Assembly: GCA_014378465.1 (NCBI GenBank)
Contig: JACMNQ010000057.1
Coordinates: 1-64,000 of the forward strand
Source of the DNA: Oligoflexia bacterium
GTDB taxonomy: Bacteria; Bdellovibrionota; UBA1018
DNA: 64,000 bases
Direction: 5' to 3'
The translations under genes were made by a program, and so were the position numbers. Of the stretch, positions 1 to 64,000 are shown in pieces. Every line of letters starts with the position of its first letter. Within the stretch, counting starts at the first letter, position 1. Below the pieces are notes generated by a model. It was not told where the DNA came from and made no database searches. It saw nothing but the letters and a program-made list of their open reading frames with translations.

Positions 1-402
1 CCACTCGGCCTGCACCTGCACTCTCTGCTCTTCTTCCGTCAGAGTCGACAGGATGAGGAGTCGCTGATGCACCCACTGCGTGAGGGTCAGGTTTTCAGTC
101 ACGACCGGAGGTTCTCCTCGGCAAGTGGCATCCATCAGAAGAGCGACGGTTTCGGCGAGATCTCCCGTCGCTTCATAACTCTCCTCAAAGAGCCAGCCGG
201 GAACTTTCGCGGCCTCACAGATCCAGATTCGGAGCGCTTTTGCGGAGACGAGTCGTTTGATCTTTCGGCCCGTGAGAAAGAAAATGACCCAGGCACTGTC
301 TTCAGCCGAAGCGCGCGCAAAGTAATCCGCAAGAATCTGGACCTTGGCTTTGGTCGAAGTGGTTTCATCGAGAGCTTCAAAGAGTTTTCCAAACTCATTC
401 AT
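1..402 (-). CDS. ATP-dependent DNA ligase, N-terminal part (runs off window)
   Basis: The minus strand is open from an ATG at 402 to the left edge (134 codons, no stop). The N-terminus (MNEFGKLFEALDETTSTKAK, then a helical stretch with ILADYFARA and WVIFFLTGRKIKR) matches the helical DNA-binding N-domain of bacterial ATP-dependent ligases that sit beside a metallo-beta-lactamase exonuclease. The adenylation motif (KxDG) lies beyond the window and cannot be seen. The ATG overlaps the stop of the upstream exonuclease (ATGA), so the two are probably translationally coupled. The family seals nicks in DNA during repair. The assignment rests on the N-domain plus the neighbour. Confidence 0.8.
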   Translation of the reverse strand, partial: MNEFGKLFEALDETTSTKAKVQILADYFARASAEDSAWVIFFLTGRKIKRLVSAKALRIWICEAAKVPGWLFEESYEATGDLAETVALLMDATCRGEPPVVTENLTLTQWVHQRLLILSTLTEEEQRVQVQAEW

Positions 403-1470
403 CCCGACCTGGCTTTCTCGCCGAAGGGGGCATTGTCGCCCGACTCATTTTCTGGCGTCTCAGCTCCCGAGTCCGAGAAAGGGACATGATAGAGTTTGGA
501 GAGATTTTCAGCCTCGATCCCGATTTCACGCAAGTAGCGCGAGAGAACCTCCGCATTTCCATGCGTGACCCAGACTTTCTTCGCACCCGTCTCTTGACAG
601 GTTCGGATGAGGCCTTTCCAGTCCGCGTGGTCGGAGAGCACAAACCCGCGATCATGGCCCCGCCGCCGCCGAGCGCCGCGCACTCTCATCCAACCCGAGG
701 CAAAGGCGGTTTCACAGTCCCCAAAGCGCCTCATCCAGACTGACCCTCCGGCTCCCGGGGGGGGCGAGAATCAGATCGCCCACGTAAGACTTCTTCGTGC
801 CAGTGACTTCGCCCACGCGCTGCGTGGAAACCATTTGGACACCCGCCTTCCGGTAGGCATCAGTCAGATTTTCAGTGGCGCCGTGTGTGTAAACGGTTTC
901 ATCCGTGAAGCGCAAAAGCTCGGCAAGAACCCTCTGGGCCTTTCCGAGTGAGTAACAGAAGAGAACGGAAGCTTTGCCATCCGTGCGATTTTGCATCCAC
1001 CATTCGTGGATCTGCCTCGCCACTTCCTCGGTCGGGTCCCACTGATAGATGGGCAACGCGAAAGTCGCTTCAGTGATGAAATGATCGCAAAGCACGACTT
1101 CAAACGGAAGGCAGGTCGGATCTGGGTCTCGCTTGTAGTCGCCCGAAACCACCCAGACTTCTCCTCCCACTTCGATCCTCACCTGGGAGGATCCCAGAAT
1201 ATGCCCTGCCGGGTGAAAGGAAACCGCGGCCTCACCCAGAATGAACTTCTCGCCATAAGCCACTCCATGCACCCGTGCGTCGGGACCGATCCTGCGTTTC
1301 ATCAGCTCCACGGACTCAGAGCTGCAGTAGTACTCGCCACTGCCCTCCCGGGCATGATCCGAATGCACATGCGTGATCACGGCGCGCTGCACGGGTTTCC
1401 AGGGGTCAACCGAGAAGCCGCCCCGCTCGCAGAGTAATCCGCCGTCCGTCAGTGATACGCCCGTTGTCAT
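399..1470 (-). pseudogene. Ligase-associated DNA exonuclease (metallo-beta-lactamase fold), frameshifted
   Basis: The first part (1470 to about 765) has the metal-binding motif THVHSDH at residues 33-39 and later HPAGHILGS and SGDYKRDPDP, as in ligase-associated exonucleases. The frame then breaks at a run of eight G (757-764), giving a stop at 712-714. Removing one base from the run joins LAPPG to a second frame that carries the conserved C-terminal part (FASGWMRVRGARRRRG, FVLSDHADWKGLI, WVTHGNAEVLSRYLRE) and ends at 399, overlapping the ligase start. As written the gene is broken. A one-base sequencing error or a slippage-prone run are both possible. Start codon ATG 1470 has only a weak ribosome-binding site. 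Confidence 0.85.
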
Positions 1471-1601
1471 GCAGCAGGACTATGGATAAATCATACCAAT
1501 TCTTCAAGACTCTCAGCCCCATCGTCCGGCTTTCTGATGCAGGACCTTATACAGAGGTATGACACGCCGAAGGCATATTCCTTGCTTTGCCTAGTAGAAA
1601 T

Positions 1602-3188
1602 ATGAATGAAATTTTTAAGCCTGCGACCGAAAGCCTCTGGACTGAAAATACCGCTCAATTTGACTATCCCCAGCTCAAGGGCAGGAAATCCGTCGACGTG
1701 GCCATCATCGGGGGAGGTATGACGGGCCTCACTGCCGCACTTCTCCTGAAGAAAGCCGGCAAGTCGGTCGCGGTTGTTGAAATGCATCACGTCGGAACGG
1801 GCGAGTCAGGTCACACGACCGCTCACCTGACCGAGCTGATTGACACTGGCTACTCTCAACTGGTTTCAGATTTCGGAGTCTCGGGAGCGAAGACCGCGGC
1901 ATCCTCTGGCCGCGCTGCGATCGAACTGATCGCTCTCCTTTCAGAATCCCTGGACATCGATTGCGATTTTGAACGGGTTCCCGCTTATCTCTATTCGGAA
2001 GATCGCTCGGGAGTTTCCAAACTCAAGAAGGAGCTCAAGTCGTTGAAGAAAGTCGGCATCCGCGCGGACTATCAGAAGGACATCCCGCTGCCCTTTCCCA
2101 TCAAAGGAGCCGTGAGGATCGACGATCAGGCCCAGTTTCATCCCTACCGGTACATGCGAGGGCTCGCCAGCGCGATTCACGGCAAAGGTTCCTTCGTGTT
2201 TGAAAATTCAATCGTGCGGGAAGTGAAGGAAGAGAAAAATTCCTGCACCGTGCGAACCGATGCCGGAGAAATCACTGCCACGGACGTGATCGTCGCCACG
2301 AACTCACCCTCCTTCTGTCGCATGACCCTGCACACGAAGATCTCGGCGTACCGGACTTATGCCATGGCGGTCGAAGTGGACGCCGATCTCAGCGGAAAAC
2401 TGCGGAACGTCAAGGGCCTGTTCTATGACACTGCCGATCCCTATCACTACATTCGGAGCCAGAAAATCGACAAAATCAACTACTGGATCATCGGCGGCGA
2501 AGATCACAAAGTGGGAATGGAAGAGGACACGGACCAACGCTTCGCTCAGCTCGAAGCCTATTCTCAGGAACGCTTTGACATCAAGTCGGTGGACTACCGG
2601 TGGTCCGGTCAGATCATCGAACCGATGGACGGACTCCCCTTCATCGGCCTCAATCCAGGATCCAGCCATCAATACCTCGCCACCGGTTACAGCGGCAACG
2701 GCATGACCTTCGGGACGGTGGCTGGCATGCTGTGCTCCGACCTGATTCTCGGGGTGAAGAATCCCTGGTCGGAACTCTATGATCCCGGTCGCATCCATGC
2801 GAAGGCTTCAGCTGCCACCTTTCTCAGCGAGAACAAGGATTTTCCCATCTGCTTCATCAAAGACCGCGTGGCGGCCCCCGAAGCGACTTCCCTCGGCGAG
2901 GTTTCTCCTGGCGAGGGAAAAATCATCAAAGTGAACGGGAAAACCGCTGCAGTTTACCGCAACCTTGCGGGTGAGGTGCAGGCCGTGTCGCCCGTCTGCA
3001 CGCACATGGGCTGCTACGTGCGATTCAATGACTCGGAAAAATCCTGGGATTGTCCCTGCCATGGTTCGCGTTTTGGAACGGACGGTGAGGTTCTGAACGG
3101 ACCTGCCAAGAAAGACCTCCAGCCCGTGTCTCTTGAGGAACTGTCTGAAGCCGGTGCTGAACGGAAAAAGCGGAGCGACGCCGCTTGA
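1602..3188 (+). CDS. FAD-dependent oxidoreductase with C-terminal Rieske [2Fe-2S] domain
   Basis: A protein of about 528 residues. An FAD-binding Rossmann motif (VAIIGGGMTG) lies near residues 33-42 and a DAO-type fold follows, including a conserved late FAD contact region (GLPFIGLNPGS, YLATGYSGNGMTFGT). The last 65 residues form a Rieske domain with CTHMGC at 466-471 and CPCH at 484-487, the two Cys-His pairs that hold a 2Fe-2S cluster. The family is known as DadA-like oxidases with a Rieske tail; substrate is unknown. An in-frame TTG at 1587 is an alternative start, but ATG 1602 matches the usual short N-terminus. No signal peptide, so cytoplasmic. It stands alone and is followed by a hairpin. 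Confidence 0.9.
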   Translation: MNEIFKPATESLWTENTAQFDYPQLKGRKSVDVAIIGGGMTGLTAALLLKKAGKSVAVVEMHHVGTGESGHTTAHLTELIDTGYSQLVSDFGVSGAKTAASSGRAAIELIALLSESLDIDCDFERVPAYLYSEDRSGVSKLKKELKSLKKVGIRADYQKDIPLPFPIKGAVRIDDQAQFHPYRYMRGLASAIHGKGSFVFENSIVREVKEEKNSCTVRTDAGEITATDVIVATNSPSFCRMTLHTKISAYRTYAMAVEVDADLSGKLRNVKGLFYDTADPYHYIRSQKIDKINYWIIGGEDHKVGMEEDTDQRFAQLEAYSQERFDIKSVDYRWSGQIIEPMDGLPFIGLNPGSSHQYLATGYSGNGMTFGTVAGMLCSDLILGVKNPWSELYDPGRIHAKASAATFLSENKDFPICFIKDRVAAPEATSLGEVSPGEGKIIKVNGKTAAVYRNLAGEVQAVSPVCTHMGCYVRFNDSEKSWDCPCHGSRFGTDGEVLNGPAKKDLQPVSLEELSEAGAERKKRSDAA

Positions 3189-3213
3189 AGTTCTTTTCCG
3201 CTTGATTGCAAAG

Positions 3214-3243
3214 GCCTCTCTCCTCAAACTGAAGGAGAGAGGC
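3214..3243 (+). promoter_or_regulatory. Perfect 11-bp hairpin just before the next start codon
   Basis: GCCTCTCTCCT at 3214-3224 pairs exactly with AGGAGAGAGGC at 3233-3243 around an 8-nt loop. There is no T tract after it, so it is a poor intrinsic terminator. The only purine-rich Shine-Dalgarno candidate for the TTG start at 3252 (AGGAGAG) lies inside the 3' arm, so the structure could mask the ribosome site. Confidence 0.5.
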
Positions 3244-3251
3244 AGGACCGA

Positions 3252-4281
3252 TTGAATTTCCAAAACCCCAGATTCAAGCTCGGATCCGTCGTCGGCTGGA
3301 CTGGCGTCACGCTTCTGGCGATGGGTGGGTCGGGAGTCTCCACGTCCGCTTCGGAATTCAGCTCGTGCCGCCCGGCCGAATCCGGCGTGAAAACGATGAT
3401 CGGCGAGCTTGAGAAGCGCCACACCCAGAGTGAAAAATTTGCAGCGATGCTGCATGCAACCGAAAATCCCGCAAATCACGCTTCACAATCGGTATCCATG
3501 TCCGTTCTTCCTGATCAGGGGACCATGACACTGGATCTGATTCATCAGTTCAAACCCGCTACACTTGAGCACTTTGAGCAGGTCGTGGCTGCACTCTCGT
3601 CGGAGAAGGTCACCAATGGCCTGGCCAATGTATTGGCCATTCGCGGAAAGCCTCCGGCCAAACTTTACACTTCTGTTGCGAGAGCGGTGAATCCAGACGA
3701 TCCAAAGGGTTACCTCCTGCTGACTGAAGTGTCCCTCAAGGGCACGGTCCACCTCGGTAACACTCAGATGAAATGTTCCGAGACTCGAACAGTCACGACC
3801 TGGGCGCGGACCTGTGAGCCAAATTTGAAAGACGAAGATACTGCCAAGCGCACTCGCGGAGGGGGCTTCACGAAAACGAGCTGCACCTTGAAAGACACGG
3901 GTCTGAGCTGCGAGACTCACGTCCAGGCGAAACCCAAGCCCATTTCAGTTCCCTTCCTGCTGAAAGTTCCCGTGAAGAGGGTCACGGTCTCAGGCGATCT
4001 GACCGCGTCTCAGGCGATCTGACCGCGTCTCAGGCGATCTGACCGCGTCTCAGGTCGCTTACCGCGCCCTCAACCGTGCACTCGAACTGGCCTCGGCTTC
4101 GTTCGAATTCGCGGACTCGGCGAAATCACTGCCGCTGAAGGTTTCCGACGAAATCCTCGAAGAAGCCGTGCAGAGTTACCGGGGCAGCATTTTTCGCCAG
4201 GACCTTGATGAATTCATGAAAAAAATTCCGGCGGATACCACGAAGGAAGCCAGTTCTCTCAATTATTTCAAGTCAATCTGA
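3252..4281 (+). pseudogene. Exported protein of unknown function, frame broken by a 20-bp tandem repeat
   Basis: The open frame 3252-4022 (TTG start) gives 256 residues with a weak N-terminal hydrophobic stretch, four Cys in the middle region (KCSETR, RTCEP, TSCTLKD, LSCETH) and no recognised domain. It stops inside a triplicated 20-bp unit. If only one copy of the unit is kept, the frame continues as VSGDLTASQVAYRALNRALE and runs to a TGA at 4279-4281, adding about 85 helical residues ending in ASSLNYFKSI. Three copies add 40 bp and shift the frame; one or four copies would restore it. I do not recognise the family. It may be a decayed gene, a switchable gene or an assembly artefact. Confidence 0.6.
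3991..4050 (+). repeat. Three perfect 20-bp direct tandem repeats
   Basis: The unit CAGGCGATCTGACCGCGTCT occurs at 3991-4010, 4011-4030 and 4031-4050 without mismatch, followed by the first four bases of a fourth unit. Because 20 is not a multiple of 3, copy number decides whether the surrounding gene is in frame. Confidence 0.95.
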
Positions 4282-4333
4282 AACACGATCAGACGCCTTT
4301 CAGCTCGAACATCTTTTCAATCAGCCTTTCTTT

Positions 4334-4870
4334 TCAATTCGCCTTGCCGGCAATGAGAAAGTCAGCTTCGAGCAGAAGTTGACCGAGCTTTGAACCTTGA
4401 TCATCGGAGACACGGCATCCGCTCTTCTGCTTCACTTCATCCCCTGAACGCATGCTGATGCTGTAATGACTGCGGCAGAGTGGAGCGCTCGCCGCGGGCA
4501 GACGGGCAGTCTTGCATTCGAGCGCGACGAACTCAGCCATGTGGCTTTTGAACTCGTGGTACTTGTCCGGGCTGATCTTCTTGGATTTCACGAGCTCATG
4601 ATCCAGAAAACTCGTCGCGAGCACCTGGCCTTCCTTTTCGCTGAGAACAAAGCGATGCGCGTCGTGGCCACGGTTATAGGAGATTTCAATCTCGCTGATG
4701 GGGGCCACAGCAGATTTCGTCTCAGCCAACTCCACACTCCGGTGAGGTGCGGAACTGCAGGCGGTCAGTGCACTGGCGCCGCAGAAAGTGCACAATGAAA
4801 GCAGGAAAAATCCTGTGAAGCGTTCCAGAAAGAGGCTGCGAGTTCGGGTGATGTGAGTTTTGTTCATCAT
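4334..4870 (-). CDS. Lipoprotein of unknown function
   Basis: About 178 residues. A basic N-terminus, a hydrophobic stretch (FFLLSLCTFCGASALTAC) and a lipobox LTAC followed by SSA indicate an outer-membrane or periplasmic lipoprotein. The rest is soluble, with three more Cys (LECK, PLCRS, SGCRV) that could form disulfides. I do not recognise the family. The start at 4870 is chosen because GGAAAA lies seven bases upstream; an in-frame ATG at 4906 would overlap the upstream metalloprotease gene, whose stop is at 4884. The 13-bp spacing suggests the two form an operon. Confidence 0.75.
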   Translation of the reverse strand: MMNKTHITRTRSLFLERFTGFFLLSLCTFCGASALTACSSAPHRSVELAETKSAVAPISEIEISYNRGHDAHRFVLSEKEGQVLATSFLDHELVKSKKISPDKYHEFKSHMAEFVALECKTARLPAASAPLCRSHYSISMRSGDEVKQKSGCRVSDDQGSKLGQLLLEADFLIAGKAN

Positions 4871-4883
4871 AGTTTTTCCAGAT

Positions 4884-6101
4884 TCATTCAAATTGACAGT
4901 ATTCATTGCTCTGAGCCGCCTGGCTTTGGGTCATCTGCCTGGCAGGCACCGCGGGGTTGAGTAATTCTTTGGACAGAAGCGTGTGGGAAATCAGGTGAGA
5001 ATTCCCAGAAAAATTCTCGGTGCAGCCGAGCGTCGCGCGGATGGCGGGGTTATTTCCGAAAATTTTCTCAATCCGGATTTCCGGCGAAGGATGAAAGGTC
5101 AGATCCAGTTCACTGAGCGAATCATCCTGCTCACAGAGATCTCTGACGGAATTGACGACCGCGTGCCGGAGTTGCTGAGCATCAAACTCGGTGGCAAAGC
5201 GGCGCAGCGTATCGCCCGCGACCTGCGCCGCCATCCAGTCGGCAAAGACTTCAGAAAGCTGGTCGTCATGGCCGCACTCCGCACGGGTCTCTCTCGAAGC
5301 GACCAGTCCCGTCTTGAGAAAGCACCCGGCCAGGCGTTGATAGGCGGGTACGGTCACTCCCCCTTCACGCAATTCACAGGGATCGATCGCATGCGCGAGT
5401 TCATGAGAAACGGTGTAAATGATGTTGAACCAGGAAGTGACCGAAGTCAGGTAGGCTCCCCCCACCCTCAGGCGGGCCTTGCCGTCAGGAAACATCTCGT
5501 AATACACGCCTGATTTCGTGATCAGATCCGGATCATCATCATAGATGTGAGCGGGAGGAGGCAGGCTCAGTTCCACGTTGTTGAGGCGAGCGACCAGGAT
5601 CGCCTTCTCCAGCGGTGAAAAAACTTTTGCGGGCTGCTTCTCGATGAAGCGTTCAAGCGACTGCTTCACCCAACTGAAGGCTCCCCGCACGCGCTTCACT
5701 TTTTCCGGGGTGTAAATCTTCTGAGTGAGCTCTTCGTAGACCTGTTCGCGTGTCCAGTCCGGATGCTGGGTCATCGTCTCTTCAAAAATGTGAAGCGTTT
5801 CAACTTCACCTTCGATATCCCGTCGCACGTAGCCGCTGGGGTCCCGGGTCTCGCCTCTTTTGCGGCAGATCACCTGATGAAAACTCCTGCATAGCTGCTG
5901 CGAAGACGTCTTGCCCTTGGCGCTTGGACGATGTTCTCCCAGAAGCACGTCCTGCGCGGGAGTGCGCATGCCGGCCTCCACCGGATTGGTATCCGAGGAA
6001 CTGGAGCCATTGAGGTGCAAATACCTCTGATTGAGAGGCACCATGATGGCAAAGAGCGCAAGTGCTCCCACGCCGGCGATGCCCAGAGTACGAAACTGCA
6101 A
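4884..6101 (-). CDS. Exported HExxH metalloprotease-like protein
   Basis: 405 residues with an N-terminal hydrophobic segment (residues 8-20) that serves as signal or anchor. HELAH at 233-237 is a zinc-site motif, and SEVFADW at 283-289 supplies a likely third ligand (E284) in the ExxAD pattern of gluzincin peptidases. Cys residues (71, 79, 242, 260, 276) suggest disulfides outside the cytoplasm. It is probably a periplasmic or secreted zinc peptidase; the substrate is unknown. The TTG start at 6101 has a good GAGGAG ribosome site eight bases upstream, which decides for it. The lipoprotein gene follows after 13 bp. Confidence 0.75.
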   Translation of the reverse strand: MQFRTLGIAGVGALALFAIMVPLNQRYLHLNGSSSSDTNPVEAGMRTPAQDVLLGEHRPSAKGKTSSQQLCRSFHQVICRKRGETRDPSGYVRRDIEGEVETLHIFEETMTQHPDWTREQVYEELTQKIYTPEKVKRVRGAFSWVKQSLERFIEKQPAKVFSPLEKAILVARLNNVELSLPPPAHIYDDDPDLITKSGVYYEMFPDGKARLRVGGAYLTSVTSWFNIIYTVSHELAHAIDPCELREGGVTVPAYQRLAGCFLKTGLVASRETRAECGHDDQLSEVFADWMAAQVAGDTLRRFATEFDAQQLRHAVVNSVRDLCEQDDSLSELDLTFHPSPEIRIEKIFGNNPAIRATLGCTENFSGNSHLISHTLLSKELLNPAVPARQMTQSQAAQSNEYCQFE

Positions 6102-6182
6102 GATCCACTCTCCTCAGTTCGATCATCTCAGTTTTTGAAAACGGAGGAACGTGCTATTTTTTTGACGCCCTTGCGGACCGGC

Positions 6183-7184
6183 TCAATGTCCGAGAAGGCT
6201 CAGCAGGGTCGCTTTGGTCTCGGCATGGGTCGCTTGAGCGGCCACGGTGGTCAGGTACTCGCCGATCTTCGAAGCGGGAACCGCATAGGAAAGCTGCGAC
6301 CAGACTTCGGGCCCCTGACTGACCAGGAGATGATCCAGAAACGCGGTACTTTGAACGACGGAGGATTTCGGGATTCTTCCCGTCCAGATGATGCCCACGA
6401 CTTCTCCGGATTTGCGGTCAATCATGGCCGAACCGGAATCGCCATGCGAGACGTCGCAACCATTCGCGAAGGACCATGCTTTGTAATCACTGGGATTGAC
6501 ATCGTCCGGATCCGCCATGAAGTGAAAGTCATTCTTCGCTGAAAACACCCGGCAGTCATGATCCTGATTGGAAACCAGAACACGATTCGGATTATCGGCG
6601 ACTCCGTAACCGATCGTCAGAAGATCCAGTCCGGGAGTCAGGTCCTTCTTGAATGCGAAATTTCCAGCGACCGTGGCCAAGGTCTTCTCGTCCTCGGCAG
6701 TTTTCACTTCGACGGCGAAGAGCGCCAGATCGACATCCGACCAGTGGCCGAAATACTTGTTCACCTTGAGACTCAGCTTGAGAAAAGGAAACTCCGCGCG
6801 CTCGCTCAGACACGCGTAGGCCGCGGGACAGACGTGATGATTGGTGGCCATGACGTGAAAGCCGTTGAACTTTCCGAGGTAAAAAGCGGTTCCGCCGCCC
6901 AGCTTCGCGGTCGCGAGTGCCGCTCTTCTGAAAGCGGGAGTGGCCTTCTGAAGTACCGCCGCTGTGACCGGAATCTTTCCCCACTCATCCCCCAGGCGAT
7001 AATCTTCATGGCCGGTGCGGAAAATATCGGGAAGCGGAAGCCTCCAGGTCGTTGCACTGGAATTTGATGCAGAAGTGAGTGGCAGTGCTGCGAATGCTTT
7101 CGCGCTGCTGGAGCCCAGACCGATCAAAGCGCCGAGTACGCCCAATGCCACGAATGAGAGACTGAAGGACCGATGTTTTTTCAT
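6183..7184 (-). CDS. Secreted trypsin-like serine protease
   Basis: 333 residues. A signal peptide (MKKHRSFSLSFVALGVLGAL, cleavage near AKAFA) is followed by a chymotrypsin-fold domain: TNHHV with the catalytic His at 117, SDVDLALF with Asp 152, and HGDSGSA with nucleophile Ser 250. The downstream GEVVGII strand is also typical. It therefore looks catalytically intact, acting outside the cytoplasm. AGGAG lies just before the ATG. A candidate promoter sits at 7204-7231. It is a separate unit from the metalloprotease 80 bp downstream but on the same strand, so the three minus-strand genes here may form an exported-protein group. Confidence 0.9.
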   Translation of the reverse strand: MKKHRSFSLSFVALGVLGALIGLGSSSAKAFAALPLTSASNSSATTWRLPLPDIFRTGHEDYRLGDEWGKIPVTAAVLQKATPAFRRAALATAKLGGGTAFYLGKFNGFHVMATNHHVCPAAYACLSERAEFPFLKLSLKVNKYFGHWSDVDLALFAVEVKTAEDEKTLATVAGNFAFKKDLTPGLDLLTIGYGVADNPNRVLVSNQDHDCRVFSAKNDFHFMADPDDVNPSDYKAWSFANGCDVSHGDSGSAMIDRKSGEVVGIIWTGRIPKSSVVQSTAFLDHLLVSQGPEVWSQLSYAVPASKIGEYLTTVAAQATHAETKATLLSLLGH

Positions 7185-7203
7185 GAAGTTCTCCTGTCAT
7201 TTT

Positions 7204-7231
7204 TGAATATCATGGGAGCCGCGTGAGTCAA
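7204..7231 (-). promoter_or_regulatory. Candidate sigma-70 promoter for the serine protease
   Basis: On the minus strand TTGACT (7231-7226) and TATTCA (7209-7204) are separated by 16 bp. The -10 box ends 19 bp before the ATG, implying a very short leader. The -10 match is only moderate. Confidence 0.4.
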
Positions 7232-7773
7232 ACTTCAGGAGTGAATCACCGGAATGATTTGAGTTCCCAATTTGCGCGAACCCACCTTTTATGCTAATTA
7301 TTCGAGCCTAATTATTCGGACTTTTCCTCGGCCGGGGCATTTCATCGACCTTAATGCATGGCACCAGACTTGGCGCGCGCCGCGCGGCATCGCCAGAAAA
7401 CCCGTTCAGGGGTCAGCTCCCTCTTCATCGTTCAATCTCCGAGCGCCCTTCATTTTCAGTTCAGAGACGGAGAGCGCAAGTGTCGGGTCCTATCCGACAT
7501 TCGCACTCCTGAGACGATGACATTTTGCTGTTCCTCTTCAGGGGCCCGGGAGGTTTCCGCGATATCTGGGATGACACCTGATCAAAGTCTGATCACATTC
7601 GGGGACCCGGCAAGCAAACAGGCTGCGATATCACGGCGCTTTTTTACATCGCCTTCCGGCACTCGTCTTGCTCTTGAAAGACTCCGAGAGACTTCGTCAA
7701 AATTAGAGAGTTGGCGGAGATGACCCCAGAGATGACCTGAGAGTTTGCCCCAGAGGCAGTACGAGGAGTGAAT
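7232..7773. other. Gene-free stretch between divergent genes
   Basis: I see no convincing gene here on either strand. It holds a small direct repeat (TAATTATTCG twice, near 7296-7320), a GC-rich patch with GGCGCGCGCC near 7373, and a purine-rich stretch with two AGATGACC copies near 7720-7740, just before the ribosome site of the next gene. Promoters for the plus-strand gene should lie here, but none is clear by eye. Confidence 0.5.
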
Positions 7774-8850
7774 ATGAAGAAGTTTTCCCGGTCCACGGTT
7801 ACTACCCTGCTCATTGCAACTTCGTTCGGTGTGCTCACCAGTTCCACCGCCTTCGCGAAATCTGGAAAGCCTTGGGACGGTCATGCTCCCGACATCAGTG
7901 GCGCGGACGATCTGACGATCGACCGCGAAGATGATGTGAAAGGTGTGCTCTACCGGATTCAGATGGACATCGTCACTCAGGACGAAAAAGCCACCTTTGC
8001 TCAGCAATCCATCTCCGAGCTCGCCAACGCTCCGGCGCCTGAAGCCGGCAAACTCGCAATAGGTGTCGGCAAGCTCAAGAACAGATTCTCCATCTGGAAT
8101 GAGAAGCGCAAGATGAAACGCGCTCTCGAAAACGAAGACGCTGGAAAGTCCACCCACGAACAGGAAGAGATCAGCGCTCAGAAGAGCATGTCGAAGATTT
8201 CCGAAATCAATGCGAGAGCGGAAACTGCTCCAGCGCCCACCGGCCTGAAGAAGTGGTTTTCGAGAGCGAAGAACAACGTCGTCACAGCGAAGAAGACCGG
8301 TGACCTGGACGCTGCCTTGGATTACCGAAATGAACTCGAGATCCAGAAGCAGATCATCGATGGATACCAGAGTTCTGATTCCGCCAAAAGCTGCCTGGGA
8401 CGCGCCTGCCTTCTGGCTCGTTACAAGCTCGTTTCTGACATGATCGACGTGCAGCGCTCCATGAAACTTCAGAATATCATGCACCTGTCAAAGGCTTCGG
8501 ATGCTGAAAAGGCGAATCTGGAACACCTCAAGATTGAGAAGGAAGTGTTGGCTGAAGTTCTGAAAAGCCGTCATGATCTCGAAGATTCCAAGATCATCGA
8601 TCCAAACTCTCCAGAGACTTCACTCGGCCGCGTGCAGAAGAAGTTGAATGAGAAAAGAGAAAAAGACAATGACCGCATCGTCGCCGCCCAGCAGTTGAAC
8701 AAGGACCTCGCTCCAGTCGCGGCTGCTGCCGCAGCGGGATCAGCTCCGGCCCGCACGAGTTCAGCTTCGGGACTCATGACCGGTGAAGAGCGCCGCGCAG
8801 GCTTCAAGAACGGTTGCGAATCCGCTGAGGGCTGTTACGTCGAAGAGTGA
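7774..8850 (+). CDS. Secreted helical protein of unknown function
   Basis: 358 residues. A classic signal peptide (KKFSRSTVTTLLIATSFGVL, cleavage after AFA near residue 28) is followed by a mostly charged, helix-rich protein with likely coiled coils (KRKMKRALE, LEHLKIEKEVLAEVLK) and a Pro/Ala-rich linker (APVAAAAAAGSAPA) near the C-terminus. Two Cys pairs (SCLGRAC and NGCESAEGC) could form disulfides. I do not recognise a family. ATG 7774 is chosen over the in-frame GTG 7768 because GAGGAG lies five bases before it. It is convergent with the HEAT-repeat gene and shares a terminator with it. Confidence 0.75.
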   Translation: MKKFSRSTVTTLLIATSFGVLTSSTAFAKSGKPWDGHAPDISGADDLTIDREDDVKGVLYRIQMDIVTQDEKATFAQQSISELANAPAPEAGKLAIGVGKLKNRFSIWNEKRKMKRALENEDAGKSTHEQEEISAQKSMSKISEINARAETAPAPTGLKKWFSRAKNNVVTAKKTGDLDAALDYRNELEIQKQIIDGYQSSDSAKSCLGRACLLARYKLVSDMIDVQRSMKLQNIMHLSKASDAEKANLEHLKIEKEVLAEVLKSRHDLEDSKIIDPNSPETSLGRVQKKLNEKREKDNDRIVAAQQLNKDLAPVAAAAAAGSAPARTSSASGLMTGEERRAGFKNGCESAEGCYVEE

Positions 8851-8876
8851 TTCTGAAGCCATTTCAGAAATTGAAC

Positions 8877-8924
8877 GCCCCTTTCGAATCATTGCGAGAC
8901 CCTCGCAAGAGTCTCGAAGGGGGC
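8877..8924. terminator. Two-part hairpin between convergent genes
   Basis: GCCCCTTTCGA (8877-8887) pairs with TCGAAGGGGGC (8914-8924), and inside it TTGCGAG (8892-8898) pairs exactly with CTCGCAA (8902-8908). It lies between two stops facing each other (8850 and 8928) and probably ends transcription from both sides. Confidence 0.7.
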
Positions 8925-8927
8925 CCT

Positions 8928-10928
8928 TCATTTGACCCTGTTCGATACCTTGCTCATCAACTCCTGGATCTGTGGGTCCGCAGGTTTGATCTGCTCTAGA
9001 GCGTGATAAGCGGCCGATCTCACATCGATATCGCCATTGTCCAGATTTTTGGCAAGGGCGGCTATCGCTTTTGGTGTGACAGTTTTCATGCGTCCCAGAC
9101 TGTCTGCCGCTTGGACCTGCACAGCGACATTGTTATCGCCAAGTCGGTCAGCAATGAGGCTTTGCACGCGTTCGTCAACTGAGCTTGCAGCCCCTAATGA
9201 AACGATGGCGTAATAGCGCACATCCGGCGAAATATCCTTCAGTGCATCAAGCATTCGCGCCTGAATTTCGGGAGTCACTGGTACTGTTTCAGTGAGGACC
9301 CGAATCGAGGCAACCCTCACTCCAGTATCTGAATCATTGATGAGGCCTAATAATTTTGTAACCTGTTCGGTTTGACTCATTCCAGTTCTACCCATCACCG
9401 CCACGGCGGTGCGACGGACTCTTGGATCAGGATCGTGAGTAGCAGTTGCCACTAATGTTTTGCGTTCGGTCCCGCTTGAACGAAATCCTGGAAGTAGTTC
9501 AATCACCTGTGACCTGACTTCAGGCGCTGGATCCTTGTAAAAGCTCGAAATGAGGGCCTGAGTCTTGGCCATATCCGGACCGACTTCGGCCAAGGCCCGA
9601 AGTGCAGTGGAACGCCATTCCGGTTCAGGGCTCTTCAGCAATTTCATCAGCATCCCCTTATGGGAAGCAGGAAATTGAAAATTCGATTTTCTGAATTCTG
9701 AAAATTCAATATTTAATTTGAAAAAACTTTCGATTTTCCTTAAGTCAGTCGACTCACTCAGGAGTCGCTTTGAAATTTTCCAACATTCCGCATTGGTTTC
9801 GGCTTCATTTAACCAGGAAAGCCTCCTCGCGACAGAAATCCATTTCATTTTTTGACGGTCAAATTGGTAGGGTTTTCGTATGAGCGTCAAAAGAGCGGCC
9901 TTGAGACGGGGGTTGTCCCGCAGCTCCTTGATCTTACGTTTGATTGGGTCGCTGAGGGCAGCTTCGTCAAGCTCGGCAAGCAAGCTTTGAGCGGTTGGCA
10001 CGAATGCGAGCGCGTCTTTGCCGTCCAAGAGAGTCTTCAAAGCGGTCAAGCGTTGCTCGAGCGGCTTACTCTTGTCTCGAGTCATGCAAACGGATGATTG
10101 AATAGCCGCATCTTTCTGACATATGCCGTTCCCACACGTGATATTCGTATCTTTCAGGCTACATCGAAAGGCGTCCTGTATATTATTGTTCTGCTTTTCG
10201 AATTGGCTGAGTAGCGAGCTCATGCTCTTGGCACTACGCTCTGCCTCCAATGATTGAAGAAGATTTGCGAAATCTGGATTTTTAACAAAATAGTTATCGA
10301 TCATTTTACTGACGTGACTTCCCAAGGGTCCCACTGAATCGAAACCGTAAATTCTCGACGAATTGCTGAAGACATTGAGCATTCTCTTTGAGTTCATCTG
10401 ACCCGTGGGCCCGTACCTGGATTCGCTGAACGCTTCTGCTAAAGACGGTTCGAAACCATCCTCGACGAGCATCTCATAGTAAGACTGACCGTTTCTCGAA
10501 TCTTTGGCCTTGGTAGCCAGCGTATTGCACCCGAAGAGAAAAACTGCTTTGGGATCTTTCAACACTCCATTACAGGTTTGCGCGCATGACTCAGCTTCAA
10601 GATCCTCCAAGGGCAGATAGAAACCGGAAGCGCCAAAAAAATCTCCGACAAAGTGTCCTGAAATGATCAATGCATCACAGCTCGTTTGCATGGCAGTCGC
10701 CTTCGCGCACGCATCACGGAACCAGGATCTGAAATTTTTTCGGCTCAATTCCGGCGGGGTAAGTTCGATGAACTCAAAAGCCTTTGAATCTAGATGCTTC
10801 TCGAAGGTTTTCTTTTCGTCGGTTGAATTGATACTGATTGTGCAGATGGTACTCTTGGCCAGAGCGTTTTGCTGAATAAGTAAAGCCGAGATCAATGCCG
10901 TGATTGCACGGAGGTTTTGAGCCTTCAT
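8928..10928 (-). CDS. Secreted caspase-like domain plus HEAT-repeat protein
   Basis: About 666 residues. Signal peptide to about residue 25 (cleavage after ALA). The first 200 residues hold LIISGH (His 92) on a strand before a loop, then VFLFGCN (Cys 134) at the end of a strand, the His/Cys arrangement of caspase-like CHAT or gingipain-type domains. The C-terminal third has at least six HEAT repeats of about 30 residues (WRSTALRALAEVG, VRRTAVAVMGRTG, VRVASIRVLTETV, VRYYAIVSLGAAS, VQVQAADSLGRMK, VRSAAYHALEQI). Protease activity is inferred from the motif only. The coding DNA is locally AT-rich around 9660-9730 compared with its neighbours, so transfer is possible. Of three consecutive ATGs, the third (10928) is best spaced from AAGGA. 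Confidence 0.7.
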   Translation of the reverse strand: MKAQNLRAITALISALLIQQNALAKSTICTISINSTDEKKTFEKHLDSKAFEFIELTPPELSRKNFRSWFRDACAKATAMQTSCDALIISGHFVGDFFGASGFYLPLEDLEAESCAQTCNGVLKDPKAVFLFGCNTLATKAKDSRNGQSYYEMLVEDGFEPSLAEAFSESRYGPTGQMNSKRMLNVFSNSSRIYGFDSVGPLGSHVSKMIDNYFVKNPDFANLLQSLEAERSAKSMSSLLSQFEKQNNNIQDAFRCSLKDTNITCGNGICQKDAAIQSSVCMTRDKSKPLEQRLTALKTLLDGKDALAFVPTAQSLLAELDEAALSDPIKRKIKELRDNPRLKAALLTLIRKPYQFDRQKMKWISVARRLSWLNEAETNAECWKISKRLLSESTDLRKIESFFKLNIEFSEFRKSNFQFPASHKGMLMKLLKSPEPEWRSTALRALAEVGPDMAKTQALISSFYKDPAPEVRSQVIELLPGFRSSGTERKTLVATATHDPDPRVRRTAVAVMGRTGMSQTEQVTKLLGLINDSDTGVRVASIRVLTETVPVTPEIQARMLDALKDISPDVRYYAIVSLGAASSVDERVQSLIADRLGDNNVAVQVQAADSLGRMKTVTPKAIAALAKNLDNGDIDVRSAAYHALEQIKPADPQIQELMSKVSNRVK

Positions 10929-10960
10929 CATCATCCTTGTCGGCGCACTCGTCGGTCTTC

Positions 10961-11041
10961 TTAAACTACCTCGACCGTCTTAGTTGATTTCAGTGTCACT
11001 TGCTTGACGGGAGCAATTGAAGCAATCCGCTCTAGAATGCC
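10961..11041 (-). pseudogene. Possible out-of-frame remnant of the UvrC helix-hairpin-helix domain
   Basis: Downstream of the uvrC stop, another frame reads ILERIASIAPVKQV then TLKSTKTVEVV and stops at 10961. Its spacing resembles the first HhH motif of UvrC (LxxIPGIGPxRxxxLLxxFGSVExV), but both hairpin glycines are changed. This is a by-eye resemblance over 25 residues and could be chance. Confidence 0.3.
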
Positions 11042-11101
11042 GAGCCTTGCTCCGTCCTACTTGCGAGCTTCGCTCCACCCTACTTCCGAGCTTCGCTCTT
11101 G
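11033..11101. repeat. Degenerate 23-bp tandem repeats (three copies) across the uvrC 3' end
   Basis: CCTACTTCCGAGCTTCGCTC at 11079-11098 recurs at 11056-11075 with one mismatch (CCTACTTGCGAGCTTCGCTC). A third, poorer copy (CGAGCCTTGCTCCGT) lies at 11041-11055, again with a 23-bp period. The uvrC stop codon is in the first copy on the minus strand. Confidence 0.85.
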
Positions 11102-12891
11102 AGACTCTTCTTCGAACGCAGCAGGCGGTGGTAAGTGATGGCAAAGCGATGAGCTTCGTCGCGCACGTGGGTGAGAAGTTTGTAGGCCGGAGTGTGCGGG
11201 AGCAGCGGGATGGGGTTCTTGCGATTCGGGATGAAGATGCGCTCGAAGCTCGATTTCACCTCAGACGATTTGAAATCGCTTTCAGTTCGCGCTTTTGCAA
11301 GTCCCACGACTCCCACCCCCTGAACATTGAGTTCATCCATGATGGCGACGGCCTGTGCGAGCTGTCCCTTGCCTCCGTCGACCACGACCAGATCCGGCAG
11401 CTCTTCTGCGGCGTTGTGTTCGCCGAAGCGGCGTCCCAGCACTTCTTTCATGCTGGCGAAGTCATTGGCGCCGATGACAGTCTTGATCTTGTATCGTCGA
11501 TAGAGATTCTTGTCGGGTGCCCCATCAATGAAGACCACGCGTGAAGCGACGGACTCATCCCCCTGCGTGTTCGAAATGTCGTAACATTCGATGCGGGTCG
11601 GGAGCTTCGGCAGGTGCAGTTTTTCCTGCACTTCTTCGAGCGCGTTGATGCCATGCCCACCGGTTTTCTTCAGACTCTGCTCCAGAGCGTAGGTCGCATT
11701 CGTCTTCGCGACGTTCAGGAGCTGGTGATCCTTCGGAGTTTCAGCAACCCGCACTCCCACTCCCAGAGTCTTTTCGAGAAGCTCAGGATCTTCCGGACAT
11801 TCGGCGAGAAGCACTTCACTCGGACGGACGATCGCAGGCCCCCCGGCTCCGAAATTTCCTTCTTCGCCTTTTTCAACGGCGTCCTGGCTTTCCTGCTCGG
11901 CTTTGTCCGCGGCGATGTCGGCTGAGACGTAATACTGCGCAAGAAAGTCGTAAAGAATCTCGGCATCCGTCTGCGACGGATCCGTGTTCTGCAGATGAAA
12001 GTGTCTGACGGCGATCATGCGGCCACCACGGATCTGCAGAAGCGCACCGTGAGCGTTGGCGTCCTTGCGAGCGATGCCGACGACGTCGCGGTTTCGATCG
12101 GAGCCGGCTTCATCGGCCACTTGAGTGGCCGTGATCAGCTCCAGATTCTGAAGTTGATCGCGGTACGACGCCGCTTCTTCGTACTCTTCTCTTTCGGCGG
12201 AGTCTTCCATCCCCTTGCGAAGTTCATCCGTGATGCGAGAAAGTTTTCCTTCGAGCACGGCGACCGACTGAGCGATAAGCTCCTTGTACTGGTCCTGGGA
12301 GATCTTGCCGACGCAGGGAGCAGTGCACTTGCCCATCTGGTAGAGGATGCACGGACGACTGCGGTGGCGAAACGTATTGTCCGAGCAATCGCGCAACTGA
12401 AAGCTTTCAGTCAGCAGCCGCATCACTTGACGCGCCGACCAAGCCGACGGAAATGGCCCAAAATAACGCGCCCCATCGCGCCTTACGCGACGCGTCCACT
12501 CGATCCTGGGGTAGGATTCACTCATCTGCACTTTGAGATACGGGTAAGCTTTGTCGTCTTTCAGCCGGACGTTGAACTTTGGTTTGTGCTTCTTGATCAA
12601 CGTGCATTCAAGAATCAACGCTTCCGCTTCAGTCTCGGTCAGAATGACATCGAAGCGGTGAACTCGATTTACAAGCATTTCCGTGCGGGAAACTTCGTGC
12701 GGACCCTTCTGAAAGTAGCTGCTGACGCGGTTTTTGAGGTTTTTCGCCTTGCCGACATAGAGCACCCCGCCATGCTCATCTTTCATCAGATAGACGCCAG
12801 GAGACTGACTCGCGTCGCGAGCCTGCGCCAGAAGCGCCTGCCGGTACTCGGAAGTTCCGAGAGATTCGTTAAACCCGTCTTGATTTTCCAT
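11080..12891 (-). CDS. uvrC: UvrABC system protein C, lacking the C-terminal HhH domain
   Basis: Excinuclease subunit C makes both incisions in nucleotide excision repair. The N-terminal GIY-YIG nuclease (GVYLMKDEHGGVLYVGKAKN) and Cys-rich segment (CSDNTFRHRSRPCILYQMGK, then CTAPC) are followed by a UVR region (EYEEAASYRDQLQ) and the RNase-H-like nuclease (IECYDISNTQGDESVASRVV; DLVVVDGGKGQL; the late HRFAITYHR). The protein then ends at KSLKSEARK, where other UvrCs continue with two HhH motifs of about 60 residues. The stop lies in a 23-bp repeat. ATG 12891 is used; GTG 12903, four bases after AGGAG, is equally possible. Divergent from the zinc-ribbon gene. UvrB is encoded 8 kb away. Confidence 0.95.
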   Translation of the reverse strand: MENQDGFNESLGTSEYRQALLAQARDASQSPGVYLMKDEHGGVLYVGKAKNLKNRVSSYFQKGPHEVSRTEMLVNRVHRFDVILTETEAEALILECTLIKKHKPKFNVRLKDDKAYPYLKVQMSESYPRIEWTRRVRRDGARYFGPFPSAWSARQVMRLLTESFQLRDCSDNTFRHRSRPCILYQMGKCTAPCVGKISQDQYKELIAQSVAVLEGKLSRITDELRKGMEDSAEREEYEEAASYRDQLQNLELITATQVADEAGSDRNRDVVGIARKDANAHGALLQIRGGRMIAVRHFHLQNTDPSQTDAEILYDFLAQYYVSADIAADKAEQESQDAVEKGEEGNFGAGGPAIVRPSEVLLAECPEDPELLEKTLGVGVRVAETPKDHQLLNVAKTNATYALEQSLKKTGGHGINALEEVQEKLHLPKLPTRIECYDISNTQGDESVASRVVFIDGAPDKNLYRRYKIKTVIGANDFASMKEVLGRRFGEHNAAEELPDLVVVDGGKGQLAQAVAIMDELNVQGVGVVGLAKARTESDFKSSEVKSSFERIFIPNRKNPIPLLPHTPAYKLLTHVRDEAHRFAITYHRLLRSKKSLKSEARK

Positions 12892-12955
12892 GCCTGTCCA
12901 CACTAGACTCCTACCACAATCAAAAGATTTCAACCCCCCCAGGAGACGCCTGATA

Positions 12956-13396
12956 ATGCCTAGCCTTACCGTCGGTAAAGACGCCCTGTCCTATTGTTCC
13001 AGCTGCAAGATGGATCTCAATCACACGATCGTGTCCATGAAGGGCGATAAACTCCACAGGGTTCAGTGCCGTACCTGCAAAAAAGAGCACGTCTTCAAAG
13101 CGCCCAAAGGTCTGACCGAACCAGCGACCGACAAGCCTGAGAAGAAAGCCCGAGCCAAAAAATCCTCCGAGCCAAAAGTGGATCATTCCATCGGTGCTGA
13201 ATGGGAAAAGCTCATGGCCTCCCACAAGCACCTTCCGACCAAGCCTTACAGCACCAAGATGCACTTCGCCCTGGGCGAAAAGATTTCTCACCCGACTTTC
13301 GGCGACGGCATCATTGCCAAGCACATTCACCCGAACAAGGTTGAAGTCGTGTTCCAGACTGATCTCAAAGTTCTCATCCACAGCGGCACGGTCTGA
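12956..13396 (+). CDS. Zinc-ribbon protein with UvrD-tail-like C-terminal domain
   Basis: 146 residues. Two Cys pairs (YCSSCKMD and QCRTCKKE) about 25 residues apart form a likely zinc ribbon at residues 14-45. A Lys-rich linker (KKARAKKSS) follows. The end (GEKISHPTFGDGIIAKHI, then VEVVFQTDLKVL) resembles the small Tudor-like fold found at the C-terminus of UvrD/PcrA helicases. Function is unknown; nucleic-acid or protein contact is inferred from the folds. ATG 12956 has AGGAG ten bases upstream. The stop at 13396 abuts the GTG of the next gene, so they are one operon. Confidence 0.8.
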   Translation: MPSLTVGKDALSYCSSCKMDLNHTIVSMKGDKLHRVQCRTCKKEHVFKAPKGLTEPATDKPEKKARAKKSSEPKVDHSIGAEWEKLMASHKHLPTKPYSTKMHFALGEKISHPTFGDGIIAKHIHPNKVEVVFQTDLKVLIHSGTV

Positions 13397-14083
13397 GTGT
13401 CGACTCTGTTTTTGAAATTCAATCGGGCGGCGATGCTGATCTCAGCGTTGCTGCCCGTTTTCGTTTCAGTCAGCTCAGCCTGCCTTCTCTCAGCGGTCGT
13501 CCTTCCGGGTTGCAAGTCCTCCCCAAAGCGAACGACTCCGGAACTCTCTCGGCTTGAAGGCAAAAAAGTCGCACTCATTGAAATTGAAGGCGAAGCTTCC
13601 GCTCGCGCAGTCGTCGAGACGTCTCTGATCAATCAATTGGTTCAGCGAGGAACTTTTGAAGTCGTCACCAAACAGGATGTTCAGAAAGCCCGTGATTTCT
13701 ATGCGCAGAATCCGACGGACTCCGCGGGGATCGCGAAACGCGCGGGCGCGGACTACGCCCTGAAGGCCACAGTCCTCACTTTCGATGCGACCACGCATAA
13801 CGGTTACAGTGATGAGGACGTGCTCGATTCGGAATGGGAAAAGGACACGGGCGAAAAGAAACGCAAGAATGTTTACAAAGTGAAGTCACTCGTGGCCAAA
13901 GTCCGCGTGCAACTGGACTTCACGGACGTGAACACCCTTGAGACCCGCACTGCCGTCGCCGAAGACGAGGAGTCCGTGACCGGCGAGGCCAATCGCGAAG
14001 CGATCCATCTCCCACCTCCCCTTCGTTTTCTTGAAACCACCTGCAATGCAGCTTTCAAGAAATTTTTCGATCAGTATCGTTGA
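13397..14083 (+). CDS. CsgG/LpoB-like outer-membrane lipoprotein
   Basis: 228 residues. A hydrophobic leader and lipobox LPGC (Cys 39) mark a lipoprotein. The body opens with KKVALIEIEGEASARAVVET, then LINQLVQRGTFEVVTKQDVQ and GADYALKATVLTF, the strand-helix pattern of the CsgG, LpoB and GNA1162 fold (N-terminal TolB-like). Known members support curli export or activate peptidoglycan synthases, but the exact role here cannot be read from sequence. The GTG start directly follows the previous stop, so translation is probably coupled. Confidence 0.7.
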   Translation: MSTLFLKFNRAAMLISALLPVFVSVSSACLLSAVVLPGCKSSPKRTTPELSRLEGKKVALIEIEGEASARAVVETSLINQLVQRGTFEVVTKQDVQKARDFYAQNPTDSAGIAKRAGADYALKATVLTFDATTHNGYSDEDVLDSEWEKDTGEKKRKNVYKVKSLVAKVRVQLDFTDVNTLETRTAVAEDEESVTGEANREAIHLPPPLRFLETTCNAAFKKFFDQYR

Positions 14084-14234
14084 GTTTCAGTCTCCCTTGC
14101 AGCGGTTGCCGACAACATCGCGACTGGGAAATTTCGTCCATGCACTGAATGCCTCACATTTTATTCATTTCTGAATTCGGTATCCTGATTGAAAGCGGCT
14201 CCATCTCAGATCCACCACCGGATGACTCGAGAAT

Positions 14235-14797
14235 GTGTTCACCAGGCCGCATTGTTCATCTCCAGGCCTGCTGGGTCGATCACCTGTCATCAGCCTCACT
14301 GGCTCTGAAGGATCGTCTGCGCGGCGCGCGGCTTCAGCCCTCACCGTGGAATCCGATACTACCGAAAAAATCATTTTGAATTTCAATTCTTCCGCCGCTG
14401 CCGTGTCGGTTCAAAAGGCGGCGCTCCGCTACAACAAGGACTTTTCCTGCAATCTGACCCTGGACGGCGGGTCCGGAGGCTCTCGAATCAAATCAGGTGA
14501 CTGCGGTGTTCCGTTATCTGGGCTTGCCGGCTCAGCTCGGGAAACTGCAGCCTACGGCGGCAGGGAGCGTCGACGGCAGCAAGGTCTATGTCATGGTCGC
14601 GAACGTTCTCAACGACGACGTTCGTTCCAGTATTTCGGTTCCCGTTCGCGCCAGCGCAGGTGAAAGCCGATGAACTCTCCGGTAACCAGGACTTGGGCCC
14701 CGACGCCACTCAAGTTCAGGAATTGCCCCTCAATCAGCCTTCCTTGAATGGTTACACCTTCAATGAAGCGTCCGTGACGAGCTTCGAGATCTCCTGA
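14235..14797 (+). pseudogene. Decayed gene spread over three reading frames
   Basis: Protein-like text moves through the frames with little overlap: VSVQKAALRYNKDFSCNLTL (to about 14500), then VTAVFRYLGLPAQLGKLQPT and VYVMVANVLNDDVRSSISV (ending at 14673), then VKADELSGNQDLGPDATQVQ to SVTSFEIS, stopping at 14797. Together they look like a beta-rich exported domain with two frameshifts. The 5' limit is uncertain (open frame from 14235). 14084-14234 holds nothing recognisable. Function unknown. Confidence 0.45.
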
Positions 14798-14900
14798 TAG
14801 TCGAATCCATCGGGTCTGGGATCTGGCCCGTCCTGCGTCATAAAAGACACATTCATTTCAGAAGGGCGATACCGATAAGCTTAATTCAGGGGGAGTCGCA

Positions 14901-17777
14901 ATGAGATCCATCCGAAGCGCAATCATCTTATTCGCACTGTCATCTTACGCTTTGACTCTCAGTGGCTGCTTCTTGAAAAAAAGAGCCTCCGCCCTTGAAT
15001 CTGCCGCTTCTCACGCGAGTCGAAACCTTGCCGCTCAGATGGAAAAAAAATCGAATTTGACCCGATTTTCGGGTCGTGCCCTTCAGGTAAGACTCTCCGC
15101 TCTGTTTCCTGCACAGTTTGCCGCAAATCCTGACCGGGATTATTTCTCCAACGAACTTGCAGTGGGTGCGGATCGCGCGATTGCGCAACTCAACCGTCCG
15201 GTCAACGCGCTGGAACAGGTCGGACTCAAGGGAAACGTCACCCGGCTCTGTGCCAACGAAGTCGTGCCCGCATCATACGGGTCCGCTCCTCGAAGCAGCA
15301 TCTATTCTGATCAAGTCTGGCTCAGTACAGAGACCACGAGACCGACGGATGAAGCACTTTTAGCGGCAACCCTGGTCGCGCGCAACGTCTGGCTCGATCC
15401 ACTCCCCCTCACTTCCCTCGAAATCACCGAGCTCTCGAGGCTCTACACTGCAGTCTACGGAACAGTGGATGGCTCGGAATCCCAGAGCCCCACCGCCAAA
15501 CGACAGCGCTCTCACCAGGCCATCTGCATCGCTGCTCTCTCCGCTCCTCAGTTTTCGATGGGTCTGCAAACCGTCAACGATCCGCTTCGGCGAATGATGA
15601 TCGAAATCGGCAGCCGAGTCCCTTTGATCTCGGAGCTTGAAAATTTCCAGGGCAAGAAAAAATCCATCCTCGAGTTTCTGAATGAACTGCAAAAAAATTC
15701 AGCCAGTGGCTACTATACCGCGATCCACCAGTGGCATGAAGACTGGTTTGGACTCAGGCGCTTTTTACCCGAGAATGGACCGACTTGGGATCCTCGTGGA
15801 TCCGCCTACTTCTCTCCTTCTGACTTTTTCGCTGTCGGGTATACGGCAACCCCCGATTCCAATCCAGCGAAGCTTCCCCTGACCGTTCCCTACAGGGATT
15901 CTGCACAGTATCCCGGCGTTGGCCAGGCATACATTCCGTACACTTGCGATCCGAATATCGACGAGGACTTCGATCCCAGAACGACCATGATCATTTTTGA
16001 ACGTCAGACCGGCCCAAACTGGGAAGTGACTGGAGCCTTCGTGCACAAACAGAAGGTGACAAACTCTCAGGGGCCGCAATCCTATCAGAGTGTGCTGTCC
16101 GCTTATGGAGTGCTGGATTTCAACCCAGCCGTCGATTGCATGGATTTCGACCACGCACCGGTACTACCGGTGGTCAATGGCGCACTTCAAAATGATCCCG
16201 AGCATAACAACGACAGCCGTTTTGCGATCGAAGAACCCAATTACCTGCGCTGCAGGGGTCGCATCACTGATCCAGGCGGAAGCGGAAGCCTCGTGCCGAG
16301 TCGAATGCAGGACTTCTACCGGACCGTTGCGGACCATCCCCTTCGCATGCGACGCATTTCACCTTCTGGAGAGCAACACGGAGTCAGCCGGGTCAAAACC
16401 TGGTACACTCAACAGGACAGACGAGTCTGCAATTCAATGCCGCGCTACTTCACAACCTGTGCACTCCGTGCCCGTGGAAATTACGGCGGGAACGGGGACG
16501 CATGGGATTTTTATGAAATACCCGGAAATGGCTATTTTTCACACAATAGTTGGTGGTTCTCCACCTCTCTCGCTCATCCAGGTATTTTGAATCAATTCCG
16601 CTGCGGAATTCCCGATATGAATGCGATTTCGAGATCGGATGGACCGCTGACACTTCAGACTGACCTGATTGCGTACCCCCATGGCTACGACAGATCCAAA
16701 TACCTGGCACCTTTCGATGCGCAGAATCCGGTCAATCTCAACGAGTTGATCACCGCTGGCTATTCGGTCGCAGAAGTCGGGAAAGAGGGCGATGCGATCA
16801 AACGCCTGAGGAAGGACCTGAAGACTGAACCGTATCAACTGATTGACCACGTGGTTTTCAACAACCGATCTTACAGAGAGGTTTTTACCGCCGACTACCT
16901 GGTTGGACATGAAGAGCTTGAACTGTTCTATCGGGCTCAGGGAATGTTGACTCCAGTCTACCCGCCGGGAATGTCCGCTCCCGACAGTTCTCTCGACCGA
17001 ACCATCACCACTCCATCAATCATGCCACTCAATCGCTTTCAGAGCATGTCGTCCAACCTCTATGCATCCGGTCCCAGTTCCTACTTTCTGAACTACGCCT
17101 TCAACATGATTTACTTTCAGAAGCCCATTACGATGATTCCCCGCCGTCCAGCGGCCGGAGTCCTGGCCATGCCGGCATTTCTGACGCCCGTAGGTGGAAA
17201 TGGAGGCAAAATGAGGACGATTGCTTCACGCTACTTTGCGCGGCTTCTTTGCGGCGATCCTGGTGCCTTCGTCCCCACACCGGCGGAGAAGGTGGTTCAT
17301 GTCCGGCACATGCTGGATGCTGCGAATCCGGAAACTTCCCGAACCGCTGCCGATCATCTTGATCCCACCAAAGGTTGCATTGCCTGTCATGTGAACCTGG
17401 ATCCTCTCGGTGCCTCTTTATCCCCTCAGTTTCTGGGCAACGTGCAGGTGAACGAGGGCGCCGCCATTCAAGGGGAGATGGCTTTTACACCCGTCGGGCT
17501 TGGAGCGGGCTGGGGGGCATACAAAGGAACAGGCGCGTTCCTTGGTGAAGAAGTGACGGGTGTTGAAGGAGTTGCAAGAAAGCTCGTGACTTCGGATATC
17601 TGGGCCAAGTGCGTCGTCCAGAAGACCTTCGAAAATGTTTTTGGCAGAGTGGTCAATCTTCCGGCCGAAAAGGAAACCTTTGACGGCTGGACCAGAAAAT
17701 TCCAGACCCAGGGCCAAAATTACAACCAGCTGGTCCGGGACATGGTCGGCTCTTCACTCTATCAAGGAGTCAACTGA
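14901..17777 (+). CDS. Large lipoprotein with a CxxCH haem site (DUF1588-like)
   Basis: 958 residues, lipobox LSGC at Cys 23. Most of the protein is unfamiliar by eye, but the end has GCIACHVNLDPLGASLSPQF at about 825-844. CxxCH is a covalent haem c motif, and the following LDPLG pattern is the hallmark of DUF1588 and related planctomycete-type cytochrome proteins. It is therefore likely an outer-membrane or periplasmic c-type cytochrome of unknown partner. GGGGGAG lies seven bases before the ATG. The stop overlaps the start of the Tat-exported DUF1501-like gene (TGATG), so the two are translated together and probably work together. Confidence 0.75.
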   Translation: MRSIRSAIILFALSSYALTLSGCFLKKRASALESAASHASRNLAAQMEKKSNLTRFSGRALQVRLSALFPAQFAANPDRDYFSNELAVGADRAIAQLNRPVNALEQVGLKGNVTRLCANEVVPASYGSAPRSSIYSDQVWLSTETTRPTDEALLAATLVARNVWLDPLPLTSLEITELSRLYTAVYGTVDGSESQSPTAKRQRSHQAICIAALSAPQFSMGLQTVNDPLRRMMIEIGSRVPLISELENFQGKKKSILEFLNELQKNSASGYYTAIHQWHEDWFGLRRFLPENGPTWDPRGSAYFSPSDFFAVGYTATPDSNPAKLPLTVPYRDSAQYPGVGQAYIPYTCDPNIDEDFDPRTTMIIFERQTGPNWEVTGAFVHKQKVTNSQGPQSYQSVLSAYGVLDFNPAVDCMDFDHAPVLPVVNGALQNDPEHNNDSRFAIEEPNYLRCRGRITDPGGSGSLVPSRMQDFYRTVADHPLRMRRISPSGEQHGVSRVKTWYTQQDRRVCNSMPRYFTTCALRARGNYGGNGDAWDFYEIPGNGYFSHNSWWFSTSLAHPGILNQFRCGIPDMNAISRSDGPLTLQTDLIAYPHGYDRSKYLAPFDAQNPVNLNELITAGYSVAEVGKEGDAIKRLRKDLKTEPYQLIDHVVFNNRSYREVFTADYLVGHEELELFYRAQGMLTPVYPPGMSAPDSSLDRTITTPSIMPLNRFQSMSSNLYASGPSSYFLNYAFNMIYFQKPITMIPRRPAAGVLAMPAFLTPVGGNGGKMRTIASRYFARLLCGDPGAFVPTPAEKVVHVRHMLDAANPETSRTAADHLDPTKGCIACHVNLDPLGASLSPQFLGNVQVNEGAAIQGEMAFTPVGLGAGWGAYKGTGAFLGEEVTGVEGVARKLVTSDIWAKCVVQKTFENVFGRVVNLPAEKETFDGWTRKFQTQGQNYNQLVRDMVGSSLYQGVN

Positions 17778-19588
17778 TGATGAACCGCAGACTATTTCTC
17801 AAACAGGCGGTAGTCGGATCCATTTCACTGACCGCCCTCGGAAGCGTGGCCACCCGTCGTGCTCAAGCGACGACGACCAAGCCCAGTATCCCTCGCCGCT
17901 TTCTGATCAACATCATCAAAGTCGGTGGTACCGACATATTCTGGCTGCACGGCGCTCTCAGGCCCCGCGACCTGCAGACTGCGGCAAACCCGGCGATTGT
18001 CCTCGATTCGAGCGGCGGCCGACCTTATCAACCGGTCGGTACCGGATTCTATGATCGCTACACGATTCGTGAGGACGAAGCCCTTCTTCATGCCCACACA
18101 TCATCGACCAATCTGCGAGTTCATCAATTCGGCACGGGATTCAAGCAGCTCTTTTGCGAGAACCGTTTCGATGGGGGTGCCGGCGCCCCTCTCATCTCCA
18201 AGATGTGCATCTGGAAAGGGATGAAAAGTGATTGTCTCCACGAAGTCGACAATCCGATTCTGAATCACGGCGTGGCATCGTCCTACGCTCTGAGTTTCAC
18301 GGCAGTCGTTTCACGTTTTCTGGCGACCGAGTCGCCTCGAATTCTTCACTACACTGTACTTGAGTCCACCCCGCAGGATGCTCACCTCAATTTCGCGATG
18401 AATTCAGATTTCGCTTCGCCGAGCTGCATTCCGGGCATCGCCGGACTGGCTCAGCTGACCGGACTGGATCCAAACGATTTCCCACTGAAGTCTCGGCGAG
18501 ATCTCATCGGGGACGCCGTCACCCGGCTTGCAGGCGCCGCCATGACCAATCGACTCACGCTCAAATCCAGCATCGCCTCCCTGGCGACATTCACCAACAG
18601 TTACCATGCGGGGAGTGCGCTGGCCGGATCCTTTCTTGACCGGGATATTGAACTCTATTATCTGCGCAGTCGATTCCTGATTCGTGTTCATCAGGCCCTC
18701 TACACTTATTTTGGACTGACTTCAAACGGCGGATCCGGTCAGCTCTTTGATGCGCTCACCGCCCTTCCGGGAAATGCTGGATCCGGTCTCGCTTCCGGAG
18801 CGGACTCAATCGCAACTTTCAGAAATGCGATTTCTTACATCAATGCTCATCCAATTCCAGAGACCACCTTGATCGCCTACCGTGCGAAGAAAATTCTCAA
18901 GCAGGATACTTCCACCGAAGAGTCCGTACTGCTTCCCGTCTTTTCAGGCCTGATTCAGAATCTGCGCTGGCTTTATCCGGACCTGATCGAAAAATTTGCA
19001 CTCTCCGCATTTCTCGTCCGTCAGAATCTGAGTGCAGTCATTGATTTCAAAGAAGGCTATGGCATGAATGTCACCGACGACCCACATGGCAACACGCTTC
19101 CTGGGCTGATCAAATCGATGGTATTTCATGCCAGTTATGCCGAACTGATGCAGGCCCTGGACGAAGTCAAGAATGCTGCCGGAGTACTCGACGGAGAAAC
19201 ACTTCTTGATGCCACTCACATCGTCATGCACACCGAGATGGACCGAACTCCCTGGATCCACAATAACTCCCTGGGAATCAACGGCGGCAGCAATCATGCG
19301 GGCAACTCGACGAGTGTGCTCATGGCCGGCTATGGCATCCATGGAGGCTCCGTGATCGGCGATCTCCACAAAGGACCCGCCGATGACAATCAGTACGGAG
19401 CCCTCGGATTTGTCTCCTCGATGCCTATAGACATCGGCACTGGCTTGCCGAATCGCAATGGCACAAAAGTATCGATCAAGTCCCTCGCGCCGACAGTGAT
19501 TGAGATGTTCGGCGAGAAGCTGGTGCCCCTTCAACAGATCAGCGATGAAAGTTTTGTCCCTGCGGTTGTGAAGCGAAGAATGGCCTGA
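17777..19588 (+). CDS. Tat-exported DUF1501-like protein
   Basis: 603 residues. The N-terminus MMNRRLFLKQAVVGS is a twin-arginine signal (RRLFLK), so the protein is exported folded. The C-terminal third has MHTEMDRTPWIHN and NHAGNSTSVLMAGYGIHGGS, then VIGDL, matching the end of DUF1501 proteins, which have an alkaline-phosphatase-like fold. In planctomycetes and other groups DUF1501 genes commonly follow genes for DUF1553/DUF1588-type cytochrome proteins, as here. Enzymatic activity is unproven for the family. The start overlaps the previous stop by one base. Confidence 0.8.
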   Translation: MMNRRLFLKQAVVGSISLTALGSVATRRAQATTTKPSIPRRFLINIIKVGGTDIFWLHGALRPRDLQTAANPAIVLDSSGGRPYQPVGTGFYDRYTIREDEALLHAHTSSTNLRVHQFGTGFKQLFCENRFDGGAGAPLISKMCIWKGMKSDCLHEVDNPILNHGVASSYALSFTAVVSRFLATESPRILHYTVLESTPQDAHLNFAMNSDFASPSCIPGIAGLAQLTGLDPNDFPLKSRRDLIGDAVTRLAGAAMTNRLTLKSSIASLATFTNSYHAGSALAGSFLDRDIELYYLRSRFLIRVHQALYTYFGLTSNGGSGQLFDALTALPGNAGSGLASGADSIATFRNAISYINAHPIPETTLIAYRAKKILKQDTSTEESVLLPVFSGLIQNLRWLYPDLIEKFALSAFLVRQNLSAVIDFKEGYGMNVTDDPHGNTLPGLIKSMVFHASYAELMQALDEVKNAAGVLDGETLLDATHIVMHTEMDRTPWIHNNSLGINGGSNHAGNSTSVLMAGYGIHGGSVIGDLHKGPADDNQYGALGFVSSMPIDIGTGLPNRNGTKVSIKSLAPTVIEMFGEKLVPLQQISDESFVPAVVKRRMA

Positions 19589-19628
19589 GAGGATTCCAGA
19601 GTGGGTCTTTTTTGACAGGGAAGGCGAG

Positions 19629-19748
19629 ATGCTTTTCACCGCCGGTTACCCCGGTTCCATCTGGGCTCCGAAGGATCCGGAAAACAAGGGCACCTTTTTC
19701 GACCCTCATCAAAACAGCCTGATCAGCGTGAACGATTCACGCCACTGA
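19629..19748 (+). other. Short protein-like open frame, possible gene remnant
   Basis: A 39-codon frame (MLFTAGYPGSIWAPKDPENK, then GTFFDPHQNSLISVNDSRH) begins after a fair AGGGAAGG site. The same frame is open upstream with PEWVFFDREGE, suggesting the tail of a longer lost protein. It overlaps the 3' end of the convergent hydrolase gene by 12 bp. Confidence 0.3.
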
Positions 19749-20468
19749 TTTGCGCGGAATTGCATTCTGAGCCGGCGGTTCCTGTTTGCGAAAACCCGTA
19801 GTCACCGCTTTTTCAGCCCAGTTCACGATGTGCTCGATCACGTCATGAGCCAATTGACCTTCACCCAGTTCTTTTCCCAATTCAGGGAAACAAAGGTTGG
19901 CGGTCACGTCTCCGTACCGGCTCTGATGATGGTGAATCGCACTCTCAATGTTCAGGTAAGGAAGTGAACTTTGCAGAATCGGATCCTGGCTCCCGTGGAT
20001 GACCAGGTACGGACAGGTCATGCTGTTCAAGTGAAGAGTGTGCACCGTTGACGAAAGCAGCACACAGGCAAGTGGTCGCTGCACCTGCCAATAGGTATAG
20101 AAATTTCTCGCGATTGAATCCGCGCCATCCGCAAAACCCAGGAGCAGGACCTGGCCAGGATCCACTTCGGAGAACTGAAGCGCCGCTTCATACTGAGCCA
20201 GAACATCCTGAAGACCCTCCTTCGTCGAATAGGTCTTCTCGCGTGGAATGAAACGAAAGGTGGCAAAGCCGCGAGCATTAAATTCCTGAGACAGATCCTC
20301 CATGGAATTTTGCACACCATACTCTGCACCGTTTCCCGCCAGATCAGTCATCTTCGTGGAGGGTATGATCACGACCATCGGGCGTGCCCCCTCAAAGCGG
20401 CCCGGCTGTGGTGGAGAGTAGATCGACAGTTTCTTCGTCACTTCAAGATTGGACTCAGAGGGATTCAT
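19737..20468 (-). CDS. Alpha/beta-hydrolase-fold protein lacking the nucleophile serine
   Basis: 243 residues. Strands and helices of a hydrolase fold are visible (MVVIIPSTK; GFATFRFIPRE; QVLLLGFADGADS; CPYLVIHGSQDPIL; the late LAHDVIEHI). The nucleophile elbow reads GFADG where GxSxG is expected, so the serine is alanine at about residue 113. The Asp (GSQDP) and a late His are kept. It may be a non-catalytic relative or use another chemistry. There is no signal peptide. An upstream in-frame TTG at 20534 is possible. It follows uvrB on the same strand. Confidence 0.65.
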   Translation of the reverse strand: MNPSESNLEVTKKLSIYSPPQPGRFEGARPMVVIIPSTKMTDLAGNGAEYGVQNSMEDLSQEFNARGFATFRFIPREKTYSTKEGLQDVLAQYEAALQFSEVDPGQVLLLGFADGADSIARNFYTYWQVQRPLACVLLSSTVHTLHLNSMTCPYLVIHGSQDPILQSSLPYLNIESAIHHHQSRYGDVTANLCFPELGKELGEGQLAHDVIEHIVNWAEKAVTTGFRKQEPPAQNAIPRKSVA

Positions 20469-20546
20469 CACGCGAAAGGACTGCGAGCACCATGCCAACG
20501 TCGCCCAAAGCTCATGGCGAAGCGATGCAGTCAAAGCGGTGCCGCC

Positions 20547-22712
20547 TCAGAGAGCCAGCTGCAGCATTTTCAGACGCTTGAGACGATCTCGCATTTCGGC
20601 CGCTTTTTCAAACTGCATGGCCCGAGCGGCATCCTTCATGTCGGACTCCATGTGAGCCACGGTTTCTCCCAGCTTTCCGAGCGTCGTGAAGTAGTCTCCT
20701 GCCAGCTGACGGATCTCCTCTTCCCGGTCGTTCGGATCCAGCATGTCGAGTTCCGCCATGGATTCGGCGGGATTTGCTCCGGGATCAGCCGCACTCCAGA
20801 CGCTGCGTCCATGTCCTGAGCCGGCGCCGGTACCGAGAGCGCGCTTCGCCTGCTGAGACTTGCTCTGGTACTTTCCGGGACCGTCCGGCTCCTCGACTGC
20901 GGCGATTCTCTGGCGCACGGCTTTCACGATCGTCGTCGGGGTGATTCCGTGAATGATATTGTACTCTTCTTGGATTTTTCGGCGGCGATCCGTCTCGTCC
21001 ATCGCCTTTCGCATGCTGTCCGTGATGCGATCTGCATAAAGGATCACATGACCATCGGAATTACGGGCCGCACGACCGATGGTCTGGATCAGGGAACGCG
21101 CGCTGCGCAGAAACCCTTCCTTGTCCGCATCCAGAATGCCGACCAGGGAAACTTCCGGCAGATCGAGACCTTCTCTCAATAGATTGATCCCGACCAGAAC
21201 ATCAAAATGCCCCAGGCGCAGATCTCGAAGAATTTCGATGCGCTCGAGAGTTTCAATGTCCGAGTGCAGGTACTTCACTCGCACTCCCTGCCCCTGATAA
21301 AAATGGGTGAGATCTTCGGCGAGCTTCTTGGTGAGGGTGGTGACCAGCACGCGGTCGCCTTTGGCCACCGTCTTCCTGATTTCGGTCAACAGATTGTCCA
21401 CCTGAGTGGTGGCGCTCCGGACTTCGACGACCGGATCGAGAAGTCCCGTAGGACGAATGACCTGTTCGATCACTTCGCCTCCGGTCTTCGTGACTTCATA
21501 TTCACCCGGGGTCGCCGACACGTAAATCGTTTGATTGAGACCCACTTCCCACTCTTCAAAGCTGAGAGGCCGATTGTCGAGAGCCGAAGGCAGCCGGAAG
21601 CCGTGGTCCACGAGAGTCATCTTCCTGGCTCGGTCACCGCGGTACATGCCGCCGATCTGGGGAACGGAAACATGGCTTTCGTCCACGATCAGGAGCCAGT
21701 CCTTCGGGAAGTACTGCATCAATGTCGGCGGTGGATCACCGGGGCTCTTCCCGGTCAGGTGACGGGAGTAATTTTCGATCCCCTGGCAGAACCCCAGCTC
21801 TTCGATCATCTCGAGGTCGAACAGCGTGCGCTGGGAAAGACGTTGCGCTTCGAGAAGCTTTCCCATTCCATTCAATTCCGTCAGGCGCTCCTGGAGTTCC
21901 ACGCGAATGGTGTCGATGGCGGCCTTGCGCTTGTCAACGGTCGTGACGTAATGACTGCCCGGATAAATGGTGATGCGCGGAAGTTTCTGCAGCTTGATGC
22001 CGCGAAGCGGGTCCACTTCAGAGATGGATTCAATCTCATCTCCGAAAAATTCAATGCGGACCGCGCGCTCTTCTTCATAGGCCGGAAAGATTTCAAGCAC
22101 GTCCCCTCTCACGCGAAAAGTCCCGCGGTGAAAGTCGACGTCGTTTCTCTTGTACTGAATTTCGACAAGCTTGCGGAGCACGTCCTGACGTTTGATCTTG
22201 CGCCCGACTTCGAGGTACAGAAGCATGCCTTCGTAGGCTTCCGGCGAACCCAGACCGTAAATGCACGACACGGAAGTCACGATCAGAACATCGTTGCGCT
22301 CCAGCAGAGAACGCGTGGCCGAATGGCGGAGCTTGTCGATCTCATCATTGATCTGCGAATCCTTCTCAATGAAGGTGTCCGTCGACGGAATGTAAGCTTC
22401 AGGCTGATAGTAATCGTAATAACTCACGAAATACTCCACCGCATTGTTCGGGAAGAACTCACGAAATTCGGAAAAGAGCTGCGCCGCAAGAGTCTTGTTA
22501 TGACAGAGCACGAGAGTGGGCTTGTTCACTTGAGCGACCAGGTTGGCCATGGTGAACGTTTTTCCGGTCCCCGTGGCTCCAAGCAGCACCTGGGACTTCT
22601 TGCCCGCCAGCGTGGCTTTGACCAGCGCCTCAATGGCCGCGGGCTGATCCCCCATGGGCTTGAACGGAGTGGCGAGATCAAACTTGCGATTGCGATTTGA
22701 AGAGATGGACAT
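20547..22712 (-). CDS. uvrB: UvrABC system protein B
   Basis: 721 residues, usual length slightly exceeded. The helicase-like damage-verification subunit of nucleotide excision repair. It shows Walker A GATGTGKT near residue 45, the beta-hairpin region ([20 protein letters not shown]), the DEAD-like DESH, the C-terminal helicase motifs ([28 protein letters not shown]) and a C-terminal UVR motif ([18 protein letters not shown]) that contacts UvrC. A Gly/Ser/Lys-rich insert ([20 protein letters not shown]) precedes the UVR motif. ATG 22712 is preceded in frame by TTG. Only 75 bp separate it from the divergent lipase gene. Confidence 0.97.
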
Positions 22713-22787
22713 CAAACCCGAAGCTACCTTTTTAAAGCTTCCGTAGCACGCCCGTCCGCGTTATTCTGAGGGAACCGGGGAGGGAGA

Positions 22788-23564
22788 ATGAAGACGATCT
22801 TGGACAAAATGAAACTCAATCACCCCGTGGTCCTGGTCCATGGAATGGGCGCCCGCTCAAAGTATGGGCCGTTTGATTATTTTCATGGACTCCCGAAGCT
22901 TTTACGCGACGCGGGAAATGAAGTCTTCACTCCCAATCTGACGGCTTGGCACACGGTTGAGCACCGCGCGGAACAACTCAAGCGGCAGATCGAGGTTCGT
23001 TTTCCCGACCAGAAAGTCAATCTGATCGGTCACAGCCTCGGCGGACTCGATGCACGCTACATGACTTCACGCCTGGAGTGCGTTGAGCGCGTAGCCAGCG
23101 TCACCACGATCGGTACCCCCAACCGGGGAACCCTGATCGCGGATCTTGCCCTCGGACTGGTTCCGAACGCGACCTTCAAAGTGGCCGACCGTTTCCTCAA
23201 GCTTCTTGATTCCAGCAGTGGAGCATTTCAGCAGATCTGCGCGAAGTACCACAGCAACATCTTTTCCACCGAAGTTCCTGACGCGCCTGGAGTCGGCTAC
23301 TTCAGCGCAACGAGCGCCATTCCCAATCCGATCATGAAACATTCGCTGCCTCTTTTCTGGCTCTCGACGCAGCTTCTGAGTCGTTACGAAGGGGACAACG
23401 ATGGTTTTGTCTCCGTGCAATCAGCGCTCTGGGGCCAGCACATCTGCACTTATCAGGGCGATCATTACGCTCAGATCGGTCAATTTCTCGGACGCTCCCG
23501 CGGTCTCGATTACATGCAGTTCTACACGGACATCTTCAGCAGATTGAAAAAAGAAGGCTTCTGA
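22788..23564 (+). CDS. Triacylglycerol lipase-like esterase
   Basis: 258 residues, alpha/beta hydrolase of the bacterial family I lipases. HPVVLVHGMG (residues 12-21) supplies the oxyanion region, GHSLGG (81-86) the nucleophile Ser 83, GDNDGFVS the Asp, and GDHYAQIG the His. TTIGTPNRGT is typical of the family. No clear signal peptide is visible, so export is uncertain. GGGGAGGGAGA lies directly before the ATG. cysE follows after 56 bp. Confidence 0.88.
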   Translation: MKTILDKMKLNHPVVLVHGMGARSKYGPFDYFHGLPKLLRDAGNEVFTPNLTAWHTVEHRAEQLKRQIEVRFPDQKVNLIGHSLGGLDARYMTSRLECVERVASVTTIGTPNRGTLIADLALGLVPNATFKVADRFLKLLDSSSGAFQQICAKYHSNIFSTEVPDAPGVGYFSATSAIPNPIMKHSLPLFWLSTQLLSRYEGDNDGFVSVQSALWGQHICTYQGDHYAQIGQFLGRSRGLDYMQFYTDIFSRLKKEGF

Positions 23565-23620
23565 TTCCGGATGCCCCATGTTCCCTGTGCGTGTCCCTCT
23601 TTCCATGTTAAGCCTGATCC

Positions 23621-24175
23621 ATGTTAAGTGCGCTCCATCAGCTTCTGAGGGCCTATCAGAAAAACGATCCCGCCGCCCGGAGCTGGGCGGAAATTCTCTT
23701 TCTCTACCCCGGCATCAAGGCCATCGCTTTTCACCGGGTGGCTCATGCGCTTCACGTCGTGGGAATCCCCTTTCTTCCCAGATTTCTCTCCGAGCTTTCG
23801 AGATGGCTGACCGGAATTGAAATTCATCCCGGCGCCACCCTCGGCGCCGAACTCGTGATTGATCACGGAATGGGTGTGGTGATCGGGGAAACCGCCATCG
23901 TCGGCAACCAGGTTCTGATCTACCACGGCGTGACGCTCGGAGGCACTTCACTTGCCGCCGGAAAACGGCATCCCACTCTGGGTGACCGCGTGATCGTCGG
24001 CTCAGGTGCAAAAATTCTGGGAAACATCACGATCGGTGATGAATCCCGCATCGGTTCCAATTCAGTGGTCACTCACAGCGTTCCCGCTTCATCCACAGTC
24101 GTCGGCATCCCCGGCCGCATCGTGGCTCGCCCCATTTCAGCGGGCGAACCCGGTTACTTTGACTACAGCGTCTGA
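23621..24175 (+). CDS. cysE: Serine O-acetyltransferase
   Basis: 184 residues, the short form. It makes O-acetylserine from serine and acetyl-CoA, the first step of cysteine synthesis. The left-handed beta-helix is clear: [20 protein letters not shown], then [38 protein letters not shown], with the catalytic His in DHGMG and HGVTLGG. The sequence TCCATGTTAAG occurs twice with a 17-bp period around the start (23602 and 23619), so a second, out-of-frame ATG precedes the real one. No clear Shine-Dalgarno. It is 28 bp before cysK. Confidence 0.95.
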
Positions 24176-24203
24176 ACTTCAGGTTTTCCAGGAGAATGAA
24201 ATC

Positions 24204-25193
24204 ATGAAAATTTTTGACAACATCACTCAGACCATCGGCTCCACTCCCCTCGTCCGCATGCAGAAGATCGGCAAGGGTCTGCCGGGAGAGATTCTGCTCA
24301 AACTGGAATTCTTCAATCCCCTCGGCTCCGTCAAGGACCGCGTCGGGCTCAGCATGATCGAAGCGGGTGAAGCGGCCGGAAGACTCAAGTCCGGAATGAA
24401 AGTCATCGAGCCGACCAGTGGCAATACAGGCATCGCCTTGGCCTTCGTCTGTTCGGCCAAAGGATACCCGCTCACTCTGGTCATGCCCGAAACCATGTCG
24501 CAGGAGCGACGCACTCTCCTGCTCCTCATGGGCGCCCAGGTCATCCTGACTCCCGGACCTCTCGGCATGAAAGGTGCGATCGCGAAAACGCTCGAACTTT
24601 CCGAAGCGGACCCCACTTACTTCGTTCCGAGCCAGTTTGAAAATCCAGCGAATCCGGAAATTCACCGCAACACGACTGCCGAAGAAATCTGGAAGGACAC
24701 GGACGGGACCGTGGATCTCGTCGTTTCCGCAGTCGGAACCGGCGGCACCATCACGGGGTTGGGCGAAGTTCTGAAGAAGAAGAAAGCCACCCTCCAGATG
24801 GTCGCGGTCGAACCCACCGAGTCCGCAGTTCTTTCCGGCGGGGCACCCGGTCCGCACAAGATTCAGGGAATCGGCACGGGATTCATTCCGAAGAACGTCA
24901 ACCGCACGATCATCGATCAGATCGAGAAGGTCTCCAGTGAAGAAGCCCTCACCATGGCTCGCAAGATCATCAAGGAAGAAGGCATCCCGGTGGGCATTTC
25001 CTCGGGCGCCGCAGTCACGGCGGCACTGCGAGTGGCCGCTCGGCCGGAGAATCAGGGCAAGCGCATCGTGGTCATTCTGGCGAGTTATACGGAACGGTAC
25101 CTTTCCACGGCTCTCGCCGAGAAAGAAAGAACTGAAGCTGCCGCACTTCAGGTCAGTCCGGTGGATGAGAAATGGCTCGCCCGCCTGCAGTGA
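24204..25193 (+). CDS. cysK: Cysteine synthase (O-acetylserine sulfhydrylase)
   Basis: 329 residues. A PLP enzyme that makes cysteine from O-acetylserine and sulfide. GSVKDRVG carries the PLP lysine near residue 42, [12 protein letters not shown] contacts the cofactor and substrate, GTGGTITG binds the phosphate, and [11 protein letters not shown] lies near the C-terminus. ATG 24204 is chosen because AGGAGA stands nine bases upstream; the frame is open further but overlaps cysE. With cysE it forms a cysteine-synthesis operon, and cysS lies convergent 850 bp downstream. Confidence 0.96.
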
Positions 25194-25247
25194 ACTTCTT
25201 CCTGAAGTTTATGTTGCGCTCCCAGGCGGGCGCGGCAAACTGAAGGA

Positions 25248-26024
25248 GTGCTGAAGTTCGTTTTCATATCACTGCTGCTGTCGTTCGTCCTTTCTCTTCT
25301 GCCAGGGGGAAACTACGTCCTTTACCCCTTCAAACTCTTCACCACCTGGGCGCACGAGTGCTCCCATGCCGTGATGGCGATCTGCATGGGGGGCGTGGTC
25401 CAGAAGATCACGCTTGAGCCGGACACCAGTGGACTCACTTATTTCAAACTCCCAAAGAGCCGCTTTCGTCACAGCATGGTCGCAAGCGCAGGCTACCTGG
25501 GCTCCTGCCTCGTCGGGTGCCTGATCTATTATTTCAGCACGGTGATGAGTGCGCGGTCTCCGCTTCTCATTTCAGGAATCGGAGTGGCGATGCTCCTTTC
25601 GCTTCTGATGTGGATGAGAAACACCTTCGCAGTCGTGACCGTCCTGGGCCTGGGCGCTGGCATGATCTACCTGGGCCAGCACCCGCCGCAAACTTCCCTC
25701 TTTCAGCACGTGCTGCCCTTTCTCGGCCTGCAGACCGGACTCAACTCGCTGCTCGACTTGAAAGTGCTCTTCGGTGTGAAATCAAAATCCGACGCTCACA
25801 CGATGAAGTCTCTCTTCTGGCTGCCGGCCGCCTTCTGGGCATTGCTCTGGATCGCACTCAGTGTCACGCTCATGGGTTGGACCATCTCCCGCTCTCTCAA
25901 CGCAAGCGACCGCGCGATCATCCATGCGCTGAAATATCCCGACCCGGCCCGCGCTGCGGCGGCAGCGCGAAAGTCCGATGGAGCTGCGGCGGCAGCGCGA
26001 AAAACCGCGGCGCTGAGTGACTGA
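25248..26024 (+). CDS. M50-like membrane metalloprotease
   Basis: 258 residues with several membrane segments (residues 3-20, near 80-100, 105-125, 130-150 and 195-215). HECSH at 36-40 in the first third gives the zinc motif of site-2-type (M50B-like) proteases. The C-terminus is a cytoplasmic-looking Ala/Arg tail with a direct repeat AAAAARK (twice, 25956-26002). The GTG start is awkward because AAGGAG nearly abuts it; a CTG at 25251 may be the true start. Substrate unknown. It follows cysK by 54 bp. Confidence 0.75.
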   Translation: MLKFVFISLLLSFVLSLLPGGNYVLYPFKLFTTWAHECSHAVMAICMGGVVQKITLEPDTSGLTYFKLPKSRFRHSMVASAGYLGSCLVGCLIYYFSTVMSARSPLLISGIGVAMLLSLLMWMRNTFAVVTVLGLGAGMIYLGQHPPQTSLFQHVLPFLGLQTGLNSLLDLKVLFGVKSKSDAHTMKSLFWLPAAFWALLWIALSVTLMGWTISRSLNASDRAIIHALKYPDPARAAAAARKSDGAAAAARKTAALSD

Positions 26025-26043
26025 AACTGAATTCAGCTTGAAA

Positions 26044-27576
26044 TCAGATGTATTCCCAGGCCGTTCCCTGTGGACTGTCCTTGATCATGACACCCTTGGA
26101 CTCCAGATCCTTGCGGATCCGGTCACCTTGGGCGAAGTCCTTCGCCTTGCGTGCGTCAGCCCGAGCCTGGATGGCCGCTTTGATTTCATCTTCAGTCATT
26201 CGCAGAGTGCCACTTGCCGTGGCGCGCTCAGCTTTGATGCGTTCCAGATCGGCCAGCATCTTTTCGGGATTGCCACGCCCGATGCCAAGAACATCTCCCA
26301 GATCCATTTCCATCACCTTGATCAGTTCCTGCGCTCCCAGAATTGCCGAAGGAGTGGCAGAAGCGCGAGGCTCGGCCAGAGTCCGATTGAAGCTCCGAAT
26401 CAAGGTGAAGAGCGACGCGACTGCACCTGCCGTATTGAAGTCGTTTGCAAAGTGGTCATCCATCTCACGACGCACGGCCTCACACTCCGACATGAAGGAG
26501 CCCCAGGCACTTTCGGCGCGGAGGTCGGGCATCGCCATCTTGAGCTGTGAAATCTGCAGCGCTTTGGCCTTGGCTTCATAAATGCGATGCAGAGCGATCA
26601 AAGTGTGTTCAATCGCTTCGTCGCCGAAATCTATGATCGAGCGGTAGTGAACCGAAAGCAGAAGGTACCGGGTGAACTCAGTCCCGAACCGGACGAGAAA
26701 ATCCCGAGCGCCGAGCACATTGCCCAGACTCTTGGACATCTTCTCCTTGCCCATGTTCAGAAATGCGGAATGCAGCCAGTATTTCACGTAGGGCGCATGT
26801 CCCGTACACGCTTCGCTTTGTGCAATTTCATTTTCATGGTGAGGAAACACCAGATCCTCGCCGCCGTGATGGAGATCCATCTGGTCGCCGAGCCATTTTC
26901 CCGCCATGGCGGAGCACTCGATATGCCAGCCCGGACGGCCTTTGCCCCAGGGACTGTCCCACGAAGGTTCTCCCGGCTTGGCGGGCTTCCAGAGCGTGAA
27001 ATCGAGCGGGTTGTGTTTCTTCTCACTCACTTCGACCCGGTGGCCGGCGACCAGGTCGTCAATGTTCTTGTGCGAAAGCTTTCCGTAGCCTTCAAAACTG
27101 GAAATTGAAAAGAGAACTTCGTAGCCTTCTTCTCCCGCGGACTTCTCAGCAACATAGGCTTTGCCGTTCGCGATGATCTTCTCGATCATGCCGATGATTT
27201 CGGGCATGTGCTCGGTCACTTTGGTCTTGTGAGTGGGCTCGTGCAGTCCGGCGAGCGCATAGTCCTTCTCGACTTCAATGATATAGCGTTTCGCGATTTC
27301 ATCTGAAGTGAGTTTTTCCTCATTCGCCTTTTTGATGATCTTGTCGTCGACATCCGTGAAATTTCGAACGAAGGTCACGTCATAGCCGACCTTCTTGAAG
27401 TAACGAAAGAACTGGTCCGCGACCAGCGCCGCCCGCAGATTCCCGATGTGAATGAAATTGTAAACCGTCGGACCGCAGGAATACATGCTGAGCTTTCCAG
27501 GAACGCGGGTTTCAAGAATTTCCTTCTTGCCGCTCAAGGTATTGGTCACTTTGATTTCACGAATCGGTCGGGTCAT
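26044..27576 (-). CDS. cysS: Cysteinyl-tRNA synthetase
   Basis: 510 residues; charges tRNA-Cys. Class I signatures are complete: HIGN at 43-46 and KMSKS in the C-terminal half (GKEKMSKSLGN). The zinc-binding Cys (YSCGPTVYN) and the late HHGGEDLVFPHHENE motif are also present, as is the DALR helical tail. AAGGAAC lies just upstream of the ATG, and a terminator-like hairpin ends 12 bp before the start, which may regulate it. It is convergent with the protease gene. Confidence 0.97.
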   Translation of the reverse strand: MTRPIREIKVTNTLSGKKEILETRVPGKLSMYSCGPTVYNFIHIGNLRAALVADQFFRYFKKVGYDVTFVRNFTDVDDKIIKKANEEKLTSDEIAKRYIIEVEKDYALAGLHEPTHKTKVTEHMPEIIGMIEKIIANGKAYVAEKSAGEEGYEVLFSISSFEGYGKLSHKNIDDLVAGHRVEVSEKKHNPLDFTLWKPAKPGEPSWDSPWGKGRPGWHIECSAMAGKWLGDQMDLHHGGEDLVFPHHENEIAQSEACTGHAPYVKYWLHSAFLNMGKEKMSKSLGNVLGARDFLVRFGTEFTRYLLLSVHYRSIIDFGDEAIEHTLIALHRIYEAKAKALQISQLKMAMPDLRAESAWGSFMSECEAVRREMDDHFANDFNTAGAVASLFTLIRSFNRTLAEPRASATPSAILGAQELIKVMEMDLGDVLGIGRGNPEKMLADLERIKAERATASGTLRMTEDEIKAAIQARADARKAKDFAQGDRIRKDLESKGVMIKDSPQGTAWEYI

Positions 27577-27587
27577 TTTTGTTCCTT

Positions 27588-27640
27588 AAAATGAAAATGG
27601 AGCCAGATCGTGGATCCTGGAAGGATCTTAATCTGACTCC
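27588..27640 (-). terminator. Intrinsic terminator or attenuator directly upstream of cysS
   Basis: On the minus strand GGAGTCAGAT (27640-27631) pairs with ATCTGGCTCC (27608-27599), with an inner GATCC/GGATC stem, and is followed by TTTTCATTTT (27597-27588). It lies after carD and only 11 bp before the cysS start. It could end carD transcripts or attenuate cysS. Confidence 0.7.
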
Positions 27641-27692
27641 AATCAAATTGTCGACTATTAGAGGCGCCGCTTTCAGCTGAAAGCCAGTGGCC

Positions 27693-28178
27693 TCAGGAAG
27701 CGAAAATGGTCTGAATTTCCTGCTCAATGATGTCTTCGCCGGTCTGCTTGGCCAAAGAGATCTCCTTCACGAGAAGGTGCTTGGCCTGGTCGAGCATCTT
27801 GCGCTCGCCGAAGGACAGATCCTTGCTGTGGCGAAGAAGAAAAAGATTGCGCAGAACTTCCGCGATTTCATACACGGAACCGGTCTTGATCTTCTCCATG
27901 TATTCACGGTAACGGCGATTCCAGGTGGTCTGGTCGATCTTCACGTCACGTTTTTTCAAGATTTTATAAACATTGCTGACGTCTTTCGTGGAGATGATCT
28001 CACGAAGACCGACAGAACCCACGTTATCGGTGGGAACCATGATGGTCATCTGGTTGTCGACGACTTGCAGCACATAAAACTGCTTCTTCTTGCCGCCCAC
28101 GTCTCTTTCATCAATGCGTTTGATGACTGCTACGCCATGGGCCGGATAAACTGCGCTGTCTCCAACTTTGAACATCAT
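27693..28178 (-). CDS. CarD/CdnL-family transcription regulator
   Basis: 161 residues. The N-terminal RNA-polymerase-binding Tudor-like domain (FKVGDSAVYPAHGVAVIKRI) and the C-terminal helical DNA-contact domain (WNRRYREYMEKIKTGSVYEI, then LSFGERKMLDQA) are both complete. Family members (CarD, CdnL) bind RNA-polymerase beta and stabilise open promoters at rRNA and growth genes. ATG 28178 is preceded by GGAGG at six bases. A strong promoter lies at 28286-28314 and a palindrome (GCTTTCAGCTGAAAGC, 27669-27684) just after the stop. Confidence 0.93.
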   Translation of the reverse strand: MMFKVGDSAVYPAHGVAVIKRIDERDVGGKKKQFYVLQVVDNQMTIMVPTDNVGSVGLREIISTKDVSNVYKILKKRDVKIDQTTWNRRYREYMEKIKTGSVYEIAEVLRNLFLLRHSKDLSFGERKMLDQAKHLLVKEISLAKQTGEDIIEQEIQTIFAS

Positions 28179-28285
28179 GCTGAACCTCCGACGACTACTT
28201 GAACCGCTGCACCGTGCAATGAATCCTGCATAAACCCTTGGTATTATGCATTAAACCTTACTTAGACAGAGTTTTGACTTGCGGG

Positions 28286-28314
28286 ATACTACCACACAAG
28301 CCCTTCAAAGTCAA
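28286..28314 (-). promoter_or_regulatory. Sigma-70-type promoter of carD
   Basis: TTGACT (28314-28309) and TAGTAT (28291-28286) on the minus strand with exactly 17 bp between. It leaves a leader of about 100 nt before the carD ATG. Confidence 0.65.
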
Positions 28315-28450
28315 TTTAACGAACCTCGACTCACCAACCTTAACTCACCGTATTTCAAGCGTTTCTTGGGCCTCTTAAAGTCTTCTGATAAAACCTTTAA
28401 AAGACACTTTGAATTGCTTCAGATCCAGCCGGCCCGCATCGTTGCAGGCG

Positions 28451-28492
28451 GACTCCCCTTGTGCACGGGGAGTGCCGAAATTGACACTCCCC
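28451..28492 (+). promoter_or_regulatory. Two mutually exclusive hairpins
   Basis: ACTCCCC (28452-28458) can pair with GGGGAGT (28467-28473). The same GGGGAGTG (28467-28474) can instead pair with CACTCCCC (28485-28492), followed by AAAAAA. Sharing the middle arm is the layout of attenuators and RNA switches. It lies between carD and the PilZ gene; the transcribed strand is not certain. Confidence 0.4.
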
Positions 28493-28569
28493 AAAAAAGA
28501 GTTAACTGCGCCTAATCTCTGGAGCCACTTTGGGACACACCCAATAAACTAGCGAAATTGACGCCAAAG

Positions 28570-28589
28570 TTATGAGCACCTGTTCATAA
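28570..28589. promoter_or_regulatory. Inverted repeat upstream of the PilZ gene
   Basis: TTATGA (28570-28575) and TCATAA (28584-28589) form a perfect inverted repeat with an 8-bp spacer, 38 bp before the ATG and 6 bp after a TTGACG box (28558-28563). It may be an operator. Confidence 0.3.
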
Positions 28590-28627
28590 AGTAGACAGAT
28601 TGAAAAAAAAGCCCTTAATATCAAACT

Positions 28628-30487
28628 ATGGAATCCAATCTGTCGACCGCTCTGGTCTTCATTCAGGCAGAGCCGCTGAGCGAGATGCAGCAAGCGGCGG
28701 CACTTCTCGAGCACGAGGGCGGCATCACAGCGTATTACTTCGTGGAGCCGGAGCCCGCGCTTCAAGTGGTGAAAGAACACCTGAGTTCGGTCCTGGTCTA
28801 TTCCATCAGATCCATCGACGACCTGAAGCTGCTTCTCCCTTTCTCCAACGAGATCGGGCCTTCCATCAAAAAGGGGTCAGTGGTGCTCACGGTGCTCGAC
28901 CGGATCAATCACCCGAATCTTCTGAAGACTCTGAAGCGCATGGGATGCACGGATGTCTTTGAATCCCTGATCAAACCGAAAGCTCTGAAACTCAAACTCA
29001 AGAGGCACATCCAGCTGGTTCAGAATGCGACGGCCGGCTTCGCTGCCCAGAGAGCGGGCGGCGACTTGCCCCGCCCTGAGCTTTCAGGAAATCGAAAAAC
29101 TCACTCGGTCGTGGAAGTCGAAGCTCTCACCCATCCAGCCGACTGCTGGATCATGAATGCAAAGACCGTGAAGAGGTTCCAGAACAGATGGATCTTCACG
29201 GTGATGGGTCCGGCCCCTCGATTCGGCCGCTGGCTGAGTGGGGCGAAAGAATCGGACCCTGCAGTGTCGCAGGACCAGGATTCGTACTGGACCTGGACTC
29301 CGACAGTGCCGGAGACCGACGAATTCGTTCGCCTGGATCCTGACGGCAAGGCGACGCAGTGGCTGTTCTACGGTCGAAAGCCTGAGATGAATCGCATGCT
29401 CTGGACCATGGTCAGCGAGAAGCCCGAGCTCATCCTGATGAAGCAGGGAGTGCCGCTCGGGAAGCGATTTTCACTGAATGCCCAGGGAGATTTTCTCCTC
29501 GCTAAAAACTCCAAAGCCGCCCAAGGCAAAATCCCGCGGATCAAGGCGGGCTTTGAGTTCGAAATCCGACTCAAGAGAGAAGCGATGAAAGCGGGTACCG
29601 ATCAGGAGATCACGCTCGACAAAGTGCTCACGCCCGATCTTGAACTCATGCTCGATCCCGAAGAACAGCGCGCCTGGAATGAACATGACACTGAGGACGC
29701 TCCTCCCCGCGAATGGAACTATGGGCGTGCTTCGACACCTGAAAAAGCTAAGTTTTTTGAAAAGGTGGATCCTCTGCTGGCGCCCCGGACCGGACTCTTC
29801 GAACTGATCCAGGATCATCAGGTCGAGAAGAATTACCTCTTTGAGGCGGCGCAGACGAAATGTCCCGTCACGGTCTGGACTCGAGGGCAGAACTTCAGAC
29901 AGGACAGTCAGGTCCAAGGTTTTGAAATCGGCACGTCCACGATCTCGATCCGAAATCCGGTCCCCGCCTTTCTCAACACGTTGACGGAGCTGGGAGCCGA
30001 CCACCTCTACTGCAATCTCAACGTGAACCGCGGCACCGTGTTCTTCACGCAGCTTCTTTCCAAGATTGACTTCAACGAGAATCAGTTTCATTTCAAAGTG
30101 CCGCAGGCTCTCTATGAAGTGCAGCGGCGCAATCATTTTCGGCTCAACCTCAATTCCGGCCTGCCCTCGCATGAGTCAGTCTCCCTGCGCATCGGTCTGG
30201 GCGAAGTCGACACGCTCTACCCTCTCGTGAACATCAGCCGAGGAGGCGCATGTGTCTCGCTGCCGGAAAATTACAAACGGAAATTCGCGGACGGCGACAT
30301 CCTCCCGAACGTATTCGTCCGGCTTTATGACAAAAAAGTTCGGTGCTCCGCCCAGGTTCGCTGGATGAAGAATCAGAGTCTCGGAATTCAGTTCATCAAG
30401 ATGGACACTTACGACGGCGAAACCCTGCACCTCTTCGTGATGGAAGAAAGTTACGAATACCTCGCTCAATACGTCATGAAGGCGTGA
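28628..30487 (+). CDS. PilZ-domain protein with a receiver-like N-terminal domain
   Basis: 619 residues, cytoplasmic. The C-terminal 120 residues carry RRNHFRLN and, later, VNISRGGAC, the two halves of the cyclic-di-GMP site of PilZ domains (RxxxR and N/DxSxxG). A second diverged PilZ-like segment may precede it. The first 130 residues (TALVFIQAEP, LVYSIRSIDD, SVVLTVLDRI, then LIKPKAL) have the strand-helix rhythm of a response-regulator receiver domain, but no clear phospho-Asp. It probably responds to c-di-GMP. The 3' end overlaps the convergent acyl-CoA dehydrogenase gene by 14 bp. Confidence 0.75.
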   Translation: MESNLSTALVFIQAEPLSEMQQAAALLEHEGGITAYYFVEPEPALQVVKEHLSSVLVYSIRSIDDLKLLLPFSNEIGPSIKKGSVVLTVLDRINHPNLLKTLKRMGCTDVFESLIKPKALKLKLKRHIQLVQNATAGFAAQRAGGDLPRPELSGNRKTHSVVEVEALTHPADCWIMNAKTVKRFQNRWIFTVMGPAPRFGRWLSGAKESDPAVSQDQDSYWTWTPTVPETDEFVRLDPDGKATQWLFYGRKPEMNRMLWTMVSEKPELILMKQGVPLGKRFSLNAQGDFLLAKNSKAAQGKIPRIKAGFEFEIRLKREAMKAGTDQEITLDKVLTPDLELMLDPEEQRAWNEHDTEDAPPREWNYGRASTPEKAKFFEKVDPLLAPRTGLFELIQDHQVEKNYLFEAAQTKCPVTVWTRGQNFRQDSQVQGFEIGTSTISIRNPVPAFLNTLTELGADHLYCNLNVNRGTVFFTQLLSKIDFNENQFHFKVPQALYEVQRRNHFRLNLNSGLPSHESVSLRIGLGEVDTLYPLVNISRGGACVSLPENYKRKFADGDILPNVFVRLYDKKVRCSAQVRWMKNQSLGIQFIKMDTYDGETLHLFVMEESYEYLAQYVMKA

Positions 30488-32297
30488 TCACATCAAAAGG
30501 GTATCTGCCCGCTGCAGCGGCCTTGTCCGCGATCAGTTTCATGTGGTCGTCATCGTTGCGATCAATGGTCTTGAAATTGCCCTTGATCCTGCGATTGGCT
30601 CGCTGAAAGAAAGCCTCCGCCATCGCGATCTCAAGTTCACATTTCGTGACATCCCCGCCGGCTTTCTGAATCGAGGAAGTCACGCGTGACAGCACGCAGG
30701 CCATCGCGTAGAAATCGATCGCGATGTCAGCGATGCGCTTCTGCGCGAACTGCCTGAGGTGAATCTTCTTTCCGTGACGCCTCAGAAGCACTTCGACCTG
30801 GGTGCCGAACTCGACGGCATGCTCTTCGAGCACCCCCGCCATCTTCTTGAGCGAAGGATGCGCTTTCGAAATGGTTTCGCCCACGGTATTGCGCTTGATC
30901 TTGCGCGCGACAAGCTCCCCGAGTGGCCCCAGGCCCTTGAGAGGAAACTTGATGGCTTCGGCCAGGTCCTTCGGCATTCCGGCGGCAATGCCGGCCAGCT
31001 CCTGTCCTGGACCTTGCATCCCTGAAAGCGCGATGAAAGCGCGAAGAATTTCGTTGGTGCCTTCAAAGATGCGGTTGATGCGCGCATCCCGAAGCCAGCG
31101 TTCGTAAGGGTATTCCTTCATGTAACCGGAGCCGCCCCAGATCTGAAGATTTTCATCCACGGCTTCCCAGAGCATCTCGGAACAGAAGACTTTCGCGACT
31201 GCGCTTTCAATCGAGTAATCCAGGTCCTTGCGGTCCACCATGTTCGTGGTCATGTAGGTCATGCTCTCGGCAACATAGATGTTCATCATCAGGCGCCCGA
31301 TCTTCTCCTTGATCATTCCAAACTCATGGAGCTTCTTCTGAAACTGCACGCGTTCATTGCTGTGCTCAATCGATGCCTGAAGCGCGCGCTTCGCCCCACC
31401 GATCGCACCGGCCGCCAGACCCAGCCGCCCATGATTGAGAACTCCCATCGCGACTTTGAAGCCCTGTCCCACTCCGCTCACGACGTTTTCAACGGGCACG
31501 CGCACGTTGTCGAAATGGATCGCGTTCGTCCACGAAGCGCGAATGCCAAGTTTGTGCTCGGACGGACCGGCAGTCACCCCCTGAGCCGGAAGCTCCAGGA
31601 GAAAGCAGGTGACTTTCTCCTTCTTCGTGCGATCTCCGTTCGGACCCGCCTCCTCCACTTCTACTTTCGCGAAAACCGTCATGAAGCTGGCGATGCCGCC
31701 GTTGGTGATCCAGAGCTTGTTTCCGTTGAGGACGTAATGAGTGCCATCGCCTGAAAGTGTGGCCGTGGTCTTGATGGACGCCGCATCTGAGCCACTGCTC
31801 GGCTCCGTCAGACAATAGCAGGCGATCATTTCGCCTGAGGCCAGCCGAGGAAGAAAGCGTTTCTTCTGCTCATCGGTGCCAAAGAGCAGGAGAGCCTTGT
31901 AGCCGATGCTCTGATGCGCTCCCAGCGTGACTCCGAGGGAGCCATCAATGCCGGCCACCTCCTGCATGATGCGAGCATAACCACTCTGTGGGAGTCCCAG
32001 TCCGCCGAACTCTTCAGGAACTGCCATTCCCATCATGCCCATCTCGGCCATGAGGCTGACGATCTCGCGAGGCATCTCGCCCTTCTCATCCCACTCAGCT
32101 GACTTGACATGTTCCCTGGCGAATCGGTCGACACTGTCGAGCACCATTCTGACGGTTTCGTTCGTCTCGGCGGGAACTTCCGGATAAGGAAAGATCAACT
32201 CTTCCTGAATCTGGCCGAAAAACAACGATTTCATGAAGCTGTTCTGGGTGGCATTTTTCTGAGTGGCGCTCACGACTGGACCCCTTTCAGGTGGCAT
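30474..32297 (-). CDS. Long-chain acyl-CoA dehydrogenase (VLCAD/ACAD9-like)
   Basis: 607 residues, the long form with a C-terminal extension seen in very-long-chain acyl-CoA dehydrogenases. It catalyses the FAD-dependent first step of beta-oxidation. Visible hallmarks are YCLTEPSSGSDAA and WITNGG of the FAD/substrate site, LNHGRLGLAAGA, QIWGGSGYMKEYPYERWLRD and the catalytic Glu in RIFEGTNEILRAF. ATG 32297 sits eight bases after GAGG and is preferred to ATG 32306. The upstream region holds two palindromic boxes that could be an operator. Confidence 0.93.
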   Translation of the reverse strand: MPPERGPVVSATQKNATQNSFMKSLFFGQIQEELIFPYPEVPAETNETVRMVLDSVDRFAREHVKSAEWDEKGEMPREIVSLMAEMGMMGMAVPEEFGGLGLPQSGYARIMQEVAGIDGSLGVTLGAHQSIGYKALLLFGTDEQKKRFLPRLASGEMIACYCLTEPSSGSDAASIKTTATLSGDGTHYVLNGNKLWITNGGIASFMTVFAKVEVEEAGPNGDRTKKEKVTCFLLELPAQGVTAGPSEHKLGIRASWTNAIHFDNVRVPVENVVSGVGQGFKVAMGVLNHGRLGLAAGAIGGAKRALQASIEHSNERVQFQKKLHEFGMIKEKIGRLMMNIYVAESMTYMTTNMVDRKDLDYSIESAVAKVFCSEMLWEAVDENLQIWGGSGYMKEYPYERWLRDARINRIFEGTNEILRAFIALSGMQGPGQELAGIAAGMPKDLAEAIKFPLKGLGPLGELVARKIKRNTVGETISKAHPSLKKMAGVLEEHAVEFGTQVEVLLRRHGKKIHLRQFAQKRIADIAIDFYAMACVLSRVTSSIQKAGGDVTKCELEIAMAEAFFQRANRRIKGNFKTIDRNDDDHMKLIADKAAAAGRYPFDVITPS

Positions 32298-32328
32298 TTT
32301 CTCCATCCTCTTCCAGGCGGATCACTTT

Positions 32329-32379
32329 GACAAATTGTCTTTGTAAAAACCCGTGGATCAACCGCTTCGACAAAATGTC
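32329..32379. promoter_or_regulatory. Pair of 11-bp palindromic boxes between divergent operons
   Basis: GACAAATTGTC (32329-32339, perfect) and GACAAAATGTC (32369-32379, near-perfect) are centred 40 bp apart, about four helical turns, between the acyl-CoA dehydrogenase and gspC starts. Two similar boxes on one face of the helix suggest a repressor site. The rest of the gap to 32538 is AT-rich with no clear promoter. Confidence 0.45.
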
Positions 32380-32538
32380 AGGCGCGGCGCCACTGTTCCC
32401 GGAAAGAAGCGAACTGTTGAAAAAATGACGACAAAAACAACATTGAGATCACTCGCTTTTTCAGCTTGTGAAGTGCGACACAAAATCGAAAAAGTTTTGC
32501 GCGATATGGCATCGCTCTTGCCTTAGTGACACCCTGTC

Positions 32539-33819
32539 ATGACTTCAGAACCCAACGATCCACATCATCCCAGCAAACCTCCCGGCGGTCCAGACGACCT
32601 GCCCGATGAATCAACCCAAGCCTCGAATGAAACTCCAACCGAGTTTCAGGATTCGGATCATTCCACTGCATTCACGACTGCAGGCACGACGCCGGAAAAT
32701 TCTGAGCAGCCCAACTGGAAGTCAAGATTCAAGGGCAAAATCTCCGGGCTTCGCAAATCGTCAAAATCCGGTGACTCCTCTCATGACTCTTCCTTTGAAC
32801 CCACGGAGACCGGATATGCGCTTCCAAGTGCGGCCGGAACCGCTGGTTTTGAACGCACACTGACCGGAATTCATTCAAAATTTTCGAAACTGGATCCGAT
32901 GGCCATGAGTCGCTGGATCAACAACGCTTTTCAAGGTCAGAGCACCGCATTCTACGGCAAGCTGGCCACGGTCGTCCTCAGTGCCTATTTTCTCAGCGGC
33001 CTCACGGCTCTTCTTCTGGAGAATTACATTCCTGAGCCTCCGGTCTCCCGCGCGATCCGGACCACCGGCGTGAACACTTCGAGGCCTCAGACTGCAGATG
33101 ATTACCAGGTGATCTTCAGCCGCAACCTTTTCAACAGCCGTGGCCTGATCCCGGGTGAGCAAGGTGCGACGGAAGAAGTTCAGGACGCAGGCGGCAACCC
33201 AACCAAGAGCAATCTGCCTCTGAATCTGATCGGCACCGTCATCCTCAAGAACGAACTGCGATCGATCGCCACGATCGAGGACAAGTCCGCCTCCATCGTC
33301 TATCCCGTCCGCATGGATGACGAAATTCCCGGCAAGGCCAAGATCCTCAGCGTCGAACCGATGCGAGTGATTTTCATCAACACCTCCACCGGGCGCCGCG
33401 AATACATCGAACTTCCTGAAGATCTGGCCGTCTCCAATGCCCGCATCACCCTGGGCACCCCGCCCAAGAAGTCAGGCGCGGCCATTGAGCAGGTGGCGCC
33501 CAATCAATACAACCTTCCGCGCGCCGAAGTGGACAAGGCAATGGCGGACATCAACACCGTGCTGACTCAGGCCCGTGCCGTTCCGAACATGGAAAACGGC
33601 GTGGCGGCAGGTTACAAACTCTTTCAGATCGTGCCCGGGAGCATCTACGACAAGCTGGGCCTCAAGAACGGTGACACTCTCTGCGGACTCAACGGAGAGA
33701 ACATCAATGATCCGGCGCGAGCTTTCGCGCTCCTCAATGAACTGAAAACTTCCAGCCACCTCGAGCTCTGTGTGAAGCGCGAAGGTCGTCAAACCAATAA
33801 TTCGTACGATATTCGGTGA
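32539..33819 (+). CDS. gspC: Type II secretion protein GspC
   Basis: 426 residues, longer than most GspC. An unstructured Ser/Pro/Thr-rich cytoplasmic N-terminus of about 130 residues precedes one membrane segment (FYGKLATVVLSAYFLSGLTA). Then come the homology-region domain (LPLNLIGTVILKNELRSIA) and a C-terminal PDZ domain (YKLFQIVPGSIYDKLGLKNG). GspC links the inner-membrane platform to the GspD secretin and helps select substrates. It opens the operon; no clear ribosome site. Its stop overlaps the gspD start. Confidence 0.9.
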   Translation: MTSEPNDPHHPSKPPGGPDDLPDESTQASNETPTEFQDSDHSTAFTTAGTTPENSEQPNWKSRFKGKISGLRKSSKSGDSSHDSSFEPTETGYALPSAAGTAGFERTLTGIHSKFSKLDPMAMSRWINNAFQGQSTAFYGKLATVVLSAYFLSGLTALLLENYIPEPPVSRAIRTTGVNTSRPQTADDYQVIFSRNLFNSRGLIPGEQGATEEVQDAGGNPTKSNLPLNLIGTVILKNELRSIATIEDKSASIVYPVRMDDEIPGKAKILSVEPMRVIFINTSTGRREYIELPEDLAVSNARITLGTPPKKSGAAIEQVAPNQYNLPRAEVDKAMADINTVLTQARAVPNMENGVAAGYKLFQIVPGSIYDKLGLKNGDTLCGLNGENINDPARAFALLNELKTSSHLELCVKREGRQTNNSYDIR

Positions 33820-36536
33820 GGCCAAAAATCATGATCCAGACAAACGAGAAGTCGATGACCGCAAATGAAATGAAAATGGAAACTCAGATGCTTCCCCTGG
33901 TGTGGGTGAGAATCCTGGCCGGCATCAGCAGCCTCATCGGAATCGCGGGCCTCATCGCCATCATGACCCACAACGGTTGGGCGGCTGACACCGGCCGAAA
34001 GGGCTTCGAATCCGGACCGAAGACCTTCTCCAATCCTTACGCGACCGGAGACAAGCCATTTTTTGACGAAGAAGAAGACGCTGATTTCGGGGCCCCGGAA
34101 GAGGATGGCGGCTTCACCGGTACCGCGCCTTCAAACGGGGGGGATTCCACCGGTGGCGCACCTCGGGTCGGTGGCGGACGCGGAAATCCCGGCCGTGGCG
34201 GCATCTCCGTCGGCGGCAACGCCAATGGCGGGATCAAGGAAAGCGCCAAAGCTCCGTCTCCTCTTCATGTCGACAACGAGAGCGCTGAAGGCAGCAAGGA
34301 AATCATCACGGACTTCAATTTCCCGGACGCTGACATCCTGGATATTGCGAAAGCGCTCGGCAAGCTGACCGGCAAGAACTTCATTCTCGACAAGGACGTC
34401 AAAGGGCGCATCACGATCATTTCCAACTCACCGGTCACCGTGAGTGATGCCTGGAAAGCTTTCCTCACCGCTCTCGACATGAACGGCTTCGCCCTGATCC
34501 CTTCGGGAAAATTCACCCGCATCGCTCGTCAGCGTGATGCTCGTGACAAGCAGCTCAAGACTTATACCGGCGATTATTCTCCGGACACGGACGCTCTGAT
34601 CACTCGCCTTTTCCCGCTCAAGTACCTGAGCGCTGAAGAAGTGGCTCGTAACTTCAGAAGCTTCATGCCCGCCAACTCCCGCATCATTCCTTATGAGCAG
34701 ACCAATACCGTCATCGTGACGGACACGGGTTCGAACATCGCGAAGCTCAACAAACTTCTCGAAATTCTGGACGTCGAAGGTTATGACGCCGGCATCGAAG
34801 TCATTCCAGTCAAGTACGCTTCAGCCGTGGAACTCTCCAAGCTGATTGATACGCTGATCCCGGGAACCAACACGGGCGGCAGTCCAGGCGCTCCCCGTTT
34901 CTCTTCCGGTGGCAGCAAGTTCACCGCACGCAGAACCAAGGAAGGCGGGATCATCAACACGATCATCGCCGACGAACGCACGAACAACCTGATTGTCCAT
35001 GCGAACACCAAGGGTGCGGATCAGATCCGAGAACTCCTTTCAAAACTCGACAAGAAAAGCGCTCCGACCAGTTCCGCCGGCGGAAAAGTTCACGTGATCT
35101 ACCTCCAGTTCGCCGACTCTGAACAGATCGGTGCAACCCTGAACAATCTCTCGCAGGCAGCGGCCGGCGGCAGACCCGCCACGGGTGGCGCGGGCGGAGG
35201 CGGAACAGGCGTCAATCCGGTCCAGTCCTCCCTCTTTGAAGGAAACATCAAGATCGCTCCTGACAAAGCGACCAACTCCCTGGTCGTGACCGCTTCACCA
35301 GCCGATTTCGTGACCATCCAGCGCGTGATCAACAAGCTCGACATCCCTCGCGATCAGGTTTTCGCCGAAGTCGTCATCATGGAAGTCACCCTGGGCAAGG
35401 ACTTCAACTACTCCACAAACGTCATCAACCCTTCGAACGGCATCGGTTTCACTCCAAACACCGATCTCTTTGATTTCATCGCCAACCCGCTCGGTTCGAA
35501 AGGTGCGACTTTCGGCTTCAAAGCCGGTTCAGAACGTACGGTCACCGTCGGCGGTCAAAGCGTGAAAGTCAGCGGCGTGCAGGGCCTGATCAAGGCGATT
35601 CAGACCAACTCCAACGCGAACGTCCTGGCGACGCCTCAGATTCTGACTCTGGACAACACCGAAGCGACGTTCGAAACGGCTGAATTGATCCCGCTTCAGA
35701 CTTCGACAGCGGTTCAGGGTGCAGGCGTATCGACTTCGATTTCGAAAGAGCGTGTCTCCCTCTCGATCACGATCAAGCCCCAGATCAACAAAATGTCCAA
35801 TTTCGTGAAGCTCGACATCAACACCAAGCTCGCGGACATCAGCAAGCGTGAGTTGCCCGCTCAGGTCGCTTCACAGGCGTTCGCCACGGTTGAGCGAAAT
35901 GCGAAGACTTCACTCATCGTCGCTGATCAGGACACCGTCGTCCTCGGCGGCCTGATGAGAGACAATACTCAGGAATCCGTTTCCAAGATTCCGGTACTCG
36001 GGGACATCCCGCTTCTCGGTTGGCTGTTCCGCGCCAAATCGAGCAGCGCGACCAAGACGAATCTCCTCATGTTCATCACCCCCCGGATCATTCGCCAGTA
36101 CGAAAGCATCCGTGCAGTCCTTGATAAAAAACTCAAAGAAAGAGATGATTTTCTCGAAGCCAACACGGGCGGCAATGACCCGATTCGCAGCTACCGCGAC
36201 AAGATCATCAAGGATCTCCCGAGCATTCAGAAAATCATCAACACAAAGCCCCAGAACATTCACACCATCGACAATGGTCAGTTCAACAGTGAAGTGGACA
36301 GCGAAGACGGCGAAACCAAAAATTCAGACAAGGCACCCACGGTCTCCAGAGAGACCCGGTCTGGCAATACCGCGAACAACACGGCATCCAACGTCATGAA
36401 TCCGGGCAATCCGGCCGCCCCTCTCAATCCGGGAGCGGCACAGCCACCGAACTCGGCCCCTTTTGGAAATTCGCAGCCTCAGGACAATGCTTTCGAACCG
36501 ATTCCGGAAGTTCCGATGGCCCCTCCCGGTCAGTGA
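33816..36536 (+). CDS. gspD: Type II secretion secretin GspD
   Basis: 906 residues; forms the outer-membrane exit channel. A signal segment (residues 26-50) is followed by an unusual Gly/Asp-rich linker with FDEEEDADFGAP, then the N0 domain (FNFPDADILDIAKALGKLTG), N1-N3 repeats with a long Gly-rich insert (AAAGGRPATGGAGGGGTG) and the secretin core (VPVLGDIPLLGWLFRAKSSS-like segment KIPVLGDIPLLGWLFR). The last 100 residues are Asn/Pro-rich. No lipobox. The GTG at 33816 overlaps gspC by four bases; ATG 33831 is an alternative. Confidence 0.95.
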   Translation: MRPKIMIQTNEKSMTANEMKMETQMLPLVWVRILAGISSLIGIAGLIAIMTHNGWAADTGRKGFESGPKTFSNPYATGDKPFFDEEEDADFGAPEEDGGFTGTAPSNGGDSTGGAPRVGGGRGNPGRGGISVGGNANGGIKESAKAPSPLHVDNESAEGSKEIITDFNFPDADILDIAKALGKLTGKNFILDKDVKGRITIISNSPVTVSDAWKAFLTALDMNGFALIPSGKFTRIARQRDARDKQLKTYTGDYSPDTDALITRLFPLKYLSAEEVARNFRSFMPANSRIIPYEQTNTVIVTDTGSNIAKLNKLLEILDVEGYDAGIEVIPVKYASAVELSKLIDTLIPGTNTGGSPGAPRFSSGGSKFTARRTKEGGIINTIIADERTNNLIVHANTKGADQIRELLSKLDKKSAPTSSAGGKVHVIYLQFADSEQIGATLNNLSQAAAGGRPATGGAGGGGTGVNPVQSSLFEGNIKIAPDKATNSLVVTASPADFVTIQRVINKLDIPRDQVFAEVVIMEVTLGKDFNYSTNVINPSNGIGFTPNTDLFDFIANPLGSKGATFGFKAGSERTVTVGGQSVKVSGVQGLIKAIQTNSNANVLATPQILTLDNTEATFETAELIPLQTSTAVQGAGVSTSISKERVSLSITIKPQINKMSNFVKLDINTKLADISKRELPAQVASQAFATVERNAKTSLIVADQDTVVLGGLMRDNTQESVSKIPVLGDIPLLGWLFRAKSSSATKTNLLMFITPRIIRQYESIRAVLDKKLKERDDFLEANTGGNDPIRSYRDKIIKDLPSIQKIINTKPQNIHTIDNGQFNSEVDSEDGETKNSDKAPTVSRETRSGNTANNTASNVMNPGNPAAPLNPGAAQPPNSAPFGNSQPQDNAFEPIPEVPMAPPGQ

Positions 36537-36549
36537 AGGAAAAGAATAC

Positions 36550-38289
36550 ATGAGCACGAACCCACCTTCCAATTTCGCAATGGTGAGTCACCCTTCCTTC
36601 CGGTTGGGTGACCTTCTCCTGAAGCACACTTCACTGACCGAAGTTCAGCTCGGTGAAGCGCTTGAAATCCAGCAGAATGAAGGCGGCCTTCTCGGAGAGA
36701 TTCTCGTCCGCAAGAACATGATCCTGCCTCACGAAATCATGAGGGCACTCTGCCTGCAGCTTGGCATCAGTTTCATCGAGGATCTGAAAGCCAACGAAAT
36801 CGACCCCAAGCTTGTGTCCAACATTCCGATCAACTACGCAAAGACCAAGGAAATCATCCCGATCTCCCTCGAAACGGACGCGCTCGGAAAAGAAACTCTT
36901 GTGGTGGCGGTCTCTGACCCCTTCAACGAGAGCATCGTGGATGACCTGCAGGTGCTCACGAGCCAGAATATCCGCATCGCCGTCAGCACGAGCATGCGAA
37001 TCCAGGACGCCATCAACCGCGTTTATGAGCGCAGCAATTCGAACCTGGTTGGCCAGATCGAAGGAGCTTTCGAGGAGACTTACGATCTCGAGGGACCGAT
37101 CGACATTCTCGAAGCGACCGAAGACGACGCCCCGGTCATCAAGTTCGTGAATTCGCTCCTCTTCAGAGCCGTGAAGGAAAAAGCTTCCGACATTCACATT
37201 GAGCCTTTTGAGAAGGAATTCGTGGTCCGGTACCGCGTCGATGGCGTTCTCTACGACATCATTCGTCAACCTCGTCGCGCCTATGCCGCCATCTCCTCGC
37301 GCATCAAGGTCATGGGGGAACTCGACATCGCTGAAAAGCGCATGCCCCAGGATGGACGCATCAAGATCAAGATCGCCGGCAAAGACATTGATATTCGCCT
37401 TTCGACGGTTCCCACCGTTCACGGTGAGCGCGTGGTCATGCGTATTCTCGAGCAGACCAATACGGTCCTCACGCTCGAACAACTGGGATTCAACGAAAAG
37501 AACCGCAAGGTCATCGAGAAGATGATTTTCAGCAAGCACGGAATCATCCTGGTCACGGGCCCCACCGGCAGCGGCAAATCCACCACCCTCTCAGCCTGCC
37601 TGATCAAACTCAACAGTCCCGAGCGCAACATCCTGACGGTCGAAGATCCGGTCGAGTATCAGATTCACGGCATCAACCAGGTCCAGGTCAATACCAAGAT
37701 CGAACTGACTTTCGCGCGCGCGCTTCGCGCCTTTCTTCGTCAGAATCCCGACATCATCATGGTCGGGGAAATTCGAGACAGGGAAACCGCCGAAATCGCG
37801 ATCAGCGCTTCGCTCACCGGACATCTGGTGCTTTCAACTCTGCATACCAATGACGCCGCTGGCGCCGCCACCCGACTCATCGATATGGGCGTCGAACCGT
37901 TCATGGTCGCAAGCTCCGTGCTCGGGATCATCGCGCAGCGACTGATTCGCAAAGTCTGCATGAAGTGCCGTGAAGCTCACATCCCGAGTGCCTTTGAAAT
38001 GCAGGAACTTGGATTGACTCAGTTGCCTCCCGATGCCAAAATTTATCGCGGAGTCGGATGTCCAAGCTGTTCACAGAGCGGTTACTCCGGTCGTACCGTG
38101 ATTCATGAGCTTCTGATCGTCGATGACACCGTCAGAAGCATGATCGTGAAACGGACCGACGGAAATCTGATCAAGAAGGCGGGCATCGCCGCCGGAATGA
38201 TGACTTTGCGCGAAGACGGAATGAACAAGGTATTTGCCGGAATGACCACAATCGAAGAACTGATGCGTGCAACGCATTCTGAGGTCTGA
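36550..38289 (+). CDS. gspE: Type II secretion ATPase GspE
   Basis: 579 residues, the assembly motor at the cytoplasmic face. The N-terminus holds an MshEN-type domain (LGDLLLKHTSLTEVQLGEAL), and the ATPase core has Walker A GPTGSGKST at 337-345, the Asp box (TVEDPVEYQ), the Walker-B-like NPDIIMVGEIRD and the His box (GHLVLSTLHTND). Four cysteines at 470, 473, 504 and 507 (CMKC and CPSC) form the zinc site. ATG 36550 has AAGGAAAAGA upstream; the frame is open earlier inside gspD but out of phase with it. Confidence 0.96.
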   Translation: MSTNPPSNFAMVSHPSFRLGDLLLKHTSLTEVQLGEALEIQQNEGGLLGEILVRKNMILPHEIMRALCLQLGISFIEDLKANEIDPKLVSNIPINYAKTKEIIPISLETDALGKETLVVAVSDPFNESIVDDLQVLTSQNIRIAVSTSMRIQDAINRVYERSNSNLVGQIEGAFEETYDLEGPIDILEATEDDAPVIKFVNSLLFRAVKEKASDIHIEPFEKEFVVRYRVDGVLYDIIRQPRRAYAAISSRIKVMGELDIAEKRMPQDGRIKIKIAGKDIDIRLSTVPTVHGERVVMRILEQTNTVLTLEQLGFNEKNRKVIEKMIFSKHGIILVTGPTGSGKSTTLSACLIKLNSPERNILTVEDPVEYQIHGINQVQVNTKIELTFARALRAFLRQNPDIIMVGEIRDRETAEIAISASLTGHLVLSTLHTNDAAGAATRLIDMGVEPFMVASSVLGIIAQRLIRKVCMKCREAHIPSAFEMQELGLTQLPPDAKIYRGVGCPSCSQSGYSGRTVIHELLIVDDTVRSMIVKRTDGNLIKKAGIAAGMMTLREDGMNKVFAGMTTIEELMRATHSEV

Positions 38290-38294
38290 ACTGA

Positions 38295-39512
38295 ATGCCG
38301 CCTCTCTATGACTACAAAGCCTATGCAGTGGATGGCAAAGCCACCAAGGGCATCGTCGAAGCCGAAAATCAGAAGGCCGCGCGCCAGAAGCTCAAGAAGC
38401 AGTCTCTCGCCGTATTCGAGATCTACGAGAAGTCCGTGGCCCGACAGGCCGCCCAGAACAGCGTCCCTTTTTTCGGCAACCGCGTGAGTGGCAAGGAAAT
38501 CTCCCTGATGACTCGTCAGCTGGCGAGTCTCGTGAAAGCGAACATCCCGCTCGTCGACGCCCTCAATGCGCTTGTGGAGCAGAGTGAAACGCCTGCTCTG
38601 AAGGTCGTGCTCGCTCAGACTCGTCAGGATGTGAATGAAGGTCTCAGCCTTGGAAAGGCCATGGCCAAGCACCCCAAGGTCTTTGACACCATCTTCGTGA
38701 ACATGATCGAAGCCGGTGAAAGTTCCGGCACGCTCGGGCTGGTTCTGGTCCGACTCGCCGAACTCAAGGAAGCTCAGATGAGACTCCGGAGCAAAGTCGT
38801 CAGTGGCATGACCTATCCCGCTCTCATGATGGGTGTCGCCAGTCTCCTCATGATCGGGATTTTCACCTTCGTCATCCCGCAGCTGACGAAGGTCTTCGTC
38901 TCGATGAACAAACCCCTGCCTCCCTCGACGAAGGCGCTCATGTTCGTCAGTGATACCCTGATCACCTACTGGTATATTTTTCTCACGGCGTTCGTCTTCT
39001 CGGTCTGGTCGTTTCTCAAATTCATCAAGTCTCCCGCCGGCATCCCGAAGTGGGACGCCTTCAAGCTCAAGGCGCCGATCGTCGGACCCCTGATCCGGAT
39101 GATCGCGATCACCCGCTTCGCCACGACCATGGCGACTCTGCTCGGGAGCGGCGTTCCGATCCTGGGGGCGATGATCATCGCGCGAAATCTCGTCGGCAAC
39201 TCCCTGATCGCGAACGCGATCAGCAAGGCCCGCGAAAACATCACGGAAGGTCAGTCGATCGCTGAGCCCCTGCGCAAGAGCGGGCAGTTTCCGCCTCTGG
39301 TGATTCACATGATCTCCATCGGTGAAAAGACCGGTGAACTGCCGGAGATGCTGAAGAACGTCGCCGAAACCTACGAAGAACAGGTCAATAACCGCATCGA
39401 AGGGATGACTGCTCTTCTTGAGCCGATCATGATCATCGGAATGGGCGGCATGGTCGGTTTCATCGTCATGACCGTCTTCATCCCGCTTTTGGAAATCAGT
39501 AACGTCAATTGA
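38295..39512 (+). CDS. gspF: Type II secretion inner-membrane platform protein GspF
   Basis: 405 residues with two T2SSF repeats and three membrane segments (near residues 175-195, 220-240 and the C-terminal 375-400). The N-terminus PLYDYKAYAVDGKATKGIVE is the usual GspF start, and MTRQLASLVKANIPLVDAL and ITRFATTMATLLGSGVPILG mark the two repeats. GspF couples the ATPase to pseudopilin assembly. It starts six bases after gspE. Confidence 0.96.
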   Translation: MPPLYDYKAYAVDGKATKGIVEAENQKAARQKLKKQSLAVFEIYEKSVARQAAQNSVPFFGNRVSGKEISLMTRQLASLVKANIPLVDALNALVEQSETPALKVVLAQTRQDVNEGLSLGKAMAKHPKVFDTIFVNMIEAGESSGTLGLVLVRLAELKEAQMRLRSKVVSGMTYPALMMGVASLLMIGIFTFVIPQLTKVFVSMNKPLPPSTKALMFVSDTLITYWYIFLTAFVFSVWSFLKFIKSPAGIPKWDAFKLKAPIVGPLIRMIAITRFATTMATLLGSGVPILGAMIIARNLVGNSLIANAISKARENITEGQSIAEPLRKSGQFPPLVIHMISIGEKTGELPEMLKNVAETYEEQVNNRIEGMTALLEPIMIIGMGGMVGFIVMTVFIPLLEISNVN

Positions 39513-39544
39513 AGCAGTACTTTCACACTAAGGAGAATCCCCGA

Positions 39545-40036
39545 ATGAACATCATCACCCACCTTCACCGGCTCAACGAGAAACTCGACCAGAAGGTCGC
39601 CCTCCGAGCGGCACGCGACAATCGCGGTTTCACTCTGACGGAAATGCTCGTCGTGATCGCGATCATTGGTGTGCTCGGCACGATCGTGACTCAGAATCTG
39701 ATGGGCAAGCTGGCCCGCGCGAAAGTCGACACGACGAAGAATCAGATGCGCCAGGTCGGCGTGATTCTGGATGATTACAAACGCGAGTGCGGCTTCTATC
39801 CAACCACTCCTGATCAGGGCCTCGAAGCCCTCCTGGCCAAACCGACGGCAGGTCGCGAGTGCAAGAACTACGATCCCGAAGGCTACATCAAGGGCAAGAA
39901 ACTTCCCAAGGATGGTTGGGGCAATGACTTCAATTATGAATCCGACGGCAACAAGTACGCCCTGAAATCCCTGGGTGCAGATGGCAAGGAAGGCGGAGAT
40001 GACGTCAACAAGGACATCACTTCTGACGACATTTAA
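39545..40036 (+). CDS. gspG: Major pseudopilin GspG
   Basis: 163 residues. A prepilin site RG^FTLTEMLVVIA with cleavage after Gly 28 and Glu at +5, and a C-terminal domain with DDYKRECGFYPTTPDQGLEA and GWGNDFNY, typical of GspG including its calcium-loop region. The leader is unusually long (28 residues). The start has AAGGAG ten bases upstream. It is the main subunit of the pseudopilus. Confidence 0.95.
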   Translation: MNIITHLHRLNEKLDQKVALRAARDNRGFTLTEMLVVIAIIGVLGTIVTQNLMGKLARAKVDTTKNQMRQVGVILDDYKRECGFYPTTPDQGLEALLAKPTAGRECKNYDPEGYIKGKKLPKDGWGNDFNYESDGNKYALKSLGADGKEGGDDVNKDITSDDI

Positions 40037-40069
40037 ATCGGCATTCGGACCACTCACGCGAAGCAACCT

Positions 40070-40705
40070 ATGAAACCTCTCAGTCGATCACGCACTTCCC
40101 GCCTTCACGCTTCGGACCAGGGTTTCACCCTGATCGAAATGCTGGTGGTGATTGCGCTGATCGGACTGATCGGACTCTTCGCGATCCCGAGCATCAGCGG
40201 CGTTTTCAAACTGTCGCTCGGCACCGCGACTCGCGAAATGGCCTCCGTCATCAAGGAGACCTACAACTCCACCGCCATGACCAAAAAAGTCCACCGCCTC
40301 GTTTATGACTTCAAGGCCGGGCAGTACTGGGTCGAGTCCGGCCCCGAGAGCCTGCTCCTCGATACGGCGGATACCCGGCAGAAGGAAGAGCGCCGGAGAC
40401 GCTTCACCAAGCCCAACGAGAAGGAAGAGCCTTCCGCTTTCACACTCGACAAGTCCGTGACCCGGAAGAAGCTCACGCTTCCTCGCGGTGTCGAATTCGA
40501 AGATGTCGTCACGGAACAGACCAAGGAACCCCTGACTGAAGGAAAAGGCTACACCCACTTCTTTCCCCACGGAATCATCGAGCAGACGGTCATCCACCTC
40601 AAGGATAACGCCAACCATCACGTCACGCTGGTCATCCAGCCCCTCGTCGGACGAACTCACCTCATCGAACGCTACGTCAAGGCCGAGGAGGCCGTCGTCC
40701 AGTGA
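40070..40705 (+). CDS. gspH: Minor pseudopilin GspH
   Basis: 211 residues. Prepilin site QG^FTLIEMLVV after Gly 18, then GLFAIPSISGVFKLSLGTAT and MASVIKETYNST as in GspH/FimT. The charged middle (TRQKEERRRRFTKPNEKEE) is longer than usual. It is a minor pseudopilin of the tip complex. The end overlaps the GTG of gspI by four bases. Confidence 0.9.
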   Translation: MKPLSRSRTSRLHASDQGFTLIEMLVVIALIGLIGLFAIPSISGVFKLSLGTATREMASVIKETYNSTAMTKKVHRLVYDFKAGQYWVESGPESLLLDTADTRQKEERRRRFTKPNEKEEPSAFTLDKSVTRKKLTLPRGVEFEDVVTEQTKEPLTEGKGYTHFFPHGIIEQTVIHLKDNANHHVTLVIQPLVGRTHLIERYVKAEEAVVQ

Positions 40706-41268
40706 AGTGCACTTTGAACGCACTGAGAATGCCTTCCCTTCTCCGTTCCAATTCCGGCTTCACGCTGCTGGAAACGATGATCGCGATGACGATCATGCTG
40801 ATGGCCTTCGCGTCCATTCTGATGGTGGAGTCCTCCAGCGTCCGGACCTCGGCCAAAGCCAAACAGATGAATGTCGTCGCGATGCTCGCTCGCAACGAGA
40901 TGGTCAAATTCGAAAACGATTTTGAGGGCAAACCCTTCGCCGAAGTCAAAAAGGATGAAACCGGGCAGTTCAAGCCCCCTTTTCAGGATTACACCTGGGT
41001 GCACACGGTTCGCGAAATGAAGTTTCCTGCCATGAACATGAGTGGCGGCGGCGGGACCGCGAAATCCGGCACCAGTGGTGACAAAGTGGATACCGGCGGC
41101 ACGGATCAGATCGCGGAACTCCTCACCAAACTCATCACGCAGTATTTTTCTGATGCCATTCGTGAGGCAACTGTCACGATCAAATGGAAACGCGGAGCCA
41201 GCGAACAGAGCTTCTCCGTATCAACTTACTGGGTGGACCTGAATCATGAATTCAAATTCACCGAGTAA
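40702..41268 (+). CDS. gspI: Minor pseudopilin GspI
   Basis: 188 residues. Prepilin site SG^FTLLETMIAMTI after Gly 19, then a domain with MLARNEMVKFENDFEGKPF as in GspI, and a Gly/Ser-rich insert (MSGGGGTAKSGTSGDK). The GTG start overlaps gspH, and the end overlaps gspJ by 23 bp in another frame. GspI nucleates the tip complex with J and K. Confidence 0.9.
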   Translation: MKCTLNALRMPSLLRSNSGFTLLETMIAMTIMLMAFASILMVESSSVRTSAKAKQMNVVAMLARNEMVKFENDFEGKPFAEVKKDETGQFKPPFQDYTWVHTVREMKFPAMNMSGGGGTAKSGTSGDKVDTGGTDQIAELLTKLITQYFSDAIREATVTIKWKRGASEQSFSVSTYWVDLNHEFKFTE

Positions 41269-42070
41269 GGGTCTGCTCCGCACCGCAGGCTTCACATTGA
41301 TCGAAGTGCTCATTGCCATCACCTTGCTCGTCGTGATCAGCCTGGCGATCTACCAGGCGACGACTCAGACTTACAAATTGCGGGACACGCTGATGAATGA
41401 AGGCGACTTCCATAATGGGATTCGCCTTTCGATGGCCATCATGGAACGAGACGTTTCTCAGATCTTCAGTCCCACGATCATGCTGCCACCGAAGAAGCCG
41501 GACAAGAATGCCGCTCTTCCCGGACAGAATGCGCCACTCGATCCTGAACTTGAGCAGATCGTGAACTCGGATCTGGGGCGCACGACGCAATTCTGGCTCG
41601 GCATGACGGACAAGACCGGAGTTCGCGCCTCCCGATTTGACGGCACGGCCAACAGCATGAGTTTCATTTCGCTCTCCCACGTCCGAGTGTACAAGGAATC
41701 TCCCGAATCCGAGATCACCAAAGTCACCTATGAGCTCCGCGATGACCCGACCCCGGACAAGAAGGAGTCCACCAAGATGCTCGTCAAGATCGAAGACACG
41801 AATGCCTTTGATGATGAAAGCAAAAAGACCACTTACCAGCGCGTTCTGCCCCTGCTTCGCGGCATTCGCAAGATGTCCTTTCGCTACTACCGCAAGGAAA
41901 AGCAGGAATGGTTCACGTCTTTCACAAACGACAAGGACGATCTCCGGGGAAAATTTCCGGACATGATCGAAGTGAGCCTCGAGGCCATCGGCCCGTCCCG
42001 CATGTTCTTTGAAGGCAATTTCATTTTCAAACCGGAGATCCCTCTCAATGGCCTCAATCCAAGCTACTAG
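41246..42070 (+). CDS. gspJ: Minor pseudopilin GspJ
   Basis: 274 residues. Prepilin site AG^FTLIEVLIAITLL after Gly 15, followed by SLAIYQATTQTYKLRDTLMN and IRLSMAIMERDVSQIFSPT. FRYYRKEKQEWFTSF lies in the C-terminal GspJ domain. It overlaps both gspI (23 bp) and gspK (23 bp), showing a tightly coupled operon. Confidence 0.9.
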   Translation: MNSNSPSKGLLRTAGFTLIEVLIAITLLVVISLAIYQATTQTYKLRDTLMNEGDFHNGIRLSMAIMERDVSQIFSPTIMLPPKKPDKNAALPGQNAPLDPELEQIVNSDLGRTTQFWLGMTDKTGVRASRFDGTANSMSFISLSHVRVYKESPESEITKVTYELRDDPTPDKKESTKMLVKIEDTNAFDDESKKTTYQRVLPLLRGIRKMSFRYYRKEKQEWFTSFTNDKDDLRGKFPDMIEVSLEAIGPSRMFFEGNFIFKPEIPLNGLNPSY

Positions 42071-43427
42071 AAAACGTGGCTCGGAAGAGCCAGAAAATCA
42101 GGCGTCAAACCAGGCGTCAAACCAGTCGGGCATCGCGCTCTTCATGGTGCTTTCAGCGATCACGATCCTTTCCCTGCTCGTGACTGAATTCACTTACGTG
42201 ACTCAGGTGAACTCGCGCATGGCCTTTGACAGCCTCGACCAGATCAAAGCCCACTACCTGGCCAAGAGCGGACTCAAACTTTCACTTCTGCGACTCAAGG
42301 CCTACCAACAGGTGGTGGCCTATGCCGGCAAACAGACCGGCGGCAATGCGGGAGCTCAGGCTGCGGTCCCCAAGCAGATCATCGAGAAGATCTGGAGTTT
42401 CCCTTTCTTCTACCCGATCCCGACCAATCTGCCCGGGATGTCCATGACACAGAAGGATTCGATCACCAAGTTCCAGAAAGAGTCAGGACTCGAAGGACGA
42501 TTCTCCGCCGCCATCGAATCGGAATCCTCCAAATTCAACATCAACTCCTTCCTGCCGACTTTCGCCGCGATTGATCCGGTACCGGGTCCATCAGCCAGTC
42601 CGACCGCACCTCCAGCCGGGGGTGGACCCGGTGCGGCACCGTCGCCCGCGCCACTGCCGAGCTTCAATCCTGAAACCGCTCGCAAGAATCTGACCGAGTA
42701 TTTCGGCAAACTCATCGAGAACAAGATTCAGGCGGATCCTGATTTCGCGACCGAGTACCGCGATTTTCGACTCGAGGATTTCATGGACAACGTCTTCACC
42801 TGGGGCGATCACGCGTACGCGCCAAAGACGTCCGGAGGGCGCCAGGTCATTCCCTTCAAGAAGGGCCCGTTCTATTCCGTCACCGAGCTTCACATGATCA
42901 ACCCGATCGATGACGGTCTTTACGAACTCTTCTCACCCAACCTGACCGCAAGCACGACTTCGGGCATCAATCTCAATTCGATGAAAGCTCCGACGCTTCG
43001 CGCCTTCGTACCCGGCATGGCGGACGAAGAGGTCAAGGAGTTCTTCGAATTCCGCGATGACCCGGCTGAGGATCATTCCTTCAAGAAGGAAGACGAATTT
43101 TTTGACTACCTGAAGACCAAAGTCGGCATCTTTCGCGGTGACGCCAAGGAAGTGACTCGCTTCAAGGATGAGCTGACCAAGCGAAACGTCCGTTTCGTGA
43201 CGGAGGAGAACGTTTTCAAGATCACGGTCCAGGCGCAGGTCAATCAGGCCAGCCGATTGATCGAAGCCTGGGTGACGCTCGATCCGAAGGACGATACTGC
43301 GGCTCCTCCACCGGGAGGCGCGGCTGCGAATGATCCGAAAAATCCGCTCTATCAGGGATTCAATCCGGCAGGGAACACCCCCATTCCTAATGCTGGCCTC
43401 CGAATTACCTTTATGAGACTATTGTAG
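42048..43427 (+). CDS. gspK: Minor pseudopilin GspK
   Basis: 459 residues, the large pseudopilin capping the tip. The prepilin-like site SG^IALFMVLSAITILSL lacks Glu at +5, as is normal for GspK. A 12-bp duplication gives NQASNQAS just before it. A Pro/Ala-rich loop (GPSASPTAPPAGGGPGAAP) and FRDDPAEDH follow, and SAM-like helices (LRAFVPGMADEEVKEFFEFR) fit the family. ATG 42048 is preferred; an in-frame earlier ATG at 42009 would overlap gspJ more. Confidence 0.88.
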   Translation: MASIQATRKRGSEEPENQASNQASNQSGIALFMVLSAITILSLLVTEFTYVTQVNSRMAFDSLDQIKAHYLAKSGLKLSLLRLKAYQQVVAYAGKQTGGNAGAQAAVPKQIIEKIWSFPFFYPIPTNLPGMSMTQKDSITKFQKESGLEGRFSAAIESESSKFNINSFLPTFAAIDPVPGPSASPTAPPAGGGPGAAPSPAPLPSFNPETARKNLTEYFGKLIENKIQADPDFATEYRDFRLEDFMDNVFTWGDHAYAPKTSGGRQVIPFKKGPFYSVTELHMINPIDDGLYELFSPNLTASTTSGINLNSMKAPTLRAFVPGMADEEVKEFFEFRDDPAEDHSFKKEDEFFDYLKTKVGIFRGDAKEVTRFKDELTKRNVRFVTEENVFKITVQAQVNQASRLIEAWVTLDPKDDTAAPPPGGAAANDPKNPLYQGFNPAGNTPIPNAGLRITFMRLL

Positions 43428-43433
43428 GTAACC

Positions 43434-45107
43434 ATGCGAATACTTGGCATCGATATCGGAACCACGAGTGTGAAGGCAGTTGAACTGGACGCGGGCTTTG
43501 GCCGCTTCGAGATCCACGAGTACCATGAACTCAAGATCGAAGAAGGTCGGAATCCGAATGATGCGGCCAGAAGCCTCATCCTTGCCCTCCCTCAGGCACC
43601 GGACCGCGTGATCACCGCGATACGCACGAACCGTGTCACTTTCAGAAATCTTCAGCTCCCGACTCGCGATAAAAAAGCCATTCAGGCCAGCATCGGGTTT
43701 GAACTGGATGATGATCTTCCGTTCTCGCTCGAAGACGCCGCTTACGATTACACCGTACTGTCGCAGGTGGGTCCACAGACTCAGGTGCATGTCGCCGCGA
43801 CTCTGCGCAAGAACATCGAGCTTCAGATCGCGCAGCTGAATGCTTCAGACATCGACCCCGAAGTCATCACGACTGAAACCTGGGCGTACCGCACTCTTCT
43901 CAACAGGATCGTGCCACCGACGGCGCAGGAAAATCCGATCATCCTGATTCAGATGGGAGCTTCTCACACCACTCTCTACGCTCACTGGAAAGGTTTTCCG
44001 GTCATGGCCCGCGAACTGGCGTGGGGCGGAAATGATCTGACGCTCGCGATTTCAAAGAAGTATGGAATCACGACGGAAGCGGCTGAAAAAGCGAAGCTCG
44101 ACAACGGCTTCGTTCTCGCTCCTTCGCAGCACGCGCAGGCGACTCCGGAACAGGAAGAATTTTCAAACGCTCTTCATGAGACGCTTCTCGACCTGCTTCG
44201 TGAAATCCGTCAGGCGAATCTCGTCTGCAAGAACATCACTTCGAACAAGATCAGCTCGATTTACCTCGCTGGCGGCACTGCTCTGCTTCCGGGCCTGGCC
44301 GGCATGCTCGCAGAAGAATTGCAGATTTCGGTGCACCCGGTCCATGCCCTGAGTCGCATCGCCACTTCAGGCGTGACCTATTCAGAACACACGGATGCGG
44401 CTTTCGCTCTCGCCGTGGCCAATGCACTCTGCGTCGTCGGTGCCGAACGCTCAACTTCAATCAATCTGCGAAAAGGTGACCTCGCGAAAAAGGGAACCTC
44501 CAGCGAGTTGAGTCTCGGATCCCTCAAGCGCCCGCTTCAGGGGCTTGCGATCGTCGCAAGCCTCATGCTCCTGAGTCTCGTGGTGCAGAATCAGATCTAC
44601 ACCACACGCCTGCAGGAGACTGACAAACAGCTCGAAAAGAGCGTGAAGTCCTTTTTCGGTCAGGTTTCCGGCAGCGCCCTTCGCACTTACATGTCCAACA
44701 CTTCAAGTCTTCGTTCTTCCGTCACCAAGGAATTGAACAAGCAGAAAACCATCAGCAAACTGGTCGGGCCCAATCAGATGAGTCCTCTGAATTACCTTCA
44801 GGAACTCTCTCGCACGATTCCCCAGGACGTCGTGCTGGACATGATGCACTATCAGGTCGGTGCCGCACCCACCGCGACTTACGCCATCCCCGGCGAAAAG
44901 TCCGTCGAGAAGACCGCCAATCTCAGCTTTCTCGTATCCAATCCGCAGATGGCCGAAAAGCTTGCGACTCTGACCGCCACGAAAATGAACGCCATGCAGC
45001 GCTCGAAAATTGAAGAAGTCCCGGCTGCGGACGGTTCCAAGCGCTGGAAAATCACTTTCACCGGGATCACCCCCGATGAAGCTTACGGAGCCTCTTATGG
45101 AAAATAA
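43434..45107 (+). CDS. gspL: GspL with a PilM-type actin-like domain
   Basis: 557 residues. The first 350 are a PilM/FtsA-like ATPase fold: GIDIGTTSVKAVELD at residues 5-19, IILIQMGASHTTLYA, RELAWGGNDLTLAI and IYLAGGTALLPGLAGML. A membrane segment (residues 363-383) and a periplasmic PilN-like part (LNYLQELSRTIPQDVVLDMM) follow. GspL recruits the GspE ATPase to the membrane; here it reads as PilM and PilN of the type IV pilus joined in one chain. It overlaps gspM by 11 bp. Confidence 0.85.
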   Translation: MRILGIDIGTTSVKAVELDAGFGRFEIHEYHELKIEEGRNPNDAARSLILALPQAPDRVITAIRTNRVTFRNLQLPTRDKKAIQASIGFELDDDLPFSLEDAAYDYTVLSQVGPQTQVHVAATLRKNIELQIAQLNASDIDPEVITTETWAYRTLLNRIVPPTAQENPIILIQMGASHTTLYAHWKGFPVMARELAWGGNDLTLAISKKYGITTEAAEKAKLDNGFVLAPSQHAQATPEQEEFSNALHETLLDLLREIRQANLVCKNITSNKISSIYLAGGTALLPGLAGMLAEELQISVHPVHALSRIATSGVTYSEHTDAAFALAVANALCVVGAERSTSINLRKGDLAKKGTSSELSLGSLKRPLQGLAIVASLMLLSLVVQNQIYTTRLQETDKQLEKSVKSFFGQVSGSALRTYMSNTSSLRSSVTKELNKQKTISKLVGPNQMSPLNYLQELSRTIPQDVVLDMMHYQVGAAPTATYAIPGEKSVEKTANLSFLVSNPQMAEKLATLTATKMNAMQRSKIEEVPAADGSKRWKITFTGITPDEAYGASYGK

Positions 45108-45723
45108 TTCCAAACTGAGTCAGATTCTTTCTCAGATCAGTGACAAAATCAGCGAACAGGCCTGGCTTCAGCAGATCAAATCCAAATGGGATGAACTTGA
45201 TCCTCGTGCCCGCCTTTACACCGGTCTTGGCCTCGCGGTCGGCAGCGTCGTGCTCACGCTCGCTTTCCTTCTCACGTCCTTTCTCAATGTCCGGGCTCAG
45301 AAGAAGGAACTGGCTGAAAAGCAGGACCTCGTGCAGCTCATTCAGACGGCGAATGATGAAATGCGGGTGATCCGGGCCTCCGGCGCCGGACGTTTCTCAG
45401 GCAAGTCGGAGGGTGACTCCGCTCCCTGGAATCCGTACTTTGAATCCACTGCGGATGCCGCCGGCATCGCCAAGGAAAATGTCGCGGTTGGCGCCGAAAA
45501 AGTCGCCCCTGCCGCGACTGGAGCCACTGCTTCCTTCAAAGAATCCCTGATTGACGTGAATTTGAAGAAAGTGAACATCAAACAGGTCGTTCGCTACGCA
45601 GTCGGACTGGAGAACGGTTCACGCCCGGTGAAACTTCGCAATCTGACGATCGACACTCAGCCTGATCTCAGTGGCTACCTCGACGCCACCCTCGCCGTGT
45701 CCGCTTTCTCCGAAAAGAAGTGA
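45097..45723 (+). CDS. gspM: Type II secretion protein GspM
   Basis: 208 residues. A short cytoplasmic part (WLQQIKSKWDELDPRARLYT) is followed by a membrane segment (GLGLAVGSVVLTLAFLLTSF), a coiled coil (AQKKELAEKQDLVQLI) and a ferredoxin-like C-terminal domain. Size, topology and position between L and N support GspM/PilO. The ATG lies inside the end of gspL. Confidence 0.8.
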   Translation: MENNSKLSQILSQISDKISEQAWLQQIKSKWDELDPRARLYTGLGLAVGSVVLTLAFLLTSFLNVRAQKKELAEKQDLVQLIQTANDEMRVIRASGAGRFSGKSEGDSAPWNPYFESTADAAGIAKENVAVGAEKVAPAATGATASFKESLIDVNLKKVNIKQVVRYAVGLENGSRPVKLRNLTIDTQPDLSGYLDATLAVSAFSEKK

Positions 45724-45761
45724 TGAAACGAAGTGATTGAAATTCCACGGAGAGCCGCCCC

Positions 45762-46748
45762 ATGAGCAGCGATACTTTTGAACAGATTGACGGCTCTCAG
45801 GACCAGACCCGAGTGGGTTCCCACAATGGGCCCGAAACCCCTCCCTCGAGGGCGCAGACAATCCTCCGGGCTCTCGGCTGGAGCACACTGGCGCTGGGTT
45901 GCCTGTTCTTCTTCACCCTGGTCAATCTGCCTCAGGCCAGGATCAAGAACTTCATTCAGGGTACGCTCACGAATGCACTCAGTACCAGCGGCATTCAGAT
46001 GACTTCGTCGGAAAGCAATCTTTCCATGGGGCTTCTTGGCCTCGGCTATGAACTCAAGAACGTCACACTCAAGAAGCCGCCCAGCGAAGCGGCCCTGACA
46101 ATTGAAGGGCTCTCCGTCACCCCGAAGCTCACCGCTCTGATCCTGGGACAGCTCGGCGCAAAGCTCAGTTTGAATCAAGGAGACGGCTTTCTCAAGGCCT
46201 CCTATGCCGGCAAAGGTTCCGAGATGAGCCTGTCCTTTGATGGCAAGGATCTCAACCTGGGCAAGATGGGCGTGCTCCCCTATTTCGCGGGGATCAAAGG
46301 CACCGCGCAGCTTGCAGCCGAAGGTTCCGTCAGCGGGGACTCCGCCAATCCAGCCACGCTCAACGGGAACGTGAAATTCAATCTCAACAAGATCGTCATC
46401 GATTCTCAGAAGCTATACGGCTTTGATGTTCCCCGCCTCGCCATCTCCGAAGGCGTCATCGATCTGCAGATCGCTCAGGGCAAAGCGACGATCACTTCCT
46501 TCAGGCTGGGTAAAGCGGGCAGCATGACCGATGACATCGTGGCGAACGCCACCGGTGATTTTCAGCTGGCCAAACAGATGGAGCTCAGCACCATCAACGT
46601 CAAAGCCAAATTCACGCTCTCTCAGAACATCCTCAAGGCTTTCAGCCTGATTGATGCGCTCCTGGGCGCAGGCAAGCTCCCCGACGGCAGTTATTCGTAC
46701 ACTTTGACCGGTCAGTTGCTGCAGCCGACACCAACCCCTGCTAAATAG
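45762..46748 (+). CDS. gspN: Type II secretion protein GspN
   Basis: 328 residues. One membrane segment near residues 38-55 (LGWSTLALGCLFFFTL), then AsmA-like periplasmic strands (LGYELKNVTLKKPPS, LTIEGLSVTPKLTAL, GTAQLAAEGSVSGDS). It fits the GspN form found in Leptospira, myxobacteria and bdellovibrios rather than the enterobacterial one. GGAGAG lies before the ATG. It closes the gsp run; ispA follows six bases later. Confidence 0.82.
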   Translation: MSSDTFEQIDGSQDQTRVGSHNGPETPPSRAQTILRALGWSTLALGCLFFFTLVNLPQARIKNFIQGTLTNALSTSGIQMTSSESNLSMGLLGLGYELKNVTLKKPPSEAALTIEGLSVTPKLTALILGQLGAKLSLNQGDGFLKASYAGKGSEMSLSFDGKDLNLGKMGVLPYFAGIKGTAQLAAEGSVSGDSANPATLNGNVKFNLNKIVIDSQKLYGFDVPRLAISEGVIDLQIAQGKATITSFRLGKAGSMTDDIVANATGDFQLAKQMELSTINVKAKFTLSQNILKAFSLIDALLGAGKLPDGSYSYTLTGQLLQPTPTPAK

Positions 46749-46754
46749 AGTCGT

Positions 46755-47657
46755 ATGAGTCTGAACGATTTTGAAACTGTCCTGAAACGCTCCCTGGGAA
46801 AATTTCTCACGGGAGTTCCCGTGGCATTGAGAGATTCCATCGAATACAGCCTGCTGGGCGCCGGAAAGAGAATTCGTCCGCGACTCGTCCAGGCCACTTC
46901 AGAACTGCTGAACCTGCCGGAGAGCGCGCAGCATGCCGCGGCCGTCGCCATCGAGATGATTCACTGCTACTCGCTGATTCATGACGATCTGCCGTGCCTC
47001 GACAATGATGACATGCGAAGGGGACGACCTTCGAACCACAAGAAATTTGGTGAAGCGACTGCGCTCCTGGCTGGCGATGCTCTCACCAGTCTTGCCACCG
47101 AGTCTCTCCTCTCCGCTCAGGGCGGATCTTTGAAGGCGGAGTGGATCCTGGCCGCGATTCAGCGCCTCAGCTGGGCATCAGGCCCGCGCGGAATGGTGGG
47201 CGGACAGGCAGCGGAAGCGGAACTGAATGCACACTCCAGCCTGGCTGACCTCAAGCGCATGCACGCGGGCAAAACCGGTGCACTTTTCGTCGCGTCCATT
47301 CTCATGCCCGCTGATCTTTCCGGCATTTCTGAAGCCACTTCCCAGGGGCAATGCCTCCTTGAGCTCGCGCAGCGGATGGGTTCTGCCTTTCAGGTGGCGG
47401 ATGATCTCGAGGATGTTCATGAAATGGCGGATCCCGCCAAGGCCATGCTCAGTGTGCTCACTCACCTCTCGGCCGCAGAAGCGAGTCGCCTGGAAATCGC
47501 GCAACTTCAGGCTTCTAAGGTCCAACTCTCCCGCCTTTTTGATGCCTCCCGCTGCACTGCCCTTCTCAAGATCTGTGATGAAGTGATTCGAAAGCTGGAA
47601 GAAGCCGCCGTTTCCGCCAACACCCAAGCCAAAGTTCAGGGGAGTGCAAGGTCATGA
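46755..47657 (+). CDS. ispA: Polyprenyl synthetase (farnesyl-diphosphate-synthase-like)
   Basis: 300 residues. It condenses isopentenyl diphosphate units to farnesyl diphosphate for undecaprenyl and quinone precursors. The first Asp-rich motif is HDDLPCLDNDDMRRGRP and the second FQVADDLEDV; GAGKRIRPRLV and the late Arg/Lys sites also match. The typical DDILD is DDLED here. It is read through from the gsp operon and overlaps the next gene by four bases. The chain length of the product is inferred from family likeness. Confidence 0.9.
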   Translation: MSLNDFETVLKRSLGKFLTGVPVALRDSIEYSLLGAGKRIRPRLVQATSELLNLPESAQHAAAVAIEMIHCYSLIHDDLPCLDNDDMRRGRPSNHKKFGEATALLAGDALTSLATESLLSAQGGSLKAEWILAAIQRLSWASGPRGMVGGQAAEAELNAHSSLADLKRMHAGKTGALFVASILMPADLSGISEATSQGQCLLELAQRMGSAFQVADDLEDVHEMADPAKAMLSVLTHLSAAEASRLEIAQLQASKVQLSRLFDASRCTALLKICDEVIRKLEEAAVSANTQAKVQGSARS

Positions 47658-48619
47658 TCCGATTTCTCTGGGTCACGGATCCCTGGGACACTCTTGATCA
47701 TCGCCGTGACACGACTTTGAGGCTCATCGAGGAATCCGTGACACTTGGATATGAGAATCACTGGTGTGATGTCAAATCCATCCGGCTTCTGACGAACCGG
47801 GTTCTGCTGGAGGCCCGTGAAGTCCAAGGCGTGTTCCCCGGTCGTTCGGCCAAGGATTTCAAGCTTGCAGCTCCCCTGACGGTTTCGCCAACCACTTTCA
47901 CGCAGATTCATTACCGAGTGGACCCTCCGGTGGATCTGGCTTACCTCCACCCTCTTCAGCTCCTTGCGCTGGGTGTTCGCAAAAAGCCGAGCTCTGAAAT
48001 CGTGAACTCCGCGAGTGCGCTTTTTTCGGCCAATGAAAAAATGGAAGCGGCACTGCTCGGTGAACTGATGCCCGCATCTCTCGTTTCAGGTCAAAAAAAC
48101 GTCCTGAGAGAGTTCGGAATCGAGCAGAAGAAGACGATTCTGAAGCCTCTCTTTCAGGCCCAGAGCAATGGGATTGAGCTACTCGATTGGGACACTCCCG
48201 CCGAACTTGAGAAAGCGGAGCACTCCATCAGCGCCGCGACCGATCACTTCCAGCGCCCCATCCTTCTCCAGCGCTATCTGCCTGGCATCGCCCAGGGCGA
48301 ACAGCGACTGTGGTTTCTCAATGGGAAGCTTCTTGCCGTTGCTCGCAAAAAACCCAAGTCCGGCGAAGTCGTGATCAATATGGATCAGGGTGGTTCACTC
48401 GTCGCGACACAACTGAATGCGCATGAAATCAAAGCTTCGAAGCAGATTGGAAAGCGCCTTCGCGCGCGCAAAATTCGACTCGCTGCCGTCGATCTCATCG
48501 AAGGTTACGTGACTGACTTCAACCTCACGAGCCCGGGGCTTCTGACTCCGATGGAAACCTTGCTGGGCAGGAATCTCGCTCGTCCGATCATTCAGTCGCT
48601 TGCTTTGCCCTGGAAATAA
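47654..48619 (+). CDS. Glutathione-synthetase-like ATP-grasp protein
   Basis: 321 residues. It aligns by eye with GshB throughout: VDPPVDLAYLHPLQLL, VNSASALFSANEKMEAALL, ILKPLFQAQSNGIELLDW, LLQRYLPGIAQGEQRLWFLN, VINMDQGGSLVATQL, and a late VDFNLTSPG-type stretch (YVTDFNLTSPG) that supplies magnesium ligands. Identity is moderate and the usual GGMGG loop is altered (FQAQSNG), so it may join another substrate. No GshA is in the window. Confidence 0.75.
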   Translation: MIRFLWVTDPWDTLDHRRDTTLRLIEESVTLGYENHWCDVKSIRLLTNRVLLEAREVQGVFPGRSAKDFKLAAPLTVSPTTFTQIHYRVDPPVDLAYLHPLQLLALGVRKKPSSEIVNSASALFSANEKMEAALLGELMPASLVSGQKNVLREFGIEQKKTILKPLFQAQSNGIELLDWDTPAELEKAEHSISAATDHFQRPILLQRYLPGIAQGEQRLWFLNGKLLAVARKKPKSGEVVINMDQGGSLVATQLNAHEIKASKQIGKRLRARKIRLAAVDLIEGYVTDFNLTSPGLLTPMETLLGRNLARPIIQSLALPWK

Positions 48620-48668
48620 TTCACTGGTACATCGGGTGCATAAGAAGGGTCCTCGGGGGTCTGAACTC

Positions 48669-49601
48669 ATGCGCAGCAGCTCTGGTCTGTCACTCGCTTC
48701 ACTGGTCTTCACTGGCTTGTGCGCCGGTACCCTCGCAGCGTCGTTCCCTGGCTGCAGCTCTCCGTCGGAAGCGCCGCCAAACGCCCCCATCTCTCTCGAC
48801 AACGGGCGGCAGCTCTCCGTCGCACTGGATCCAAGTCTGAGCGCCAGTGATCAGACTCTGGTGCAGGGTGACTTCAACCTCTTGAGCAACCTGCAGTTCA
48901 ACTCCGCCAGTTCCACTTTCAAGCAGATCTTCGGCGGCACCACTTCAAATGACGTTCTGACTTACATTGATGAAAGGGTCAAGTTCGTCGTACCGAACAC
49001 CCAGAACATCGATCAGCGGATCCTGCTCAATGCATCGAGTACTCCTCCTGAAAGTGGCGGAGTGATCCTCGCGTCCAACATCGGAACTCCGCTCTGGCTG
49101 TACAGTGAAACGATCAAACCTCAGAAGGTTCAGTTTCGCGTCGGAAATCAGGCCGTTCCCGTCAGTTCTTCTCGCGTGGGCATCGTGATGCTCGGTGAAG
49201 GTTACCGCCAGAACGTGGGAACCATGCTGCGTCTCTCCACGCTGGTGCATGAAGCTCGACATTCAGATTGCACGGGCGGAATTTCCAGGGCGGATGTCCA
49301 ACGCATTCATGACGGACAACTGCCGACCCAGAAAACCTGTGGCCACCTGCATGTGGATTGTCCCGTCGGGCACCCCCTTGCCGGACTCCCCGCCTGTGAT
49401 GACCACTCCTGGGGTGCCTACGCCATCGAGCTGGTCTTCACCGCGATCACTTCCCGAGAATGCACGAACTGCAGTGAAACCCAGAAGCAGCAGGCCCTTG
49501 CCATCGCCAGTGATTCCGCATCCCGCATCACCGTGCTCACTCCCATGCTCGATGGAAATCTCGGAGCGCCCGACATGACCAGCGGTGGAGTTCGGAATTG
49601 A
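48669..49601 (+). CDS. Lipoprotein with HExxH motif
   Basis: 310 residues. Lipobox FPGC with Cys 29. TLVHEARHSDC at residues 191-201 contains HExxH (H194, E195, H198), as in zincin peptidases, and several Cys follow (CTGG, TCGHLHVDC, PACDDHSWG, CTNCSETQ), suggesting disulfides. A third zinc ligand is not certain (candidates: H or E in HSWGAYAIELV). The family is not recognised. ATG 48669 follows a GGGGGT site; the frame is open upstream into the previous gene. It is coupled to the next gene. Confidence 0.65.
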   Translation: MRSSSGLSLASLVFTGLCAGTLAASFPGCSSPSEAPPNAPISLDNGRQLSVALDPSLSASDQTLVQGDFNLLSNLQFNSASSTFKQIFGGTTSNDVLTYIDERVKFVVPNTQNIDQRILLNASSTPPESGGVILASNIGTPLWLYSETIKPQKVQFRVGNQAVPVSSSRVGIVMLGEGYRQNVGTMLRLSTLVHEARHSDCTGGISRADVQRIHDGQLPTQKTCGHLHVDCPVGHPLAGLPACDDHSWGAYAIELVFTAITSRECTNCSETQKQQALAIASDSASRITVLTPMLDGNLGAPDMTSGGVRN

Positions 49602-50176
49602 TGAACCGCGGTCATGTGAAATTCTTCATTCTGCTGGCCGTGGTCACGGTGCTGCTCCTCTGGCTTTTCCCTTCGAGAAAACCCCTGCCCCTTCCTGTTC
49701 CAGTCGCGACGCCGTCGACGAATCCGACTGTCTCTCCCGCACCTTCTTCGCTGCCTTCCGCGGCCCACACCACACGAAAGCAGTCTGCGGAAAAGTCTCG
49801 GGATACTCCGCGAACTCCGAAAAAACTGCCCGATGTCGCTCGCGCCCTTCCCGAAATCGAAAGCCTCAGAAGTGACGTGCAGGCGCATCCCCATGAAACT
49901 CCGGCTTCGATGCTGCGCTTTTCAGACGTCCTCGCTCAGCGAATGGAAGACGTGAAGCACCATCCCGATCACTCCATGGAACTGATGAAGGAATTTCGGG
50001 ACTGCGTCAGTCGTTCAAGCGAAATCCCGGCCGCCCAGGCGATGTGCCTCCGAAATGCTGAACGGCTCGCGCTCGAACATCCTCGTGAAACCGAGCTCAA
50101 ACGGGAATGGGAGAAAATTCTTGAGCTGGCAACACCCGAAACGCGCCAGATCGTCGAGCGTATCCGGCGGATCTGA
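49601..50176 (+). CDS. Membrane-anchored protein of unknown function
   Basis: 191 residues. One N-terminal membrane segment (FFILLAVVTVLLLWLF) then a Pro/Ser-rich linker (PVATPSTNPTVSPAPSS) and a helical soluble part with two Cys (RDCVSR, AMCLRN). Probably periplasmic. No family recognised. ATG 49601 overlaps the stop of the lipoprotein gene, so they are one unit. It ends three bases from the stop of the convergent merR-type gene. Confidence 0.7.
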   Translation: MNRGHVKFFILLAVVTVLLLWLFPSRKPLPLPVPVATPSTNPTVSPAPSSLPSAAHTTRKQSAEKSRDTPRTPKKLPDVARALPEIESLRSDVQAHPHETPASMLRFSDVLAQRMEDVKHHPDHSMELMKEFRDCVSRSSEIPAAQAMCLRNAERLALEHPRETELKREWEKILELATPETRQIVERIRRI

Positions 50177-50179
50177 CCA

Positions 50180-50770
50180 TCAGTACTTGAAGATATCGCG
50201 CAGGGGTTGCTGAATGAGCGACCGCAACTCATGGGCGACGGCCTTGAGCTTCCTGGATTTTTCGAGGACCTGTCGACTTTCGGTCTTGATGGCTTTGATC
50301 TCGCCGTCCTTGCGAAGTTCGCGAATCTTCTTTCGCGCGCCCTCGATGGAGTAGCGCTCATGATAAAGCAGGTGCTTGATGAGCATCACGGTTTCGACGT
50401 CCGTCCGCCGGTACACGCGTTGGCCGGAACTCGATTTCTGAGGAGCGATCATGGGGAATTCAGATTCCCAATACCGAAGCACATAGGGCTTCACTTCGAG
50501 GAGTTCGGCAACATCTCCAATTCGGAAAAATACGCGGTCCGGGATGCGCCTCAGGCTCTCACTCAGGTCAAACGACAGCAAGCCCGATGGGATGGCCCGG
50601 GGATCGCCGGAACCGCTGTTTTTCAAAGATGCAGAGCGGGCGGCTTTGGACTGATTGTTCGACAGATCCGCCGAAACATTCACTCCCTCGTGACCCGAAA
50701 CTTCGGTCACGAGTTGTGTGTCGAGCCCTGCGCTCTCAATCCTGGTCGTCGTCGGCATCGTCATCTGCAT
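50180..50770 (-). CDS. MerR-family transcription regulator
   Basis: 196 residues. The MerR DNA-binding domain covers about 78-150: FFRIGDVAELLEVKPYVLRY, then WESEF, RVYRRTDVETVMLIKHLLYH and YSIEGARKKI. A disordered N-terminal extension of about 75 residues precedes it. No ligand domain or Cys sensor is seen. It overlaps ihfA by 35 bp in another frame; internal starts (50758 or later) are possible. It is the last gene of the translation cluster and probably co-transcribed. Confidence 0.85.
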   Translation of the reverse strand: MQMTMPTTTRIESAGLDTQLVTEVSGHEGVNVSADLSNNQSKAARSASLKNSGSGDPRAIPSGLLSFDLSESLRRIPDRVFFRIGDVAELLEVKPYVLRYWESEFPMIAPQKSSSGQRVYRRTDVETVMLIKHLLYHERYSIEGARKKIRELRKDGEIKAIKTESRQVLEKSRKLKAVAHELRSLIQQPLRDIFKY

Positions 50771-51098
50771 CGTTGTCTGCAGGAACCTTGCTCAAGTCCA
50801 GCGGCTTGCCTTCGAGGGCGGCGTTCACTTCGGCACGCAACACCTGGGAAGGACGAAACGTCAGAACGCGACGAGCGGAAATCTCAATGCTCTGACCGGT
50901 CTGAGGGTTTCTGCCGACACGAGACCGTTTCTCGCGCACGACGAAGTTTCCGAAGCCGGAAATCTTGATTTTGTTTCCCTGAGACAGGGTGCCTTTGAGC
51001 GTGTCGAAAACAAGTTCAACAAGGTCAGCTGCTTCTTTTTTAGAGAATCCCACTTTTTCGTACAGGGACTCCACAATATCCGCTTTGGTCATCGCCAC
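50736..51098 (-). CDS. ihfA: Integration host factor alpha-like DNA-bending protein
   Basis: 120 residues. HU/IHF fold with MTKADIVESLYEKVGFSKKE, the arm GFGNFVVREKRSRVGRNPQT and RRVLTFRPSQVLR. The N-terminus and the position after pheT point to IHF-alpha. A strongly acidic tail (DNDADDDADDDQD) extends it by about 20 residues, which is unusual. The start is GTG with AAGGAG about eight bases upstream. IHF bends DNA in replication, recombination and transcription. Confidence 0.93.
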   Translation of the reverse strand: MAMTKADIVESLYEKVGFSKKEAADLVELVFDTLKGTLSQGNKIKISGFGNFVVREKRSRVGRNPQTGQSIEISARRVLTFRPSQVLRAEVNAALEGKPLDLSKVPADNDADDDADDDQD

Positions 51099-51142
51099 GG
51101 TCGGTTCTCCTTAACCAAAATTGTCATTCTCAGCTCCGAACC

Positions 51143-53710
51143 TCAAGTTCTGAGCTGAGCTCCCAGTTCTTTCTGCAGGGCAGAAATGATCTGGGAAGAA
51201 GCGGCATCTGTTTCGACTTCTTGCAAACTGCGCCCTTCATCTAAAAAGATAACCCGTACTGCGACGCTTGTCATCCCCTCGGGCACTTGAGAACCGCGAT
51301 AAACATCGAAAATCTTTGCAGTCTTTGCGAGCGGCTTGCCAGCTTTCAGTACCACCTGAGTGATTTTGTCAGCTGCTACGTCATTCTTCACGACCATCGC
51401 GAAGTCACGCTCCATCGGTGGGAACTCCGCCCATGGCTTGAACCCACGGCTTTCGGTAGCGCCACGAGACATCTTTGACACAACCTCCCAATCCAATTCA
51501 GCGATCCAAAGCGGCGCGCGAGCTTTCAGTTCTCTGGCTTTGCCCGGGTGGAGCATTCCAAAGTAACCCGCCACCGCGTTGCCTGCCAAAATTTCAACGC
51601 TCTGGCCAGGATGCAGGAGTTTCAGGATTTCGTTCTCTGGAGTTCGCGATGCTGAAGCCGGCATGAAGCGAATCCCTTTCGTCCCAAGATTGGCGAAAAG
51701 GTTTTCGACGACTGCCTTGAGATCGTAGAAGTCCATCTCACTCTGCTCGGCACGAAGCGCCTGGGAGCTGCGAGGTCCGGACATCACGAAGGACAACTTC
51801 CACTTCTCCTCCACTCCAGTTTCAGTCTCACCCGTGGCCGCGGGAACAGCGACGGCGCCGTCGGTTCCAGCGACTGCGCCATCGGATGAAGCTGCAGGCT
51901 TGAACTGGAATGTTGGACGAAGTTCGAAAAGTCGGATCGCCAGAGACTCGGAGCCGAAGCTGTGTCTCCAATTGTCGAGAGCATTGTGAACCAGACCAGG
52001 AAGAAGTGACGGCACCATGTGCTCGTGCTCTACACTCAGCGGGTTGACCACTTTGAGCGAGGACTTCATGCCGAATTGGGCAAGCCACTGCGCGCTCGTG
52101 AAAGAATAATTCAAAGACTCGGCAAGTCCCAGCTGCACGAGTGCATCCTTCGCGCGGTCCACGAGAATCAAACGCGAAACGGCTGGCTCGGTCGCCGATG
52201 CCGTAGGGGCGGTCGTCAGCTGCGGAACCGTCGAAGGAATCTTGTCGTAACCCACGGAACGAGCCACTTCTTCGGCCAGGTCTTCGCGAATGTTCAGGTC
52301 CAGGCGGTAACTCGGAGGCGAGATCAGGAGCAGAGTCTCCGCGGCTGCGCCGGATTCCGCTGCCTTTTCCGCCAGACTTTTTCCTGGCTGACTTTTTTCC
52401 ACTTGGCATTCCAGCGAGAGCAGGACGTTTTCGATTTCGGCAGTTTCAAGCGAAGTGCCGAGAAATGAGTTGAAATAGCTTGCATGAACTTCAATCGGAC
52501 GAGGTGCCGGAGCGGCACGGGTCTGTGCCGATGCGCCTCCCACGATTTTGCCACCGGCCAGTTCGACCACGAGGTGAGCCAGGCGTGAAATCACGAAGGG
52601 AAGATTTTGCGGATCGATTCCCCGCTCAAACCGATGAGCTGCATCGGTCTGCTTCTGGTGACGAGTCTTTCCGCGACGGACGAGGCCGGGTGCGAATTCA
52701 GCGCACTCCAGGAAAACACGGGTCGTGCTGTCCTGAACTTCAGAATTGCCGCCACCCATGACGCCAGCGAGACCGATGGCGCGAGAACCGTCCTCAATCA
52801 CAAGTTCGGTTCCAACCAGCGTGATTTCGGTCTTGTCGAGAAGCGGGAGCTTCTCGCCTTCTTGGGCGATGCGGACGCCGATCTTCTTGCCTTCGATCCG
52901 GTCCGCATCGTAGGCGTGAGTCGGATGTCCAAGCTCCAGCATGACGAAGTTCGTGGCGTCCACGATGTTGTTGATCGAGCGGCTGCCCACGGCTTCAAGT
53001 TTGCTCACGAGCCATCGAGGGGAAGGTCCAACTTTGACGCCTTCAAGGTAACACCCGAAAAACTGAGGAGCACCCTCCCCGGCATTCAATGAAACTTCGA
53101 TCGGTGAACCTTTGAACTGCACCAGCTCGGCTATCGGCTTCTTCGCCTTCACGCGCAGCGCGGACGCGATCTCGCGTGCAAGTCCGTAGTGACTGAGGCA
53201 ATCTCCGCGGTTGGCGGTGAGTTTGAGAGTGAAGATCGTGTCGTTCAGCCCCATGATCTTCGCGAGCGGTAGGCCCAGCTCGGTGTCAGGAGGAAGGATG
53301 ATGATGCCTTCGGACTGCGCAGCAAACCCGAGTTCGGATTCTGAGCAAAGCATCCCATTGGAGACTTCGCCGCGAATCTTGCCTTGGGCGATCTTCATCC
53401 CATTGGGCAGATTGGCTCCGACCTGAGCCAGTGCAACTTTGTCGCCGGCTTTCATGTTCTGCGCGCCGCAGACGATATCGAGAGGTTCGCCACTGCCGAG
53501 GCTCACGCTGCAGAGACTCAGACGATCCGCCTGAGGGTGCTGCTTCTTCTCGAGAATCTGAGCGGAGACCACTTTTTCAAGACCCACGCCCTGAGTTTTC
53601 ATCTCCTCGACTTCAAGACCTCTCTGAGTCAGGAGATCAGCGAGAGCCTGCGGTCCTGCCACGGAACTGAGATCAACGAGTTCGGAAAGCCAATTCCATG
53701 AAACCTGCAT
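51143..53710 (-). CDS. pheT: Phenylalanyl-tRNA synthetase beta subunit
   Basis: 855 residues, a little longer than the usual 790-800. Domains in order: an EMAP-type tRNA-binding fold (EKVVSAQILEKKQHPQADRL), B3/B4 editing region (RSINNIVDATNFVMLELGHP), B5 (YRLDLNIREDLAEEVARSVG), a catalytic-like core, and a C-terminal FDX-ACB domain (FPPMERDFAMVVKNDV). The extra length includes a Gly/Ala/Thr insert (AVPAATGETETGVEEK). It pairs with PheS. Confidence 0.97.
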   Translation of the reverse strand: MQVSWNWLSELVDLSSVAGPQALADLLTQRGLEVEEMKTQGVGLEKVVSAQILEKKQHPQADRLSLCSVSLGSGEPLDIVCGAQNMKAGDKVALAQVGANLPNGMKIAQGKIRGEVSNGMLCSESELGFAAQSEGIIILPPDTELGLPLAKIMGLNDTIFTLKLTANRGDCLSHYGLAREIASALRVKAKKPIAELVQFKGSPIEVSLNAGEGAPQFFGCYLEGVKVGPSPRWLVSKLEAVGSRSINNIVDATNFVMLELGHPTHAYDADRIEGKKIGVRIAQEGEKLPLLDKTEITLVGTELVIEDGSRAIGLAGVMGGGNSEVQDSTTRVFLECAEFAPGLVRRGKTRHQKQTDAAHRFERGIDPQNLPFVISRLAHLVVELAGGKIVGGASAQTRAAPAPRPIEVHASYFNSFLGTSLETAEIENVLLSLECQVEKSQPGKSLAEKAAESGAAAETLLLISPPSYRLDLNIREDLAEEVARSVGYDKIPSTVPQLTTAPTASATEPAVSRLILVDRAKDALVQLGLAESLNYSFTSAQWLAQFGMKSSLKVVNPLSVEHEHMVPSLLPGLVHNALDNWRHSFGSESLAIRLFELRPTFQFKPAASSDGAVAGTDGAVAVPAATGETETGVEEKWKLSFVMSGPRSSQALRAEQSEMDFYDLKAVVENLFANLGTKGIRFMPASASRTPENEILKLLHPGQSVEILAGNAVAGYFGMLHPGKARELKARAPLWIAELDWEVVSKMSRGATESRGFKPWAEFPPMERDFAMVVKNDVAADKITQVVLKAGKPLAKTAKIFDVYRGSQVPEGMTSVAVRVIFLDEGRSLQEVETDAASSQIISALQKELGAQLRT

Positions 53711-53774
53711 CTTGAGCCTCTGTTTCTAGTCGAGTGATTTGCGGGCATCTCAAGCGGTTGAGCGCTCGGCCAAA

Positions 53775-54800
53775 TTAAAATTGAGTCAAAAAGCGGGAGT
53801 CGCCATCGAACATGCGACGGAGATCAGGGATGTGATGCAGGAGCATCGCGATGCGCTCAACGCCCATTCCGAAAGCGAAGCCGCTGACTTCGCCTGGATC
53901 GTAACCGGCCATCTCGAAGAGTCGAGGATGAACCATCCCGGCTCCGAGAATTTCGAGCCAGCCCGTGCCTTTGCAGACCTTGCAGGTATCCACCGGCTTT
54001 GACTTGCAGAGAAAGCACGAAACGTCGACTTCGGCACCGGGCTCCACGAACGGAAAATAACTGGGACGCAGACGAATGCGCGATTCGGAACCGAACATTT
54101 CCTGCGCGAAAAACTCGAGTGTCCCTTTGAGGTCACTCATCTTGACGTTCTTGTCGACCCAAAGTCCCTCGATCTGATGGAACATGGGAGAGTGGGTCGC
54201 GTCGTGGTCACTGCGATACACGGCACCCGGACAGACAATGCGGACTGGCCACTTCTTCGAACGAAGTGCGCGCATCTGGACTGCAGACGTATGGGTGCGC
54301 AGCACTACCCCTGGTCCCATGAAAAAGGTATCCTGCATATCCCGAGCGGGATGATCCTTGGGGATGTTGACGGCTTCGAAATTCAGAAACTCAGTCTCGA
54401 TCTCCGGGCCGGTCATGGGATCAAAACCCAATCGGCTGAAAATCTGCAGCAGCTTCCGCGTGGTCTGAGTTACGGGATGGAGTGCTCCACGGTGAGGGAG
54501 CCTGGCAGGGAGAGAGATGTCGATGCGCTCCTGAGCCAACTGTATATTCAGGGCAGCAGACTCAAGCTTGTCTTTTTGGATGGTGAGAGCTTCTTCGATC
54601 TGGCGTTTCCACTCATTGGCGGCAGCACCCATCTTGGGACGCTCTTCAGGTAAAACGGTGCCCAAGCCTTTCAAAACTTCGCTTAGGGCACCTTTTTTAC
54701 CAAGAACTGAAATCCTGACGTTTTCCAGAACATCGAGCTGAGTTGCAGCTGCAATATCTCTTAAAGCCTGACCGCCGATAGCGTCCAGTTTTTGGATCAC
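53775..54800 (-). CDS. pheS: Phenylalanyl-tRNA synthetase alpha subunit
   Basis: 341 residues. The N-terminal coiled coil is followed by the class II core: HPARDMQDTF, LRTHTSAVQMR, FHQIEGLWVDK, and motif 3 in GFAFGMGVERIAML. CFLCKSKPVDTCKVCKG has two Cys pairs that suggest a small zinc site, not found in all PheS. The start is GTG after AGGATT. It lies 16 bp from rplT and 64 bp from pheT. Confidence 0.97.
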   Translation of the reverse strand: MIQKLDAIGGQALRDIAAATQLDVLENVRISVLGKKGALSEVLKGLGTVLPEERPKMGAAANEWKRQIEEALTIQKDKLESAALNIQLAQERIDISLPARLPHRGALHPVTQTTRKLLQIFSRLGFDPMTGPEIETEFLNFEAVNIPKDHPARDMQDTFFMGPGVVLRTHTSAVQMRALRSKKWPVRIVCPGAVYRSDHDATHSPMFHQIEGLWVDKNVKMSDLKGTLEFFAQEMFGSESRIRLRPSYFPFVEPGAEVDVSCFLCKSKPVDTCKVCKGTGWLEILGAGMVHPRLFEMAGYDPGEVSGFAFGMGVERIAMLLHHIPDLRRMFDGDSRFLTQF

Positions 54801-54816
54801 AATAGAATCCTAGAGA

Positions 54817-55179
54817 TCAAGTGGCTGGAGCAAGACTGCGAACCTGGTTCACAATCGCTGCAAACCCACTAGGATCCATGATTGCGATATCAGAGAGAAC
54901 CTTGCGATCCAGACTGATCTCAGCCTTCTTCATCGCGAAGATGAAACGGCTGTAGCTGATGTCATTGGTATTCAATGCAGCAGAAAGACGAGCGATCCAC
55001 AATTGGCGGAAGTCACGTTTTTTACAACGGCGATCGCGGTAAGCGTAAACGCCTGCACGGTCGACAGCTTCGTAAGTGCGTTTGACTCGATTTTTACGAC
55101 CGAGGACGAAGCCCTCTGCCCTTTTCAATAATTTATTTGTACGACGACGGCGTTTAAAACCACGTTTTGCGCGAGGCAT
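54817..55179 (-). CDS. rplT: 50S ribosomal protein L20
   Basis: 120 residues, normal length. KRGFKRRRRTNKLLKRAEGF is the family start and RQLWIARLSAALNTNDISYS the conserved core. L20 is needed early in large-subunit assembly and in many bacteria represses its own operon through the leader RNA. It lies 28 bp after rpmI. Confidence 0.98.
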   Translation of the reverse strand: MPRAKRGFKRRRRTNKLLKRAEGFVLGRKNRVKRTYEAVDRAGVYAYRDRRCKKRDFRQLWIARLSAALNTNDISYSRFIFAMKKAEISLDRKVLSDIAIMDPSGFAAIVNQVRSLAPAT

Positions 55180-55207
55180 GATCTACTCCTTAAAAAAACA
55201 AAAACGA

Positions 55208-55408
55208 TTACTTAGAACCATAGGGCATGCACTTTTCGATGTGCTTCATGTCGCCCTCAAAAATGAGTCCAGCTTTACGATTTCTCAAGAGCCGCGCAGA
55301 ACCTTTGTTGCCCATGTTATGGCGCTTGCCGGTGCGTTTGAACTTGATCTTACCCGTTGCAGTGAAAGAAAAACGCTTTGCTGCAGCTTTCTTAGTCTTT
55401 AATTTCAT
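55208..55408 (-). CDS. rpmI: 50S ribosomal protein L35
   Basis: 66 residues. MKLKTKKAAAKRFSFTATGK and KRTGKRHNMGNKGSARLLR are the family signature. It begins the L35-L20 pair; the long gap from infC upstream is unusual. Confidence 0.98.
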   Translation of the reverse strand: MKLKTKKAAAKRFSFTATGKIKFKRTGKRHNMGNKGSARLLRNRKAGLIFEGDMKHIEKCMPYGSK

Positions 55409-55750
55409 GTCTTACCCCTACTCGAATTTTCTAAATATTTCGAGCAAATCTGCGAATTACTTCTGAAAAACCCAAACTTTTCTTCCAAATACTCGCGGAA
55501 GTCCGTTCAAGCGCCAGTTTAAAATTTCAATCCACTTAACTTGTACTTAGTCCGTGATTTAATCAGACGCTCACTCGATCGCTTTTCAGTTTTGACGAAA
55601 ATCAAAACTGAGTCGTCCGATGTGCCTGTTTTCCCTAGAGAATTCAGAAAAACCGCATGAAATTACGAATTAAGAGGTGTCACCCTACTTCATCAAGTCG
55701 AACCCAGTCAAGGATTCGTTCGACGAATTCAGGATGACTTTACCCTTTTT
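55409..55750 (-). promoter_or_regulatory. Leader region between infC and rpmI with a perfect hairpin
   Basis: No gene is seen in these 342 bp. A perfect 10-bp inverted repeat, TCAGTTTTGA (55586-55595) and TCAAAACTGA (55602-55611), has a 6-nt loop and no T tract. infC and rpmI are usually adjacent, so this gap probably holds a promoter or a leader through which L20 could act; the location of an L20 site cannot be read by eye. Confidence 0.45.
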
Positions 55751-56602
55751 TTACGTCTTTTCCTCACCCGAACTTCCAGGAGCGGGCCCAGGGCCAACTG
55801 CCGGTGTGACGATCAGAGAGACCGGCGCCACTGTGTTCGGAATGGGACCCGTCGAAACCGTATTGGCCACGGGTCCGGTGGAAACGGACGGACCACTCGT
55901 CGGATTGATCACAATCGGCGCGCGGTTGGCCATCGGCTTCTTCGAAGCACCTGGAGAAATGATCATGATCAGCTTCTTGCCTTCCAACTTTGGGAAAGAC
56001 TCGACCGTGCCAATGTCCTTCACCATTTCAGCCAGCTGCTTCATGATCTTGTAGCCCTGATCCACATACGTGATTTCGCGACCGCGAAACATGATGGTGA
56101 TCTTGGCCTTGTCGCCGTCTTCAAGGAACTGGCGAACGTTCTTGAATTTGTATTCCAAGTCATGCTCTTCCGTCTGAGGGCGAAGCTGAATTTCTTTCAC
56201 TTTGATGACGGTCTGCTTCTTCTTGGCCTGGTGCTCTTTTTTCTTCTTCTCGTATTTGAACTTGCCGTAATCGCAAATTTTGCAAACCGGAGGCTGAGCA
56301 TTGGGAGAAACTTCCATCAGGTCGAGGTTGCGCTCACGCGCCATCTGCAATGCCTGAAAAGTGGGAACGACACCCACTTGTTCGCCTTTTTCGTCAATCA
56401 GGCGGACTTGAGGAACGCGAATGCGCTCATTGATTCGATGTTCGTCTTTATTCTGGTTCGGCACCGGGCCGCGAGAATTCGGGCGGGGTGGACGAGAAAA
56501 AGGTGGGCTGGATGGACCAGCGGAAGGACCTGAAGGGCCTGGTGAACTGGATGGGCTCGAAGGACTTGCCGGATTCGACGGATTTACAGGTGTAATTGCC
56601 AT
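55751..56602 (-). CDS. infC: Translation initiation factor IF-3 with long extensions
   Basis: 283 residues against about 175-180 normally. The core runs from RINERIRVPQVRLIDEKGEQ through VCKICDYGKFKYEKKKK and KEIQLRPQTEEHDLEYK to KKLIMIISPG. A Pro/Ser-rich N-terminal tail of about 50 residues and a Pro/Val/Gly-rich C-terminal tail of about 60 (with TGPVANTVSTGPIPNTV) flank it. Both tails look disordered. It starts with ATG, not the rare ATT often used for autoregulation, and AGGGAG is 16 bases upstream, rather far. Confidence 0.95.
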   Translation of the reverse strand: MAITPVNPSNPASPSSPSSSPGPSGPSAGPSSPPFSRPPRPNSRGPVPNQNKDEHRINERIRVPQVRLIDEKGEQVGVVPTFQALQMARERNLDLMEVSPNAQPPVCKICDYGKFKYEKKKKEHQAKKKQTVIKVKEIQLRPQTEEHDLEYKFKNVRQFLEDGDKAKITIMFRGREITYVDQGYKIMKQLAEMVKDIGTVESFPKLEGKKLIMIISPGASKKPMANRAPIVINPTSGPSVSTGPVANTVSTGPIPNTVAPVSLIVTPAVGPGPAPGSSGEEKT

Positions 56603-56643
56603 TTTGGTTTTGAAATATCTCCCTATTTAGACTGACTTGCTCA

Positions 56644-56672
56644 GAAGTACCTAACTCAACTTTGGCTGTCAA
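56644..56672 (-). promoter_or_regulatory. Candidate promoter of infC
   Basis: TTGACA (56672-56667) and TACTTC (56649-56644) on the minus strand are 17 bp apart. The -35 is perfect, the -10 weak. It lies 42 bp before the infC ATG. The rest of 56673-56866 holds a 6-bp hairpin (CCGCTG/CAGCGG near 56680) and no gene. Confidence 0.45.
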
Positions 56673-56866
56673 GGCACCGCTGATCGCTTCAGCGGGGTTT
56701 GTGACATCACCAGCCAGAGTAGCCAGTACCGTCCCATGAAGGAGCAGCCGTCCGAGTCAGTTCAAGACGGAGGGCTCCAAAATGTGGATCACCATTCAAG
56801 GCGTTTCATGCAAAGAGCCCCGACCGTACCACGATCAGGGCCCATTTGTTCTAAAACTGCAAAAGC

Positions 56867-57352
56867 TCAGCGGGCAGACTTGCTGGAGCTCTTGGACTTC
56901 GTCGCGGATTTCTTTGAGCTGGTCTTCTTTTTGGTTCCCGTGCTCGCGGCGGTCTTCTTCGCCCCAGCCGTCTTCTTGGTCGAAGACCTGGTGGATTGAG
57001 TGGCAGTCTTGCCAGCCGACTTGGAAGCGGCTGCGAAGTTCTTGCTGCGCATGTTGACCAGAATCTTTTCAAATTCCTTCTTCTGCACGTTGACGAACTT
57101 CTTGAATTTCTTCACTTCGCCCGGAATCTGCTTCTGAAATTTTTCGAGTTCTTTACGCTCGCGTTCGAGGAAATCACGCATTTTGTTCACATCGGAGCTC
57201 AGAAGTTTTTTGACTTCCTTGCCCTGGCGTTCAGCGTACTTGCGAGCATCTTCAACCCAGGTCTTGTCCTTCAACATGGACTGGAGCTGTTCCTGCGCCG
57301 CTTTCACACGGGTGACGACTTTTTTCAATTCTGCGTTCATCGAGCTATTCAT
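56867..57352 (-). CDS. Coiled-coil protein with histone H1-like Lys/Ala/Ser tail
   Basis: 161 residues. The first 100 are a charged helix or coiled coil (LKKVVTRVKAAQEQLQSML, RERKELEKFQKQIPGEVKKF); the last 60 are Lys/Ala/Ser/Thr-rich (KKTAGAKKTAASTGTKKKTS), like bacterial H1-type proteins or PhaF-type phasins. Both families bind DNA or polymer granules; the sequence does not decide between them. ATG 57352 follows GAGGAAG. Cytoplasmic. Confidence 0.7.
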   Translation of the reverse strand: MNSSMNAELKKVVTRVKAAQEQLQSMLKDKTWVEDARKYAERQGKEVKKLLSSDVNKMRDFLERERKELEKFQKQIPGEVKKFKKFVNVQKKEFEKILVNMRSKNFAAASKSAGKTATQSTRSSTKKTAGAKKTAASTGTKKKTSSKKSATKSKSSSKSAR

Positions 57353-57367
57353 GTTCTTCTTCCTCAT

Positions 57368-57869
57368 TAATTCTTACATTCTTTCCAAGTTCTTCGAACT
57401 TCGTACAAAAGCGGGTTCAGATTGCGGGGCGATAAACTTCTGTTTCTTTCAATGCGCTTCGACCGAGAAACTGACTCGGAGTGTTAACATATTTACTCAG
57501 ACGAGGCAAGGGGTCATGTCCGAGCCAAGCCTCACGCGTCCCCATTACTCCCATTCCTAGGGTGAAAATCGAAGTGAAAAATTGAGTAACGGATCTCTCG
57601 TCTCTTCTTGCCCGGCAAGGAAATCGTTGCGACTTGAGAACAAGGCTGGCGAACAGGTCGACTCATTGGGCGCTCGAACACTGTGAAGAAACCATGAAAA
57701 GCCCCACCGGTGCGAGAAGTGCCTGATTTTCCGGGGCCACTTGGAACCGGAATTCCGATTGGTGTCATTTTCTCCGCCTCAACTCCGCTTTACGAAGAAC
57801 TGAGTGTGGCACTCTCTTTGCGTATGCGTCAAATCAGTTCGCACGATCGAACGAAGGAGATGAGGATTT
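57368..57869. other. Gene-free stretch upstream of the Cys-repeat gene
   Basis: No convincing gene, tRNA or strong promoter is seen on either strand. A small stem (CCGAG, 57463-57467, with CTCGG, 57475-57479) is the only structure noted. The end supplies AAGGAGATGAGG, the ribosome site of the next gene. Confidence 0.45.
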
Positions 57870-58814
57870 ATGAAATCACTGAAAGCCTTGAATTTGAAAC
57901 AGATCGAACGATGTCTCAGTCTGTCCCTGATCCTGATGGCAGTCGCTTCAACGACCGTCTTCGCGGCCCCAGCGAGTCCTGAGCTCCAGCTGGACGCCAA
58001 TGGTTACGTCACTTGCAGCACTTCCAGCCGCGGCCGGAACTTTGAAGGTTCTGACTACGATTACTCCGCGGCGCAATCCAACGTGATTCGTCAGTGTCAG
58101 CTGGACGCGATCACCAGCAATTCTGAATGTGCTTCCAACGTGAGCTGCTTCAACTCTGACTCCGGAGGCTACGGGAATTCCGGATCCATCGGGGGTTACG
58201 GCACGCCAGTCGTGCGATGCGATACTTCAAGCAACGGACGCGCATTCGCAGCGGAAAACATCGATTCCTATCTTGCGCAGGACTCGGCGATCCGTCAGTG
58301 CCAGGCTGATCCCTACACTTCAAATTCACAGTGCTCAAACAATGTCAGCTGCTCTGATTCCGGCAACTCTGGCAATATGGGAGGCGGCGGCGGGTATGAT
58401 CCTGGAGGATACACCTACCCTCCGGCTGCGAGCATTCTTCAACGGTGCACCACTTCGAGCAGCGGAGACCTTTTCGAAGCCTCCAGCATCGACGTGAATG
58501 TCGCGCAGGAGCAGGCCCTCGGACGCTGTGAATCCCAGCGCTACACTTCACGCTACCAGTGTGAAGCCAACCTCCGCTGTGGACCCGATGGTTACGTGAG
58601 TGGCGGGTACGGCCCATCGCCACAACCTGTCGTGGTTCTGGATCACCCGCTCCCCGCTCCACGTCCCATCGTCATCATTCAGCCCGGTAGACCAGGCCCT
58701 CGCCCGCAAGGCGGCGGATATGGCGGCGGTGGACGCGGTAGCCCAGGCGGCGGAAGACCTCTGCCTCAAGGTGGCCGGCCTGTCGGACCTCAGCCCCGTC
58801 CGGTGATTCGCTGA
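57870..58814 (+). CDS. Secreted protein with three Cys repeats and a Gly/Pro tail
   Basis: 314 residues. A signal peptide (cleavage after VFA-A near residue 33) precedes three repeats of about 50 residues, each with a pattern Cys, TSS or SS, Gly, Phe, then AQxxAxxxC, a Thr-Ser pair, xxxC and (in two) NVSC: VTCSTSSRGRNFEGSD, VRCDTSSNGRAFAAEN and QRCTTSSSGDLFEASS. Four Cys per repeat suggest two disulfides each. The tail is Pro-rich then Gly/Arg-rich (PGPRPQGGGYGGGGRGS). No family recognised. Strong AAGGAG site. A hairpin terminator follows. Confidence 0.75.
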   Translation: MKSLKALNLKQIERCLSLSLILMAVASTTVFAAPASPELQLDANGYVTCSTSSRGRNFEGSDYDYSAAQSNVIRQCQLDAITSNSECASNVSCFNSDSGGYGNSGSIGGYGTPVVRCDTSSNGRAFAAENIDSYLAQDSAIRQCQADPYTSNSQCSNNVSCSDSGNSGNMGGGGGYDPGGYTYPPAASILQRCTTSSSGDLFEASSIDVNVAQEQALGRCESQRYTSRYQCEANLRCGPDGYVSGGYGPSPQPVVVLDHPLPAPRPIVIIQPGRPGPRPQGGGYGGGGRGSPGGGRPLPQGGRPVGPQPRPVIR

Positions 58815-58850
58815 GATCGCATTCTCATTGATCGTGAAACTGTCTCGAAG

Positions 58851-58880
58851 GGGCGCCAGGGATGAAAATCCTGGGCGCCC
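58851..58880 (+). terminator. Intrinsic terminator after the Cys-repeat gene
   Basis: GGGCGCCAGG (58851-58860) pairs with CCTGGGCGCCC (58870-58880, one bulged G), followed by TTTCAGTT. It lies between two convergent genes and may work for both. Confidence 0.7.
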
Positions 58881-58917
58881 TTTCAGTTGGAACCGAGCTC
58901 AGTTTTCAAGTGTGTGC

Positions 58918-60582
58918 TCAGGTCTCCCAGACTTTGGCGATCGGGATCCGGCGTCCGATGCCGAATGCCTTGTGACTGACTTTGAGAACCGGAGCAGCCT
59001 GGCGGCGCTTGAACTCATTCATCTCCAGACGCTTCAGGGTTTCGCGAGCCCAGGGACCGAAGCGTTTCACCAGCTCGGCTACCGGCACCGCCTTCTCGAT
59101 ATACTCTTCAAGCAGAGCGTCCAGCTCTTCATAGGGAGGCAAAGTGTCCTGATCCTTCTGGTTGGGCCGGAGCTCCGCGGAAGGGGCTTTGGTGATCGTG
59201 TTTTCAGGAATCGGGTTGCCCCACAATTCGTTGATCTTGCGGGCCAGCTCAAAAACACGAGTTTTATAAACGTCACCGATCGGAGCGAGGGCGCCGCACA
59301 TGTCGCCATACATCGTGCTGTAACCCGTCGCCATCTCGGACTTGTTTCCGGTGGTCAGGACAAGAGCGTTGTAGTGATTGGAGAGAGTCATCAGGATGAT
59401 CCCGCGAAGGCGGGCCTGGAGATTTTCCTGCGCAAGCGGCGCCAGGGTGCCGCGGTTTTCGGCAAGCTCCCGATTGGCGGTCGAAAAGAGAAATTTGATG
59501 GGGCGAACTTCAAACGGAATTCCGAGGTTGGCAGCGAGCGTTTCCGCATCCGTCATGCTGTGAGTGGAGGAATATTGAGACGGCATCGCCACTCCCAGGA
59601 CATTCTTCGGACCGAGGGCTTTGACCGCGAGAGTCGCCACGATGGCCGAATCGATCCCGCCACTGAGGCCCAGAATCGCCATTTTAAAGCCACTTTTTGT
59701 GAAATAATCCTTGATGCCGACGACGAGCGCGCGCGAGAGCACTTCGAGCTCCTCGGGAGCCTGGTCTTCACGGTCCGCTGATGCGGGCTCTTCAAACCTC
59801 GGGGACTTGCCTGGCTCAATTTCAACCAGACCCAGTGCGGTCCTGAAGACGGGCAAGCGCCCCGCCACTTTGCCAGCGGCATCCAGGACGAATGAAGCAC
59901 CATCGAACAGAACTTCATCAGTCGCCCCCATCTGATTGACATAGACGATCGGCGCATTCAATTTTTTCGCGATGGCTCCGTGCAGTTTTTCGCGGCGCTC
60001 ACGCTTGCCGAATTCATAGGGGCTGGCCGAAATCGAGAAAAGAAGATCAATCCCCTCCTTTTCAAAACACTCCACCGGGGTGCGGCCGTAAAGTTTGCGG
60101 CCCTGAACCGGATCTTCGGCCCAAAGGTCTTCGCAGATGGCGACCGCGATTCTGACTCCGTCACAGTTCCAGATCCTGCTTTCCTGGGCGGGCTCGAAAT
60201 ACCGGGCTTCATCAAAGACGTCATAAGTGGGAAGCAGCGTCTTGGCCTGCGTGAAAACGACTTTGCCATTTTCCAGAATGCTGACGGAGTTTTGCGCCGC
60301 TTTTCCGGAAGAATTGGGATTGCGGGTCACATGACCGACAATGAGTGCGCACGTCTGACCTTTTGTGAGCTGGAGCAGCTCCTGAAGAGCTTTCTCATTG
60401 CGTTCGAACATTTCGGGGCGCTCGACCAGATCATGAGGAGGATAACCGCAGATGCCGAGCTCAGGAGTCAAAAGCAAACGGGCCCGCAAAGAGCAGGCCC
60501 GTTCATAAGCTTCTCGGATCTTCACCACATTCGTATCAAAGGATCCGACGACCGGATCCATCTGGGCGAGAGCAATCCGCAT
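58918..60582 (-). CDS. nadE: Glutamine-dependent NAD+ synthetase
   Basis: 554 residues, two-domain form. The N-terminal nitrilase-like glutaminase has Glu in TPELGICGYPP, Lys in QAKTLLPTYDVFDE and Cys in VAICEDLW, the usual triad. The C-terminal synthetase has LGLSGGIDSAIVATL (ATP-PPase loop) and TTGNKSEMATGYSTMYGDM. It makes NAD+ from deamido-NAD+ using glutamine as nitrogen source. It follows ndk by nine bases, so both are co-transcribed. Confidence 0.97.
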   Translation of the reverse strand: MRIALAQMDPVVGSFDTNVVKIREAYERACSLRARLLLTPELGICGYPPHDLVERPEMFERNEKALQELLQLTKGQTCALIVGHVTRNPNSSGKAAQNSVSILENGKVVFTQAKTLLPTYDVFDEARYFEPAQESRIWNCDGVRIAVAICEDLWAEDPVQGRKLYGRTPVECFEKEGIDLLFSISASPYEFGKRERREKLHGAIAKKLNAPIVYVNQMGATDEVLFDGASFVLDAAGKVAGRLPVFRTALGLVEIEPGKSPRFEEPASADREDQAPEELEVLSRALVVGIKDYFTKSGFKMAILGLSGGIDSAIVATLAVKALGPKNVLGVAMPSQYSSTHSMTDAETLAANLGIPFEVRPIKFLFSTANRELAENRGTLAPLAQENLQARLRGIILMTLSNHYNALVLTTGNKSEMATGYSTMYGDMCGALAPIGDVYKTRVFELARKINELWGNPIPENTITKAPSAELRPNQKDQDTLPPYEELDALLEEYIEKAVPVAELVKRFGPWARETLKRLEMNEFKRRQAAPVLKVSHKAFGIGRRIPIAKVWET

Positions 60583-60591
60583 GGACTTGAA

Positions 60592-61020
60592 TCAGAAACG
60601 CTTCTGGATTTCAGACTTGTCGAAAAAGTAAGCAAGTTCGCGTTCAGCGGACTGAGCGCTGTCAGATCCGTGGACCGAGTTCGCTTCGATGCTGTCGGCA
60701 AAATCCTTGCGGATGGTGCCGGCTGCCGCTTTGGCAGGATCCGTCGCGCCCATGATTTCACGATTGGCCATCACAGCGTTTTCGCCCTCGAGGCACATGA
60801 GAAGGACCGGACCACTGGTCATGAAGTGAACCAGGCTCTGGAAAAAGGGACGCTCTTTGTGTTCGATGTAGAAGCCTTCCGCTTTTTCACGGGAAAGGCG
60901 GGTGAACTTTGCAGCAGCGATACGCAAGCCCTTGCTTTCGAAGCGGCTGATGATTGCGCCGATATTGTTCTTTTCGACGGAGTTAGGCTTGATGATGGAA
61001 AAAGTGCGCTCGAGAGCCAT
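60592..61020 (-). CDS. ndk: Nucleoside diphosphate kinase
   Basis: 142 residues, normal length. It balances NTP pools by moving phosphate through a His. [14 protein letters not shown] is the family start, and [20 protein letters not shown] contains the catalytic His near residue 117. Upstream on the minus strand, TTGAAT is followed after 17 bp by TAGGTA near 61050, a weak promoter candidate. 61021-61182 holds no gene. Confidence 0.97.
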
Positions 61021-61182
61021 GGTAAATAACCTTTCGTTTTGAATTTCTAAGAGTTACCTAACGCAAAAATCGCAGGCATTCAAAGATAAAAATGGGCGTT
61101 CACCCCGTGCGTGCGCAGAGCGTGGCAATCCCGGCATAGAATCAGGGCAGTTGGCATGACCCATCGCGTTCTTCAGACTCTC

Positions 61183-61539
61183 TCAAAGGTTCGTCGCACT
61201 GTGGACTTCGAGCGCATTCCTGAAGGATTCGATGCCTGGAAATCCGGTCACGCGTCCCAGCACTTTTTCATTTCGCACGAAGAGAAAACTGGGAATGCCG
61301 ATGAGGGCGTAGCGAGTGGCGAGCTCCGTGTGAATGTAAGCGTTGACGGTGTAATAGTTCACTGGAAATTTCTGAAGGGATTCTGAATGCAGATCCAGCT
61401 GACTATGGCCATAGACACAATTTGGACAGTTCTCTCCCCAGAAGTAGATCACGGACAGGCGATCGACGCTGTCCTTGAAAGCATCCGTGAAGTTTTCAGG
61501 AGTGAGCTCAATCATGGCGAGAGTCGGCGCAGAAGTCAT
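61183..61539 (-). CDS. Thioredoxin-like protein with CPNC active site
   Basis: 118 residues. Thioredoxin fold: VIYFWGENCPNCVYGHSQLD has CxxC as CPNC rather than CGPC, and the cis-Pro strand is IGIPSFLFV. PNC suggests a different redox potential or a narrower substrate. No signal peptide. The ATG overlaps the stop of the HNH gene (ATGA), so the pair is coupled, an odd partnership. An internal ATG at residue 9 is possible. Confidence 0.85.
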   Translation of the reverse strand: MTSAPTLAMIELTPENFTDAFKDSVDRLSVIYFWGENCPNCVYGHSQLDLHSESLQKFPVNYYTVNAYIHTELATRYALIGIPSFLFVRNEKVLGRVTGFPGIESFRNALEVHSATNL

Positions 61540-62666
61540 TTCCGAACCTTACCGTCAATCCGCGCGCCTCGTCCAGTCCCAGTGTCGGTATCACGGCGAG
61601 CGTCATTACTCCTTTGATCACGGAGGCGCATTCTGGGTCCCAGTCCCATTTTCTCAAAAGCCTGCTGCTGATTGTGATGCCAACAGAGAAGTCGCAGGTT
61701 CGCGAGTGCATTCGCTCCTCCCATCGCCAATGGTTTAATGTGATCGACTTCAAGACGATAGCGAGCTGAGCAACGCCGGCCGTGGCCTTCGTACTCACAC
61801 CGGCCACCACTGTTCGCCCAAACCCTCTTCCTCAGTGCAGAAGGCAAGTAAACTCTCCTGCCGGGCGGTAGCGAAATCACCGCCGCTGCGGCGGTGGCCG
61901 GCGGAGCTAGGTTCCTCGCGGAGAAATCCACTTTTTTGGCGTCTTCGGAGCCTTTTTCACAAAGCTCTTTAGGATCGTCATTACCCTCCTCTCCTTCATC
62001 ACAAGTACCGTCGCTCCCTTTCACTTTTGCTTTCACTTGGGCTCTCGCACTTTCCAAACCTTTCCTCTTTTCGATTCGAGCGAGGACATCGGTCGCGAGG
62101 TAGGAAACGAGCTCGGCGTAAGTCGCTTCAGGAAGGGCTTGAGCCAACAGTCCTTTGAGACGCTGGAGCTTCTCATGGAGTTCAGGAGTGATCACCAGTC
62201 TGAGTTCGCGCTCTTCAGTGGCGGCAATGAAACGTTCTTTCTCCTTCGGCATGGATACAGGAGAAATGGCGAAAAGAGTTTTTTCACAGTCTCGCTGGGA
62301 GAGCCCAGCCATCCTTGCGACGAGCTCGCTCCCGTCCGACTTTCGTCCCAACTTTCTTTCGGCTTGCCTGAAACTCTGCACTTTTGCCGCATTGCTGAGC
62401 GACAACTTGCCTGACTCCAGCGCCGCTTTCGCCTCGGGTACATCACGCACCAGTCTGACCGCCTGGATTCGGCGCTGCGCAGCCCCTTCACTGAGGCCGA
62501 GGTAACCGGTGACAAAGTCCCAAAGTGAAGAGTACCCAAGCTCTGCGTAAAGCATCCTGCGACTGATCTCTTCCAGATGTTCGATCAGTGCAAGCGTGAT
62601 TCTTCGCTCCTCCGCGACGAGGGACCGGGTACGGAAGAGAAGCTCATCTGAATTCAATTGTTTCAT
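61536..62666 (-). CDS. HNH endonuclease-domain protein
   Basis: 376 residues. A helical N-terminal region (ERRITLALIEHLEEISRRML, GYSSLWDFVTGYLGLSEGAA) resembles the DUF222-type or plasmid-like helical domain seen in many HNH proteins. The HNH core at about 290-336 has CEYEGHGRRC, LEVDHIKPLAMGG and LRLLCWHHNQQ (Cys-Cys-His and HHN). An acidic linker (CDEGEEGNDDPKELCEKG) joins the two. Such genes are often multicopy and mobile-like in bdellovibrios. It overlaps a small open frame upstream and thioredoxin downstream. Confidence 0.85.
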   Translation of the reverse strand: MKQLNSDELLFRTRSLVAEERRITLALIEHLEEISRRMLYAELGYSSLWDFVTGYLGLSEGAAQRRIQAVRLVRDVPEAKAALESGKLSLSNAAKVQSFRQAERKLGRKSDGSELVARMAGLSQRDCEKTLFAISPVSMPKEKERFIAATEERELRLVITPELHEKLQRLKGLLAQALPEATYAELVSYLATDVLARIEKRKGLESARAQVKAKVKGSDGTCDEGEEGNDDPKELCEKGSEDAKKVDFSARNLAPPATAAAAVISLPPGRRVYLPSALRKRVWANSGGRCEYEGHGRRCSARYRLEVDHIKPLAMGGANALANLRLLCWHHNQQQAFEKMGLGPRMRLRDQRSNDARRDTDTGTGRGARIDGKVRK

Positions 62667-62872
62667 GAAAGGACCCTTAACACGTATTTTTTCGGGTCCA
62701 CTGGAGGGTCGTGGTGAAGGGGATCTCTGGGTACGTAGAACTTTTCGCCAACCCCGGCCGGATCTAGCGACAGAGTCAATTTACGGAGCTCCAGTCGGGA
62801 TTTAATTTCAATGCGCAGAGCCTTCATGGAGTTGTCCCGAAATCCGTCAAGTGAAATGCAATCAGGAAACAA
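62663..62872 (-). CDS. Small open frame coupled to the HNH gene
   Basis: Up to 69 residues (or 54 from ATG 62827): KALRIEIKSRLELRKLTLSL, DPAGVGEKFYVPRDPLHHDP, VDPKKYVLRVLS. The stop overlaps the HNH ATG (ATGA). No ribosome site is clear and no family is recognised, so it may be a real leader gene or a remnant. Confidence 0.35.
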   Translation of the reverse strand: MFPDCISLDGFRDNSMKALRIEIKSRLELRKLTLSLDPAGVGEKFYVPRDPLHHDPPVDPKKYVLRVLS

Positions 62873-62940
62873 AAGAACACCACCGCTCGGTATATCGGAA
62901 GTCTTCTGTGTAACTTCGCTTCACATGGCCGACATCCGAT

Positions 62941-63150
62941 CTACATCAAGCTCACGGCCTGCAATGGCGCAATTTGAGGTTCCGTTTCAATATGTACGAA
63001 CTGACCCAGCTTTTCATAAGGTTCCGAATCCTGGGGAGTGAAAAGGGCAATGGCTTGGAAGGGCATGCAACTTACCAGTGTGCCGAGAACCAGGGACGGG
63101 TAAGCAGCTTCAAGGGCTTTCGAAAGAATTTTCAGACTGGGCATGAACAT
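62941..63150 (-). CDS. Small putative lipoprotein
   Basis: 69 residues. A basic start (MPSLKILSK), a hydrophobic stretch and LVSC (Cys 28) fit a lipobox, followed by 41 soluble residues (PYEKLGQFVHIETEPQIAPL). AAAGGAGAAG lies six bases before the ATG, a strong site that argues it is translated. An ATG two codons later is an alternative. No known family. Confidence 0.5.
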   Translation of the reverse strand: MFMPSLKILSKALEAAYPSLVLGTLVSCMPFQAIALFTPQDSEPYEKLGQFVHIETEPQIAPLQAVSLM

Positions 63151-63479
63151 GGGTCACTTCTCCTTTCTCTTCTTCAACTTCCTCACTTCAAAGGTAATGG
63201 ACGGAAGCTAAAAGAGAGATGAAGTTGAGATGAAAGATTCTTAATTGGGAAATTTAGGCAGCAAGGCATGCTCGCGCATTAAAGCGAGCACGATGATTTC
63301 GGCAATTACTCATGAGTCTACTCCGTAGTGCTTGAAGATGCTGGGTTGGTTGAAGCCATTTAATTTTGACGTAATTTCGAATAGACCAGACTGGAAGTAA
63401 TGCAAACTAAATCTAGTGGATGGATGGCTCAAGCTTCGCGAAACGCTCGGTCTCACAATCAATTGCATTTGGAGTAACC
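63151..63479. other. AT-rich gap between divergent small exported genes
   Basis: No gene seen. A perfect 7-bp hairpin, TGCTCGC (63269-63275) with GCGAGCA (63284-63290), is the main structure. A TTGACG box at 63379 may be a -35 for the next gene, but no good -10 follows. This stretch is more AT-rich than the rest of the window. Confidence 0.4.
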
Positions 63480-63869
63480 ATGAAAGTTATTTTTTTTTTT
63501 TTGACTTCCCTTTATTCAGCGCACGCGTTTTCCGGAGACGCATGCAAAGGCGGCAACGGCAAGCCCCTCTTTGGCTACGACGAGACCCACACCATCAATA
63601 GCTGCGATCAAGGCTTTCTAGACCAAGTTATGAAAATAGCACGCGGCGATAGAAAAGTAGCGTTACAAGGAGTTCTCGATCTCGGCTGGAAAGCGATGAG
63701 CCAGAATGACCTGGAAACAGCAGTCAAACGCTTTAATCAGGCTTGGCTGGTCAATAGTCAATCGCCGGCTGTATTTGAAGAATTTGCGGCATGGGAGAAA
63801 GCCCATCAGAACGCAAAAAAAGAAAAAGAGTTCCAACAGAAAGCAAAGGCATTGAATAACAGTTCATAG
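63480..63869 (+). CDS. Small exported TPR-like protein
   Basis: 129 residues. A short signal peptide (MKVIFFFLTSLYSAHAF, cleavage after AHA) then two Cys (DACKGG, NSCDQG) and a helix pair LGWKAMSQNDLETAVKRFNQ, then AWLVNSQSPAVFEEFAAWEK, which reads as one or two TPR units. A run of 13 T (63490-63502) lies inside the signal-peptide codons. ATG 63480 has GGAG six bases upstream. It ends at a strong terminator. Confidence 0.75.
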   Translation: MKVIFFFLTSLYSAHAFSGDACKGGNGKPLFGYDETHTINSCDQGFLDQVMKIARGDRKVALQGVLDLGWKAMSQNDLETAVKRFNQAWLVNSQSPAVFEEFAAWEKAHQNAKKEKEFQQKAKALNNSS

Positions 63870-63919
63870 AAGCGGCGGGCCTTTGACAAATAGTGAATGA
63901 ACACCACTTTTAAGTAAGC

Positions 63920-63953
63920 AAAAAAGCCACACGGCATCCCGTGTGGCTTTTTT
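63920..63953. terminator. Bidirectional intrinsic terminator
   Basis: GCCACACGG (63926-63934) pairs perfectly with CCGTGTGGC (63939-63947) around CATC, with AAAAAA on one side and TTTTTT on the other, so it can stop transcription both ways. Confidence 0.95.
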
Positions 63954-63976
63954 CATTTCTCAGTCTGAAACCCAGC

Positions 63977-64000
63977 TCAGCGCTTGAGCGCGGCTTGAAG
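63977..64000 (-). CDS. C-terminus of a minus-strand gene (runs off window)
   Basis: The last 24 bases read LQAALKR and a TGA on the minus strand, just outside the terminator. Too short to identify. Confidence 0.35.
   Translation of the reverse strand, partial: LQAALKR

Follow-up and report, generated by a model that had tools for sequence, protein, structure and literature searches.

The window analysed here, a 64,000-nucleotide stretch of an Oligoflexia contig, carries a reverse-strand gene for a protein with a putative signal peptide, a caspase-like domain and HEAT repeats. The uvrC gene lies about 146 bp upstream on the same strand. On the other side, the caspase-like gene is convergent with the gene at 7768-8850, and the hairpin between the two is probably a terminator shared by both. 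The features of the locus are listed below.

8876..8930, strand (.): hairpin between the two convergent genes (-29.4 kcal/mol, z -2.6)
8928..10934, strand (-): whole open reading frame, 668 aa; the true start is likely 10928 (third ATG)
8931..9668, strand (-): HEAT-repeat region, about residues 423-668 (Pfam HEAT_2, 3.2e-28; AF2 model)
9735..10127, strand (-): family-wide helical region, about residues 270-400, predicted first part of the solenoid (occupancy; AF2 model)
10275..10856, strand (-): predicted caspase-like alpha/beta domain, residues 27-220 (AF2 model; profile A6 to caspases; A6-A8-C14 chain)
10527..10529, strand (-): Cys136, candidate nucleophile (GC, after strand 130-134), conserved in A5 and A8
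10653..10655, strand (-): His94, candidate catalytic His (SGH, after strand 88-92), conserved in A5, A4 and A8
10815..10817, strand (-): Glu40, invariant acid at the strand 1/helix 1 junction (75/75), candidate S1 residue
10857..10934, strand (-): putative signal peptide, residues 1-26, ending in ALA (sequence; hydrophobic segment in 74/75 relatives)

A Shine-Dalgarno-like AAGGA is found 5 nt upstream of the third in-frame ATG at 10928. The start used in the initial annotation and its numbering of the dyad (H92 and C134) are therefore probably right. Residue numbers in this work count from the first ATG (H94 and C136), and subtracting two gives the earlier numbering. The signal peptide (1-26) is followed by the alpha/beta domain (27-220), alpha-solenoid helices and the HEAT repeats (about 423-668). 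The AF2 model has about seven helical pairs at 423-667, and the Pfam HEAT_2 match (PF13646, E 3.2e-28) scores 98.3 bits against a curated cut-off of 27.7, in agreement with the at least six HEAT repeats counted previously. Among the 75 relatives, residue occupancy is about 93-98% for positions 261-400 and lower past 400, and Pfam finds HEAT matches in 18. We therefore regard the HEAT extension as variable, added to a core that the family shares. The 961-aa frame of one relative (L119) was considered as a fusion and rejected; it is most likely a frameshift read-through.

The predicted signal peptide, as read from the sequence, has a short n-region with Lys/Arg, a hydrophobic core and the ALA end. 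In a hydrophobicity test, 74 of the 75 relatives showed a hydrophobic stretch at the N terminus, ahead of the domain, and every member of a divergent subfamily (A8) appears to be exported. The earlier proposal of an exported protein is thus supported at the level of sequence. Several cysteines of the family vary in pairs. Cys117 and Cys283 are lost together in 5 rows of the alignment and Cys76 and Cys121 in 8 rows, each of which may represent one event in one clade, and Cys31 and Cys86 persist together. From these co-losses, three disulfides are predicted (31/86, 76/121 and 117/283). The conserved pairs probably form disulfides, with Cys136 left free.

The AlphaFold2 model, built from the 75-row alignment, has a pLDDT of 86.7 and a pTM of 0.82, and most of the alpha/beta domain exceeds 90. 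Strands are placed at 28-34 (b1), 53-57 (b2), 88-92 (b3), 130-134 (b4), 194-198 (b5) and 265-269 (the sixth), with helices between them. The clan CD sheet has six strands, five parallel and one antiparallel, and five conserved helices, and the clan is defined by a catalytic His that precedes the Cys at the C-terminal ends of strands 3 and 4 (PMC4357240). The model has six strands and no fewer than five helices, whose order along the chain is that of clan CD. The initial annotation had called for a structure prediction of this region; in the predicted structure His94 is two residues past b3 and Cys136 two past b4, which is the clan CD arrangement. A Foldseek search with the whole model was swamped by solenoids, the top 50 being solenoid proteins and one long mTORC1 chain (rank 43) that, judged by its size, is probably Raptor. 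Foldseek with a single-sequence, domain-only model gave nothing meaningful, the model being too poor (pLDDT 44).

Both motifs named in the initial annotation, ISGH and FLFGCN, are present in the protein. That annotation had staked its reading on conservation of the His/Cys pair in homologues, and the pair is kept in all but a few relatives. Neither of the outcomes that it named as refuting was seen, with the fold judged by the strands that His and Cys follow. Alignment A5 has Cys136 in all 75 relatives and His94 in 74, counts that are biased since most of these relatives were found by patterns containing one or other of the two motifs. In one natural variant, L113:5743-8250, Glu replaces the candidate catalytic His and the Cys is retained. 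Profile-found sets are a cleaner test of the dyad than the pattern-based scan. Of 28 class-level rows found by profile (A4), 25 keep both residues, three lose both and none loses one alone. By chance, three His losses would match three Cys losses about 1 time in 3,000, if independence is assumed and kinship ignored. The rows without His and Cys are L060, L061 and L067 (L197), relatives that are probably pseudo-peptidases. SGH and GC are invariant in subfamily A8, where they are the only adjacent invariant runs. In the mixed and highly diverse alignment A1, the invariant positions are C31, E40, C86, S92, H94, G101, C117, C136 and F189.

None of the Pfam, NCBIfam and PADLOC models matches the caspase-like domain. 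No A6 member passes the curated cut-off of Peptidase_C14 (PF00656) or of CHAT (PF12770), the latter reached by one member at E 0.053 only, and neither the query nor the A6 members have a Pfam match to gingipain C25. In hmmsearch against PDB sequences, profile A1 gave six matches up to E 5, all of them caspases (best E 0.011), and caspases made up nearly all of the 25 matches up to E 10 with profile A6 (best E 0.017). The best-scoring solved structures, at marginal scores, were caspase-2, caspase-7 and an ancestral caspase 3/6/7. These matches belong to one family and therefore count as one marginal result. The link becomes firmer through the A8 bridge, which indicates sequence homology to a clan CD member. 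By hhalign, 128 columns of A6 and A8 align at E 1.5e-19, and the His and Cys of one profile match those of the other. A8 in turn aligns with Bdellovibrionota Peptidase_C14 proteins with a score of 43.8 (E 7.5e-6); column shuffles, 100 in all, reached no more than 21.4 and the reversed control 15.3. The direct hhalign comparison of A6 with C14 is not significant (E 0.25). Since the link runs only via A8, we filed the domain as related to C14 within clan CD and not as C14. Taken with the conserved pair and the strand order of the model, the caspase profile matches and the A8 bridge favour the caspase-like reading with a His/Cys dyad that was put forward earlier.

The family has no S1 signature of caspases or metacaspases. 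The SGHG and Asp-x-Cys motifs of C14 (in C14B, the metacaspase/orthocaspase group, with an acidic S1 residue at Cys-2) are absent and are replaced by SGH-F/Y/H and F-G-C, whereas the C14 set (A7) shows the C14 form. The Cys-2 position holds Phe in 64 of 75 relatives, or Met, in place of the S1 Gln of caspases and the Asp of metacaspases. In gingipain R, a single acid at the strand 1/helix 1 junction serves Arg (PMC4357240). By analogy, Glu40 on the S1 side might suggest a basic P1 residue, which is a weak guess.

A contig scan with the single protein as query gave no matches, and a whole-genome search found relatives of the N-terminal domain in neighbouring genomes. Profile searches found the family in 22 of 58 genomes of the class; at the level of the phylum, the A6 profile detected it in 97 of 325 Bdellovibrionota genomes (about 30%). 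C14 in the strict sense is present in just 21 of 241 genomes of the phylum. Scanning GTDB genomes with sequence patterns yielded 111 relatives, of which 80 were kept. Their hosts are Bdellovibrionota (Bdellovibrio, Pseudobdellovibrio, Bacteriovorax and Halobacteriovorax lineages), a few bins labelled Deltaproteobacteria, and Burkholderiales (Ramlibacter, Rubrivivax, Aquabacterium and Rhodoferax). The tree unites the 26 betaproteobacterial sequences in a single, strongly supported group and places L069, from an Oligoflexia bin of the same order, as sister of the query. No relatives were found in phage, plasmid or viral contigs, and no conserved neighbour genes in 72 loci. The genome of the query itself (G000) has at least four divergent paralogues (C33:52150, C19:36761, C72:7628 and C34:60877; L178-L180, L209). 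The three that were examined appear to be exported and have SGHH/GGHH and ACNT/GCNT motifs.

The caspase-like gene has the lowest GC among window ORFs of at least 200 aa (0.482 versus 0.556 ± 0.019, z -3.8), and its GC3 is 0.517 versus 0.647. The difference between gene and flank averages -0.002 ± 0.023 in 76 relatives and is about -0.07 here, so low GC is not a property of the family. The sister gene L069 has a GC of 0.467, with flanks of 0.453, close to that of the query, and its identity to the query is only about 47-52%. In a genome of the same genus (G001), a homologue of window 1587-3185 lies within 2 kb after uvrC, and the caspase-like gene and its exported neighbours are absent. Positions 3200-11000 of the window, with five genes for mostly exported proteins between the anchors uvrC and the oxidoreductase at 1587-3185, are a lineage-specific segment. 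Gene gain in the lineage of the query is likely; the other reading of the absence is a loss in G001. The AT-richness noted in the initial annotation is real. The transfer it drew from that is plausible, given the lineage-specific segment and the sister-like GC, but the identity to that sister is only 47-52%. Other AT-rich stretches of the window are 27000-29000, 55000-58000 and 63000-64000 (GC about 0.46-0.52).

We consider, with reasonable though not high confidence, that the protein is an exported clan CD-type cysteine peptidase of its own family, related to Peptidase_C14 and outside it. The Sec-type signal peptide seen in the sequence would export the protein, which would then fold extracellularly or in the oxidising environment of the periplasm, where disulfides may tie the loops and the helical extension. 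The free Cys136 would act with His94 on peptide bonds. The helical region at 270-400, which HEAT repeats prolong in this protein, probably serves to hold or gate a protein substrate. Envelope proteins of the own cell, or those of prey and neighbours, are candidates for that substrate. More tentatively, at somewhat less than even chances, this would be a new clan CD family outside the cytoplasm, braced by disulfides and expanded several-fold in predatory and related bacteria, with inactive offshoots, that acts on the envelope proteins of the cell itself, its neighbours or its prey.

Raptor of mTORC1 has a caspase-like domain followed by HEAT repeats and shows no caspase activity (PMC5205667), and the same domain order in our protein raises an exported binding scaffold, in which the domain recognises a peptide without cutting it and the HEAT part carries partners. 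The probable Raptor chain at rank 43 of the Foldseek top 50 and the three relatives missing both dyad residues fit this idea. It is nonetheless unlikely, as a pure binding domain would not need the dyad that is retained almost everywhere. Legumain-type ligases share the His/Cys dyad. The same fold and dyad could thus serve another acyl transfer (transpeptidation or ligation), as in some clan CD enzymes, and the missing S1 signature of caspases or metacaspases would be compatible with this. However, the 72 loci show no conserved neighbour that could be a substrate or partner gene, and we rate this slightly below the scaffold.

The non-significant direct comparison with C14, together with chance-level flavodoxin matches from one divergent member, could also mean a different alpha/beta domain whose His and Cys owe their conservation to a structural role. 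The joint loss of the two residues, the dominance of caspases among the profile matches and the A8 bridge make that improbable. Caspase-like proteases also occur in defence systems, and PADLOC models matched the protein, but these matches are only to the HEAT repeats and we rejected a defence role. A cytoplasmic defence protease is the least probable reading, given the export signal in 74 of 75 relatives, the paired cysteines and the lack of conserved neighbours.

The peptidase that we favour has partial counterparts among known systems. It shares with C14/orthocaspases (PF00656) the His-then-Cys placement after strands 3 and 4, SGH and the putative homology through A8, and single C14 members elsewhere have signal-like helices or HEAT repeats. 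Unlike them, the family lies below Pfam detection, has SGH-F/Y/H and FGC in place of SGHG and D-x-C, and contains paired cysteines. Animal caspases (C14A) are the best-scoring solved structures but have S1 Gln where the query has Phe at Cys-2, and the query is predicted to be exported. The likeness to Raptor is one of architecture; Raptor is eukaryotic and cytoplasmic and carries WD40. Gingipains (C25) are secreted clan CD peptidases as well, but the query has no C25 match in Pfam at threshold, and TPR-CHAT proteases also join a clan CD domain to a helical scaffold, of TPR rather than HEAT type and with a CHAT domain that the query does not match at threshold. The HEAT scaffold and export of this protein were described before as unusual. 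Both features stand, their rarity only in part: prokaryotic caspase homologues with an N-terminal helix, maybe a signal peptide (PMC3501461), and cyanobacterial C14 proteins with HEAT repeats (PMC2853523, PMC7475262) are each known, and the combination is therefore not as unusual as was proposed. What is new is the family itself, for which no name was found in the literature searched (partial coverage).

Bdellovibrionota make many secreted hydrolases, and their prey-exit proteases singled out so far are serine proteases (PMC12546842). A caspase-type family missed by standard annotation would add a class of extracytoplasmic peptidase. The family also offers a route to how caspase-like domains came onto HEAT scaffolds, and its members in Bdellovibrio and culturable Ramlibacter make the question testable.

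The window contains other genes for exported proteins. Near the caspase-like gene, 6183-7184 (-) encodes an exported trypsin-like serine protease (Trypsin_2, 3.4e-7). The exported protein at 4884-6101 (-), which has no Pfam match, contains HELAH, an HExxH motif, and is possibly a zinc metallopeptidase. On the forward strand, 14901-17777 (+) shows weak DUF1588/DUF1585/DUF1592 matches, and 17777-19585 next to it encodes a Tat-type exported protein (14901-19585 in all), a pair that is commoner in Planctomycetes and myxobacteria.
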